64,000 bases of DNA from assembly GCF_029873635.1 (NCBI RefSeq), contig NC_080427.1, positions 75,361,348 through 75,425,347 on the forward strand, given 5' to 3'. This DNA is from Malania oleifera. Lineage: Eukaryota; Streptophyta; Magnoliopsida; Santalales; Ximeniaceae. Of this stretch, positions 1 through 64,000 are shown in pieces (within the stretch, counting starts at the first letter, position 1; each line of letters starts with the position of its first letter). The notes below the pieces were generated by a model. It was not told the origin of the DNA and ran no database searches. It saw only the letters and a program-made list of their open reading frames with translations. The translations under genes and the position numbers were made by a program.

Positions 1-257
1 TTGGACTAGGATCAGAGGATTTTGATGTGAGATCCTAGGGGTATTTTATATTTTTTTGGGAGATTGTATATAAATACAATATTTTGAGATAGACTTGACT
101 CTAGTATTATGTTTTTTTGTGGTTATGAGTTTGTGATTTACATTTACTGCTGCCTAAGTTCTGCTGCATATGTCAAGTGTCCCCGTTACCCACGGGTTCG
201 GGTTGACTATTATTTTATTCTACTTTTATTATATGAATATTTAAGCAGATCGTTACA
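1..257 (+). mobile_element. 3' end of a Gypsy (chromovirus-type) LTR
   Basis: These bases align along their whole length with the last part of the complete solo LTR at 44116-46138 and with the end of the LTR at 57017-61242. The shared blocks include a GATCCTAG segment, a GAGATTGTATATAAA segment and the GTTACCCACGGGTTCGGGTTG segment. The fragment ends in GTTACA, the normal LTR end of this family. No primer-binding site follows, so it is the 3' LTR or a solo LTR of an element whose body lies left of the window. Confidence 0.8.
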
Positions 258-711
258 CTATCTCTTCCACGCAAGGGGTGAGTGAAAGTGGAAAGAAAAT
301 GGATAAAGGTAATGTCCCCCTTCCTAATACAAAAAATTATGGTTATGGTGTTGATGTTGCTGAAAAGATTAAGGATAAAAGAAAAGCTCCCCTTGTGACT
401 TTGGAAAATGGATGGTATGTTGTTCATCCCGTGAAAGGTTAGAATAGGAATAAGGGGTCTAGGTTTCTTTGAGGTCTGTTCATCTTACATTCTCTTTGAT
501 TTCCGGGTATACTCAGTTTTGATTGTAATTGTTTTTAGGTTTTTCCTAGTTTTAATGCTGCTTGTTTAAGCCTTTTTGCCCTGGGTATGCCTAAGTTTAA
601 GTTTTTCCTATTTTTGATGCTACTTACTTTGATTGGGAGCCTTGGCCTCATTGCTCGGTACATATTACATTTTGATCAATAAAAATTACAATTTACTGAT
701 AAAAAAAAAAA
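258..711 (+). mobile_element. Poly(A)-tailed retroposon remnant
   Basis: The segment follows the LTR end directly and finishes in an 11-base A run (701-711) preceded by AATAAA-like sequence near 680, as expected of a reverse-transcribed polyadenylated RNA. A short open frame of 47 codons (299-442, starting MDKGNVPLPNTKNYGYG) is present but I do not recognise its product. The T- and G-rich stretch between the ORF and the tail resembles a plant LINE 3' region. A truncated LINE end is the best guess; a processed transcript fragment is the alternative. Confidence 0.45.
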
Positions 712-714
712 TCG

Positions 715-1560
715 GGTCTAATTCATTTTGAAGTTAGACATCAGCTTCTCAAAAATTCGAGCTAGCTACTTAATTTTCATGAATGCTCCAACCAAGTTCT
801 TGAATTCCCCTGCTTGGGTTTGTCATCAAATTCAATGGGCAAGAACAACGAGAGGGGCGTATCAGGACTCGTGCAACCGGCCTCCACAGCCTGCGAGCCG
901 GTAGACGGAGACGATGACGATGATGTTGGGTTCGAACGTAAGGCAGATCTTGGCGCTCCATGATGGGAAGGAAAAGCCAAAGGCCGAGCCCGATTCCAAT
1001 ATGAGCCGGGGTACTTTCAGCAATTTTCCGGCGACCTCCGTCTCGCCGTCATCGAAGAATGGGCGCGTCTGCTCCATTCTCTTCGCGAGTTGCCGGCCAC
1101 CGTGATGCAGAGAGAGAAAGGCAGAGTCTGATTCCAATTACAATATAAGCCGTGGTAATTCCAACAATATTCCGGCGACCTCCATCTCGCAGTCGTTGAA
1201 AAATGGGCGCGTCCGCTTCATTCTCTCCGGGAGTAGCGGGCGTAGATGGAGAGAAAGAAAGGCAGAGGAGAGAGATAGCGAGTCAGAGGGACAGAGAGAG
1301 GGGGGATGTGAGAGTGAGTGAAAGATTGAAATGGAGACTGACGGGCGGTGAAGGGATTAATCCTGTTTTTGAATCCAACGGTCGGAAAATGGGATGTCGG
1401 TTAAGGGATTAATCCCGTTTCTGAACCCAACGGTCGGAAACTGGGATGGCGGTGATCGGTGAACGATGGAAACAGTAAATCGCCGGCGGTCCGATGCTAA
1501 GCGAAGCTCAAAATGAAATTCCAAGTTAAACACCGAATATTTTTGGGCTTTCATTTTTTT
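715..1560 (-). pseudogene. GC-rich remnant of a duplicated, frameshifted gene 5' region
   Basis: This stretch is much richer in G, C and CpG than its surroundings. Read on the minus strand it has a CT-rich leader (about 1330-1230) and then two diverged copies of the same coding start: ATG at 1221 opening MKRTRPFFNDCEMEVAGILL and ATG at 1077 opening MEQTRPFFDDGETEVAGKLL. The first copy stops after about 28 codons. The second runs about 70 codons, and a serine-rich stretch ending IEFDDKPKQGNSRTWLEHS (stop near 777) continues in another frame, which suggests a frameshift. The pattern resembles the N-terminus of an uncharacterised plant nuclear protein family, but I cannot name it. A 52-bp tandem duplication (GGGATTAATCC segment, 1352-1455) lies in the leader. 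Confidence 0.35.
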
Positions 1561-1619
1561 TTTTTTTTTTTTTCTGGACAAAGCATAGCCCAAACTGGTC
1601 TCATGTTAATTTGTCCTTT

Positions 1620-1734
1620 AAAATATTAATTAGATGTTTAATTTTCATTTAAATTTAACAATAGTTATTTTATTTGAATTTATATGGATTGCTCTATTGA
1701 TTTAATAAAGAGTTATCTAAATCAAATATTATAA

Positions 1735-1769
<35 letters not shown>

Positions 1770-2885
1770 CTTTTTCATCAAACTTTACCAATTATTTTGG
1801 GTAAATAGCAAATATTCTATTTGCTTCCCGAATGAAATTCCATTCCTTTAATCAAACACCTAATTTATGAGCAATGCTAACAATAAGAGAAAATTTATCA
1901 AGCATATGCGTTTAAGACCTTTAGGTAACTTTTAGTTCATAGGTGGAATCAGAATTAAAACCAGAGTACACTCATATAAAATACAGGTCAAAACTTTCGA
2001 ATCAAAATTTCATTATAATGTTTAGTTTATATGGAAATAGAATCGAAAATGAGTCTAATTTGCCAACTATGTCATTATAGTATAAAAATATTTAATTAAT
2101 TTAATATGAAATAATAATAATAATACTTAATAAATATATAATTTTTTACAATAAAATAATTTTTATAATAATGTGTTTGATTATACTTCACATATTATAT
2201 TTTATCATATTTTTTGTTCTTATTTTTGTTTTAACTATATTATTAATATACATTTTCATATTATATTTTCTAAGTACTATATTTTGATATGTAATTTATT
2301 ATATGTAAATAAAAAAGCTCATATATTATAACATTATTTATTATTTAATATAGCTTTATATTTTATTACACAATAGTATTATATTTTTTGTATATTATAT
2401 CATTGTTAAAATTTTATGGTTATATATTTATAATTGATGATAATCACAAATATTTTTTTTATTTTATTTTTAAGATATAAATAATAATATAATTAATTGA
2501 TAATCATATCATAATTATATTATAATATTATAACATAATAACATTTAATATTACTCTATCAATTTTTAAAAGTTATAATAAAAAAAATATTAATAATGAT
2601 TTTTTAATATTTATATTAAATAATATTTTAATATAATAACATTTAATGCTACTCTATTAATTTTTATATGTTATAATATTATTATATATAATAAAAATAC
2701 TAATATTTATATTAAAATATATTATTATATATTTATATTTAAAAATATCATAATTTTAATATTACATTTAAAATTTTTATGTAAAATATATTGTATTATA
2801 TTATATAAAACATCATATTATAACTTACTATTTATGTATGTATATGCATTATAATGAATAGGATAATATATATTGTGTTTTCAAG
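1620..2885. other. Extremely AT-rich non-coding block
   Basis: Long runs made almost only of A and T, densest at 2060-2880, with many near-repeats of AACATTTAATATTACTCTAT type (2540 and 2637) and scattered ATATTAT motifs. No ORF, promoter or known repeat is recognisable. It could be a decayed AT-rich MITE or a matrix-attachment-like region; the sequence alone does not decide. Confidence 0.6.
1739..1767. repeat. (TA)n microsatellite
   Basis: About 29 bases of uninterrupted TA dinucleotides inside the AT-rich block. Confidence 0.9.
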
Positions 2886-2919
2886 AACTATGATTTGATT
2901 TTGGAGTAAAAGACAAGAA

Positions 2920-3066
2920 TAAGAAAGTACGCAAAAGAAGGAATCCCATTCCCGCATGGAATGGGAATTGAAATGGGATTACCATACAAGAAACATTAGA
3001 AATGTGAATCAGTCATTCCAATTCTAATTTTTGAAGTTAATTTCCAATAATCAAACACCCCCTTAA
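2920..3066. repeat. MITE-like terminal sequence
   Basis: The block contains ATTCCCATT-type inverted words and ends AATCAAACACCCCCTTAAG. A similar word set occurs at 1790-1861 and, in the opposite sense (AAGGGGGCATTTGATTCATG), at 13931-14110. This is the usual signature of plant hAT-like or Harbinger-like MITE ends. A full element with both ends could not be delimited. Confidence 0.35.
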
Positions 3067-3069
3067 GTC

Positions 3070-4537
3070 TTAGTACCCAACAATCATAAATGTTAGCAAT
3101 TGTACTCATACAAATCGAGAAGTATGTTTTGACAAAAATCATTATAATATAGATCTTGTACCATTTTGGTATATCAAAATATTAATACAATATTCAATAA
3201 TTTGTAGGTTATGAATTTTATATGGATTAGTTATTCCTTATAAGTATTTTCTCATTTTTAATCAATGCGTATGTGTTTCACCTATAATCATAGTGGCAAG
3301 GGCCAAGGTACAACTCCATATGCCCAAGTTTCTCAAAGTTTAGTGCTACTACATAAGTCATAGCGGCTGCAATTCTAAAAGTGTCCATAACCTCTTGACG
3401 GACCAAATGAATTGGACCATTCAAGCTATGGTGTATTGCATGTATGAACAATGCTAAAAAAATAACTTCTGAACACTCAAAAACTATACCTATTTATATG
3501 GCTTGAGTAACATGGTACTCTAATTCAACAGGCTAGGATGATGATGATGGACGGCTGCTTCACTCTCCAAGTAGCTCATGGAAATTGAGGAGGCCCCAAC
3601 GATCTCAGAAGAGTTCTACTCCTGCATCAGTTGACTTAAGTTCCACGCCGGGAAGAGACTATCAAAGATTTTGACCAACCCATCAAGAAGATGGTCCTTG
3701 GTATTGCAGCAACATCAGCAGCAGCCTCCTACAGATATACTTCATAGACTTCCTTCACATGCCTCTTGCTGCTTGCACCCCGCAGGCAGCTTAAGATAAA
3801 GATAAAGCCAAAGCCGTTGGGCATCCACAACATTTCATTTTGAGAATGCCCAAGGCGTAGAGGCATATGAATCAGTCAGCTTGAGAATAAGTTGCTTTCG
3901 TGACATATCTCATCGCTGCACAGCTAATTCAGCAGAGCTGAATGACTCCAGGCTTCATAGTATGTTGAATATGTATCACCTTTCTAACGGAAAGTATATC
4001 TTCTTGATTAACATACATACTTGAAGTTATCAGGTTCCGAGTTTCGGTGTGCATATGATAACTTGCTTCCAATCATCATTCCCAGCCCCATTCAAAAATT
4101 CAAACTCTTCTGCTGGTGCAAGATAATACAAAATCTATAGAAAGTCGACCAAAAAATGCAAATTGGCAATGCCACCATGCATAACATATTGATTATTCAT
4201 ATAGTACATGACAAATTAAAAGAACTCCGGAAAACTCTACACAGCCCCTCGTCATCCCCCCCACCCCCCCTCTCCTCTTTCCTTCCAAGAACCAACTAAA
4301 TAATAATGAGTGGAAACAAACTATTGGGGTGGGGAGCAAAATCTTAAGCAGAAGTGCATGCCAATCTAGTGTACATCAAACGGCATGCAATCCTTATCTA
4401 ATAAGTGTCCTTCAACTGTCATTTTGTAAAACTTACATTAAAATGACACTACTAGACAAACCGTTAAATAGATTAAATTAAACAGCATAACAGCTCGCCA
4501 AAACAAAAAGTACAGCTTTTGTGAAGATCAGCCTGAT
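3070..4537. other. Non-coding 3' flank of QTRT2
   Basis: No supported gene. The right end (about 4200-4537) lies directly downstream of the QTRT2 stop codon on the minus strand and should contain its 3' UTR, but no single poly(A) signal stands out. The more GC-balanced patch at 3530-3960 looks like degenerate former coding or transposon sequence and carries stops in all frames. Confidence 0.5.
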
Positions 4538-7500
4538 TCATCCACACACAGTAGCCACAGCAAGATGATCACGCCTATGTTCAATGAAGGCCTGCCGAAA
4601 TTGCTCAAACTTCCCTTGTTTGATTGCTTCTCTTATTTTGCGGAAGAACCCCAGATAATGGTGAGTGTTATGTCTACAAAAACAAGAATAGCCTTATTTT
4701 GGGCGAAAAAAATTATGAGAACAGTAGGAACAAGAAGATGGGGTACAAAGAAAATATATACATTTCAAGAAGAATCTGGGCCAGCATTTCATGAACATTG
4801 AGCAGATGATTGATATATGCTTTTGTATGATTCTTACAAGTATAGCAGCTACAGCTGTCAACGATTGGAGTTGCATCTTTCCTATGAAAAATAAAATAAA
4901 CAAAATCACAACATACATGTTACTAACTTTGAGCAGCCAACGATTGATGATTTTTGTCCCTGAAATAAAAAATTATAGATGCTAAAGGCATGAATTTTCA
5001 TCAAAAAGCAATTATATATTAGGTTTGACAATTGTCAAATTTTGATAAGCTTTCTAAAGTCTTAGGAACAAACTCTTTCCCTAATACTCAAGGAGCAAAT
5101 CTTATTATTACTTTTTTAACTCCTCATGAATCCTGAATCTCTGATCTTTTTCTCCTCCTCCATTTTGTCTATCAACTATGTTGTCATAATAGTCCACTAC
5201 TTTTAACCCATTACACCTATTTGGAAGGGAAAAATTCTTGGCAAGTGATAATTATGTCAATGTAAATTCATTGCTGGTCAAGTACAACTGGGAACAAAAC
5301 CAAAGTGCGGCCTGACAGAATAAAGCGACTTTCAAACAGAACCGGCTGCATTTCAAGCATGATACAATTGTCTAAAGATCCTTTATCAAGGGAAAAACAT
5401 GAGATGCCAAAAACAGCCTACAATTGAATTAACCTCTCAGAGTAGTTGAGCACAAATTTTGTGTTTTAGTCTTCAATTGGTATGTTGTCAAGTTCAAAAA
5501 CTATGTTCAAGTAGCTATTTCACCTGATTCTCGAGTTTGTGTACATGAATTTCAATGCCCAATTGAACTCGGACAAATGAAAATGACTTGAGCTTTAAAA
5601 TAGAGTGTACATAACAGGTAAGAATGTCCTAGTTTGCCAAAATAATTTCCATTGTTCAAACAAATTTTTCAAGCTCAAATTGAACTTGAGCTCAAAGCCA
5701 AACAAGCAAAACTGTAATCAAACTCCTCAGTTTGGTTGAGGCTGGCTCATCTGCAGACCCACTGGCAATAAGCAGTCGGGAATGAAAATGACTTGAGCTT
5801 TAAAATACAAGGTACATAACAGGTAAGAACGTCCAAACTTGCAAAAATAATTTCCACTGTTCAAAAGCATTGACGTAGAGAAATCATCAAATGAGAAGTT
5901 TGAAATACCCATTCAGTGTTTCCCACCCTGAGAGAGAATGTTCAAATTTTGCGTCGCCAATTTTTTAAATTATGAAAATTATTATTGCTAATTAATTTTC
6001 AGTTTCTTGGGGGATGTAAATTAAAATGTAAAATTTCATAGAATATCAATGGAATATTGCAATAATTTTCATATTTCAAAAAAATGATAAGTATGGAATA
6101 GAAAGGATAAACATCTTATTTAGCCTTAAAAAAAGTAGAATTGAAAATTTTCAATCGAATTTCTAACATTAAAAGCTAAATCCCTAGAAGCCAAGTTGAG
6201 TGAAATAAAAAATCTTCCTAAAGAAGTTTAAGAAATATACTGAGATCCAAATTTCAGCTGAACTAGCAAACTTCTTAAAGGAGCTAAAAAATATATAAAT
6301 ATCCAAAATCAAGTACCTGTAAACCATAGCTCTCAGATTAATCTTTGTATGGTCACTTCCTACATTACTTAGTTGAGAGTTAGGAAGTTCTCCCTCAATT
6401 CTTTCCAATGGAAAAATAAGTGCAAAGCCCCCAAGTGTAAGATGATAAATATACCTGTAAATATTCAGAGCCATTCAACATTCAGAAAAATTTTAAATAT
6501 ATATATTAACAAAAAAAAAAAAAAACTCAGAAGAATTCATATTGGATTAAGTTTCATACGTTGAGTCAAAGAGATCAATGCCTGCAGCAACGCCCTGTAA
6601 GACCTCCTCTGTGAGATGAAAAAAAAAATATATATATATTCATCAATAGAATATGGATGCATATATCTTACTATTCAAACAAAAACACATTCAAATTTTG
6701 ATGTGCATATTAAACAACAGTAATAGAAATACATCATCCAATGCACAAGGGTTCCATCCCACATGGGGTCTGGAAGGTCATAATGTAGAGTATCTATACA
6801 TTTTTGGGAAGGCGGTTTCCATGATTTGAACCTGCATAACCTCTAGTATTTATTCAAGGCATGCCTTCATAATTAGAGCCGATAAAGATATTATAGTATC
6901 AGGGCTGCAAGGGGTGAGCCAACTTAATATCCAATAAAATGGATTAGCACTCCATCTATTCTAAAGGAGCTTAATTTTAAGTGCTTCTAAATATTCAATT
7001 TTTTAAGACCATGTATACATCACATTTTCTTTGAAAATTCTGGTGCACCAAATGCATTCTCTACAAAATTTCTTAACTCAATTCAGGATGAGCCTTGATT
7101 CAAGGGTATCATTGTTGCATCTAAACCCAAAGGTCAAAGGTTCAAATCACAGAGATTATTTCTCCCAGCATGGAGGTAAGACTGCATACATTTTGCCTAA
7201 CCCAGAACTCCAAAGGCGTGGGAGCCTTGTGCACTGTGTTGCATTTTATTTATTTTATTTTATTTTTGCATTTTTTGTTCAATTTCAAAAACAAGATCCC
7301 TAGAATTACGAATTAAAGGCTATAATTTGATCACATCAAGTGCTCAGCTGATACTAAAATCAGGTGTCTTCTGGATGTCATTTACCTGCAGGCAATCATT
7401 TTGTTTTTACACCAAGACAAACTCCTACAGCAACTATCAGAACATTTCCTAAGCAATTTAAAAAACATAATAATGTGTCTGCAAAGAAAAATAAAAGTAC

Positions 7501-10500
7501 TCTGATACCAGGAAGTTCAAGACCACAAATCTGGCGTGGCTGTTCTCCTGGTAAGTTATCCTGAACATTAATGAATGGGAAAATCAGATGTCTATAATTG
7601 TCTGGAATAAAAGAAGATAGAAAGTTAACTGTTCATTCTGGAATGCACATAAAAATATTAACTATTAGACATTATTTGTGTATGATACTGCGAATATGGT
7701 GGGTTAATTTAAGTGAACTTGAACTAACCCAATAATCAACATGTCTTCAAAGGTACACTTGATCTTTCACAACATTAGAAATTGAAAAGTTAACAGACAC
7801 ATCATGAAGCAAATCATGTCCTCTCTCTCAATGATACATTATTTGACTTTAAGAGATTTTAATTATTAGACAATACCATTCCTTCAGAGACGACATGAAC
7901 AGAAATAATTTGAAATGCATACTGCTGCACAGATCCAAACCAGGGAATAAATGGAAGAATACATTGAATATTGACCAACCATATCCACAAAATGTTTTTT
8001 GGTCTCAGCCAGATGCATTTTGGATTACCTCAAAACTTTAGGCTTAACAGATGAAACTCTTAACTACATTTCGTTTTACCTATGTGGCACAAAGGGAGAT
8101 TCATAATGCTGGATTACTCAGATCCATAGGTTATCCGGCATGTGCCTCCATCAGAGTTCTGTGAGTGTATATATTACATGCATGCCACAGAAACAAAATT
8201 TATAACACTGATTTTCCTAGACTCCAGGTGATGAAGCATGTGTCTATGAACCTTCTCTACAATGCAAGAACGCATTAAAGAGAACCTTGTCAGAAATCTA
8301 GTTGCCCAAAACCTTGTGAAGAAGAAAACAATGCATGGTAGTGGTTAAGGATTCAAACAGTACAATGTTCCTAGATTGACTCAAAGTCTCAAACTATGAT
8401 TACCGGAATCTAACTACCATCTAAAATAAAATGTTACAATACCACTTTACCTAAAAGCTTAAGCCGTTAGGTTGGGAGCCAACAATTTAAATCAAACCTC
8501 AATACTCCCCAGGACATGCAGCCCAACAGCACATGGAGATGAACAATAAATGCAGGCAACAAGACCAGAACTGAGGACCTACTGGCAATCATGGCTCTGA
8601 TACCATGTTAAAATACCACTTCACCTAAAAGCTCAAGCTGTTCGGTTGTGGGCCAACAATGTATTTCAAGCCTTGACATAAAACTAAAATGATAATCCAC
8701 CGTTTAACTAACCTAAGACCCAAAGATCTACAACATTTCTGATCTGGTGAAAAAGAATCAAGAAATATAAAGAAAGGAACTAATTAACTGGCAGCAAAAA
8801 AACTTAACTAGGAGGTGATCCCAGTGAATCTGTCTTTGTTTTCTGAAAGATTTTATCAAGTGTTGTATATGGCTCAATGAGAAGATACCAGGAATTAAAA
8901 GTGGAACTCTCAATAGATAATTGGCTCACACAGTTTCTCTCCAGTAGAGCAGAAAACACAGAATCCCTTAATTTGTCAGTTTGAACAGCGTATTTTAATA
9001 TAATTATATAGGCTAACTCCTTTTCATATGTTTGGACTTTTAGCAGCACACCGGCAGCCAAAATTTACTACCAAACAGAAGGAATTGATTTCATCTACAA
9101 TTTCACTCTCTTAGATATACTACTTTGAACACGTGAAGAGATGAAGTTTATAGCACCAAAAGATAATCTTACAATAACAGCACCAAGGAGAGCTGGGCGC
9201 TCATCCATGCTCTCTCCGAGCCCAAAACCTCCAATCCAATAGCCTGCATAGAATAATAAATTTATCACAACAAGAAAATGTAAAGAACCAAATTAAATTA
9301 AAAGAATATTTAATGCACTGAAACACATGTATAACAGTATAAGCATGTAGTCTATGGGGGAACAAGCACAATTCCCAGGTCCTTTATTAATTATAACAAT
9401 CAGATTTAATAAAGGAAAGATTTAAGTAAAAACTAGCGTTTTCCAACCTCTGTTTGTTCCTTTCAATAGGTGAGGAACCTAATATACTTTCCTCCCTAGG
9501 GAAAGGAAGAAGAAATGATTTAAGACAACTCACGCCAAATGAACAACCACCAGATCGCCTACATATGTCCAAAATGAATTACTCATCTAATTTGAGTGAC
9601 AATGTGATGCTTTCAGAAATGAGAAAAAAGAAGCCTGGCACAAGCATTTTGAATCTGCCACCTAACAGCCCAAACGATAGAGTTAAAAATCAGAAGAAAC
9701 CCCTGAAGAAAGGACTCACGCCCAAGATCAGCACAACCCCACCAGGACTGACTGAGGATCATAGGCTAGGGCCAGAAGAGAGACCTCAAACAGAATTAGT
9801 AACACTCAGGCCAGTAGGGCCCCCATTAAGCAAGCAGACTTCTAACTTAAGCAATTGAGGGTTGACCCGAAGCCAATACACCGGTCACTCCGCTTCTGTT
9901 AATCAAAGATAAGGTGCAAGGGAAGACAAACTGAAGCGCCTACCAAAATATGCATCAACACAGATCATCCACTTAATTCACATGAGTCTATTTACTAGTA
10001 AATATAGAATAAGGTCAAAGGCCCCATTTAACCACTCCATGGAGATTAGCTAATTGCAAGATGCTCATACTCAATACCGTGAAGTTTGTGGGGAATTTTT
10101 CTGTCATGCATGTGTTTCCTTCTTTATTTTCTTTAACTTTTTTTCTTTTGTTGACAGATTTAGCTTGTGGGCTGTTGTAATTTTGAATACACAAAAGGAT
10201 AAAGATAAACTGGAAGAAAATGAGTGAATTTGGAATGAAACTTTCCCAGACATATCAAGAATAAAGAAGAGTATACAAACCTGATACTTTTCGCCTCACT
10301 ACTTCTTTTGCACAACGTTGCCGTTCTTCCACATTGGACCCTCCAACAATGGCTCCAAAAATAGTTCCACCTGCCTAAATATTATGAATTAAAATGTGTA
10401 CAAAGCCAACAAATCCACATATAAACCAGTATGTTGGAGAAGTGGTAACACAGCCACTGTGCAATTCATGCACTCTGTTACGTGGCATAATTCAAAACAA

Positions 10501-13500
10501 AACTCAATTGAGGCTGCATTTGATACTACTGAAAATAAGTAATGAATCAGAAAAATGTTGAATTTAATAAGGATGCTAGCAGCTACAGAAAGTAATGTTG
10601 GCTATAAGTTAGTAAACATTAAAATCAGTGTTTGATAACGTTAGAAAATAAGAGCCGATTTGGCTAATAAGATAATATCACACAGAAGAAGAAGAAGAAG
10701 ACAAAGAATAACAACAGCAGCAGCAGCAGCAATAACAATAATGATAATTTGACTAACAATATTATCCATAACTAAGGATTAACAACAGAACTCCAATTTT
10801 ACCATTCTACACTTGGCATAACAATTAGTTAGCTTTGTAAAAAAGAAGATTATAGGATGCCTGATGCCATTATAACTGTAACTTAAAATCTGCCCTCAGA
10901 CTAGGGCCAAAAGAAAAAAAGGGGAGAGAAAGAGAAGAAAAGATGTTGCAATCCATGAAAACCTGAATGGAGCATTTTAATAGAAAAGAGGACCATATCT
11001 TCAAATATGTTTATCTTTTAACCTGTTCATATTTACCAAGTCAACAAACTAGGATTGTGTGCATATTTGTGTTTGTGCTACACATAAGCCATTAAATACA
11101 CAAAATGATTACTCAGAGACTTTGTTCCCAAGCCTAACAGCTACATCAGACAACAGTGAATTTTTCACTAGCAAAGTGATAGTCAAAATAGAATAGAAGG
11201 AATGAAGTATATGAGAACAATAATAAAACAAAATAAAAGAGCAACACTATAACATGAAAAAAGTGATTTTGGATCAACCAGCCATTCATTGTTTTCAGTC
11301 TGATCAGGCCGTCAACCCTGCCCAGTCCATATTTTTGCATGCTGCTCAAAACTTATCAATACTATGAAATTCAAAATCCCAAATTTTGCTCTACTTATGA
11401 TGTTTACGATCCATCTTCTCGATTTCTTGTATTAACATACAATTTAACTCCCAATCCAAAGCAATGCATTAACACCCACCATAAAACCATTTAATATGAA
11501 TCATATGACAGCTCACGACATAGATGACTTGCCATTCAAATGAACATCAACAATAGCAACAAAGAAAATAAGTATAAACTATTACTGGACTTAACATGAT
11601 GCACTCATCAAGCCACCTCACGGTACGATCCACTGAGGTCTTGTTCCTCTTCTCAGGAACCCATCCAGGCACTTCATCAGCCAAAGTGACCCATAGGTTC
11701 GGCTTCATGGAAGAAATCATTTCCATGTACTCTGCAGGCCTTACCTGTAAGTTTGAAAACATTCAAAAGACACAACAAACATTGATCACATTTTCAAGCA
11801 CCAATAAAATTTAACACAAGCTATTTGAGAGAATTACCAAGCGACGACCACAGGTAGTCTCAAAAGATGCTCCAATCTTGTTAGTGCTATCACATTCAGG
11901 AAGACATACAATAGAGTCCCTAGGGACAGCTGCCAGTACATACTCAGACAAACCAAGCATCTGGTGAAGTCCTCCAATATTTGATATCGTTTTCAGTGAA
12001 GGGCCTTCTAAGCTGCAATAAATAAACAAATGTCGAGAAATTAGCTTTTTCCTGAAAATTTTTCTTTTCCAAACTACAGATACCAATAGAGAGGGAGAGA
12101 GAGAGAGGGAAAGAGTAGCACTTAGAGGTAATTTTAAGTGGTTTTCCCCAGCTATTTGTAAGAAGTCAGGCCAATTTCCATTACTAAAAGGCAGTATTAA
12201 ACCAAAAAGTCATATAACGGTTAGCTGGGGGATAGGCCGGAATGAGAGTAGAGATCATGTTGTAAGATGGGACATGGTTTGTAGGCCTAAGAGAGAGGCA
12301 GGTTTGGCTTCAGGCAATTTGGTATCTCAGAACATTTCTTTGGGTGGAATGGTAATTGCAATTTCTAATACAATCTGGGATGCTCTGGCACACAGTAAAT
12401 AGTAATACATACAAATATAAGCTCCAAAAGATGGGTTGGATGCTAGGATTGGGCACCCTGTTAGTTGTATGAGTCCTTGGAAGTTTGCTCCACAGGTTTA
12501 TCATCCCGTTTCCCCATTTTTGCTATGGTATTGGAAATAGGGAGAAAGTGCAGTTTTGGGGGGATCATTGAGATTGAGCTAGAGATGGTCCTTCATTTAA
12601 GGCAGTTCCTCAATTTTTCATTTGTCAGCTTGCACAATGCTCCGATGTTGAATTTTGCTTACAGTGTAGTCAAGAGTCTTGGGATTTTCATTTTGCGAGG
12701 AATCTGAATGAGAGCAAGGCAAAATTTAACCCATTTGTTGGAGGTGATGGATTCTTTACATTGGCCCTTGGGGAGGGATAAAAAGAATAGGACTTTGGGT
12801 GCTTCTAGAAACCTTTCCGGCAGGCCCCTTTTCACTCATTCAAGTCATGTTCCTAATTTGGTATCCAAAAACAGCTTCGGTGGGAATGGTTAGCAATTTC
12901 CACTAAAACTGAGTCCCTCTGGCACATAGTCAGCATACTGAACATAATCTTCAACAGATAGGTGGGATGCTACTATGCTAGAGTTGGGAGTCATGTTAGT
13001 TGTGTCAGTCCTTGTAAGTTTGCTTCACTAAGAGTTTGATAAAACAAGTGTCACAAAAATTAGAAAAAGACCCAATTCAAACACCCACCCCCCCTATGGG
13101 GCTTCCTAAGGGACCAACAGAATTTTCATTTGTGAAGAATTTAAATGAGAGCAAGACAAATTATTTAACCTGTTTAAGTTCTTTTGGTAAGCCTTTGGGG
13201 AGGGCTAAAAGAAGTTGCATTTCGGATGCTTCTGGAGACCTTTCCTGTGGACCTTTTTACTGATTCACATCATGTTCCTAATGCTGATCTTTTCTCCTTT
13301 ACTTTCCTTTTATTTGGAAAACTAAGATACACCATCAGTACTAATGATTTGCTTCAGAAGAGAATATCAAATAAAGCCCTTTCATGTAATGTGCGTGCAT
13401 GGTTTATTATCAGAGTGGGAAGATTAGTTCTCATTTGTTTCACATTGTCCCTTTTCCTATGGTATTTGTAATAATTTGTTTAGTGTCCTCAATAAGCGTT

Positions 13501-16500
13501 TGGTGTGTCCATATTCTTTGGCGAGTGTTTCCCTTCTTCAATTTAGCTGTTATCGGAGGAAGATGAAGAGACTTTTTGGGCAGTTATTGCAGTTATTTGG
13601 TGCATCTGGTTAGATCATAATGCAAAATCTTCAAGGGGTCAGAAACTCCTACTAGTATGGTTTGGAATAGGGTAGTTTTTCTTGCTTCATTGTGGAGTTA
13701 ATGTCTCTAAACTTGCAAAGAGATTGAAGAGCATTTATGTGAAGATATTGTAGTGTTGTCAAATTTTTATGTTTGCACTTTTTGCTTCTCTTTCACTAGA
13801 GGAGCCTCATCATCATAGTAACTTCTTTCTTCCCTTAATAAAGTTCTCTGTCTCTTTTTTTAGAAAAAAAAAAAAAATGCAATCTTAAACCCAAATTTAC
13901 AAACAGTCAAAAATTACCCTATCTAATACCCTAAGGGGGCATTTGATTCATGGCATCAAATAACATTCCCTAGGAATGCGATGACCATGGCATCCCATTC
14001 CCACATTTATTTGGGGCCTAGAATCTAAAATTGTGTAATCTCATCCCCTGGGAATGAAGGATTTCCACAAAAGATGGAATCCCATTCCCATGCTCCAATA
14101 TGGTTTCAAGAGAGTTTGGCTACTATTCTAGAGGACACTTAACTCTATTAGTCAAAGTTCTATTATAGGTAATTGAAAAATCCCAGACGCCGCCCCAATA
14201 GCTAATGAGGTAGTAGAGGATGTTGTTCAAAGGAAAAAGAGGGGGCTTGTGTTGAAAATGAACTTTGAACAAGCCTATGATAGGGTGAGCAGGAGTTTCT
14301 CGGATAAGGTTATGGCTAGAAAAAGTTTGGTTTGAGGTGGAGGAAATGGATTAGAGGGTGTCTATCTTCTTTGGCCTTTTGCGTCTTATTTAATGGCAAT
14401 GCTTAGTCGGTTTAGTGCATCTAGGGGTCTAAGATAGGGTGATCCCCTCTCTCCCTTTTTACCATTGTGGCGGATGGTTTGAGTAAAATGATTGAGAGGG
14501 GGTTGGGGGAGGGGATTAAGATAAGTAATAAGGACTTTAACATTTTGCATCTTTGCAAATGATACTATTCGCTTCCTATCAGATAATGAGGGTTGCTTCT
14601 CTAACTAGTTTGACTATCTTACAAATCTTTGAGAAAGCATATAGCTTGAAAATTAATTTTTCTAAGAGTGCTCTAGTGGGTTTAGGAATTAATGTGGGTC
14701 CTTTTGTTAGGCTAGTGGGGAGTGTCGTTTTGACTTGGCCTATTACATATCATAGCGTCCTCTCAAAGGGTAATCCTAATGTTGACTCCTTTCAGGATCC
14801 TATTTTCGAAAGATTAGCTAGGAGATTGGAGGGATGGAAAGGAGCTTTCTTCACTCTAGGGGTGCCATATTACCCTCATTTGCACTTTTTTATCTTCTAT
14901 ACCTTTGTATTGCCTTTCTCTGTTTAGAATCCCTATAACATTGGCTCAAAGACTAGAGAAGCTAATGAGAGATATATTATGGGTGAGTGAGGGAGAATAT
15001 AGTAGGGATCATCTTGTAGGGTAGAAGATTTTGTGTAGGCCTAAAAGGGAGCTTGGGTCTAGGTAGTTTGATGTCCAAGAACATCTCTTTGCTAGGGAAA
15101 TGGTTACAGTGCTTCCCTTAAAGAATCTATTTCTCTTTGACATAAGGTAATTCGAAGTAAATTTGGAATACTACCAAATGGGCGGGATGCTCGAATGGGA
15201 AATAATATTACTTATTTGAGTCCTTGGAAGTTTGTTACTTAGATTTATAACTATTTCCTTCCTAAAGTCTAGTATTTAGTGGGTAATAGGGAGCCAATTC
15301 GTTTTTGAGAAGACCATTGGGTGGGGGATATGCCTTTGTCTATTAAATTCCCTCATCTTTTTTTTTATCAAATCTCCTCAATACCCCTATTTCTGCTTTT
15401 CTTCTTCCGTAAGGAGAAAGGCATTCACGGAATTTCCATTGTGGGAGAAATCCTAATGAGAGAGAGATTAATGAGTTGGCCATTTTGACTAGGCTGCTCA
15501 ATTCTTTTCATACTCATTTGGGTAGTGACAAAAGGTTTGGAGCTTAGGCATTTTTGGGAAATTCTCTTGTAAATCCTTTTTCTCTTATTTGACTCATAAC
15601 CTTATTATGGATAAATTTGCTATGTATCCATTGATTTGGAAAGCCAAATCTCCCTCAATAATAAAAGCTTTCATTTGGACAGCGGTACTTGAAAGAATTA
15701 ATATCAATGACTTGCTTTAGAGAAGACCCAATAAAGCCTTACCATCACATATTTGCATCATTTGCTTGAATGGAAAGACTTGCGCACATTCGTTTCTTCA
15801 TTTTCCTTATACAATGGCTATTTGGGATAAGTTATTTGGTATATTTGGTGAGAACTGGGTTTGTCCGTCCACATTGAAGGTGTTTAGCACCATCACTTTT
15901 AGAGGATTTTGTAAAGGAAAGGATAAGAAAGCTTTATGTAGTGATTTACCCTTCATCATTGTGGATGTCAGCAATACTTTTTCGCAATATCTCTTTGGAA
16001 GACATGCAGCGGGACTGCTTGGCTGTACTGCATTGAGTTTGCTTTTGGGCTTAGACTGTTAAATTTGTAATTATTTACTTTTGATGTAGAGGGAGGAGTT
16101 TTTCTCCCTGATTTTTCTTTTCTGTTTTATTCTTCTTGGACATTCTGCCCTCTCTATAAATTTTTTATCAAAAATTGGGAATTTCCATTTCCCTTGGAAT
16201 CCTATTCTAGGACTAAATTGGCCCCACTATTTTAACCAATTGCACATTCACGCCCCCACATAATATAGAACTATTACACACTATTATTGTATTTAAAATA
16301 ATAGATTATCGTAATAAAAAAAAACAGAAATTAATAAAAATGAAAGTATCGGTATTATGTTATAAATAGTAACATAATAAAAAATTTTGAGAACATACTC
16401 CCCCCCCCCCTTGGGGTTATCTTTCATTCCCACCAACCCCCTAATGCCACCATTGATGGTGTGCAAGCTCCTCTAGCTCACGCACAGTTGATCTGTGGTC

Positions 16501-19500
16501 CTCTCTATGTGTGAGGTAAGGCATGAACATTGATGGTCGTGGAAAGAAAACTGTTTGACTTGGTACTTGATGAAGAACAAGTCAATCCTTCAAGATCATT
16601 GAATATTGTAGGGCCAAAAGGGTTTCCATCTTCTTGAAGGTGGAAGAGACGGACTGCGTTCTTAAATCATGGGCTAACTTCTAGGTCAACAAAGAGCCTC
16701 CGTCTCGATTTAGAACCCAAAGGGCAAAAAGAAAAACTTCAGCAAATTCCAAACTCTGACAAAGATTAACATGAGTGGATGAGGATACATCACCTTTCCA
16801 CAAGGCTTCACTCCAAAGAGTGGCATAGGATCTCAATAATAGAGGAGTTGGGTCAATGAATTGTTCCTAGATCCCAACAAAAAGCCAATGAGCATGTTCA
16901 TCAGCCAGGACCTCTAATCACTCTACCCCCCCTTCTGTAATGAACTCTTGAAACCAAGAATCCAAGTCCCATGGAAACAGTCAGCACCTTCCCTCACTGC
17001 AGCCACTACGTCAACAAATCCCTCCAGAAAAGCCCTCAACAACCAAGGTACTTGAAGATGACCACCCACACACACTTTTGCTCGAGTGGCCATAGGAGAT
17101 TCGAACTTTACAAATAGCTAGATCCTTCTCATTTCATTTTCAAAAAATAATGGGTCATCCTCCCTAGAGCCCAAGGAGTTCAATTACTTTAAAGCCTTTG
17201 CCGAGAACTTCTCCTAAGGCTCAAAAATTTCATTTCCTTCGTCCATCCCAAAACCAAGCCCGTTGACTCCTTCCTTAGGCAATGGCCCAAAAATCTCTCC
17301 CAACCTTGCCACAACTATGGATCGACAAAACCCCTAGTCCACTTAAGGAGGTTGTACATTCATTGCCTAGCACTCCACGCGCCTTTTGCCTTTTGTAACA
17401 CAAAAACAAGTGTCCCTCTCTCCAACCAAAAGGAAAAGGGAGGGACCAACTTGAAGCTTCTCCAAGGAGCTTCTAATGTTCAAGATAGCTTTGAAAAGCC
17501 CTATTCACACAACAAATCTACCTCAAACGATTTAGCCTTGATCCTAGTACGTGACAAGGCACTCTTGGACTACAACCTAGTGGACATGCAATCACCAAAC
17601 TCAAAGACTCAAATGCACAAGTGATGACAATTAGTTCAAGGACCATGTGTCTAATTGGGTTCTCCAGAAGGTGTAAATGGCAAAAGCCACTGGAGTCTCT
17701 TTTAAGTTTTAATGGCTTTGAGGGAAAAGCTATAAGCTTATTTAAGGAGATAGAGAAAATGAGGAGAGAGGAAAACAAACAAACCTTAGAAGGAATGCTG
17801 GTAACAGCAAGAAGAAAGATACAACAACAACAAATCTTAAGTCTCACTAGGTGGGGTTGGCTACATGAATCCTTTTCCACCACTTCACCCAATCGAGAGT
17901 GTTTTCAGCAAGTAGAAAAGGCTAGAATTTTCAATAAACTATGAGAGGAATGAGAGTTTCTCAAATCCTAAGAAGGCTGGTTGCACCAAGGGTTATTCAC
18001 TAGATATATGACCTCAGGACTTATCTTGTGGAATGTCATGGGCCTCAATGATAAAGCTAAAAGCTCAATTGTGATGCTTCTTGAAGGACTCAAAGGGACG
18101 TGATTTGTAGACTCTTGACAAAAGCCTCATTACCAGTATCTCAAGAAACAAAAAAAAGAGTTGGATTCACTGAAGGATGGATGACAATGCTGAGGGAACC
18201 TAACTATTGGAAGGGAGATGCAATTGAAGTTGTTGAGCACACAATTGGAGCTTTAACTTCAAGAAGTTAGATGCTAGTTTCCCCTTGCTTTTACTAGCAC
18301 ATCTAGACCAGGTGAAAGACCATCTAGACATTTATTTTGGAATGACCTCTATGAAGTTAGAACAAAATGAGATGCTCCTTGTGTTATTAGAGGGGATTCC
18401 AACATGGTGCTTTTCCCTCAAGGAATGAAAGGAAAGGGGAAACATTAGAGAACGCAAGCATAAAAGATATTAACTCAAGAGAGACCCTCTCTCGAGAATT
18501 GACAGGTTTTTAATCTCAATGGGTTGGAAGGAGTATTTTCCCGAGGTTACCCAGAAGCTTCTCCCTAGGCGTACCTATAACCACATTTTGTTTTGTTCGA
18601 CATGGGAGGAATAAAGAGAGGTCCAACTCCTTTCCACAAGATAATCAAGAAATGGTGGTGTTCTTTCAATTTTGAAAGCTTTGCAAGCTTCATTCTTGCT
18701 TCCAAGTTGAAAGAGATTTAAGGAAAACTCAAATGGTGGAACAATAACCCTATTGGAGATATCCATGTGAAGGCAAAAACCACTTAAAGCTAAATCCAAG
18801 ATCTTGATGCTGAAGAACTTTCACAAGGCTTTACTGATGAAGATAAACAATTCTTGCGAAGAGAATTATCCAAGAATATTAATATGGAGGAAATTTCTTG
18901 GAGACAAAATCCTAGGGAGTTATGGCTAAAAGAAGGGGATTGAAGCATTGAATTCTTACATTGCACAGCCAATGCCCATAGGAGATCCAATACCCTAAAC
19001 AAAATCATAATTAATGGTGAATCTTTAAATTGGAGGGTAGGGGCTTCATTGAAGGTACTTGCAAGTTCTATGAAACCCTTTAGTTTGCGCCTTCTACTTG
19101 GAGACCACAAGTTGTGAGATTAAATTTCAACAGAATATGCACCTTTAAAGCTAGGTGGCTAGAATATCCTTTTAGTGAGGAAAAAATCCTTTGTGCTCTA
19201 AAAAATTATAATGGTGCTAAAGCTTGAGGCTTCAACAGCTTCAACAGCTTCACCATGGCCTTTTGCCAAGTGAAATGGGATCTCTCAAGGCTGACGTAAT
19301 CAAGGTTTTTGATGAGTTCCATTCTACGGGCATATTTGTGGACAGCATGATATTCATCTTTATTGTGTTGATCGCTAAGAAGGCGAAGGCATCAAAGATT
19401 TTTGACCAAGTAGTTTGATCGGCAGTGTCTACAAGCTTTCAACCAAGGTTCTCACCTCAAGACTAAAAAAATTAATCATGTTAGTCATAGTACAGCACTA

Positions 19501-22500
19501 ACACACCTATGTTGAAGGGATACAAATCATGAGTGCTACCCTCATCACTTCTGAAATTGTGGAAATCGCTCTAGATCTGGAAAGGGAGGAACTATTTGCG
19601 AACTAGATATTGAAAAAGCCTTTGATCATGTCTGTTGGGATGTCCTCTTATACGTTCTCAAAAAAATGGGTTTTGGGCACTTATGGTGCGGACTGGGTAG
19701 TGGATTGCCACCCCATCCTTCTCAATTCTAGTTAATGACTTCCTTTAGGGTTCTTCCACTCTTCAAAAGGGAATATGACAAGGGGATCCCCTTTCTCCTT
19801 GGCTTTTCATCATCGTCATGGAGGTTCTCAGCCTCTTGCTGCAAAACACCATGGGAACAAGACTCTTAAAAGTGCTGACGTTAGAAGGAAATGGTAGGAT
19901 GCTGCAAGTTTTTTGCCTCCTCTTCCCAAATGATGTCATGATGCTATGTGAGGCAGAATCTCATCAATTCTTAATCTTAGATGCCTACTTATTGCTTTGA
20001 AGCATTTCTAGTTTGAAAGTTAGTATGGAGAAGTGATCTTATCCCCATTGGGGAAGTGAATAATGGCAATTTCTTGGTTGGCAACTACCTTGGTCTCCCT
20101 CTCAGTGTGAAGTTGAAGGAGCAAAGGATTTGGGACACTATGTTGAAGGATCTGAAAAATAATTGGCTGGTTAGAAACATAATTACCAAAATGTGGTGGA
20201 CTCACCCTCATAAAAAGCACCCTCCCTAACCTCCAAGTTTACTTCATACCCACCTTCCCTATTCCTTGCTCTGCTGCCAAAAGATTGGAAGACACATAAA
20301 AAAATTTGTTTGGATAAATAAGAGGGAAGTTGTCAAGTACCATTTAGTTAAATGGGATATTTTTTGGCAACCAATTCCAAGAGATGGACTGGGTCTCAAA
20401 TCTCCTCATGCTTTTCAACAAGGCCCGCCTTGATAAATAGATGTGGAGATTCATGGATGAGATGGAGTTACTTTATAGAAAGATTATTGCCCTAGAATAT
20501 GACCTCGATCACAATGGGTGGACATCCAACGAGCCTAGGCAGCCATATAGGCGTGTTTGGAAGTCAATCAGGAAATGGTGGGGGAACTTCTTCACATTCA
20601 TCCACTTTCATGTTGGGAATGGGAACAATACTTTCTTTTGGCATGACAGCAGACACCACTCGTCTCCTCTCAGTTCTCAATTTCCTGAAATTTCCAATCT
20701 TGCCTGCAATAAAGATGCTTCGGTGAGTATGTATGTGGAAGAGCTCCATCAATAAGGCAGCTTGGAACATCCCTTTTGTTAGGAATTCTCATGATTGGGA
20801 GCTCAATTCTTCTGCTGATTTTTACAGCTGCCTTCACAAAAAATGCCCACAATTACACAAATCAGAATGTGCCTTTATGGAAGCTCAACAAAAAATGGCT
20901 ACTTCACAGTCAGCTCCTTTTACTAGCAGCTAGGGAAGCAACCATTTGGAGAACTCTTGTGCCAACCAGAGTTACTTTCTTGGGAGGCAACTTTGAGGAA
21001 GATCCTTACTCTTAAGAACCTTTAGAAGAAACTTCACCTTGGGCAATAGATACTTTCTATGCAAAGAGGATGCTGAAATTGTAGACCGCATACTGTTCCA
21101 CTGCAACTGATCTGATGAAGGATTTTTAATGAATTTTACTTTTATGATCTTAGGCAAAAGCATTAATTTCAATTTTAATTACTTTAGTGCTACGATGGAT
21201 CGCTCCTCCAAAGTTGCAGGTTTTTGGCCTCTTGATTAGTTACAAGTGTATATAAAATTATTGCAAAAAACTGCTTGCAGATAGGTTGAGTAAAGTGATA
21301 GGTGATACTATTTCTCAGGGCCAAAGTGCACTCATTGGGGGACGATAAATTGTGGATGCTAATTTGGTGGCTAATGAAGTAGTTAAGGATGTTCAAAGGA
21401 GGAAAAACAAGGGGATTATATCTAAATTGGATTTTGAAAAAGCTTATGATAGGGTTAGCTAAAATTTCTTGGATAAGATCTGTTTCTAAAAAGGGGTTTG
21501 GGAAGAGGTGGGCAGGGTGGGGGAGTGCTTGTTAAACACTTTCAACTCAGTCAATATCAATAAGGAGCTTAAGGAGTGGTTGAGAGCTTCGAGAGTAAGT
21601 TTCTACCATTTAAATAGATTAAGTGGTAATGGCCATTCTAGAGTTCCTACTTGGTACGGTCTTAAAAATTTCCATGAAATTGTTGAAATTTCAGCTTCTA
21701 CCCCCTTGAAATTAAGATAGCAATCAATTTATGCCTTCAAAATTCCCACAAATCATCTAAAATTGATTGAAATTTCGAATTTTTAGCAAATTTTTTCAAA
21801 TTTTTGACCATGGAACAAAATTTCCTTGAAATTCAAACCCCTCAAATTGAAATTTTGCATATAATAAATCTTCTTATTTCTGTCAAAATAAAGATTATTG
21901 GAAAAAGGATATAAATGATAACTTTTATAGTTGAATTTGCATAATAATTAACTTCTAAGTGATTTATGAATTTTATTTATATTAATTAAATATGTTTAAC
22001 ATGATCATTCATCTCATTGCATTACAATTGTCGCACCTTATACCACATACTTGCCACTAATGTATTTTATTATAGTAATTTAGTTGACTTCTAAATATTG
22101 CATTACTATGTTCACTGTTTCTAAAGTTTCATAAAATAGATTTCATGCTTTACTGCTAGTTTCCATTATTTTTTAAAAATTGAAATTGACATTTACATCG
22201 AAATTTTAGTCAAAACTTCCAAGCTTTTGAAGCTTCAAAATTTAGGTCAAAATTGAAATTTAAACCTTTATTATCAGACATAATACACTTTGAAAGGAAT
22301 TCTAATTCTTTTTACTAAAAAAAATTGATTTTCAATACAGAAGAAAGATTCCTAAAATAAATACCCTTGGAAATAAAACAGAAATTATTTTAAGGGACTT
22401 ATCAAATAGACAGAAATTAGTTTTTTCCCAGTCTTTAAGAGCGGGGTCCACACAAGTATGCTTCCTCCCCTCAAGGCCACTTGAATTGTAAACCTATATT

Positions 22501-23597
22501 GCATTGAACTCATTTACCAGCACCATGTATAGGCATGTCATATAGCTCAAAACCTCGCGACGAAATTCTGCTCCAACGATGGAACTGCCTTTTTTCGTTT
22601 ATAAACAGAAATGACGTACTGCTGCGACTAAGATGGAGCACTATTCCTCCAGCTCCTTCCTTCGGATTTTTTTTCTTTTTTTCTTCCTATTTCTTTTTTG
22701 TTCTTCCTCCATTCCATAAATTTGTGAACTTCATCTTTCGATCTTTTTCAGGGAATTCAGTGCCCTCTTTTCTCTCAAGATTTTGACTTGCTTCTTTACA
22801 TACTGCTGTTGCTCTATCACTGTAAATTTGACCCCTGTCTCTTTGCAAATAAACAGAAAACCAGCTCTGGGATGACACCAGCCGAACACTTGAGCTTCTT
22901 ACATATGGGACTCGCTGATCTCCATGAACAGATGGAAAAATATGTAGCACACATTTCTATTCAAAGGGAACTATATAATAGTGAGCCAAGTGTAATAATA
23001 ACAGATAACTAATCATCCAATCGGATTTTCTAATGGGCGACGGCCTATTGGCTAATAAAAGTTTTTATTTTGCGTATGTTATGGGGGAAACTTATTCAAA
23101 GGAGAGAATAATTGATGATTCAACGCTTGAATTGTCAACCAATATAGTTTTGTTGAATAGATATAACTGTTCTATCTCCCTCTCAACAATTACTTATCTG
23201 ACCAGCATAACACTGAATCCAAAATAAAACTGAATATTACACTGGCTGAGCAGCACACAACATTGAGCAATACAACTATATCCATAAATAGAATTATCAC
23301 AAATACCTTATGTGTACTGCAAAATTCTGAGTAAGAAAGAGAGACGTTGGAAGTTCAAAATACATAAAAGGAGAAGATTGCAAGAGCGAGTACTTACAAA
23401 TGAAGGGGGCTTAGTTGGAGGAGTTGAGAATCTGGGGAAGGAAGAGAGGGAAGGAGGTCAGGAGAAAGGAAAACGGGCAAGCCTTTGCGGGTTGAAAGGA
23501 GAAGGGCAGGGGTCTCTACTGCGAAGGGACAACTGCCCAACTGAAGTACCCCTGCCCGAGCTCTCCCTTCGCTCCATGCTTTCACTGCGAACTTCAT
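4538..23597 (-). CDS. QTRT2: Queuine tRNA-ribosyltransferase accessory subunit 2
   Basis: In the known family this subunit pairs with catalytic QTRT1 to exchange guanine for queuine at the wobble base of GUN-anticodon tRNAs. Ten exons were placed by frame, GT-AG sites and family pattern: 23597-23398, 12012-11838, 11744-11586, 10374-10281, 9243-9173, 7560-7509, 6608-6560, 6454-6317, 4881-4762, 4673-4538. They sum to 1194 nt (397 aa plus stop) and every junction keeps frame. The protein opens MKFAVKAWSEGRARAGVLQL. Blocks seen include ADEVPGWVPEKRNKTSVDRT (about residues 145-165), GTIFGAIVGGSN, GYWIGGFGLGESMDERPALL and AAGIDLFDST. The zinc site is C323-x-C325-x2-C328 with H354; the Cys-His spacing of 26 equals that of the TGT family. 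Length fits QTRT2. No frame damage was seen, so the gene looks intact despite introns up to 11.4 kb. Expression is not shown. Confidence 0.93.
5571..5865. repeat. Direct duplication inside QTRT2 intron 8
   Basis: A block of about 90 bases beginning GAAAATGACTTGAGCTTTAA occurs near 5578-5660 and again at 5784-5862, with a handful of differences and an offset of about 205 bp. It also includes the word ACATAACAGGTAAGAA in both copies. Confidence 0.8.
6735..6935 (-). mobile_element. tRNA-derived SINE (Au-like), minus orientation
   Basis: The block contains CACATGGGGTCTGGAAGGTC and GGCGGTTTCCATGATTTGAA. The latter is the reverse complement of a Pol III B box (GGTTCAAATC at 6832-6823). The order of the blocks matches plant Au-type SINEs read on the minus strand. 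It lies in QTRT2 intron 6. The left border is approximate. Confidence 0.7.
7080..7275 (+). mobile_element. tRNA-derived SINE (Au-like), plus orientation
   Basis: The block has a B-box-like GGTTCAAATC at 7139-7148, then GGAGGTAAGACTGCATACAT, CCTAACCCAGAACTCC, GGGAGCCTTGTGCACTG and a T-rich tail. This is the standard block order of a plant Au-type SINE in the sense direction. It lies about 150 bp from the inverted copy at 6735-6935, in the same intron of QTRT2. Confidence 0.75.
8432..8678 (-). mobile_element. TRIM (miniature LTR retrotransposon) in QTRT2 intron 5
   Basis: Two ~73-bp direct repeats start TGTTACAATACCACTTTACC (8432) and TGTTAAAATACCACTTCACC (8606). Just left of the second is GCTCTGATACCA (8594-8605), a 12/12 reverse complement of the initiator-tRNA-Met primer-binding site, so the element reads on the minus strand. 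A purine tract (CCTGGGGAG on the minus strand) abuts the other repeat. The target-site duplication is TAAAA at 8427-8431 and 8679-8683. The total of 247 bp with no ORF fits a TRIM. Confidence 0.9.
9454..9858 (+). other. Antisense open frame in QTRT2 intron 4
   Basis: The ORF has 134 codons, is rich in Pro, Lys, Asn and Ser, and has higher GC than the rest of the intron (notably 9700-9850). No recognised domain, splice partner or promoter was seen. It may be coincidental or part of an old transposon insertion; I assign no function. Confidence 0.25.
10684..10745. repeat. Compound trinucleotide microsatellite
   Basis: (GAA)n is followed by (CAG)n and then AATAATGATAAT-type repeats inside QTRT2 intron 3. 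Confidence 0.85.
12170..13876 (+). mobile_element. 5'-truncated LINE remnant with poly(A) tail
   Basis: The plus-strand frame around 12260-12330 reads WDMVCRPKREAGLGFRQF with stops, the region between RT and the zf-RVT domain of plant LINE ORF2. The 3' end has a T-rich UTR, an AATAAA-like word near 13838 and a 13-base A run at 13864-13876. Stops and frameshifts rule out function. The 12320-12800 segment is tandemly repeated about 540 bp downstream in diverged form. Confidence 0.75.
14110..16165 (+). mobile_element. LINE remnant (reverse transcriptase to zf-RVT)
   Basis: Reading plus, 14250-14300 gives a decayed AYDRV block (MNFEQAYDRVS), 14410-14450 a SRGLR-stop-GDPLSP block, and 15745-16060 a zf-RVT-like stretch (AHSFLHFPYTMAIWDKLFGI). 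These are ORF2 motifs of plant L1-type LINEs. Several stops (one where the family has Gln in RQGDPLSP) and frameshifts are present. Both flanks carry MITE-like ATTCCC words, so it may have landed in a MITE. Confidence 0.75.
16430..21115 (+). mobile_element. Long decayed LINE with ORF1, endonuclease, RT and zf-RVT
   Basis: This is the most complete LINE here. An ORF1-like section (about 16500-17900) precedes ORF2. The APE endonuclease starts near 18010 (LILWNVMGLNDK), with GDSN at about 18389-18403 where the family has GDFN, and SRIDRFLISMGWKEYF near 18500. RT follows: VIKVFDEFHSTGIF (19290), LDIEKAFDHVCWDVL (19600), and the catalytic FADD box changed to FPND at about 19924-19935. The zf-RVT linker VPTRVTFLGGNFEEDP lies near 20960. 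Many stops make it inactive. No clear poly(A) tail; it ends where similarity stops near 21115. Confidence 0.8.
21190..21540 (+). mobile_element. LINE reverse-transcriptase fragment
   Basis: The plus-strand frame gives QGQSALIGGR-stop-IVDANLVANE followed by SKLDFEKAYDRVS. This is the palm/finger region of L1-type RT and the same subfamily as 14110-16165. It is only about 350 bp and is truncated on both sides. Confidence 0.7.
21600..22340. repeat. GAAATTTCAATTT-rich intron block
   Basis: Short words GAAATTT and AAATTTC recur on both strands, densest at 21660-21860 and 22180-22270. The pattern resembles decayed inverted-repeat transposon ends. No coding sequence was seen. Confidence 0.4.
22341..23390. 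other. QTRT2 intron 1, residual part with nothing recognised
   Basis: This region between the repeat block and exon 1 contains a T-rich tract (22666-22710) and unremarkable unique sequence. No transposon motif, ORF with a known domain or RNA gene was recognised. Confidence 0.5.
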
Positions 23598-23853
23598 CTC
23601 TCTCTCTGTCTCTCGGTCTGTGGTGCCTGTGTCTCGTCCAAGGATGAGGGGAGACTGGAGCGCTAGGGCTCGCATCGAGCTTTCCCGCCCAGGCTTCGTT
23701 TTACATTTGGGTAAATCGCATATGGCTGCCTAGTGTTTATGTTTTCCACTCTTGGCTCCCTCAAAATATTTGGGTTTATTTGGCAAAGGTTTCTAACATT
23801 TTCTTATGCCAAAAATGAAAATCAAGATGTAAAAATTACACAAATTTTATATT
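23598..23853 (-). promoter_or_regulatory. QTRT2 5' flank and putative promoter remnant
   Basis: Only 256 bp separate the QTRT2 ATG from the 5' LTR of the 19.6-kb Gypsy element. A TATA-like word (AATATAAAATTT on the minus strand, about 23854-23843) overlaps the target-site duplication ATATT. If it is the native TATA, the insertion cut the promoter exactly there. A CT-rich leader (23596-23640) fits a 5' UTR. No transcript evidence is available. Confidence 0.4.
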
Positions 23854-24320
23854 TGATATACCCCAAACATATTAGCATCTAAACAAACCATCTGTCATAA
23901 AGGATCATTAAGGAGCAGTTGCAATCAGGGTCATTATCACTCAAGGATAGTTGTTATAAAGGGATCAACCTCATGCACGTCAGAGCTATTCACGTCCGCG
24001 CAACCGACAGCTGTCATTGGCTCCTTAAAGGTCAGAGCGATTCATGCTCGCGTCATAACTAACCAATAAATGGTCGTACACTCTCGGGTCAACTTCAGCC
24101 ACTATAAGTAGGGACTCGGACAAGAGGTCAAGGTAAGTCATTCTTAACCTACTCTTACTATTGCATTCAACCTCTTTGAAACATTCTCCTTACTTAGGCA
24201 TCAGAGTGATCCCCTAGAGTACACCCCGGGTCCTCCAAGTCTATTTTGTTTTCAGTCTTTTCAGGTTATCGAAAGTCGGAGAGCAGTCTTGTAGATCATC
24301 GCCATTTTTATCCCGCAATA
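23854..24320 (+). repeat. 5' LTR of the Tat element
   Basis: It begins TGATATACCCC and aligns end to end with 43023-43488. It contains a TATA-like ACTATAAGTAGGG near 24103. Its last bases are CAATA where the 3' LTR has CAGCA. Differences between the two LTRs number in the dozens and are mostly C-T and G-A changes. Confidence 0.92.
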
Positions 24321-24321
24321 G

Positions 24322-24340
24322 TTGGCGTCATCTGTGGGAA
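24322..24340 (+). other. Primer-binding site of the Tat element
   Basis: The sequence TTGGCGTCATCTGTGGGAA follows the 5' LTR by one base. It has the TTGGCGCCGTCTGTGGGAA form typical of this Gypsy group. Confidence 0.75.
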
Positions 24341-24390
24341 CTAGCTTTTGAGAGGTGCTCATCTTACTCTCGACGTCCGACACTTGAATA

Positions 24391-25940
24391 ATGACAACCA
24401 CCCACGGCTCAAGCTCCAGCCCTGCCGCTGGTAAAGAATCACCCCAATCCGTTCATTCCACGCCTAGAGATCACTTAGGGGTCACTAGGGAGGAATTTCT
24501 CGCCTTCTATAGCAGAATGGAAGCTTTCCAGAAGAAGATGGAGGATATATTCAACCTACTCTTACAGCATAAGAGTAGGGAAGAGCATGTTCCCCGCCAA
24601 CAGCAGGTTAGCCCCAGCTCACCTAAGAAAGTAGAGAAATCAAAGGAGAGTGAGGAAAAAACTAATCTCACTAAGAAGGTGGAAGACACGAACAGCATAG
24701 GAGTCAACGAGCAAAGATCGACCGAGTTAAAGGAAAGGATTAAAAAGATAGACCAAATTGAAAAGATGATGAAAGAGGGTCAAACCGACCCCTTCTACAG
24801 GGAAACCTCTCTAAGATCCTCGGAGCAGTCGTTCACCAAAGAAGTGATGGAGGTCCCGCTGCCTAACAAATTCAAAATGTCGACCTTTGAAAGGTACTAG
24901 GGTTTAACTAATCCGGTCGATCATCTAGACACCTTCAAGGTGTTGATGCAATTGCAGGGTTGACCTGATGACATCATGTGCCGAGCATTTGCAACCACCC
25001 TTAAAGGTAGTACTAGAGATTGGTACCAAACCCTACAACCTGGATCAATCGACTCCTTCTCTGAGATTAAGTAGTTGTTCACCGACCATTTCCTCAGTAG
25101 TCGGAGAATCGTCAAGACGTCGGCTCATCTAATGAGCATGGTTCAGGGAGAACGGGAGACACTACAAAAGTTCATGCACTATTTCCTCACCGCGACCCTA
25201 GAGATCTGCAACCTGGACATGGGGGGTGGCTTTGGCAGCTCTGACCACGACCCTTCAGTTGAGAAATTTCCTGTACTCATTAGGGAAGAAGCTGCCAGCT
25301 AACATGGGAGAATTGATGGCTAGAGCGCAGAAGTATGTCGACCTAGAAGAGATGATAGATACAAAAGGAAATTGGATCGAGTTGAAAAGTAAGGGTAATA
25401 GAGAGATGGGCGAACCTTCTAGACCTATGAAGAGGTAGGAAAACAACACGCTGCATGCCAGCTCCAAGGCGAGAGGGTACACTAGTAAGTTTCAAACTTA
25501 TGCTCTCTTAAACACACCATGAACCGATGTGTTGATGCACATAAGAAAGAAGGAGTATGTGTCGTGGCCCAAACCTATGCGAACACCCTTATATAAACGG
25601 AACATGTCAAAGTTTTGTCAGTTCCATAGTGATCACAAGCACGATACCGAGGAATGTATTCAATTGAAGAATGAAATCGAGATCTTGATAAAAAAAGGTC
25701 TCCTGTCGAGGTTTGTAAAGAAAGGGGACCGTCAAGGAGAAGCTCGTGAGTAGAAAAGGCCAAATAAGGAGGCGAAAGAGAAACAGTTTGTTGGGGAGAT
25801 CGCAGTGATCTTTGGCGGATTCGCTAGTGGTGGGGACAGCGGAGGCGCCCGAAAAAGGTATGCTAAGTAGGTGCTCTCAATGAAGAAAAGGGATTCAAGC
25901 GGCAAAAGGAAAAAACATGAGGATGCTATCACCTTTGATA
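24391..25940 (+). pseudogene. Decayed gag of the Tat element
   Basis: The ATG at 24391 opens a 169-codon frame (MTTTHGSSSSPAAGKESPQS) that is rich in Ser, Lys and Glu with a likely coiled coil (residues 45-130). A stop at 24898 interrupts the Retrotrans_gag domain, which continues with NPVDHLDTFKVLMQLQG and ATTLKGSTRDWYQTLQPGS. After a frameshift near 25225 the domain end ELMARAQKYVDLEEM appears (25310-25350). A CxxxH-type remnant (FCQFHSDHKHDTEEC, near 25613) corresponds to the zinc knuckle. It is inactive. Confidence 0.85.
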
Positions 25941-28224
25941 GTGAAAAAGAAGGAGGAGTATAGCAACATCATGACGACGCTTTGGTAGTCTCCTTTCTAG
26001 TGGCTAACTACAAAGTGAGGCGTGTACTGATAGACAACGGGAGCTTGACCAATATAATATTATAGTCGGTGCTCGAAGGAATGAATATTGGTAGGAAATG
26101 CCTTAAATCAATCTCCACCCCCTTGGTTGGATTCGTAGGAGATGTAGTCCACCCTACGAGAACAATTACACTCCTAGTGACAATGGGAATGACACCATAG
26201 CAAATCACCTCGTTGACGGATTTCCTGGTGGTTGATCGGCCATTAGTATACAACATCATACTAGGCCACCCTTCACTCAATGCGGCCTGAGCCATAACAT
26301 CCACGTATCATCTAAAGATGAAATTCCCTACCCTGCACACAATAAGGATGATCAAATAAGATTAAGCAGCGGCTAGAAATTGCTACATAGTGGTGTTAAA
26401 AGGCAAGGTCGAAGTGAGGGAAACCTTGACCGTAGAAGATCTAGAGGTGAGGGGAGACTAGCCAAAAAATAGCACGTTGGATGATGACCTTACACGTGTA
26501 CCCATAAATGGTAATCAAGATAAGTGTGTGTAGATGAGGAGTCGATTGTCTAACTCTTTGAGAGCATAACTGAGTAAGCTATTGAACGAGTTCGCAGACG
26601 TGTTTACTCGGTCATCCAAAGACATGCCAGGGATTTACCCTGTAATCATGGAACACAGGTTACAAGTAGACCCCAATTATAAGCCTGTAAAGTAGACAAA
26701 GAGGAGCTTCCCGTTTGAGCGGATCAAGGTGATAGATGAAGAAGTGACGAAACCGGTGCAGGACAAATTCATTAGAGAGGTCAACTATCCAGAATGGCTA
26801 AACAATGTGGTTCTAGTAAAGAAATCGAATAAAAAGTGGCGGGTGTATGGATTTCACGGACTTGAACAAGGCATGTCCAAAAGATAGCTTTCCTCTTCCT
26901 CGAATCGATTAGTTTATGGACTCGACATCCAAACATGAGCTTTTGAGCTTTATGGATGCGTATTCAGGATATAATCAAATCTCAATGCGCCAAAAATACA
27001 ACGAGAAAACATCCTTTATCACAGAAAGAGGACTCTCTTGCTACTGAGTAATGCCTTTTCGGGTTGAAGAACGTGGGGGCAACGTATCAGGGGCTGGCAA
27101 ACAAGATATTCAAATACCAGCTTAGAAAGACGATGGAGGCGTATGTAGATGATATGTTGGTGAAAAGCGTGAAAGTAGAGAAACACTGCAGGGATTTGAA
27201 GGAAACATTCGAATTGCTATGTAGGTATCAAATGAAATTAAATCCTTCAAAATGTGTGTTTGGTGTCTCTGCAGGGAAGTTTTTAGGCTTCATGGTGATG
27301 CACTGAAGGACAGAAGGCAACCCTAACAAGATAAGGGTGCTATTGAAGATGAAGGCCCTCGAACAAAGAAGGAGATCTAAGTCTTGACAGGAAGGATCGC
27401 CTCCCTCAGCAGGTTTGTCTCCTATTCAGGGGATAAAGGTTCACATTTTTTCAAGGCGTTGCGAAAGAAAGGAGGATTCGAATGGGGGGAGGAACAAAGT
27501 ATGGCCTTTGACCAACTAAAGCAATACCTTGCCCCCCCTCCACTGCTGACAAAATCGAAAACAGGAGAAGACCTCTACCTATACGTGGCCTCAACTCCAC
27601 ATGCGGTCAGCTTAGTATTGGATAGAGAAGAAGAAAGGCAACACAAACCCATCTACTACACCAGTAAGGTGGTGAATGGAGCTGAGGTGAACTACAGCAT
27701 TGCGGAAAAGGCCGCCTTCTCCATTATTTGTGCAGCTCAGAAGCTAAGACCATGCTTTTCGGCACACAAGTTAATCGTGTTGACAAACTTGCCGCTAAGA
27801 CATATCCTTCAATGGCTAGAGATCTCTAGGAGAATGATGAGGTGGTCAATTGAGTTAGGGGAGTTCATCATATGATATCAGCCAAAGCCTACCATCAAAG
27901 CTCAGGTATTGGCTGACTTCATGGCAGAGCAATCCTATGAAATAGGAGAGAACTCAAAGGTGTAGACATTACATGTAGACGAGTCATCTAATGCAGCCGG
28001 GGGAGGAGCAGGACTAATCCTCACAGCACCAAACGGTGCAGAGACATTATATGCACCGAAGTTAGAGTTCGCGACGACCGACAATGATGTCAAGTATGAA
28101 GCACTATTAGTAGGGCTACGCTTGGTACTAGGGGTAACACGAATTCATGTAGTAAGCGATTCCCAGCTAGCGGTGGAATAGGTGAAAGGAGAGTTTGAGG
28201 CTAAGGATCAGAAAATGAAAAAAT

Positions 28225-31200
28225 TATTGGCCTAACTAGGCTTTTCAATCTTGTTTTGATGATAACAAATGAAAGATATTTTAACATGTATTGTTGAGTG
28301 ACTTTATTTCAGGATTACATAAAACTACACTCATTTTTGTCATGGAAGCAAACTAGAAATCAAATAGGTTACATAAAACCACACTAATGTTTGTCATGCA
28401 AGCAAGCTAGAAATCAAAGTTAATCAAATGAAAGCTTCTCAGAGTATTAAAGCAATAAAAGACAAATGAAAAACTTAAAGGCTAAGTGGGACTCAAAGTC
28501 AAGATGAACCTCAAAAGACTTGAAGACTTAGTACTTAAAAAGTCATATTCAGTAAAGTCATTTGTAAGTACTTCAAATCAAATATAATGTAGAAATATGA
28601 AGCTCATTAGGGTGCAAAGACTTAGAGACCAATTTTTGAAAACTTTGGAAAATGATTTTGTAAAGTTATATTTGAGTCTTTTAAATTACAAAGGTTTACA
28701 AATCAAAATTGGAGGTTTTTAGAAAAAGAATGGACTGGTCAGCCGACTGACCAGAATACTCTAGAATGGTTCAACCGCCTAACACAAGCTATATGTTGAA
28801 AATCTGCCCAGCCAACTGACCATTATGAACTAGGATTAGTCAACCGACTGACAACTTGGTCTGCCCAACCGATTGACATTTTTGAACGTGGTTCAGTAAG
28901 CCAACTGACAATTTACTGAATTTATTTTCTGGCAAAAAGAAGGGTCTCAGCTGCCTGTCCAGCTGAATGACCCTGTGAAATACACTACCTAGTCGCCTGT
29001 CTAGCCGATTGATTCAACGGAAATCAAATTTTTAAACTTCAAGGGGAAAATTTTAAAAACTCGTTTTTCAAATATTAACGTTATAAAAACTTGGTGGACA
29101 CTCCAAGTAACTCGGGGAACAAGGAAACTAATCCTAAAAAGCCTATAAATACTCCCTTAATCCCAAGAAATTAATCACCAAGCAATCACACAACATTCTT
29201 GCATTCAAGCTCTCAATCTCTGTCAAAGTTCTCTATCGCTCATACTCCATCTAGGAGATATCTTTTGAAATTACTGCTGAATCATCAACCTACAGTTGTA
29301 ACACTAAGTTTTCTCAATCACTAAAAGAACCCTTGGTGATCTTTATACCTGAGCTTCATACTTTCTATATTATTATTTGATTAAAGTATATTATGTGCTC
29401 TAACTTGTACATATCTGCTCTATTTTGAGAGTTTCATTGTACTCAGATTCTTGTAGCCTTCTCATTGTATTTTAACGGTTCAAAGATGATTTGGATCGTT
29501 GTACTAAGCGTGGGTTGATCGCTTGGAGAGGTTTCTCTTCCTAAAAAAGAGGGATTATTGTAAAAGACTTGCTCCACTGGGAAAGGAGAGTACATAGTGG
29601 AATCCTTTGGTGGAATTGACCAAAGGCGAGGACGTACGCTGGGGATAATCCGAACCTCGTAAAACTTGGTGTTCTTCTCAACCCTACTCTTTTTAACTTC
29701 TGCACTATATATATATTCTTGTGTATACTAAGTGCAGGTTGCAGTGCTTAAACACTGAATTCAAAGAAGACTCTTAATCTATAGAAAGTACGTTTCAATT
29801 AACCGTTTGCGGAAACCCACAAGGGAGTACGTTGGTTAATTTGCGGAAATATTAATTAAGAGAAACACAATAAAATTCAATCCAAAGCAGGGCTTGCATA
29901 CAAATTAAAGGGCTAATTACAAAAGGTGGAAGCAATTCAAAGAGTTGCAATGGTTGATTGGATTGTTTAAATTGTTGTATGTTTTGGTTTTGATTGATTG
30001 TTAGATTTGGTGTATTCCCAAGAGGGGGAGGTGAATTGGGTGTTTAAAAATTTCTCTATTAGGTTCAACTAGTTCAGCAACAGTATATTCACAACCTAGG
30101 GTCAGTCTACTCAAACGCACCGATAAGTATAATATGTGGAATTTAAATCATGCGCATCATTCACACAATAACATACACGTGCGGTAAATATCAAGTGTAG
30201 AAATATAAATAGACACACAATATGTTATCGAGGTTCTGCCAACTGTGCCTAAGTCCCCGCCTCTAACTCGCAAGCCCGAGGATTCCACTAATGCTCACTT
30301 AACGGGTGGAGCGGCACCTAATACAACCAAATCAATTAGCACAGGGCTGACCTCAACCTTTACAAATTCTCCTTGCGGGGTGGAGAAGACCCTAGGTCAA
30401 ATTTACAGGGCTGACCCCAACCTAATCCTTCCGGGCTAGATCAAACCCCCTCAGGCCACACCTAGAAATACAACAGTATTTTTCACAATTAATTGGTACA
30501 GCGATTATGCTTTCATGTAGAGCAGATATGTACTCAATATACGCAATCACATACACATCAACAATGTAGGTAAATGTAAGCTCAGTGATGTGTATTTTTG
30601 TGCAAGCCACACTCAACACGATATAATCGCTAATTTGCTCAAGAGTGATCTAAACAAACAATACCTTGGAATTTAAGCAAAGCACAAATCAATAGCAAAT
30701 CAGTATTCCAAAGATATCGATTAGATATTCAAACTAGTTCAAGAAGATTTTCTTCAATGAAATAGACACACTAATAGTTTGAAAATATTTTGCTTTTTGA
30801 AAATATCTTTGCACAACCAAAAACAAAGCTATTGGACACTTGTAATAACAATGCAAATATCCTAAGCTTACTAGGTTATCCTAACACAAGATTTCTAGTA
30901 TGAAAATTTGTGGGATAAACCTAAACTAAACTCCCCAAAAATAATATCTCAATCACACAAGCAAGTGTGAGTTTTTAGCAATACCTAGTATACACTAGCA
31001 CAACCAATATACTATCACAAAACTAAAATGTATCAAGGGAATACAAATTTGAGAGTATTTGGACAAAAAGAGTATTTGAGATAGCGAGGATTTGAGCTAA
31101 TTAGTTTTGACTAATCTTTCACTAATGCTCACAAATGAACTCATATTTATAGACAAGGTCAAAAATATAATCGTTTGGGACCTATTGGGTATTATTAGAA

Positions 31201-32224
31201 AAGTTTTAAAACACTTAGGAAATATTAACCCCATTTAATAAATTTAACCTCAGTTAAAATATTTTTAACCCGACGAGGTTCAAGTGGCTGAGCTATGGTT
31301 CGGTCTCCTGAATAGACACAGGAATAAAAGATTTTAAAATCAGTTCGGTCGCCCGTGTTGAAGTGCGGTGGCCCAAATAAAAGTCAGTAGCCTCTGTTCG
31401 TAAGTTTGGGTGCCCAATCATAGGGTCGGTCGCCCGAACTCATGTGTTCGATAGCCCGGGGCTCTTTTTGAACTATATCTCTCGATAGCTCAAGTTGGTG
31501 GAATGTCCCTTTCGAAGGGTTTGGGCGCCTGTGGATAGTACGCACAAAATAGTTCGGTTGCCCGAAAGCCTAAGTCAAATGTTGACTTCTCAATAGTTAG
31601 GGCACCCGAGGAGTTTTGAACTCCTGGGGTTCGGTCGCGCGAGCTCTCTCAAATTTCTTATAAATATTCGATTTAAGTTCATTTTTAACACTCCTATATT
31701 TTGTATGATATGTGTGTGAGTCTTGGGACCTAGAGTCATACTATGGTCTTACTGAGGCCATTTTGAGATAGTCCCAAAAAAATCGGCGTCGGTCGATCGG
31801 GTGCCCTAAGGTCATTCGGTCCCTATGGTCATTCTACGTTCATTTTGAGCTTACAAAACCTACATGCATGACATGTAGAGATTATTAGAGATCGTTTATC
31901 CTAATTACTATTACAGACCCTCATTGAATCAAAATGAATTACAACATGAAAAAAGTCTTCAGGGTCTTTAGACTTTGAGTCTTCATGTGCCATTAGTTGA
32001 TATGGTAATTATATAACTGCACACAAACTCGAAAGTTATCAAATACCAAGAGTATTTGTCATTATCAAAACTGGGTGTGACCTATAGGGTCAACATTGAT
32101 AATTGATTGATTTACTTAAGTTTTGTTGTGAGTACTAAACAAGTAAGTAAAAGAATTTAAAAAGAACTTAAAATTTTTAAATAACCCAATTCACCCCCCT
32201 CTTGGGATCGCTATTCTACTTTCA
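28225..32224 (+). mobile_element. Solo LTR of a Copia-like family, inserted in the Tat RNase H
   Basis: It is flanked by AAAAT at 28220-28224 and 32225-32229. It starts TATTGGCC (TG decayed to TA) and ends TTTCA, and the host RNase H frame continues when it is removed. The 5' zone holds TTTTGATGATAACAAATG and the 3' zone CCAATTCACCCCCCTCTTGG. A GGCGAGGACGTACGCTGGGG block (29618-29640) is typical of plant Copia LTRs of the SIRE/Maximus type. Without the nested copy it is about 1.9 kb. It contains a cluster of GTCAGCCGACTGACC-like words at 28738-29015. There is no coding region. Confidence 0.85.
29999..32095 (-). mobile_element. Nested inverted solo LTR, same Copia-like family
   Basis: It is flanked by TTGAT at 29994-29998 and 32096-32100. 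It starts TGTTAGATTTGG and ends GGTCAACA. On the minus strand it begins TGTTGACCCTATAGG, followed by TTTTGATAATGACAAAT, and ends near CCTCTTGGGAA, so it is the same family as its host LTR in reverse. It carries a cluster of GGTCGCCCGAAC-like words at 31265-31650 and 31785. Confidence 0.9.
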
Positions 32225-33799
32225 AAAATACTTAGCCAAAGACCAAGAACACATCAGAGCATTCGGCCAGTTCGAGATAGAGCGTATGCCACGAACAAGG
32301 AACGCAAAGGCGGATGTGCTAGCCAAACTAGCCTCAACTACAAAGCCAGACTGGAAAGGTGCAGTATACTTGGAGAGGGTCGGAAAACCTTCTTACGAGG
32401 AGGCCAGAGTCGACCTAATGGTGGTTGAAGGTAACAAAGAGGATTGGAGGACCCCTTTGATGCAGTACCTTGGTGATGAATCCTTACTCGAAGACAAGAA
32501 ACATACTTTAAAGGTAAGAAGGAGGGCGGTCAAGCACATGCTCATAGAAAAAGAGTTGTATAGGAGATCCCTAACACTACCATACCAATGGTGTCTAAGT
32601 ACCGGAGAGGGAGAATATGTGCTAAGGGAAATCCACAAAGGAGCATGTGGAAATCACCTCACTAGTAGAGCCTTAGCCCACGAGACCCTACGGTAAGGAT
32701 TCTACAGGCCCACAATGAGGAAAGATATAATCGAGATAGTCAAACGGTGCGACAGGTGCCAGCGATGCGCTGGAACACCACACATGTCATCCAACCTTCT
32801 CTCCCCCCTGACCAGTGCTTGTTCCTTCACTCAATAGGGACTGGATATCTTGGGACCACTGCCTCAAGCGATTGGGCAAAGGAAGTTTTTGTTGGTGGCG
32901 ATCGATTACTTCACCAAGTGGGTAGAGTTTGAAGCCCTAGCTCGCATAACCGAGCAAAGCATCACCTGATTCGTGTGGGTGTCGATGGTTTGCCAGTTCA
33001 GAATCCCGTGGGCCATAGTCACGGACCACGAGAGATCGTTCAACAATAAGCACTTCAAGAAATTTTATGCCAACCTATCTATAAAACTTCTATTCGCATC
33101 GGTTGCGCATCTCTAGAGCAATGGTCAGGTGGAGAACATGAACCGTATGATACTACACAATTTAAGAACACAACTGGAATCTTCACAGGGCAAATGGGTG
33201 GAAGAGCTCTCATCCATAATCTGGGCTTACCACACAACCCGACGAGTAGCAACAGGTGAAACCTTATTCATGCTCACTTTCGAAACATAAATAGTCATTT
33301 CTGCCGAGGTCGGGATCCCCTCCTATTGAAGGCAACATTTTGACGAAAAGAATAATGGTGAAGAACTGAGGGTGTAATTAGACCTCCTTGAGGAGAGACA
33401 AGAGCAAGCATATATGAGGATCGTCGCATACCAACAAAAAGTGGCCAGGTACTACAACACTCGTGTTAGAGTACGGACATTCCACCTAGGAGAGCTAGTC
33501 CTCAGGAAGATGCAAGCAAACCCAGTAGAGCGTGGAGCGAACAAACTGAAGCTGAACTGGGAGGGACCATACTGAGTTGCAACAGAAATAAAGTTGGGAA
33601 CATACACGTTGGAGGACATAGAGGGAAGGGAGATAAAAACCACATGAAACTCTAACATGTTGAAAAAATACTACTCTTGAAATTTCATTCCCCAAAATGT
33701 TTGTACTATAGAATTGAAATCCTAACATTCATAAGGTTGTACCACAAAGAAATTCAAAAGTACATCATCAATGTTTAATAAAACCACAAGATGAACTAT

Positions 33800-35461
33800 T
33801 CAATCATCAGTTAGGTTTACTTCCTTCCGCAACCTTCTCCTCCTCAAGCTCATCCTCCTCATCCATTTCCTCCCCTGACTTTGGACTTTCATCGTTGTAC
33901 CCATGCAAGCACACACCAGCCAGAGAAAGGTCAAGGTGCATCGTCTTAACCTACTCTTGGCACCTTTGAAAGCCTTTGCGGTAAGTCTTGGCAGTATTGA
34001 GGATAAACTTCTTCGAGTTGTGATACTCCAAGATAGCAGTAGGGATTTCCTCATGACGAATCCTTGATATCTCCTCTTGATGAGCCATTTCGTAGCTTTC
34101 AGCCTCAACTCGGGCTTCATGCAACTCATTCTGGGTAGCCATATATTTCTCCCTTGCGTCCAGCATCTGCCGATACATCTCAGTAACCTTCTTCTCCTGA
34201 GCCAAAGCCATGGTCGCCATCTATAAGCAAGAACAATAGGAGTTAAGAGCACAGAAAACCAGGCCATGGGCAAGACTAACAAAGGTACCTAGTAGGTAGC
34301 CTGTCGCATTGCCGTAGATAAACAATCAAGAAGATTCATCCTTGCCTCCACAAGGTCCTCCACACGTACTGCACGGAGTAGGGTAGGTCCAGTAAGCGTC
34401 GGCTCATCATAATTGGGGTCGGATGGGGGAGTCAACACAGTCGGCTCCACAGGGGGTAAGTGCTCCCTCTTCATTATGGGGGCTTCTTCAATATGAGAAA
34501 AGCCACCTTCAAAGTCTCTCTTCTTCTTCTTCTTACTCGACCTCTGTTTCTTCGCGTTGTCCATCACCGCTTTGTACTAATTAAAGTCAATATCTACAAA
34601 AAGAAAAGAGGACGAAGTAAGGAAAAGTTAAGTTGAACAAGTTACGCATATAATATGCACTAAGCTAAAAAAAAGTGGAGACCAGAGAAGATGTGACTCA
34701 GCCCCCACTGCACAAGGACTCACTCCTTGAGCAGCTACTCGTGGGGGATAAGCCCTTGTTTTGCACTGGCCTATAGCTCTAGAAGGATAGCCTCTTCTAA
34801 CCGGGACAAGGTGGGAGCCAAGTGTCGTAGTCGGGATGAAACAAAGGGTATGGTTACACAATAATGTATGTATATAACTTAGGCATCAGCAGAATAAATA
34901 AAACATAAAGGGAATAACATCACCATCCAGAGGAGTGGACCACACATGGGGCCCATGATAATCTAGCTCCCTAAATGCAAAAAAGAATCGAAACTTCCAA
35001 TCATGAATGGAAGAGCTACCAGGGGTAAATAGCTTGTACTCAGGAAGGGCATTGAAATAATATAGATCCTTCTTTACAATATGCTTTCTCAATTGATAGC
35101 AGCTTCGAAATAGAGGCACGGTGGGCTGGTTGCCTCGTTTGTGGAGGAGGACGGCGAAACACGTCAACGTCAAATAAGAGTTGAGGGTTAATTGCGAAAG
35201 GGCAACGTTGTAGAAACAAGCCACGTTGAAAAAGAAAGGTAAGAAAGGAAGCCTAAGACCTAGGTCAAGGTAATCACTATGCAGACATATCTCATTAGGA
35301 CTAGGTTGCTGAGCTGACTCGACGTTGGTGGGCAGTCTGATATTGATAGTGTTAAGGATAACAAATAAACGACATATGGTCTGCAGCTCGGATAAGGTGA
35401 GGTCAGACCGAGCATTCCTAATGGTTAAGAGAGATCTAGAACTAACCTTAGAAGAGCTCAT
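33800..35461 (-). pseudogene. Spliced antisense ORF of the Tat element
   Basis: Exon 1 starts at ATG 35461 and runs to about 34924 (donor G|GTGATG). It encodes a hydrophobic, structured stretch (LGLRLPFLPFFFNVACFYNV; LFTPGSSSIHDWKFRFFFAF) of the 'putative plant transposon protein' type. A second exon (about 34567-34289) encodes MDNAKKQRSSKKKKKRDF and ends in TAG just before GTACC; in the third (34220 down to about 33950) MALAQEKKVTEMYRQMLDAR is an acidic coiled coil. The TAG sits where CAG|GT would be the usual exon end, so it may be a C-to-T decay. Antisense ORFs of this kind are known from Tat-lineage elements such as Grande and Ogre relatives. Function is unknown. Confidence 0.7.
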
Positions 35462-38400
35462 GGAGTCAAAACTTCAAGTTTCAAAAGGACAAACAACTTA
35501 CATTATACAAAGATTTGGATCAATGGCGCATATGTCCAATAGTTAACCTAAGAACACATCCAAGGAAAGTGAAGAACGCGAAGAACATTAAAACAAGATA
35601 TGAAGAACATGAAGAACATAAGAAGAACGTAGCAGAAAAAATCAACACACGAAGCCAAGAAAAAGAAGGAAAAGACGCAAAGAAAAGGGTGGAGCGAGAG
35701 CGTACCTAGCAGCAAGGGAACCTTTTTCCGCTAAGACGAGGAGCAAATGGGCCACCAAGCGCTTTTTATAGAGAAAAGTTGGCTCGAATCTCCGTAAGAG
35801 CATGAATCTAGAGGAGTCAGGATCATTGATTATCCCACGTCTCGAGGAAAGGGCTGGAGGTCCTCGTACGGACCCGGAGTTCGAATAAGATTTCATTCAA
35901 TACACGTGTGCTGACAAAGGCTCCTTACACACACGCCTCCCAATCAGATGGGATGATTAAGGGACGTGTAATCCTGAGGAAAATTGGAATACACCAAAGG
36001 TACTACTCACTTAACAAAAAATTTTGAAACCTGCAGGTGAAAGCGAGCTGACTGGGTGCTAGTGGGCAGTCTGATATTGATAGTGTTAAGGATAACAAAT
36101 GAATGACATATGGTCTGCAGCTCTGATAAGGCGAGGTCAGACCGAGCATTCCTAATGGTTAAGAAAGATCTAGAACTAACCTTAGAAGGGCTCATGGAGT
36201 TAAAACTTCAAGTTTCAAAAGGACAAATAACTTACATTATACAAAGATTTGGATCAAAAGGCGTATATGCCAAACAGTTCAACTAAGAACACATCCAAAA
36301 AAAATGAAGAACGCGAAGAACATTCAAACAAGATATGAAGAACACGAAGAACATAGCAGAAAAAATCAACACACAAAGCAAGAAAAAGAAGGAAAAGACG
36401 CAAAGAAAAGGGTGGAGCAAGAGCGTACCTAGCAGCAAGGGAACCTTTTTCCGCTAAGACGAGGAGCAAATAGGCCACCAAGCGCTTTTTATAGAGAAAA
36501 GTTGGCCCAAATCTCCGTAAGAGCACGAATCTAGAGGAGTCAGGATCATTGATTATCCCACGTCTCGAGGAAAGGGCTAGAGGTCCCCGTACGGACCCGG
36601 AGTTCGAAGAAGATTTCATTCAATACACGTGTGCTGACAAAGGCTCCTTACACGCATGGCTCCCAATCAAATGGGATGCCTAAGGGATGTGTAATCCTGA
36701 GAAAAATTGTGATACACTAAAGGTACGACTCACTTAACAAAAAATCTTGAAACCTACAGGTGAAAGCGAGTTGACTGGGCGCTAGTGAGCAGTCTGATAT
36801 TGATAGTGTTAAGGATAACAAATGAACGACATATGGTATGCAGCTCTGATAAGGTGAGGTCAGACCGAGCATTCCTAATGGTTAAGAGAGATCTAGAACT
36901 AACCTTAGAAGAGCTCATGGAGTCAAAACTTCAAGTTTCAAAAGGACAAACAACTTACATTATACAAAGATTTGGATCAATGGCGCATATGCCCAACAAT
37001 TCAACTAAGAACACATCCAAAGAAAGTGGAGAACGTGAAGAACATTCAAACAAGATATGAAGAACATAAGAAGAACATGGCATAAAAAATCAACACACAA
37101 AGCCAAGAAAAAGAAGGAAAAGACGCAAAGAAAAGGGTGGAGCAAGAGTGTACCTAGCAGCAAGGGAACCTTTTTTCGCTAAGACGAGGAGCAAATGGGC
37201 CACCAAGCGCTTTTTATAGAGAAAAGTTGGTCCGAATCTCCGTAAGAGCACGAATCTAGAGGATTTAGGTTCATTGATTATCCCACGTCTTAAAAAAAGG
37301 GTTGGAGGTCCTCGTACGGACCCGAAGTTTGAAGAAGATTTCATTCAATACAAGTGTGCTGACAAAGGCTCCTTACACGCACGCCTCCCAATCAGATGGG
37401 ATGCCAAAGGGACGTGTAATCCTGAGGAAAATTGCGATACACCAAAGGTAGAACTCACTTAACAAAAAATCTTGAAACCTGTAGATGAAAGCGAGCTGAC
37501 TCGGCGCTAGTGGGCAGTCTGATATTGATAGTCTTAAGGATAACAAATGAACGACATATGGTCTGCAGCTTTGATAAGGTGAGGTCAGACCAAGTGTTCC
37601 TAATGGTTAAGAGAGATCTAGAACTAACCTTAGAAGAGCTCATGGAGTCAAAACTTCAAGTTTCAAAAGGACAAACAACTTACATTATACAAAGATTTGG
37701 ATCAAAGGCGCATATGCCCAACAGTTCAACTAAGAACACATCCAAGGAAAGTAAAGAATGCGAAGAACATTCAAACAAGATATGAAGAACATGAAGAACA
37801 TACCAGAAAAAATCAACACACAAAGCCAAGAAAAAGAAGGAAAAGACGCAAAGAAAAGGGTGGAGCGAGAGCGTACCTCGCAGCAAGGGAACCTTTTTCC
37901 GCTAAGACGAGGAGCAAATGGGCCACCAAGTGCTTTTTATAGAGAAAAGTTGGCCCGAATCTCCGTAAGAGCACGAATTTAGAGGAATCAGGATCATTGA
38001 TTATCCCACATCTCGAGGAAAGGGCTGGAGGTCCCCGTATGGACCCGGAGTTTGAAGAAGATTTCATTCAATACACGTGTGCGGACAAAGGCCCCTTACA
38101 CGCACGCCTCCCAATCAGATGGGATGCCTAAGGGACGTGTAATCCTGAGGAAAATTGCAATACACCAAAGGTACGACTCACTTAACAAAAAATCTTGAAA
38201 CTTGCAGGTGAAAGCGTGCTGACTAGGCACTAGTGGGCAGTCTGATATTGATAGTGTTAAAGATAACAAATGAATGACATATGGTCTGCAGCTTTAATAA
38301 GGCGAGGTCAGACCGAGCATTCCTAATGGTTAAGAGAGATCTAGAACTAACCTTAGAAGAGCTCATGGAGTCAAAACTTCAAGTTTCAAAAGGACAAACA

Positions 38401-41121
38401 ACTTACATTATACAAAGATTTCGATCAAAAGGCGCATATGCCCAACAGTTCAATTAAGAACACATCCAAGGAAAGTGAAGAACGCAAAGAACATTCAAAC
38501 AAGATATGAAGAACACGAAGAACATAGCAGAAAAAATCAACACACAAAGCTAAGAAAAAGAAGGAAAAGACGCAAAGAAAAGGGTGGAGCGAGAGTGTAC
38601 CTAGCAGCAAGGGAACCTTTTTCCGCTAAGACGAGGAGCAAATGGGCCACCAAGCGCTTTTTATAGAGAAAAGATGGCCTGAATCTCCATAAGAGCACGA
38701 ATCTAGAGGAGTCAGGATCATTGATTATCCCACGTCTCGAGGAAAGGGTTGGACGTCCCCGTACGGACCCGGAGTTCGAAGAAGATTTCATTCAATACAT
38801 GTGTGCTGACAGAGGCTCCTTACACGCACGCCTCCCAATCAGATGGGATGCCTAAGGGACGTGTAATCCTAAGGAAAATTGCGATACACCAAAGGTACGA
38901 CTCACTTAACAAAAAATCTTGAAACCTGCAGGTCAAAGCGAGCTGACTAGGTGCTAGTGGGCAGTCTGATATTGATAGTGTTAAGGATAACAAATGAACG
39001 ACATATGGTATGCAGCTCTGATAAGGTGAGGTCAGACCGAGCATTCCTAATGGTTAAGAGAGATCTAGAACTAACCTTAGAAGAGCTCATGGAGTCAAAA
39101 CTTCAAGATTCAAAAGGACAAACAACTTACATTATACAAAGATTTGGATCAATGGCGCATATGCCCAACAATTCAACTAAGAACACATCCAAAGAAAGTG
39201 AAGAATGCGAAGAACATTCAAACAAGATATGAAGAACATGAAGAACATAAGAAGAACATGGCAGAAAAAATCAACACACAAAGCCAAGAAAAAGAAGGAA
39301 AAGACGCAAAGAAAAGGGTGGAGCGAGAGCGTACCTAGCAGCAAGGGAACCTTTTTTCGCTAAGACGAGGAGCAAATGGGCCACCAAGTGCTTTTTATAG
39401 AGAAAAGTTGGCCCCAATCTCCATAAAAGCATGAATCTAGAGGAGTCAGGATCATTGATTATCCCACGTCTCGAGGAAAGGGTTGGAGGTCCCCGTATGG
39501 ACCCGAATTTTGAAGAAGATTTCATTCAATACAAGTGTGCTGACAAAGGCTCCTTACAAGCATACCTCCCAATCAGATGGGATGCCAAAGGGACGTGTAA
39601 TCCTAAGGAAAATTGCGATACACCAAAGGTAGAACTCACTTAACAAAAAATCTTGAAACCTGCAGGTGAAAGCGAGCTGACTCGGCGCTAGTGGGCAGTC
39701 TGATATTGATAGTGTTAAGGATAACAAATGAACAACATATGGTCTGTAACTTTGATAAGGTGAGGTTAGACCAAGTGTTCCTAATGGTTAAGAGAGATCT
39801 AGAACTAACCTTAGAAGAAATCATGGAGTCAAAACTTCAAGTTTCAAAAGGACAAACAACTTACATTATACAAAGATTTGGATCAATGGCGCATATGCCC
39901 AACAGTTCAACTAAGAACACATCCAAGGAAAGTGAAGAATGGGAAGAACATTCAAACAAGATATGAAGAACATGAAAAACATAAGAAGAACATACCAGAA
40001 AAAATCAACACACAAAGCCAAGAAAAAGAAGGAAAATACGCAAAGAAAAGGGTGGAGCAAGAGCGCACCTAACAGCAAGGGAACCTTTTTCCGCTAAGAC
40101 GGGGAGCAAATGGGCCACCAAGTGCTTTTTATAGAGAAAAGTTGGCCCAAATCTCTGTAAGAGCACGAATCTAGAGGAGTCAGGATCATTGATTATCCCA
40201 CGTCTCGAGGAAAGGGCTGGAGGTCCCCGTACAGACCCGAAGTTCGAAGAAGATTTCATTCAATACACGTGTGCTGACAAAGGCTCCTTACACGCACGCC
40301 TCCCAATCAGATGGGATGCCAAAGGGAAGTGTAATCCTGAGGAAAATTGCGATACACCAAAGGTACAACTCACTTAACAAAAAATCTTGAAACTTGCTGG
40401 TGAAAGTGAGCTGACTCGGCGCTAGTGGGCATTCTGATATTGATAGTGTTAAGGATAACAATTGAACAACATGTGGTCTGCAGTTCTGATAAGGTGAGGT
40501 CAGACCGAGTGTTCCTAATGGTTAAGAGAGATCTAGAACTAACCTTAGAAGATCTCATGGGGTCAAAACTTCAAGTTTCAAAAGGACAAACAACGTACAT
40601 TATACAAAGATTTGGATCAAAGGCGCATATGCCCAACAGTTCAACTAAGAACACATCCAAGGAAAGTGAAAAATGCGAAGAACATTCAAACAAAATATGA
40701 AGAACATAACCGAAAAAATCTGCACATAAAGTCAAGAAAAAGAATGAAAAGACGCAAAGAAAAGGGTGGAGCGAGAGCGTACCTAGCAGCAAGGGAACCT
40801 TTTTTTGTTAGGACGAAGAGCAAATGGGCCACCAAGGGCTTTTTATAAAGAAAAGTGGCCCGAATCTCCGTAAGAGCACAAATCTAGAGGAGTCAGGATC
40901 ATTGATTATCCCACATCTCGAGGAAAGGGCTGGGGTCCCCGTACGGACTTGGAGTTCGAAGAAGATTTCATTCAATACACGTGTGCTGACAAAGGCTCCT
41001 TACATGCACGCCTCCCAATCAGATGGGATGCCTAAGGGACGTGTAATGCTAAGGAAAATTGCGATACACCAAAGGTACAACTCACTTAACAAAAAATCTT
41101 GAAACCTGTAGGTGAAAGCGA
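35316..41121. repeat. Tandem array, eight ~725-bp units, in the Tat 3' region
   Basis: The anchor CAGTCTGATATTGATAG occurs at 35333, 36067, 36790, 37515, 38238, 38962 and 39696, and with one change at 40430, giving periods of 734, 723, 725, 723, 724, 734 and 734. The 10-bp differences come from extra GAAGAACATAAGAAGAACAT-type words. Each unit contains the first ~62 codons of the antisense ORF (MSSSKVSSRSLLTIRN-like), a TATA-type box and, in several units, a CACGTG. The first unit is continuous with the antisense ORF, so the array grew from its start region. Confidence 0.95.
35762..35771 (-). promoter_or_regulatory. TATA box repeated in every array unit
   Basis: On the minus strand the sequence reads CTCTATAAAAAGCGCTTGG, about 300 bp 5' of the antisense-ORF ATG at 35461. 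The same box appears in the other units near 36487, 37211, 37934, 38658, 39392, 40125 and (as TTTATAAAAAG) 40841. A CACGTG lies about 130 bp further upstream in units where it is intact (for example 35903, 38075, 40266, 40978). Core-promoter function is inferred. Confidence 0.55.
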
Positions 41122-41126
41122 AATTA

Positions 41127-41580
41127 TGGAGACTCTTGAAATCGGACAATCTGATGAGCAAAGCTCATAAGGCCCAAAGAAGATGCCCAAAAAAGTGCAC
41201 TGCTCATTAGGCAAAGAAGATTGGCCCAACTGATGAGCTAAGGCTCAGGAGGCCACAAAGTATGCCCAAAAAATTAATACGACTCATTAGATAAAGAAGA
41301 TCGAACCAACTGATGAGCTCAGGCTCATGAGGCCACAAAATATGCTTGAAAAATGAGTACGACTCGTTAGGCAAAGACGATCGGCCCAACTGATGAGCTT
41401 AGGCTCATGAGGCCACAAAGTATGCCCAAAAAATGAGTATGACTCATTAAGCAAAGAAGATCGGACAAACTGACGAGCTCAGGCTCGCGAGGCCAATAAA
41501 TATGCCCAAAGAATGAGTACGACTCATTAGGCAAAGAAGATCGACCCAAATTGATGAGTAACGCTCATGAGGCTCAAAAA
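41127..41580. repeat. ~80-bp minisatellite
   Basis: About five to six copies of a unit built on GACTCATTAGGCAAAGAAGA, CAACTGATGAGCTCAGGCTC and ATGAGGCCACAAAGTATGCC. Copies differ by scattered substitutions. Confidence 0.9.
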
Positions 41581-42610
41581 AGTTCCTCAAGAAGCTGCTG
41601 GACAAAAGTTGGTCCAAACAAAGTTCCCCCAGGAAGCTGCTCGACAAAAGCTGGTCAGAACAAGGTTCCCCTAGAAGTTGCTCGGCAAAAGCTGGTCGGA
41701 ACAAAGTTCCCCAAGAAGCTGCTTGGCAAAATCTGGTCAGAACAAAGTTCAACAAGAAGCTGGTCGGAACAAAGTTCCGCTAGGAAGTTGCTTGGCAAAA
41801 TCTAGTTGGAACAAAGTTCACCAAGAAGCTAGTTGGCAAAAGCTGGCCAGAACAAAGTTCCCCAAGAAGCTGCTCGGCAAAAGATACTTGGAAAAAAGTT
41901 CACTAAGAAGCTGGTCGGCAAAAGCTAGTTAGAATAAAGTTCCTTAAGAAGCTGCTCGGCAAAAGTTGGTCAGAACAAAGTTCCCACAAGAAGCTACTCG
42001 GCAAAAGCTGGTCAAAACAAAGTTCGCCAAGAAGATGTTCGGCAAAAGCTGGTTGGCAAAAGTTCCCTCAGAATCTGCTTGAGAAAGCTATTTAGAACAA
42101 AGTTCCCCCAGGAGATGTTCACCAAAAGCTGGTAAGAACAAAGTTCCCCTGAGAAGCCGCTCATCACAAACCTACGAGGAGAGCTGGTCGGAAAGATCTG
42201 CTTGGCAAAATTCGCAAGAAGAGCTGGTTGGAAAGATTTGCTCGGCACAAACCCTCGAATTGAGCTGGTCGGAAGAACCTGCTCAGAACAAACCCATGGG
42301 GAGAGCTGGTCGAAAAGATTTGCTCGGCACAAACCACAAGGAGAGGTGGTCTGAAAGATTTGGTCGGCACAAACCCACAAGGAGAGTTGGTTAGAAAGAT
42401 CTGCTCGACACAAACCCACGAGGAGAGCTGGTCGGAAGGATTGACTTGGCACAAATCGTCAAGAAGAGCTGTTCGAAAGGATTTGCTTGGCATAATCCTG
42501 CGAGTAGAAATGGTCGAAAGGATCTACTTAGCCCAATCCTTCAAGTAAAGCCGGTTGGAAGAATCTGCTCAGCCCAGTTCCTTAAGTAAAGTTGGTTGAA
42601 AGGGCTTGCT
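41581..42610. repeat. ~42-bp minisatellites, two related families
   Basis: From 41581 to about 42160 the unit is AAGCTGCTCGGCAAAAGCTG plus GTCGGAACAAAGTTCCCC. From about 42160 to 42610 it becomes GAGAGCTGGTCGGAAAGATC plus TGCTCGGCACAAACCCACG. The shared GCTGGTCGGAA and CTCGGCA words show that one derives from the other. All six frames give periodic peptides, so the ORFs here are by-products of the repeat. Confidence 0.9.
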
Positions 42611-42895
42611 CGGTCCACTTTGTCCAAAAGCACCGTTTGGGACAAATCCCTGTAAAACCCACTTGGCGAATTGGCTTGGAAAAGCCATACGATCTCCCTT
42701 ATCGGCTCGGATCAACCAATCCTCATCGAAACCAGCTCAACAAAGCTGTTGGAGCCCCATCATCGGCTTGGATGAACCTACCTTACACAGATCAGCTTGA
42801 AATAGCCATGCGGTCCCTCTCATCAGCTCGGATCAGCCGACCTTGGTTGTAACTGGCTTGGCAAAGCCATTCAAGACCCTTCGTCAGTTCCGATT
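42611..42895. repeat. ~60-bp degenerate tandem repeat
   Basis: Words such as GGCTTGGAAAAGCCATACGA, ATCGGCTCGGATCAACC and AAAGCCATGCGGTCCC recur with a period of roughly 60 bp. This is the last repeat block before the polypurine tract. Confidence 0.7.
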
Positions 42896-43007
42896 AGTAG
42901 AGGTTCTTTAAATTTGGTTTTAAAAAATTAAGAAAAATACACACATATGGAGGGGGAGCTAGGGCAACTTTCAAACTTCCAGGAACTAGTTCCAAAAATT
43001 CAAAACT

Positions 43008-43019
43008 AGGGGGGGGGAC
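43008..43019 (+). other. Polypurine tract of the Tat element
   Basis: AGGGGGGGGGA ends three bases before the 3' LTR start at 43023. Confidence 0.8.
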
Positions 43020-43022
43020 AAC

Positions 43023-43488
43023 TGATTTACCCTAAACATATCAGCCTCTAAACAATCCATCTGCCATAATGGAGCATTAAGGAGCAGCCGCAATTAGGGC
43101 GATTATCACTCAAGGATAGCTGTTCTGAAGGGGTTAACCCCATGCATGCCAGAGCATTCCACGCCAGTGCCACTGACAGCTGTCATTGGCTCCTTAAAGG
43201 CCAGAGCGATTCATGCTCATGCCATAACCGACCAATAAATGGCTATACACCCTCAGGTCAGCTTCAGCCCTATAAGTAGGGACTCGGACAAGAGGCCAAG
43301 GTAAGTTATATTTAACCTACTCTTATTGTTGCATTCAACCTCTTTGAAGCATTCCCCTTACTTAGGCATTAGAGTGATCCCCCAGAGTACACCCTGGGTC
43401 CTCCAAGCCTGTTTTGTTTTCAGCCTTTTCAGGTCATCAGAAGTCAGAGAGCAATCTTGTAGGTCATCGCCATTTTTATTCCGCAGCA
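43023..43488 (+). repeat. 3' LTR of the Tat element
   Basis: It begins TGATTTACCC, ends CCGCAGCA, contains CCTATAAGTAGGG near 43270, and is followed by the duplication ATATT. Confidence 0.92.
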
Positions 43489-43493
43489 ATATT

Positions 43494-44115
43494 AATAAAT
43501 ATTTTCAAGAAAAACATCGAATACATATCCAAAAATCCCTACAAAATACAAAATTTTAAAATATTATTTCAATGTGTTTTCTATAATTTCATATTTGGTT
43601 TCCTAGATATATTGAATACACATGATATTGCCCCTTTTCCTTTTTGTGACACTCTGTGAACAAACACAGGTCTTCCTCTCTCACAATTATTTTCATTGTC
43701 CCTTTCCTTCCTTGCAACTATTGCTCTATTTCTCTATTCTCATCCGCTCACTTGACATCTACCCAACTACAGACAATGAAGATGGTACTAATGATTAAGG
43801 TCTGTAGGTTAAGGGCTATTGTTAACGAGGAAGATAACAAAAGACAGTTTTGTAGGCAAAGTGATTTTATTCCTTAACCACAAAATTAGTGAGTTCTTCA
43901 TTTTCTCCTTCGAATTTCCCTATTTTTTTTTGTTTTTTTCAATTTGTAGGAGTAATACAATCGATTTGAGTCCTAGATTTGTGCTTATCGCATGGTTGAA
44001 ATGGATCTAAGGGTCAAAGATAAAATGGGAACAATCTTCTTGTATATATGTGCATGTGTGTTCATGTTGTGGATGCCTTGAAAGGATATTTGTATCCATT
44101 TATGATATGTATATG
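43494..44115. other. Unassigned spacer, possible displaced upstream region of QTRT2
   Basis: This sequence adjoined the QTRT2 5' flank before the Tat insertion. It has a T- and C-rich tract (43625-43760) and no recognisable coding or repeat sequence. Confidence 0.45.
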
Positions 44116-46138
44116 TGTAATGACTCGAAGAATAATGGTATTTAAATAATAAGAGAAAGGGAAATGGGAACAGCAACAAAAGGAAGTGGCAGCCTTCGTT
44201 GTCGATGAATGTGGGCTTCGTCGACGAGAAGATACTGAGGGGGGGTTTGGGGCAACTATGAATTTCATCGACAAAGGGGAAAGTTCGTCGACGAATTGTA
44301 TCTTGACCTCGTTGATGAGGTGACGTGGCTTGTCGAAGAAGCCCTTAGTATAAATAGCCCAAACTCCAGATTTTACGCAGAAAAATCGGCAGATATCTCT
44401 CTCTCTCTCTCTCTCCTCCCTACGGTTTCTCTCTCCTCTCTCTTTGATTTCTACTCTGTTGTTTGTCAGATCGACAATCTGAGGCCACCACGACGCTCTT
44501 GGGGAAGTTCTCTCCAAATCTACTGGAGCAGATCATTGGTGGGGCAGAGTTGAAATTCATCCTTGGTTTCGGGTAAGGTTTTTTTTAGCAAAATTTGGTC
44601 TTATCGTAGTTATATGAAATGTTATTCACGTAAAAATACCAAAATTTAGTTCTGAGAATTGTTGGATTCAGGGTGTTGAACAAGGAACCCTACGAGTGCA
44701 GGATGAGCGTGTTTTTAGGGGGTTTATTTTCAGTATCAGGTAAGGGAATAAACTAAAATAGTTATTTTCCATGCAATTATTATTATTTATTAGCAAATTA
44801 ATTTTTAGGAAAGCATGTATTATATTTTAATATTGTTGAGAAAATGCATATTTGGGAAAATACTGTTGTTGTACAGGAAATATGATTTTGGAATAAAATA
44901 TGTGATTTTACTCAGCATTGTGTGTGGCATGGATATTATTTTACTTGAAAAGTATTATGTTATGGAAATTTTACAAATAAAGCATTTTTTTACAGATTAT
45001 GAGATAATGCAGTACATTATGATTTCAAATACATGATAAATGAATTATTTATTCAAAACAATATTTATGAAATGTTTGGTGTAAGGCTGTGATAGATAGC
45101 CAACGCTAGGCCGTGTATGATATATTATTTTGGCGTAAGGTCGTATGTATGATTTTGGTGCAAGGCCATATATATGCAAGTAAATGACACAAGGTCGTAT
45201 GTTTAACGTTATTACAGAATATGCTATCAATCTATTTACGTTAAACTGTGTATTATCATGTATTATATATTATCAGAACCTGGATGATAGTTTAGTTCAA
45301 TTACAGGAGCACGGTACCGTTGCTATACAAATCAGATATTTACGTTCAGACTTGTGCTAACCACCCCACAAGGGGGTGGGAGATGGATAGTCGATGTGAC
45401 TTTCAGTGTAGAGTTGTAGACGTCCACGTGACCGTCTAGACCAGGGTGTGGCAGGCCCATCATACTTACAGACATTTTTGACTCAGCAGTGGTCGGCCAA
45501 CCATTGTCAGGTCCCTCCTTCAGGCTGCACAACCCACCGTGGGGGGTAATACATGACATCAGCTAGCTATACATCCTGGGTGAATTTTCAGTATTATCAG
45601 TTATATCAGACATTTTATGAACTGTATAATTTATTAGAAAATTCGAAAATATATGATTATTCAGTATGCTATGATGAATGTTTCAGGTACATGAAATGTA
45701 CTGTATATGTATAATTACATCAAATATTCATGTTGCCACACAGTTGTATTTTGTTTATTTCTCCTACAGAGAAGTGTCTCACCCCCGAACTTAAATAATT
45801 TTTAGGAGACCTAGAAAAACCGGCGGATCGAGGCTGCCGTTGAGATAGTGTGGTACTACCTTGCTAAGAGGGTAAGTTTGAACTAGGATCAGGAGATTTT
45901 GTTATGGGATCCTAGAGATATTTTTTTTTGTATTTTTTGGAGATTGTATATAAACACAGTATTTTGGGATTTAGTTGACTTTGGTATTATGTATTTTATG
46001 GTTTGAGAATGTGATTTATATTTACTACTGCTTAGGTTTCCACTGTGAATGTCAGTTGTGTCCCTGTTACCCATGGGATCAGGTTGACTTCGTTATTGAT
46101 TATGTTTTGATATATGAAAGGATAAGTAGGTCATTACA
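44116..46138 (+). mobile_element. Solo LTR, chromovirus-type Gypsy, perfect TSD
   Basis: It starts TGTAATGACTCG and ends GGTCATTACA, flanked by ATATG at 44111-44115 and 46139-46143. U3 carries clustered TTCGTCGACGAA-like words (44200-44340, one perfect 12-bp palindrome at 44284-44295). TATAAATAG follows at 44350 and then a CT repeat (44397-44416). A minisatellite of GCAAGGCCGTAT type lies at 45080-45210. There is no internal element sequence, so recombination between LTRs has removed the body. Confidence 0.93.
45080..45210. repeat. ~29-bp minisatellite inside the solo LTR
   Basis: About five diverged copies of a unit around GGCGTAAGGTCGTATGTATG. The same array, with different copy number and sequence, is at 60135-60300 in the related LTR. 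Confidence 0.8.
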
Positions 46139-46194
46139 ATATGTGATTATTATATGTTTTTTTTGTACATATATGCATTTGTTTTTCCAATTAT

Positions 46195-46990
46195 ATGGGC
46201 TGTGTTTGAAAATATAAGGAGACTTGTATTCATTTATAACACATCTATGTAAAACTACATTGATTTAGGGCTTTGTGCCTTTATTTTTCCATTGATCTAG
46301 GGTTGTGTTTGATATTTAATAGATTTGTGCATTAACGAGCAATTATTCATGCTATCATTGCCTTTCAAACTTTGGACCTAAGTTTTGTTTTTTCTTGCTA
46401 ATCTAGGGTTACGTTTGATGTTGAACAAAGATATGCATTGCCTTTGATACTTTATAACTAGGGTTTATCCCTTTTTTTTCTAGCGCAGGGTTGTGTTTGA
46501 TATTAAACAAAGATTTGTACATTGATGACCATTTATTTGTGTTGTCACGAGCTTGGAACTTTAGACTTAGGACTTTATGGATTTGTTTTTCAACTGTAGT
46601 GTTGTATTTAACATTGAATGGAGATTTGTATGCACATAAACCTTTATATGTTGCAACTATCTTTGATACTTCACCAAGGCTTTACACTTTTTTTCCGTTG
46701 TTTGGGGTTGTTAAATGTTAAACAAAGATTTTGCATATTGATGGACATTTAGTTGTGCTATAGCAACATTTAAAACTTTATTCCTAAGGCTTTTGGGGCT
46801 TTGTTTCCCATTGATCTAGACCTAGGGCTTTGTGGCTTTTGTGGCGTTATTTTCTATATTGACTATTAGTTGTTCATACAATCACTATGTGTGAAACTTT
46901 AGACTTACTACTTTGTGTCTTTGTTCATATTAATTGAGATTTATATGCACATACGTATTTATATGTTGTCACTACCATTGATAGTTTAGA
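46195..46990. repeat. Degenerate ~105-bp tandem repeat
   Basis: The unit start GGTTGTGTTTGATATTAAAC or variants is found near 46201, 46305, 46409, 46489, 46600 and 46707, followed by ACAAAGATTTGTACATTGATG-like and ACTTTAGACTTAGG-like words. Copies are strongly diverged. Confidence 0.75.
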
Positions 46991-46999
46991 ACAAGGAGC

Positions 47000-48290
47000 A
47001 AATGGGAAACTTAAAAAAACTATAAACAAATATAGAGGTGTTGCATTGTGCAATTTTGATACCTGATGTATGGCATTATAGTGCTCTATAATTATTTTGG
47101 GAACTTATGGACTGTATAATGAATATGAAATTAATTCATCTTACCTAGGTCACAAAACCAAGTTTTTGTATGAATAATGAACATAAAATTGAAAATAATC
47201 TGATTTCACATAACTAAGTTAGTGTGCAACAACCCTTTGTATAATTGGTATCACATGAGTATTAGAATAGGACTCCTCCATGATTTTGTATCCCCTTGTT
47301 GTTCTCGAGAAGAGAGGATCTGTGAATGAGGTTTTGAGTATTAGGCAAGAAATTTGACAAATGCACTAATATGTGTGGCTAAATTTCGAGGGCTGAGGTG
47401 TGTTTTAAATTGTTAAGGACATTCGTGCATAGCATGACTCCAGTGATGGTCAGTAAATTTGCATATTTTTGTCATAGATGGGTACCAACGAGGACCATAA
47501 GGATGTTGCAAAATGGCCTCCACATGCTAAGGCTATGTTCATTGCTTTCCTTCATAAGCATGTCAAGAATAGGAAGTTTCAAACAATTGCGTTAGGAAAT
47601 AAAGAGGGTAGTCCATAGATGACCAACCGTTCAAACCAATTGGGAAGCAGTGCACAATCCCAAAGCTAAGGCCCAAGTATAACAACCTTATATAAAAATC
47701 ATTGTGAGTTCTCCACCCCCATCTCTATTACTAGCTTTGGATGGGACCATACTACAAACATTGTGACTACTCCAAAGGCATGAGGTAGACATATTTCAAG
47801 GTATCACATGCCATGGGAAATCTTTAATTGAACTGCTTATGAACTTTCGAAAAGTCACAATGTAATAATAGTAAAATAATGTGTCTATAGGAACATCCTT
47901 AGGCAAAAATATTCAACAAGAAGGGGGTATGGGCATTACATGATGCTTGGGGAGATCTTTAACTTAAACACTACTGGGAAGATGGGTACACATTGACCTA
48001 ACTCCCTTTAATCTAGACGAGGAGCATGAGCTGAAGGTTGAGTTTTCTGCAATGAGTTTTCATGTTGGCATTGTAGGGGTAGAGACTATAGACAATAAGG
48101 AAGGAGTTAACAAGGCTAAAGGGCAAACTGGATGGCGTAAGTCAATTGTTACACCTATTAACTGCCAAAGTTAGGAGGGGATGTTGTGCAACAAAAAAAT
48201 TTGACAATTATTTTGAAAGTGGACCTCTATGATCTAGGTATCTAGGTAGAAAAGCAACTATTTACCCAAGAGAAATATAGAGAAAGAGTC
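47000..48290 (+). other. Unassigned block with a possible Myb/SANT-like fragment
   Basis: The open frame at 47479-47595 reads MGTNEDHKDVAKWPPHAKAM and continues with FIAFLHKHVKNRKFQT. This resembles the start of plant Myb/SANT-like proteins that associate with Harbinger transposons. Downstream, conserved-looking pieces (MPWEIFN near 47813) lie in broken frames. A transposon-derived pseudogene is possible. Otherwise nothing was recognised in this stretch. Confidence 0.25.
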
Positions 48291-50088
48291 TGTAAGAACC
48301 CAACCCATGAGATATGGAATAAATAAATAAGAAAAGGGTAAAATAGTAATTTGAGCAGACTTTGTTGACGAAGCCATAGTTTCGTCGATGAAGGCTCTTC
48401 TACTATTCGACGACGAAATGCATAGGTTTGTCGATGAAGAGAAGTCGAGAGGTTTAGAAATCCTAAAATCTCAAGCTCGTTGACAAGACCACCACTATGT
48501 CGATGAATTTCCTTTATTGGCTCGTCGACAAAGACGTCGCCTTGTCGACGAAGTTGGCCGAGTCAAAGGTGTTATAAATATATTTTTCTTTGCTTAGAAG
48601 GTAAGATACTTAAAATTTCTCTCTCTCTCTCTCTCTCTCTCTCTAGAACTTGAAACTCCACTCTCTCTTTTTAGATTTCTTCATCGTTAGAATCGAAAAA
48701 TCGACGTTACTACAAGGATCGGGGAAGGAATCTCTACGTGTTTTGTGGAATGAATCTTCGTTTTGAGGTCTTCGGGTTTTGACCCAAAAATTGAGGTAAG
48801 GCTTGATTTTCATTTCCGTTTCGGTAGACCTGTAAAGCGTAAGATTGTAAGTACTTATAATATTATGATTTATAGGTTTTGGGAACTTGGTTTGCTGTTT
48901 GTGAGCTGTAGAGTTTGTCTTTGGATTTTCGGGGAAAGGTAAAGGGATTCTGTTTATATCGATTATTTTTGAAATCGGATTTGGTAGAACTGTGGTTCAC
49001 GATCCTGTGTATGTTTTGGCTATTTATTTGGGGAAATATAAAGGGTAAAAATTATGGGGTTTTCATATTATAGTTTTGAGAAAAAGGGGACATCGAGTTG
49101 CATCTCTAGTTTCGTTGGAAAACCATGGATATATTGTGTTATGGAGATAGTCGTGCCTTGACTTGTTTTAAACTGTATTTTGAAAATTATGATTTTGAGA
49201 TTACCAAATGAGTGTGGAATGAAATGTTATATGATTATGCATTGAGTTGTGATTTTCTGAAATGAGATATAGGAATGTGAGTTCCGAATTGTTCTAGGTT
49301 GTGAAAGAGTGTCGAACTCTATATCCGAGGGTGTGAAATACCACCTGCCAGTGGCAAGTGTGTTCAAATTTATATTTGAGGGTGTGAAATATCACCTCTT
49401 ACCGGCTGATCACCGAAGGGTGTGGATCCACGAGATGTACTGGTACGATGCCATGGGAGCCTGGGGCTACGCATATGCCAAGGACGCCGTGTAATGTGGG
49501 CCAGCTTCGTGCCAAAGAGTGTGACGACACTGGGTTGTTTGATCATGTGTGTGTTGAGAACTATACTGGAATTGTTTTTTGAAAAAATACTGGAACTGTA
49601 TTGAACTATGATATGTTTTATGTCATGATAACACTCATATGCCACACACCGATACAACCTGATTCTGCCTTCCTTAGAGGTGTCTCACCTCTATTGCACG
49701 TATATGTTTTCAGGTCCTTCAAGTAATCGGAACTAGTGTCCTTGTGTTGGGAGTGTGGTGGTCGGTTTATTGCATGAAGTACTTTTGTAAGTACTAAGAC
49801 AGTAACAAGGTTGTAGTTTTGGGTATTGCTAGCACCCTAGGTTATGTTTTTGTAATATGGAGCTTAGACTCAGTTTGTATAGACTCTGGTATGGTACGAT
49901 GTATGTATGGAATGAATTTTTCCCGCTACGTATATGGTGTGTGTATATGAATATGTATAGGGTGTACGGGAACCCCACGGGGTCAGACCCTCATTTGTTA
50001 TAGTATCATGTGTGTTTTGTATGATACAAAGACATGTTAGGTTACTACATCACACCCTAGGTCCCATTTCCGAGTTCAAAGCGTGACA
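48291..50088 (+). repeat. 5' LTR of a second chromovirus-type Gypsy element
   Basis: It starts TGTAAGAACCCAACCC and ends GCGTGACA, followed two bases later by a primer-binding site. U3 (48360-48560) holds about eight GTCGACGAA-like words, then TTATAAATATA near 48573 and a CT repeat (48619-48644). No matching 3' LTR was seen in the window. Confidence 0.9.
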
Positions 50089-50091
50089 ACT

Positions 50092-50103
50092 TGGTATCAG
50101 AGC
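50092..50103 (+). other. Primer-binding site, initiator tRNA-Met type
   Basis: TGGTATCAGAGC, a perfect match to the plant initiator-tRNA-Met primer site, lies three bases after the LTR end. Confidence 0.9.
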
Positions 50104-50414
50104 TAACCAGGTTATTAGGCCTTGTAGACTTGGTTAGGCGTTAATGTGTGTACATACCAGAGCATAGGATGTCGTGAATGGGTAGAGTAGGTCAAGGGTT
50201 GTCTTGTAACTAGACAATGATTCATTGACGGTATTTTTTGTTTTTCCTGGAATGACGATTTCAGTAAAACCACGACAAACCATTGATGGTTTCGTGTCAG
50301 TGTGATAGGACAGACTTGGACCCGTGAGATTGGTAGTTAGCATGATTAGATGTCAATGATTGTGTAAATTGTATATGGCGTAGGAATTCTTACCACTTCC
50401 TATTCTATTTTCAG

Positions 50415-51242
50415 AATGGAGCCCAAGGATAACAACTTGGGTAGTGGCTTTGAGGGGATTGCGAGTGATGAGTCTCCTTTTGTGCCTTGAGGTTTGACAA
50501 GGCAGGTTATGTGGGAGATTAGGCGGAGTGTTAGGAGACATGAACGTTCTCCTACTATTGCTGGGTGTACCATCAAGAGGTTCACACGTATGCACCCTCT
50601 GACATTTTCAGAAGGACCTGATCCGATGATAACAGATGATTGGGTCGAGAAGACCAAAAGGATTCTAGAGGTCCTACACTACACAGATAAGTAAAGAGTT
50701 CACTACGCCACCTTGCAATTTTCTGGGGAGGTTGGGCGATGGTGGATTGCAGCGAGTCTGTTGGAGAAGTAGAGAGCTGGTCCCATAGAGATGACGTGGA
50801 GTCGCTTCAAGGAAGTGTTCTTTGAAAGATACTCCCAGCCTCCACACGCGATGCTAAGGCGAATGAGTTCTCTGTTCTGAAACAGGGAGATATGACGGTG
50901 TAGGGGTATGCTGCTCGGTATTTAAAGCTATCTTATTTCGCGCTGTGCTTGTTCTCGAATGAGTACAAGAAGACTCAGAGGTTCGAGAAGGGCCTGAGGA
51001 AAGACATCCGTAGATTAGTGGGTATGCTGCAGATCCGTGAGTTTTCGATTTTGGTGGATAAGGCTACTATGATCGAGACTGACATCCAGGAGGATGAGAT
51101 GGATCAAGAATCAAAGAAGAGGCCAGTGCCATCAGGTTCTAGTTAGGAATCATGGAAGAAGAAGAACATGGGCTCGGGTTTCCGCCATAATACCGAGCGT
51201 CAGAGTGCTCAGGTGCATCAGTTATGTGATCATTGTATCAGG
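50415..51242 (+). pseudogene. Decayed gag of the second Gypsy element
   Basis: The ATG at 50415 opens MEPKDNNLGSGFEGIASDES, with a stop after 25 codons where CGA has become TGA. The core continues (GCTIKRFTRMHPLTFSEGPD; TWSRFKEVFFERYS) with more stops and a frameshift near 50850, then LRKDIRRLVGMLQIREFSIL and a basic tail. The zinc knuckle is only a remnant. Pol is absent: the plus-strand similarity breaks off near 51242, where an inverted fragment starts. Confidence 0.85.
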
Positions 51243-52107
51243 TGCTACAGATAGCATAAAGCATATCTTCTAATATCTTACTCGTCCTCTGATTATACCC
51301 ATCTGACTAAGGATGGAACGTTGTGCTGAAAGATAACCGAGACCCTATAGCTTCCTACAAGCTCCTCTAAAATCATGACGTGAAACGCGGGTCTTTATCT
51401 GACACTATAGACACCGGCACACCGTGAGAACGAACTATCTCTTGAATATAAATCTCTGCCAGTCTATTAATGGAGTAGCTGATCTTGATGGTAAGGAAAT
51501 GGGTGGTCTTGGTTAAACAATCTACAATCACCCAGATTACATTTTGGAAATGCAACGCTAACGGCAGCCGTGAAAGAAAATCCATAGATATGTGATCCCT
51601 TTTCCACTTTGGAATAAAAAGTGATTGCAACTGGCTCACCGGCCTTTGGTGCTCAGCCTTTACCTGTTGACACATCAAATATTGTGCTACATACTCAGCA
51701 ATCTCCTTCTTCATACCACTCCACCAATAAGACTCTCGCAAATCCCTTACATTTTCATGCTGCCGAGATAAACTGTGTATAGAGATCTGTGAGCCTCTTC
51801 TAGGATGGTCCTTCCGATATCACCATCAGTAGGAACACATAATCTAGAACGGAACCGCAAAGCTCTGTTATCTGTAATACAAAACTCCTCTCCCTGACCA
51901 CCTTGTACTCTGACCATCACCTTTGCTAATTTTGGATCCTCTTTTGGAGTAGCTTTAACCATTTCCTACAGAGTAGGCTGTACCACTAAACTGGAAATAC
52001 ATGCTTGAGGATCACTCTTGACCAAATCTATGTCGAGTCTCTCCAGATCCATCATGATCGGATACTGAATCTCCATAGTTGCCAGCGCTGGTCCCACAAA
52101 CTTCTTG
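51243..52107 (-). pseudogene. Inverted Gypsy pol fragment (integrase)
   Basis: On the minus strand the 72-codon frame ending at 51747 (EEFCITDNRALRFRSRLCVP) is followed by MRESYWWSGMKKEIAEYVAQ, the Cys pair LMCQQVKAEHQRP and the integrase core (KRDHISMDFLSRLP; VIWVIVDCLTKTTHF; VPVSIVSDKDPRFTS) down to about 51373. Broken frames then resemble the TDG and ILEDMLYAIC blocks to 51243. It is an internal piece with no LTR. Its upstream half is interrupted at 52107 by the next element's LTR. Confidence 0.85.
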
Positions 52108-53338
52108 TGTAATAACCCCGATAATTATTGGAATTAAATAATAAAGAAAAGAGAAGGAAGAATAATTTTAAAAGGGGACACCATAGGGCCTCGTCGATGA
52201 ACGCTCTGCGTTCGTCGATAAATCGTCTGCTTGGGCTCCTTGACGAGGACGCGTTTCTCATCAATGAGAATTTACCGAGATACTATTTTTCAGGACCTGA
52301 AATTCGTCGATGAGGGCATTGTCTTCGTCAACGAACTGCCTTTATCGACTTATCGACAAGGTCACGTGGCTCGTCAGCGAGGCCACGTGGCCAACCACCT
52401 ATAAATATACAAAAACGGGGTTTTCAGTGAAAATTTTTTCTCTACCTCATTTTCTCTCTCTAGAATACGCGCCCTCTAACTGCTATCTAAATTTCTGGCT
52501 CCAATTCTTCCCGTTTCAATGATCAAAAGCTACCACGATGATCCTAGGGAGATTCTCTACAACCTAACAAGAGTGGAAATTCAATTTGAGCAGTTTGGAA
52601 ACCATCCTAAAATTAGTGTAAGTAGAGATTCAGATTGACTTACCTGGTAGGCCAACTAGAGTTAAGTGCTGCCTATGGGCCGCACAATCCTATGATCAGG
52701 GGTTAAATCATGAAATTCAGTTTATAGGGTATTATCACAATTGTTTGTATATGTATACAAATATACAGTGTAGTAACGGTTTTACTATATTATTAGAATT
52801 ATGTGTAATTAGAAAACTCAGATATACAACTGTATTTTAAACTATAATAAATGTATTCTGTATAGTATACTTGACTATCAATTTTACAATTTCAGTATTA
52901 TATCAGTATATTAAATGTGTAACTAAGTACCACACACTAGTGATAGCATATCTTCTCTTATTGAGCGTTGTCCCATCCCAGTGACTTAACATTTTTCAGG
53001 TGATCCACCTAGGCGAGCAGATCAGGCTTGTAGGTAGAGAGGTTTCTTGCGCTGCCCTTTTTGAAGGGTGAGTTTTGCTTGGGTGTTGGTTGTTTGGGTT
53101 GAACCCAAGGTTTTTTATGATGTCACTAATGTATATTTTGAGACTTTTTAGATTTCTAGTATTTTATATATTGTTTATAGTTTTATGTTTACCACTGCTT
53201 AGGAATGTAATGTGGACAGATTTTCCTCAGTGCTCCCTTGGGGCCTGAGATGTTTGTAGTAGTTAATACAAAAAAATTTGCAATATATTTTGTATCTATT
53301 AAGGAAAAAAATATGACATGAAAGAGCAGGTTGTTACA
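52108..53338 (+). repeat. 5' LTR of a third chromovirus-type Gypsy element
   Basis: It starts TGTAATAACCCCG and ends GTTGTTACA. U3 at 52190-52390 has clustered CGTCGATGA and GTCGACGAA-like words; CCTATAAATATAC follows at 52400. At 1231 bp it is shorter than the LTRs at 44116 and 48291. The closest relative is the minus-strand LTR at 61985-64000, which shares the GGGCCGCACAATCCT and AGGCGAGCAGATCAGG blocks. Confidence 0.88.
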
Positions 53339-53341
53339 GTT

Positions 53342-53353
53342 TGGTATCAAAGG
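53342..53353 (+). other. Primer-binding site, decayed tRNA-Met type
   Basis: TGGTATCAAAGG follows the LTR after three bases and differs by little from TGGTATCAGAGC. Confidence 0.8.
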
Positions 53354-53665
53354 CTAGGTTGCTAGGTTGTGTAGACCCTAGAGTGCAGTGGAAACAACAC
53401 CAGAATATAGGAAAAGGATTTGAGGTTTTTGTTCTGTGGTCTGAGTTAAGGATTTTCGTGGTGGTTTCTGTATCTTTCTTGGGGTGACGATTTTGGAAAA
53501 GCCATAGTAAACTATTGACGAGTCGTGTGTCTATGTTACAGGATTGGATTTTAAGTTAGTACCAGGGAGGGTAGTTAATAGTGAATATGAGATTTCAGTC
53601 AGAAGAAATAAATTAGATCTATGTGGGAGATAGGATCCTTATACTATGCTCTTCATCTTTTCAAG

Positions 53666-54720
53666 ATGGACCAAAGGAGAAGTGGTACAAATGCTGGAGG
53701 TGATAGAGCAGGACCCTCAAGTATAGGCGGTGGAGATACAGATGCAATATTGCATAGCATCACCCAGCAGGTGATGGCTAAGATGGCTAGGAGCACGAGG
53801 GATCATGGCTGCACGATTAAGCAGTTTATGTGAATGAAGCCTCCATCTTTTGCTGGAGAAGCTAACCTGATTGTAACTGAAAATTGGGTTCAGGACATTG
53901 AAGAGATATTGGTAGTGCTTTCATGTACAGATGAACAAAAGGTTTCATTTGCAACATTTAAACTGATCGGAGAGGCAAAACTCTGGTGGACATCAACACG
54001 ATTAATTGAGGAATAGAGGCTTGATCCCGTGCCAATGACATGGAGTCGGTTCAAGGAACTATTCTTCGAGCGATATTTCCCTGCTGTTGTTCGGAGTGCA
54101 AAGGCAACAGAATTCCCACATTTAGCTCAGGGGCAGATGAAAGTATCACAATATGCAGCATGATTTATTGAGTTGTCTCGATTTGCCCCATACTTGGCAC
54201 CAGACAAGGAGAAGAAAGCAAAGAAATTCAAGGAAGGTTTGAGGCAGAATTTGTTCGAGCACGTCATCAATTTTCAGGCTCAGACACTCGCAGGGGTGGT
54301 GGACAGAGCTACTATTATCGAGAGTGGCATGCAGAGGGGTGTCGCAGTTTAGAGTTAGAGGAAGAGGCCCACACCTCAGGATTTCCAGACGAGTTCTAGT
54401 CGGGTGCCATGGAGAGGAGACCAATATGGAGGTAGTGAGGGACAGATGATGGGGCGTAGTGGTCCTCAAGGTGGACGAACTATTCCTATTTGTCTCAGAT
54501 GTGGTCGGAGGCATCTAGGTGAATGTAGGATGGGATAGGACATCTACTATCGTTGTGGGAGACCCGGGCACAGGTCTTGGTCATATTAGGGATTGCCTGC
54601 CAAGGAACTAGCTCCTAGACCATTTCGGGGTGGTTATTAGGCATCCTGTGGAGGCCAACAGAGGAACACTACACCGGCGAGGGTCTATGTGTTGATGCCG
54701 GGGTAGTTGGAGACGTAGTT
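53666..54720 (+). pseudogene. Decayed gag of the third Gypsy element
   Basis: The ATG at 53666 opens MDQRRSGTNAGGDRAGPSSI. The gag core reads QVMAKMARSTRDHGCTIKQF, then PPSFAGEANLIVTENWVQDI, TWSRFKELFFERYFPAVV and LSRFAPYLAPDKEKKAKKF, with stops at 53831, 54014 and 54161. A zinc knuckle CLRCGRRHLGEC lies near 54490, followed by a second Cys box (YYRCGRPGHRSW). The arrangement is that of chromoviruses of the Tekay type. Confidence 0.88.
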
Positions 54721-54729
54721 ATAGGTACC

Positions 54730-57016
54730 TTTACCGCTTTTTTGTATAAAGCTATTATTTTATTTGGCACAGGTGCCACCGATTCATTAATTTAATCGGG
54801 GTATGCTAAATTGACTCGGTATGAGGCACGGTTGTTAGATGTTAAGTTGGTGGTGGCTACATCGAATAGATCAATGGTGAGGTGTGGAAAGGTACTTAGA
54901 AATTTTCCAGTGGCCATTTAGGGAAGAGTTACTGCCAGCTGATCTTATGATATTAGATATGCAGGAGTTTGATGTAATTTTGGGTATGGATTGGTTGGCA
55001 ACTAATCATGCAAGTATTGATTGTCATTGGAAAGAAGTGATTTTCACACCTCCTGGTGAGAAAGAATATATATTTCTTAGTTCATGTGTGCGCATTTTGC
55101 CACAACTTGTGTCAGCTATTCAAGCGAGGATACTAATTCAAGATGGCTGCCAGGGATTTGTTGTCTACTTAAAAGAATTTCCAAAAGAATAACTGAAACA
55201 AGCCGATATTCCTATGGTTAGAGAATTTTTAGATGTCTTTCTAGAAAAAATACCTAGTTTACCACCATACCGTGCAGTTGAATTTATCGTGGATCTTCTA
55301 CTAGGGTCAACACCGGTATCTAAAGCACCTTACTGAATGGCTTTAGCTGAGTTAAAGGAACTGAAAGATCAATTGCAAGAATTGCTAGATAAAGGATTTA
55401 TCAGGCCCAGTGTGTCGCATTGGAGAGCACCAATTCTATTCGTGAAGAAGAAAATAGGACCATGAGGATGTGTATAGATTATAGGGAAATAAATAAACTA
55501 ATAGTCAAGAATAAATATCCTCTTCCCAAGATCGACGATTTGTTTGATAAGCTCTAGGGGTCCCAGGTCTATTCTAAAATTGACATTTGGTCGAGTTACC
55601 ATCGGGTGAAAGTTAGGGTAGAAGACATTTCGAAGACAGTGTTCTGAACTATATATGGTCATTACGAGTTAATGGTGATGCCATTTGGGTTGACTAACGC
55701 ACCAGCAGTATTTATGGATTTAATGAATTAGGTGTTTCATCAGTACTTGGACCAGTTTGTTGTAGTTTTTATAAATGATATACTGGTCTACTCTAGGAGT
55801 TTGAGGAGCATGAGCATCATTTGAGGCTGGTGTTGCAGACGTTGAGAGAAAGAAAGTTGTACGAAAAATTCAAGAAATGTGAATTCTAGTTAGGGCAGGT
55901 TAAGTTTCTTGGTCATGTGATTTCCGGGGACGGCATATCAGTTGACCCGAGTAAGATAGGGATAGTGGTGAGTTGGGTAAGACCAAGGAATGTCCAAGAA
56001 GTTAGATGTTTTTTTAGGTTTGGCAAGCTACTACCAACGCTTTTTTGACGATTTCTCCAGATTATTGGGTCCGCTAACGTGACTCATGAGGAAACATGTG
56101 AGGTTTGAATGGACCGAAAACTGTAAACAGAGCTTTCAAGAGTTGAAACAGAGGTTGGTCACTGCTCCAGTGTTAGCTATTCCATCAGGAGAGGATGGGT
56201 TTGTGATATACAATGATGTTTCTCTGAAGGGACTTGGGTGCATATTAATGCAACACGGTAGGGTTATCGCATCTAGGGAGCTTAAAGAATATGAGAAGAA
56301 CTATCTTGTGCATGATTTGGAATTGGCTGCAGTGGTATACGCTTTCAAGATTTGGAGGCATTATCTGTATGGAGAAAAACGTGAAATCTTTACAAATCAC
56401 AAAAGTTTAAAGTATTTCTTCACCCAAAAAGAGCTAAATATGAGAAAAAAAAGATGGTTGGAACTTATTAAAGATTATGACTGCACTATTGGCTATCATC
56501 TAGGGAAAGCAAACGTGGTGGCTAATGCATTGAGCCGAAAGTCAGTGGGAGTAGTATTATTAGCAGTAGAGATTCAACACCCTATTCTAATGGATTTGGA
56601 GAGATTAGGCGTGGAGCTGATAAAGGATGATCACCAGTTATTCATTATTAACTTGGTGAATTAGCCTACGTTGCAAAAAAGGATTAAACCTGGCCAAAAT
56701 TTTGATCTAGAGTTAGCGGAGTTGATAGAGAAAGTGCAAAATGGACAAAAGGAGGATTTCAGCATATCAGATGACGGAGCCATGCGGTACCATTCCAGAC
56801 TATGTGTTCCAGTAGATGCCGAGATCAGGAGAACTATATTGGAGGAAGCACAAAGATCTTTATACACTGTACATCCAGGTTGTACTAAAATGTATCGGGA
56901 TCTACGAGAATCCTTTTGATGGAGTGGCATGAAGAAGGATATTGCTGAATTTGTTAAGCAGTGTTCAATGTGCCAACAGATAAAGGCTAAGCATCAAAGA
57001 CTCGTGGGGCAGTTAC
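54730..57016 (+). pseudogene. Decayed protease, RT, RNase H and integrase N-terminus
   Basis: Protease has GTGATDSLI at 54766 where the family has DTG, so the catalytic Asp is lost. LDMQEFDVILGMDWLATNHA is near 54955. [33 protein letters not shown] and INDILVYS near 55771, with the first Asp of the catalytic pair changed to Asn. RNase H and spacer form an intact 192-codon stretch (56086-56664; [20 protein letters not shown]). The integrase zinc domain (CSMCQQIKAKHQR) ends at the solo LTR inserted at 57017. Many of the stops are TGA where the family has CGA. Confidence 0.9.
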
Positions 57017-57320
57017 TGTAGAAACCCAAATAATTATCGTAATTTAATAACAGAAGTAGGAAAGAAAATTATGCATGGTCTCGTCAACGAACACGGGGGA
57101 TTCGTCGAGTACACATAAGGGGCTCATCGACGAGGACATGTCTCATCGACGAGAAGATACCAAGAAGACATATCGCAGTTCTGAATTTTGTCGATGAGGA
57201 GGGAGCATTCATCGACGAATTTCCTTTTTGACCTCGTCGACGAAGTGACGTGGCTCGTTGACAAAGGCTAGTGTATAAATAGGCCTAAAATTCAATTTTT
57301 GGACTAAATTCATGTGCAAA

Positions 57321-57321
<1 letters not shown>

Positions 57322-57384
<63 letters not shown>

Positions 57385-57390
57385 CTCAAT
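57322..57390. repeat. (CT)n microsatellite in the solo LTR
   Basis: About 60 bases of nearly pure CT lie 40 bp downstream of the LTR TATA box. Shorter CT tracts stand at the same place in the LTRs at 44397 and 48619, so this is an expanded form of a feature common to the family. Confidence 0.95.
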
Positions 57391-57729
57391 TCGTCCCTCC
57401 TCCCTTCTCTCTAAGATTTCAGCCGGATTCTCGTCGGTTCGACAATTTGAAACCACCATGACACTCTTAGGAAAGTTCTCTACAAATCTACTAGAGTGGA
57501 TGGTTGGTGGGGCTACCTTGAAATTCATTCCAAATTCAAGGTAAGGTTTTTTATTCAAAATTTGGCTTTTCTATAGTTATAGGAAATGTTGTACACGGAG
57601 AAATACTAAAGTTTTATTCTGAAAGATGTTGCTTTTAGGGTGTTGAATGAGAAACCCTGCGGGTACAGGATCAGTATATTTTAGGAGGCTTTCCAGAAGC
57701 AAGGTAAGGGAATAAACTAAAGCATAAAT

Positions 57730-59812
57730 TGTTAGCTTTACCGTGATCCCAAGAGGGGGGGTGAATTGGTATTTTTAAAATTTATCTCCTAGGTATTCCT
57801 CCTAACAGCAGTATGTTCACAAGCCTATGATCAATCTAGTGCAAATATTGTAAATATACCAGAAATTAAATAAAGCAATTTAGACAATCACACAAGCACC
57901 AGAAAGCAGTAAAGAAAGGATGACACACAGATATGTTATCGAGGTTTGGCCAACTGCCTATGTCCTCGCCTTGGCTAACTAGCACAAGGATTATCACAAT
58001 AACTTGCTCACTTAAACGGGTGGAGCAGCACCTATACAAACTAGGTCAAATTACCACAGGGCTGACCTCAACCTTTACACCAATCCTTACCAGGCTGGAT
58101 TACCGTCCCCTTAGGCCATGCCTGGAATCTCTCAGGTATACAATCAAACGACACAATATATGAGTGCTTTCACGTAAAGCAGATTTGTACCACAAATGCG
58201 CACAAACACATACACCACAGATGATTTAATAATGTAAGCTCTGTGTGGTCTAAATATTTCAACTCTCAACTATATTTTCTATCAGTGTAGTAAGTACATG
58301 AGAGTGTCAATAATAATCTGTGTACCTCAAAATATTCAATCAAATATGTTTACACATAACACCCAGCAAGCCTCAAGAATATCAATCAGAGAATATCTCA
58401 ATCACACAAATGTGTATATGCTTGGATTGCAAAATAGATAATCTTTGTTTTCGGCAAATGATATAAATACTTGTATAAATTTTACCACAAAGATTAGTGC
58501 AACAAGCACAAATATCTTTTCATAAATAGTTCAATAAATTCCACAAGATATTTGAGTAAGCTGAAATATGTTTTTGCAAACCGAAAACCAATATAAACTT
58601 CCAAGGATATTGCAATAATAATGCAACACTCAGAAGTTTTCCACAAGTCTTCTTAGAGTAGGCTTATTAGCAAAGCCTCCTAAGAAAACTTAGGTTATGC
58701 TCTCGAAGAGTACTTGATTTAAATATGCAACAAATAAGAGAGCAAACCTCTAAGCAATAATACTCAATACACTTACAAATGATTTAGATAGATGAAGAAG
58801 GTAAGCTTGAGTAGGTTTCAAAAAGAGTATGAGTAATGAGAAGCAAAAATAAGTATTTTGGCTTGAGAGAGATTTTCTTAATCTTTTTGCTAATCAGTGC
58901 TTAATCCACCAAATGAAAGAGTCTATATAGACATACTGAAAATTTTAACCGTTGGGGACCTATCAGGGATTGTTAGAAAAGATTAATGATGTTTAAATCA
59001 ATTTAACCCTGTTTTAAAATTATTAACCGCGGTAAAAATAGGAGCAACCCGAGAGGTCCGGTCGACCAGAAATAGTTCGATCGACCAGGGGTATTTTGAA
59101 CTAAGTGGTCGGTCGACCGAGGCAAGGCGATTTTCCAAATTTTCTGAGGTTCGGTCGACCGGACCTTTTTGAACTGTGTGGTTCGGTCGATCAGACCGCT
59201 GGGAATTCTCTCGAGACCCTTCGGTCGACCAGGTTGTTGGAGTACAAAGTTGGTCGGTTGACTGGGAGGTCAAAATGTTGACACCTAGGTGGTTCGATCG
59301 ACTGGGGTCAAATGAACTGTAAGGGCTCGGTTGACCAGGCCAAAGTGAACTGTGTTGGCCGGTCGACCGAAAGTGCACCAAGTGTGCATTTCGGTCCCAT
59401 ATTGATACAATAAAGCCCTATTTAAATGTCTATCACATATATGTGAAAGTGTGAGTGTCCAGAGGCACTTGGGGTCCAATTTGAAGACACCGAAAAAGTC
59501 CGGTGTCGGTCGACCGAAGGTGCACCCTAAGGTCTTTCTATGGTTCTTTCTCATTCATGGTTCGACTTGAGCTTACAAAATAAATCATGCATGTGATGTG
59601 TGTGCTTATTATAAACCAAATACCCTAATTACTATTATAGACAAATTTCACTAAGATTATTACAATTAAGATCAAGAGTTTGTCTTCAAGCTTTTGAGCT
59701 TACACGTGCCATTGATGATATGCTAGTATGAATCTGCACATAAACTAGATATTTATTAAATGCAATCGTATTTGTCATTATCAAAACTAGGGCGTGACCT
59801 ATAAGGTCAACA
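57730..59812 (-). mobile_element. Third solo LTR of the Copia-like family, nested
   Basis: It is flanked by TAAAT at 57725-57729 and 59813-59817, starts TGTTAGC and ends GGTCAACA. It is collinear with 29999-32095: both have TCCCAAGAGGGGG near the start, a TATGTTATCGAGGTT block, ACAGGGCTGACCTCAACCTT and GTGACCTATAAGGTCAAC at the end. It contains about eleven GGTCGGTCGACCGA-like words at 59050-59520. Confidence 0.92.
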
Positions 59813-60134
59813 TAAATGTTTCCATGAAAATTATTATGAAATTATTAGCAGATTTATGTTCAGGAATCATGTATTATTTATATGAATAGATTGGTAAAAA
59901 TGCATATTTGGGAAAATACTATTGTTATACAGGAAACATGGTTTTAGAAAGGAAATTACCGTTTTATTAAGTATTGTGTGGCATGAATATTATTTTTACG
60001 TAAATTACATTATGTTAAGGTAATTTTACAAGTAAAGTATGTTCAGTGATTTTCAAAAATTACAGAATAATGCAGTACCTTATGATTTTAGAATACATGA
60101 TAAATAATATATTTATTCAGATAAATATGTATGA

Positions 60135-60300
60135 AATGTTCGACACAAGGCCGTGATTGATAGCAGACACAAGGCTGTGAATTATGTATGATTTCGGCGC
60201 AAGGCCATATTTATGTATGATTTCGGCCAAGGCCGTATTTATGAATGATTTCGGAACAAGGTCATAGATATGAAAGTAATTGGTGCAAGTCTGCTTTTAT
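60135..60300. repeat. ~29-bp minisatellite inside the solo LTR
   Basis: About six copies of a unit around ATTTCGGCGCAAGGCCATAT and TTATGTATG. It is homologous to the array at 45080-45210 but with different copy number. Confidence 0.8.
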
Positions 60301-61242
60301 TTATGTTATTATAGAAAATGCTATCAATCTATTTACTTTAAACAGTATATTATCATGTACTATATGTTATCAAAATCCGGATGATAATTCAGTTCAATTT
60401 CAGGAGCACCGTACCGTAGCTATACAGATGAGATTATTACAGTTTAGACTTATGCTAACCACCCCAACAAGTAGAGGGGATGGGAGATGAATAGTCGATG
60501 TGGCTTTTAGTGTAGAGTTGTAGACGTCCACCTGGTAGTCCAGACCAGGGTGTGGCAGGCCCATCATATTTACAGACATTTTTTGACTCGGCAATGGTCG
60601 ACCAGCCATTGTCAGGTCCCGCCTTCGGGCTGCACAACCTGTCATGGGGGGTAATACATGACATCAACTAGCTATGCATCCTGGGTAAATTACAGTATTA
60701 TTAGTTATATCAGACAATTCATGAACCGTATGATTTATTAGAATTATGAAACTATATGTTTATTCAACTATGTTATGATTAGTGTTTTCTAGTATGTGAA
60801 ATGTACTATATATCTATTATAGCATTGAATATTCATGTTGCCACACAATTGTATTTAGTTTATTTTCCCTTACTGAGAGGTGTCTCACCCCAGCTTAAAT
60901 AAATTTCAGGAAACCCAGATAGACCAGCGGATCGAGGTCGCCGTTGAAGTAGTATTTATTACCCTGTTAGGAGGGTAAGTTTTTGGACTAGGTTCAGGAG
61001 GTTTTTGTTATGAGATCCTAAGTATATTTTTGATGTTTTGGGAATTGTATATAAATACAGTGTTATGGTGGATTGTAGATGACTCTGGTATTATGCATTT
61101 TATGGTTTGATGAATGTAATTTATATTTACTACTACTTAGGTTTCCAGTGTGTATGACAGGTGTGTGTCCCCATTACCCTCGGGTTCGGGTTGACTTTGT
61201 CATAAGTGATTAATTATGTAGTAGGTTAAGCAGGTTGTTATA

Positions 61243-61984
61243 GTTGCAGCCACTCTTTATTCTAGAGTGGAAATGGGATCACGTGTCTATGAATTTTGTT
61301 ATTGGGTTACCACCAGTGCGACTAGGCTTGAAAGTTATTTGGGTAATCGTTGATCATTTGCCAAAGACTGCTCATTTCATCTCAATTAAAGTTAGCCATT
61401 CCGTAGACAAACTAGCAAAAATATATGTTCATGAAATAGTTTGAGTTCATGGTGTACCTGTATCCATGGTTTCAGACCGAGATCCTCAATTTACTTCATG
61501 ATTTTGGAAAAAATTTCAAGAGGTTATGGGAACACAGTTAGCATTCAGCACTGCTTTTCACCCTCTGACGGATGGTCAAACTGAGAGGACGATCCAGACA
61601 TTAGACGATATGCTTCATGCATGCTAGCTAGATTTTGGGGGTAGCTGGACCCAGTTTATGTCGTTGGTTGAGTTTGCTTATAATAATAGCTATCAAGCCA
61701 GCATCGGCATGACACCTTACGAGGTGCTGTATGGTAGGAGCTGTCATTCTCCTCTTTTCTGGAATGAAGTAGGAGAGAGGCAAGTTTTGGGTCTGGAGAT
61801 GGTACAATAGGCGTATAATAAAGTCTGATTAATTAAAGAAAGAATCAATACAACTCAAAGTTGGCAGAAGAGCTACACAGACACTCGCCGTCGGGAATTA
61901 GAATTTGATGTGGGGGATCGGGTATTCTTGAAGGTAGCTCCTCTGAGAGGGGTTATGAGATTTTCGAAGAAGGGCAAGTTGAGC
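61243..61984 (+). pseudogene. Integrase core of the third Gypsy element, second half
   Basis: It continues the frame broken at 57016: EWKWDHVSMNFVIGLPPV, VIWVIVDHLPKTAHFISIK, VPVSMVSDRDPQFTS, HPLTDGQTERTIQTLDDML and FAYNNSYQASIGMTPYEVLY carry the D-D-E type core. The C-terminal part reaches the GKLS word of the chromodomain-proximal region, where the minus-strand LTR starts at 61985. Stops at 61441, 61499 and 61829 fit CGA-to-TGA changes. Confidence 0.88.
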
Positions 61985-64000
61985 TATAATGACCTCAAAA
62001 TTTACATCATCATCATCATTTCTTTTTTATATATATCCATACCTAAGCAGCGGAAACATAAATCATATAATCATATATACTATACAATACCATAATCCAG
62101 TATATACAAACCATAGCCATACAAAATAATTCCCTCCAGTATCATCTACCCCAAAAATACAAAACTCTATTAAAAACTCACCCTACAACCAGGGTAATCA
62201 AATAAACTCCCTATCCGTGAACCTGATCTGCTCGCCTAGCTGGCTCACCTGAAAAATAATAAAATAATAGGGTGAGACGACGCTCAGTAAGTGGAAATAT
62301 GCTATTACAAGTGTGTGGCGACCGAGTCGTAAAACTATAATAATAGTATGTAAAACTGCATGATCTGGTAAATCTGTAAAACTCATATATCACATGTACA
62401 GTAGCTTAAAATATATGTATCATCTAAACTTTCTATCATTCATACTGCTAATATCATACTATATACAACAAAAACTGTAAAATTGTATACATATACATAA
62501 CTGTGCTTTATCTCTAGAACTCTGTATGTCATGATTTGACCCCTCATAACAGGGTTGTGTGGCCCGTAGGCGGTCGGACCTCTAGGTAAGTCACTATACT
62601 CTACACTACCTCAGATCGGCCAAACTGCATACTCTTCTAGGCACGGGATTGGCTGCTACCTTGTCAAACTGGCCCTCTCTACCTAGTGAACTGGGGAGCT
62701 GTATCCTCTTTGAGCATAGTTTGATAGTATCCACACACTATCTGAGATATATGGTTGCACTCTATCTGTATTAGCAACGGTACCGTGCTCTGTATTCCGT
62801 ATTTGTACTGTATCTGTCTATAATCTTTCCTCAAGGATCTGATACTATATATATACATATATACTCTTTTACCGTTTTTATCGTGTTTCCAAAATTACCA
62901 TAATGCGATCTTTCTGTACTGTAATCTCTGTATTCTGTATCTGTAGCATCTTGATGTTATCTCTATATATTTGTCTATAAAATATATATCTATATACTCT
63001 GTCTGTATACTCCGAATGTTATGGTAATAGGAAACATGGAATACTGCAAATGCTATATATGCTAATCTAAGTAAAACTGTAATATACTATTCTGGATAAA
63101 CATCTATAATATACTAATCTCTATAAAACTATAACATATTGATCTGAGTAAACATCTGTATATATATGTTTATATATATATGTTTTGTGAAACTATTTGA
63201 ATAAAAGTTGTATATATCTGTATAATCATCTGATTAAAACTGTATATGTACACATATTAAGTCTATATAAAAATCTGTAAAATATCTAACTATATTTGTA
63301 TAGCTTGCTATACTAAAAATTGTACAAAACTTTATATCAGGTAATATTTACTCCGGCCACGCATACTTTAAAAAAATTCATATTCTGTACTATAACTGGT
63401 ATACATGTATATATATAAATGTATAAAAATTTCTAATAACATAAATGAATCTCCTAACATAGCATATTTCTCTTACCTTAAATCTGAAAAGCCTCTCACT
63501 GAACTCTAGCCCTACCCCCGCATGTTTCTCCACTTAACACCCTAAAAACAACATCCCCCAAAGCAAAACATCAGTATTTTCTTGCCTACAACATTTCTTA
63601 TAATTGTAGAGGAAGCATATTCTGAACAAAATACCTTACCCTGAATTTGGGATGAATTTCAAACCTCTTCCACTGACGATCTGCTTTGGCAAACTTGCAG
63701 AAAACTTTGCCAGGAGCGTCGTGTGGCTTCAGATCGTCGATCCAACGTGAAATGGGGCCTGAATTGAAGAGAGAAGGAGAGGGGTGCGTTTTAGAGAGAG
63801 AGGGAGTGATTGTCGTGCCAAACTTTGCAATTTAATCCGAGTTTTCCCTATTTATAGCTCTGGATTCATCGACGAGACACGTCATCTCGTCGATGAGTCC
63901 TTAAGGAATTTCATTGTCGAATTTCCTCCTTCATCGACGAATTTCTGACTGGCCCAAAAACCCTCTCGGTATTTTCCCATTAATAAGACATGGCTTCATC
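61985..64000 (-). mobile_element. Minus-strand Gypsy LTR running off the window
   Basis: In plus coordinates it begins TATAATGACC, the decayed reverse complement of the GGTCATTACA LTR end. Further right are blocks shared in reverse with the LTR at 52108-53338. Its U3 lies at 63845-64000, with a TATAAATAG on the minus strand near 63855 and GTCGACGAA-like words at 63868-63940. The LTR start is beyond 64000. It is either a solo LTR or the 3' LTR of a minus-strand element. At 62000-63470 it is very AT-rich with CTGTA-type words. Confidence 0.82.

Follow-up and report, generated by a model that had tools for sequence, protein, structure and literature searches.

An antisense Transposase_28 ORF is characteristic of Retand elements (PMC11963269, citing Steinbauerova et al. 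2011). As outlined in this source, the ORF lies between pol and the 3′ LTR, tandem repeats occur in the same region, and the LTRs measure 315–1,194 bp. Here, we analyzed a window of 64,000 nucleotides from Malania oleifera (contig NC_080427.1, forward-strand positions 75,361,348 to 75,425,347; all positions below are those of the window), which holds an element with the same arrangement, including tandem repeats in that region and LTRs within this size range. The tandem units outlined for Retand elements are 8–100 bp long, whereas the unit found here is ~725 bp long, comprises a promoter-like region with start codons, and was found in tandem in this copy only. The Grande element of maize also has an antisense accessory gene between pol and the 3′ LTR. 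This gene, gene23, is transcribed from its own promoter (Gomez-Orte et al. 2013, via PMC7264820). No multiplied promoter is described for it in the section of that source on the gene, and expression was shown for Grande, whereas the locus presented here is known from its sequence.

The 3′ tandem repeats of Ogre elements, which are likewise of the Tat lineage, have given rise to satellites, and the Lathyrus satellite monomers measure 32–660 bp (PMC7004042). In Ogre, however, short arrays are found in many dispersed elements and some of them expand, whereas none of the 32 relatives fetched here has more than one copy, and the searches revealed no satellite. Locus-specific tandem repeats made from parts of gypsy elements are represented by maize CRM1TR and CRM4TR, for which illegitimate recombination at short homologies and later growth by gene conversion were proposed (PMC3648361). 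Their unit consists of the LTR and UTR of centromeric elements, whereas an internal region, the start of an antisense gene, is repeated here.

Few tandem copies at one locus are also known from the maize b1 hepta-repeat (0.85-kb units; PMC3798267) and pl1 penta-repeat (2.1-kb units; PMC11166354). According to these accounts, the b1 copies hold regulatory sequence and the pl1 copies mainly transposon DNA, and the pl1 units are identical, whereas the units here have diverged. Both maize repeats are tied to small RNAs and to the silencing of a gene that lies nearby or distally, in contrast to the array here, for which the evidence is the DNA itself. Finally, the 5′ UTR monomers of mouse L1 are tandem promoter units within a retrotransposon (PMC9022269). 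They are described as a working feature of young subfamilies and mainly sense, whereas the units here are antisense and private to one copy. In the titles and abstract beginnings of the literature listed, we found no description of a plant LTR retrotransposon whose antisense start region is multiplied, although one may still be in print.

With a probability of about 0.75, we explain the array by a tandem duplication joined by microhomology, which took place at this locus alone and probably once the element had inserted, and which was followed by unequal exchange including that of a three-unit block. The DNA has probably been methylated, and U2–U8, the second to eighth units, are most likely functionless.

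The host element and its antisense ORF

The array lies in a Ty3/gypsy LTR retrotransposon of 19,635 bp (19.6 kb; 23854..43488, plus strand). The LTRs are 467 bp (23854..24320) and 466 bp (43023..43488) long with a K2P distance of 0.156, and the 5-bp target site duplication ATATT is found on each side. The ORF at the position expected for gag (24388..24900, plus strand) has no Pfam domain above the cut-off. The pol remnants (27052..28178, plus strand) comprise RVT_1, RT_RNaseH_2, and RT_RNaseH, each in its own open piece; RVT_3 is slightly below the cut-off, and the reverse transcriptase is represented by one partial RVT_1 piece. A later insertion of ~4.0 kb (28225..32225) splits pol, and relative L012 is unbroken across this site. 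The host element is an old, broken copy and, with pol fragmented and split, dead.

The element is Retand-like, as an antisense Transposase_28/TRP28 ORF (PF04195; E = 4.9e-13, 49.5 bits, cut-off 26.2) is situated between pol and the 3′ LTR. The ORF (34886..35461, minus strand) comprises 191 codons from the ATG of the first unit, U1, plus the stop codon. The distance from pol to the 3′ LTR is ~9.2 kb (33800 to 43022, with 33800 marking where the pol-aligned block ends and not a mapped stop) and exceeds the 2.9–6.6 kb published for Retand, a range that refers to elements with recent activity and does not set a strict limit (PMC11963269). After subtraction of the 5,075 bp of U2–U8, ~4.1 kb remain. 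Hence, the excess length is the array. Between the array and the 3′ LTR are an 80-bp minisatellite (41151..41573) and ~41-bp minisatellites (41579..42602), which the relatives have as well. A hammerhead in the 80-bp minisatellite was suspected from the string CTGATGAG and rejected, as a search for structured RNA gave no Rfam match (E up to 1) at 34000–43600 on either strand.

In the family, the TRP28 ORF shows protein-level constraint: the diversity at codon positions 1, 2, and 3 is 0.169, 0.125, and 0.199 among 18 relatives (permutation p = 0.0002). These are the 20 long loci minus L014 and L025, which were dropped for short coverage; the 12 short loci (L029–L040) were not included. In the window, the ORF is intact for 191 codons, compared to none of the 18 other copies, from which a Poisson estimate of 0.045 for an intact ORF is obtained. 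Continued use of the ORF might be read from this contrast, although it emerged post hoc and in a reading frame supplied by the window. A frame of 255 aa is open in a relative outside the 18 (C4:99432841, locus L034). Continued selection on the window ORF was not significant, with 7, 7, and 13 private changes at codon positions 1, 2, and 3 (p = 0.085). A comparison of the ORF with the viral_contigs set yielded 20 pattern matches, none of which was a relative.

Structure of the array

The original prediction described eight tandem units of 723–734 bp at 35316..41121, each with a start region of about 62 codons. Eight head-to-tail units (U1–U8) were confirmed and the end is exact; the true start is 35313, i.e., 3 bp earlier, and the lengths range from 712 to 734 bp (734, 723, 725, 723, 724, 734, 734, and 712 bp for U1 to U8). 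The seven junctions are at 36047, 36770, 37495, 38218, 38942, 39676, and 40410. Pairwise K2P distances between units are 0.047–0.095, and the similarity is far above chance. With a maximum period of 500, Tandem Repeats Finder missed the array.

All units are oriented on the minus strand. In U1 (35313..36046), the TATA box starts from 35770, a donor-like GT is found at 35705-35704, and the ATG at 35461 opens the frame of 191 codons that runs unbroken into the TRP28 ORF, as predicted. The TATA box and the ATG are at 36493 and 36195 in U2 (36047..36769), at 37218 and 36918 in U3 (36770..37494), at 37941 and 37643 in U4 (37495..38217), and at 38665 and 38366 in U5 (38218..38941), which has lost an acceptor-like AG. 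The corresponding positions are 39399 and 39090 in U6 (38942..39675), 40133 and 39824 in U7 (39676..40409), and 40847 and 40558 in U8 (40410..41121). The predicted 62 codons apply to U2, U4, U7, and U8, but the frame is shorter in U3 (54 codons) and in U5 and U6 (47 codons each). The coding part within a unit is 49 codons (in U1, 149 bases from the ATG to the unit end), and the codons past 49 in the 62-codon frames come from across the junction. In agreement with the original prediction, each unit of the tandem array repeats the promoter-like and start region of the antisense ORF and points towards pol and gag. U2–U4 and U5–U7 form two three-unit blocks (36047..40409) which are 95.1% alike, a secondary block duplication.

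Age and history of the units

The array is monophyletic in the tree (support 1.0, stem 0.065). The mean K2P between units is 0.071 (maximum 0.095) compared to 0.156 for the LTR pair, and in 0.4% of 1000 bootstraps, the largest unit distance was as high as that of the LTRs. LTRs and units change at similar rates (ratio 1.09; 105 control pairs from 15 relatives, without L015, L017, L019, L021, and L028 of the 20 long loci, in which the LTR match was too short or lacking). Transversions alone leave the dates unseparated (units: mean 0.018, maximum 0.027; LTRs: 0.026). The unit ends share two bases, GA, in the window and in 4 of 6 relatives inspected.

The sister pairs in the unit tree are U2–U5, U3–U6, and U4–U7. 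Variants shared by two units are at lag 3 in 9 of 19 cases, a count that 0.95% of the 40,320 possible orders of the units attain. Among the informative site pairs of the array, 255 of 496 are incompatible; recurrent C-to-T change could account for this instead of homogenisation. Homogenisation would give the array a falsely young look.

Singleton transitions per site amount to 0.040 for CG, 0.038 for CHG, 0.021 for CHH, and 0.004 for A/T. This spectrum is suggestive of cytosine methylation of the array from its formation onwards. A C-to-T bias occurs without methylation as well. The excess over the single-copy relatives was not significant for CHH (p = 0.12) or for CG plus CHG (p = 0.69).

Instead of arising after insertion, the duplication may have been made by template switching during reverse transcription of this copy and inserted with the element, while later exchange between units kept them alike. 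An origin in element replication has been hypothesised for the 3′ repeats of the Tat lineage (Macas et al. 2009, via PMC7004042). Furthermore, a microhomology of two bases suits template switching as much as DNA repair, and the transversion counts are compatible with an equal age of array and LTRs. However, the total K2P of the most distant units was below that of the LTRs in 99.6% of the bootstraps, and the root-to-tip depths in the array, as added up along the unit tree, are 0.034–0.064 compared to 0.078 per LTR (half the LTR K2P). We regard this origin as unlikely while leaving it some weight.

Conservation of the signals

The minus-strand motif TATAAAAAG is present in all eight units 289–309 bp upstream of the ATG, as expected from the predicted TATA-type box at about 300 bp, and the ATG is likewise present in 8/8. 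TATAAA was found in 27 of the 32 relatives and in every unit, with a conservation not above the composition expectation. Across the 32 relatives, the box had appeared among the 4.5% of windows with the highest conservation, but this candidate signal was lost under composition control (p = 0.17 in the family, 0.29 in the array). Neither TATA nor ATG varies among the units, yet they are no more invariant than composition-matched array positions (p = 0.29 and 0.54, respectively), and the sequence test put forward for a kept promoter function thus came out negative.

The donor-like GT is found in 31 of 32 relatives and 8/8 units, and the acceptor-like AG in 21 of 32 and 7/8. The six bases ending in the GT are conserved above composition in the family (p = 0.008) but not in the array (p = 0.68). 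From these motifs, we would guess at an intron in the 5′ UTR of the antisense gene. CACGTG, expected often, is indeed present in five of the eight units, but at the same place in just one of 32 relatives (four of 32 anywhere in the unit), and was rejected as a family motif (G-box).

The units might act as a battery of antisense promoters, with up to eight minus-strand starts giving antisense or small RNA that silences the element or its family. TATA, GT, and ATG are kept in 8/8 units, and all four signals including AG in 7/8 units as against 15 of 32 relatives. The antisense gene of Grande has its own promoter (PMC7264820), and the seven 853-bp repeats of b1, unique in the genome, yield siRNAs (PMC3798267). 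However, as U2–U8 derive recently from a single ancestor, retention of the signals is to be expected; the TATA box and the ATG are not conserved beyond the level of the composition-matched sites, and three of the eight units lack CACGTG. Such a battery appears quite improbable to us.

A b1-like small-RNA source is possible but unsupported. In its locus-private form, eight antisense promoters would send minus-strand RNA through pol and gag, small RNAs would act against the single-copy relatives, methylation would result in return, and the TRP28 frame would be open because its promoter region was multiplied. The 255-aa open frame at L034 lowers the probability of this regulatory repeat, which we consider very improbable.

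Distribution in the genome

As far as searched, the unit is tandem only at this locus. Single copies were found at 39 other places (best 40 of 147 candidates scored), and the 32 relatives fetched from these, 12 of them with just ~250 bp of flank per side, all have a single unit. An array belonging to the element as such is not supported, as no other copy was found to have it. Full-length matches of a 201-bp junction probe were obtained at seven places, all of them junctions of this array; of its other matches, two are the array edges and 31 stop or start at the junction (best 40 of 68 candidates). Start-exon matches less than 20 kb apart are those of the eight array units alone, and the next smallest gap is 46 kb (best 150 of 629 candidates). 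The proposed search for further copies and stand-alone satellite arrays of the unit thus gave single-copy relatives, and no such satellite was found with either the junction probe or the start-exon neighbours among these candidates.

Alternatively, the mobile parent may already have had the array, with later loss from other copies, or the array may be frequent in the unscored part of the genome, as the candidates were scored only in part. However, the nearest relatives L009–L012 have one unit each with the same flanks on both sides, and exchange would need to have removed every extra unit from all of them. We consider this alternative highly improbable. An assembly artefact is hardly credible: tandem arrays are prone to assembly errors, but the units differ by K2P 0.047–0.095 with unit-specific variants, which is not expected from read errors or a collapsed repeat, and the outer flanks match those of the single-copy relatives.

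Discussion

The array appears to be a local duplication within a dead element rather than a built-in silencing device. Under the local-duplication reading, an ordinary Retand-like retrotransposon would have inserted with one TRP28 antisense gene and one start region for it, consisting of upstream DNA, the TATA box, a 5′ untranslated stretch, and the first 49 codons. A piece of ~725 bp would then have been duplicated head to tail at this single locus. As the unit ends share only GA, the first duplication was presumably a microhomology or template-slip event. The now homologous copies would have expanded through unequal exchange, including the duplication of one three-unit block, which the unit variants show. 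For U2–U8, the most likely function is none. If the units were transcribed, U1 alone would read directly into the TRP28 ORF, and U2–U8 would yield ORFs of at most 62 codons (unspliced) and minus-strand RNA through the element.

The array is a datable case of the birth of a tandem repeat within one individual copy of a retrotransposon. At one locus, the two breakpoints, the later block duplication, and the LTR clock can be read alongside the single-copy relatives. If its promoters should prove active, this private multi-promoter antisense locus of retrotransposon origin would allow one to ask, in a natural setting, whether a dead element can become a source of silencing through repeat number alone, as at maize b1.

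Array structure and host element

The array is a real, clean repeat. Its eight units stand head to tail at 35313-41121 and measure, from U1 at the 35313 end to U8 at the 41121 end, 734, 723, 725, 723, 724, 734, 734 and 712 bp. On the minus strand, each unit begins its content with upstream DNA; TATAAAAAG and a donor-like GT occur in 8/8 units and an acceptor-like AG in 7/8. An ATG is present in all eight and is followed by 48 further codons inside the unit. The U1 frame continues into Transposase_28 (TRP28, PF04195) and comprises 191 codons. The frames of U2-U8 cross the junction to the neighbouring unit and end at 62 (U2, U4, U7, U8), 54 (U3) or 47 codons (U5, U6). Apart from these small corrections to unit and frame lengths, the original prediction of eight tandem units with an antisense start region is borne out.

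The host is a single LTR retrotransposon (23854-43488); its LTRs measure 467 and 466 bp, and the 5-bp target-site duplication, ATATT, is perfect. Its antisense ORF with TRP28 lies at 34886-35461 (E 4.9e-13). For recently active Retand elements, PMC11963269 places an antisense TRP28 ORF between pol and the 3' LTR in 97% of clusters, with reports of TRP28 elements from flowering plants only. The array-bearing element is dead, because pol is in pieces and is split by an insertion of ~4.0 kb (28225-32225) which is absent from L012, a related copy elsewhere in the genome. RVT_1, RT_RNaseH_2 and RT_RNaseH each lie in a separate open piece, and RVT_3 falls just under its cut-off. Pieces of the insertion (29997-30364, 31774-32096) occur again, in the same order, at 57728-58079 and 59490-59813.

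Two minisatellites, with units of 80 bp and about 41 bp, lie at 41151-42602, between array and 3' LTR, and resemble the usual Tat-type 3' repeats; no Rfam match was found for them. Both were matched in 20/20 long relative loci.

The window also holds a direct repeat of ~1.4 kb with 78% identity (44766-46102 and 59819-61212), probably of another transposon family, and pieces related to it at 1-261 and 44396-44757/57365-57721. Gypsy-type remnants of other elements span 51376-56916, with Integrase_H2C2 (51376-51819, minus strand), RVP_2 (54881-55189) and RT_RNaseH (56083-56661).

Occurrence in the genome

The Malania oleifera genome (1.494 Gb, 510 contigs; the window is on contig C11) was searched with several probes. 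Among the best 40 of 147 candidates, an 801-bp query recovered all eight copies in the array plus 41 more rows from 39 places elsewhere, with 75-84% identity over the main pieces. None of these 41 rows extends beyond query positions 46-770, the unit borders; 31 start at 46-47 and 33 end at 766-770. All 32 relatives fetched from the 39 places have one unit each, 12 of them being covered with just ~250 bp of flank per side. Of the 20 long loci, all 20 contain the 80-bp minisatellite and 18 the TRP28 body, one on either side of the unit as in the window.

A 201-bp junction probe (best 40 of 68 candidates) matched end to end at seven places, the array's own seven junctions. Two more matches are the two array edges, and the other 31 break at the junction, ending at probe 96-103 or beginning at 99. 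The first 48 codons as a protein probe gave 142 matches elsewhere besides the eight here, with identity down to 36% (the best 150 out of 629 candidates, with E no higher than 1); only the array's eight start exons adjoin, the next smallest gap being 46 kb. TRP28 is common in this genome, as all 150 matches that were scored, out of 954 candidates, lie above the cut-off. Among the candidates scored, the tandem array was found in this element copy only.

Origin, age and growth

In six relatives (L009-L012, L016, L019; 6 of 32), the dinucleotide immediately left of the unit is GA in five and AA in L019, and the unit itself ends in GA in four and in AA in L012 and L019. The window has GA at both places, hence a 2-base microhomology can explain the junction.

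The array units are monophyletic (support 1.0, stem 0.065). Their mean K2P distance is 0.071 (bootstrap interval 0.060-0.083) with a maximum of 0.095, compared with 0.156 (0.120-0.199) between the LTRs; the maximum unit distance was as large as that of the LTRs in 0.4% of 1000 bootstraps. The contrast persists when CpG columns are removed (units 0.046 mean, 0.070 maximum; LTRs 0.121), and LTRs and units diverge at similar rates (ratio 1.09; 105 pairs, 15 relatives). With transversions alone, the units (0.018 mean, 0.027 maximum) are not separable from the LTRs (0.026). The duplication is likely later than the insertion. This is not proven, as exchange among the units would make the array look younger.

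Three sister pairs, U2-U5 (support 0.864), U3-U6 (0.988) and U4-U7 (0.793), were recovered. Of 19 two-unit variants, nine are at three-unit spacing; 0.95% of all possible unit orders give at least as many. The blocks U2-U4 and U5-U7 share 95.1% identity, against 93.1-93.9% when compared at other offsets (six comparisons) and 94.4-94.8% in two further lag-3 comparisons. From these three lines of evidence, a three-unit block was probably duplicated late. Informative site pairs are incompatible with one tree in 255/496 cases, which conversion or recurrent mutation would give.

Coding and promoter-like signals

Diversity in the family's antisense ORF is 0.169, 0.125 and 0.199 at codon positions 1, 2 and 3 (permutation p 0.0002; 18 relatives), which shows past constraint at the protein level. 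A promoter for this ORF must therefore have existed somewhere upstream. For the Grande antisense gene, a promoter was located experimentally, as described in PMC7264820.

The window's TRP28 frame is open over 191 codons, and at least one stop or frameshift disrupts 18/18 other copies compared (L014 and L025 dropped; L029-L040 outside the comparison). Given the mean of 3.1 disruptions, the probability of an intact frame by chance is ~0.045, but the intactness was noticed post hoc and the frame was set by the window. Against it, relative L034 (C4:99432841), outside this comparison, has a 255-aa open frame over its start exon, and open frames are frequent among the genome's other TRP28 matches. 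Private changes in the window's TRP28 favour third positions (13/27, p 0.085). The intact frame is a weak hint only.

Among 32 relatives, TATAAA is kept in 27, ATG in 29, GT in 31 and AG in 21. A/T columns vary much less than G/C columns (0.094 vs 0.264). Against composition-matched columns, TATA and ATG are not special in the family (p 0.17 and 0.18) or in the array (p 0.29 and 0.54). On sequence grounds they are kept no better than the rest of the unit, which counts against the predicted promoter cassette with up to eight start sites into gag-pol. The sole signal standing out in the family is the 6-base donor-like site (p 0.008), with no excess conservation in the array (p 0.68). CACGTG is at the corresponding place in 1/32 relatives and is part of the array's recent history.

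In the array, per-site singleton transitions number 18/448 in CG, 13/344 in CHG, 36/1728 in CHH and 13/3160 at A/T. The four nearest relatives have the same pattern (28/232, 23/208, 39/844 and 27/1540), and the excess at CHH in the array does not significantly surpass theirs (p 0.12). Excess change in CG, CHG and CHH contexts is a mark of methylated plant DNA, caused by deamination of methyl-cytosine. The pattern suggests that the repeat is methylated, without showing the array to be a cause of silencing.

Comparison with known systems

Retand elements are reported to carry repeats of 8-100 bp (PMC11963269), and the monomers of the Lathyrus satellites studied in PMC7004042 measure 32-660 bp; the present unit exceeds the former and slightly exceeds the latter. 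Among the systems compared, mouse L1 monomers (PMC9022269) are the nearest precedent for tandem promoters within a retrotransposon, the b1 hepta-repeat (PMC3798267) is the nearest for what the array might do, and CRM1TR and CRM4TR (PMC3648361) are the closest for its birth. The repeated part is normal for its lineage, and the array seems to have arisen a single time, within one dead element.
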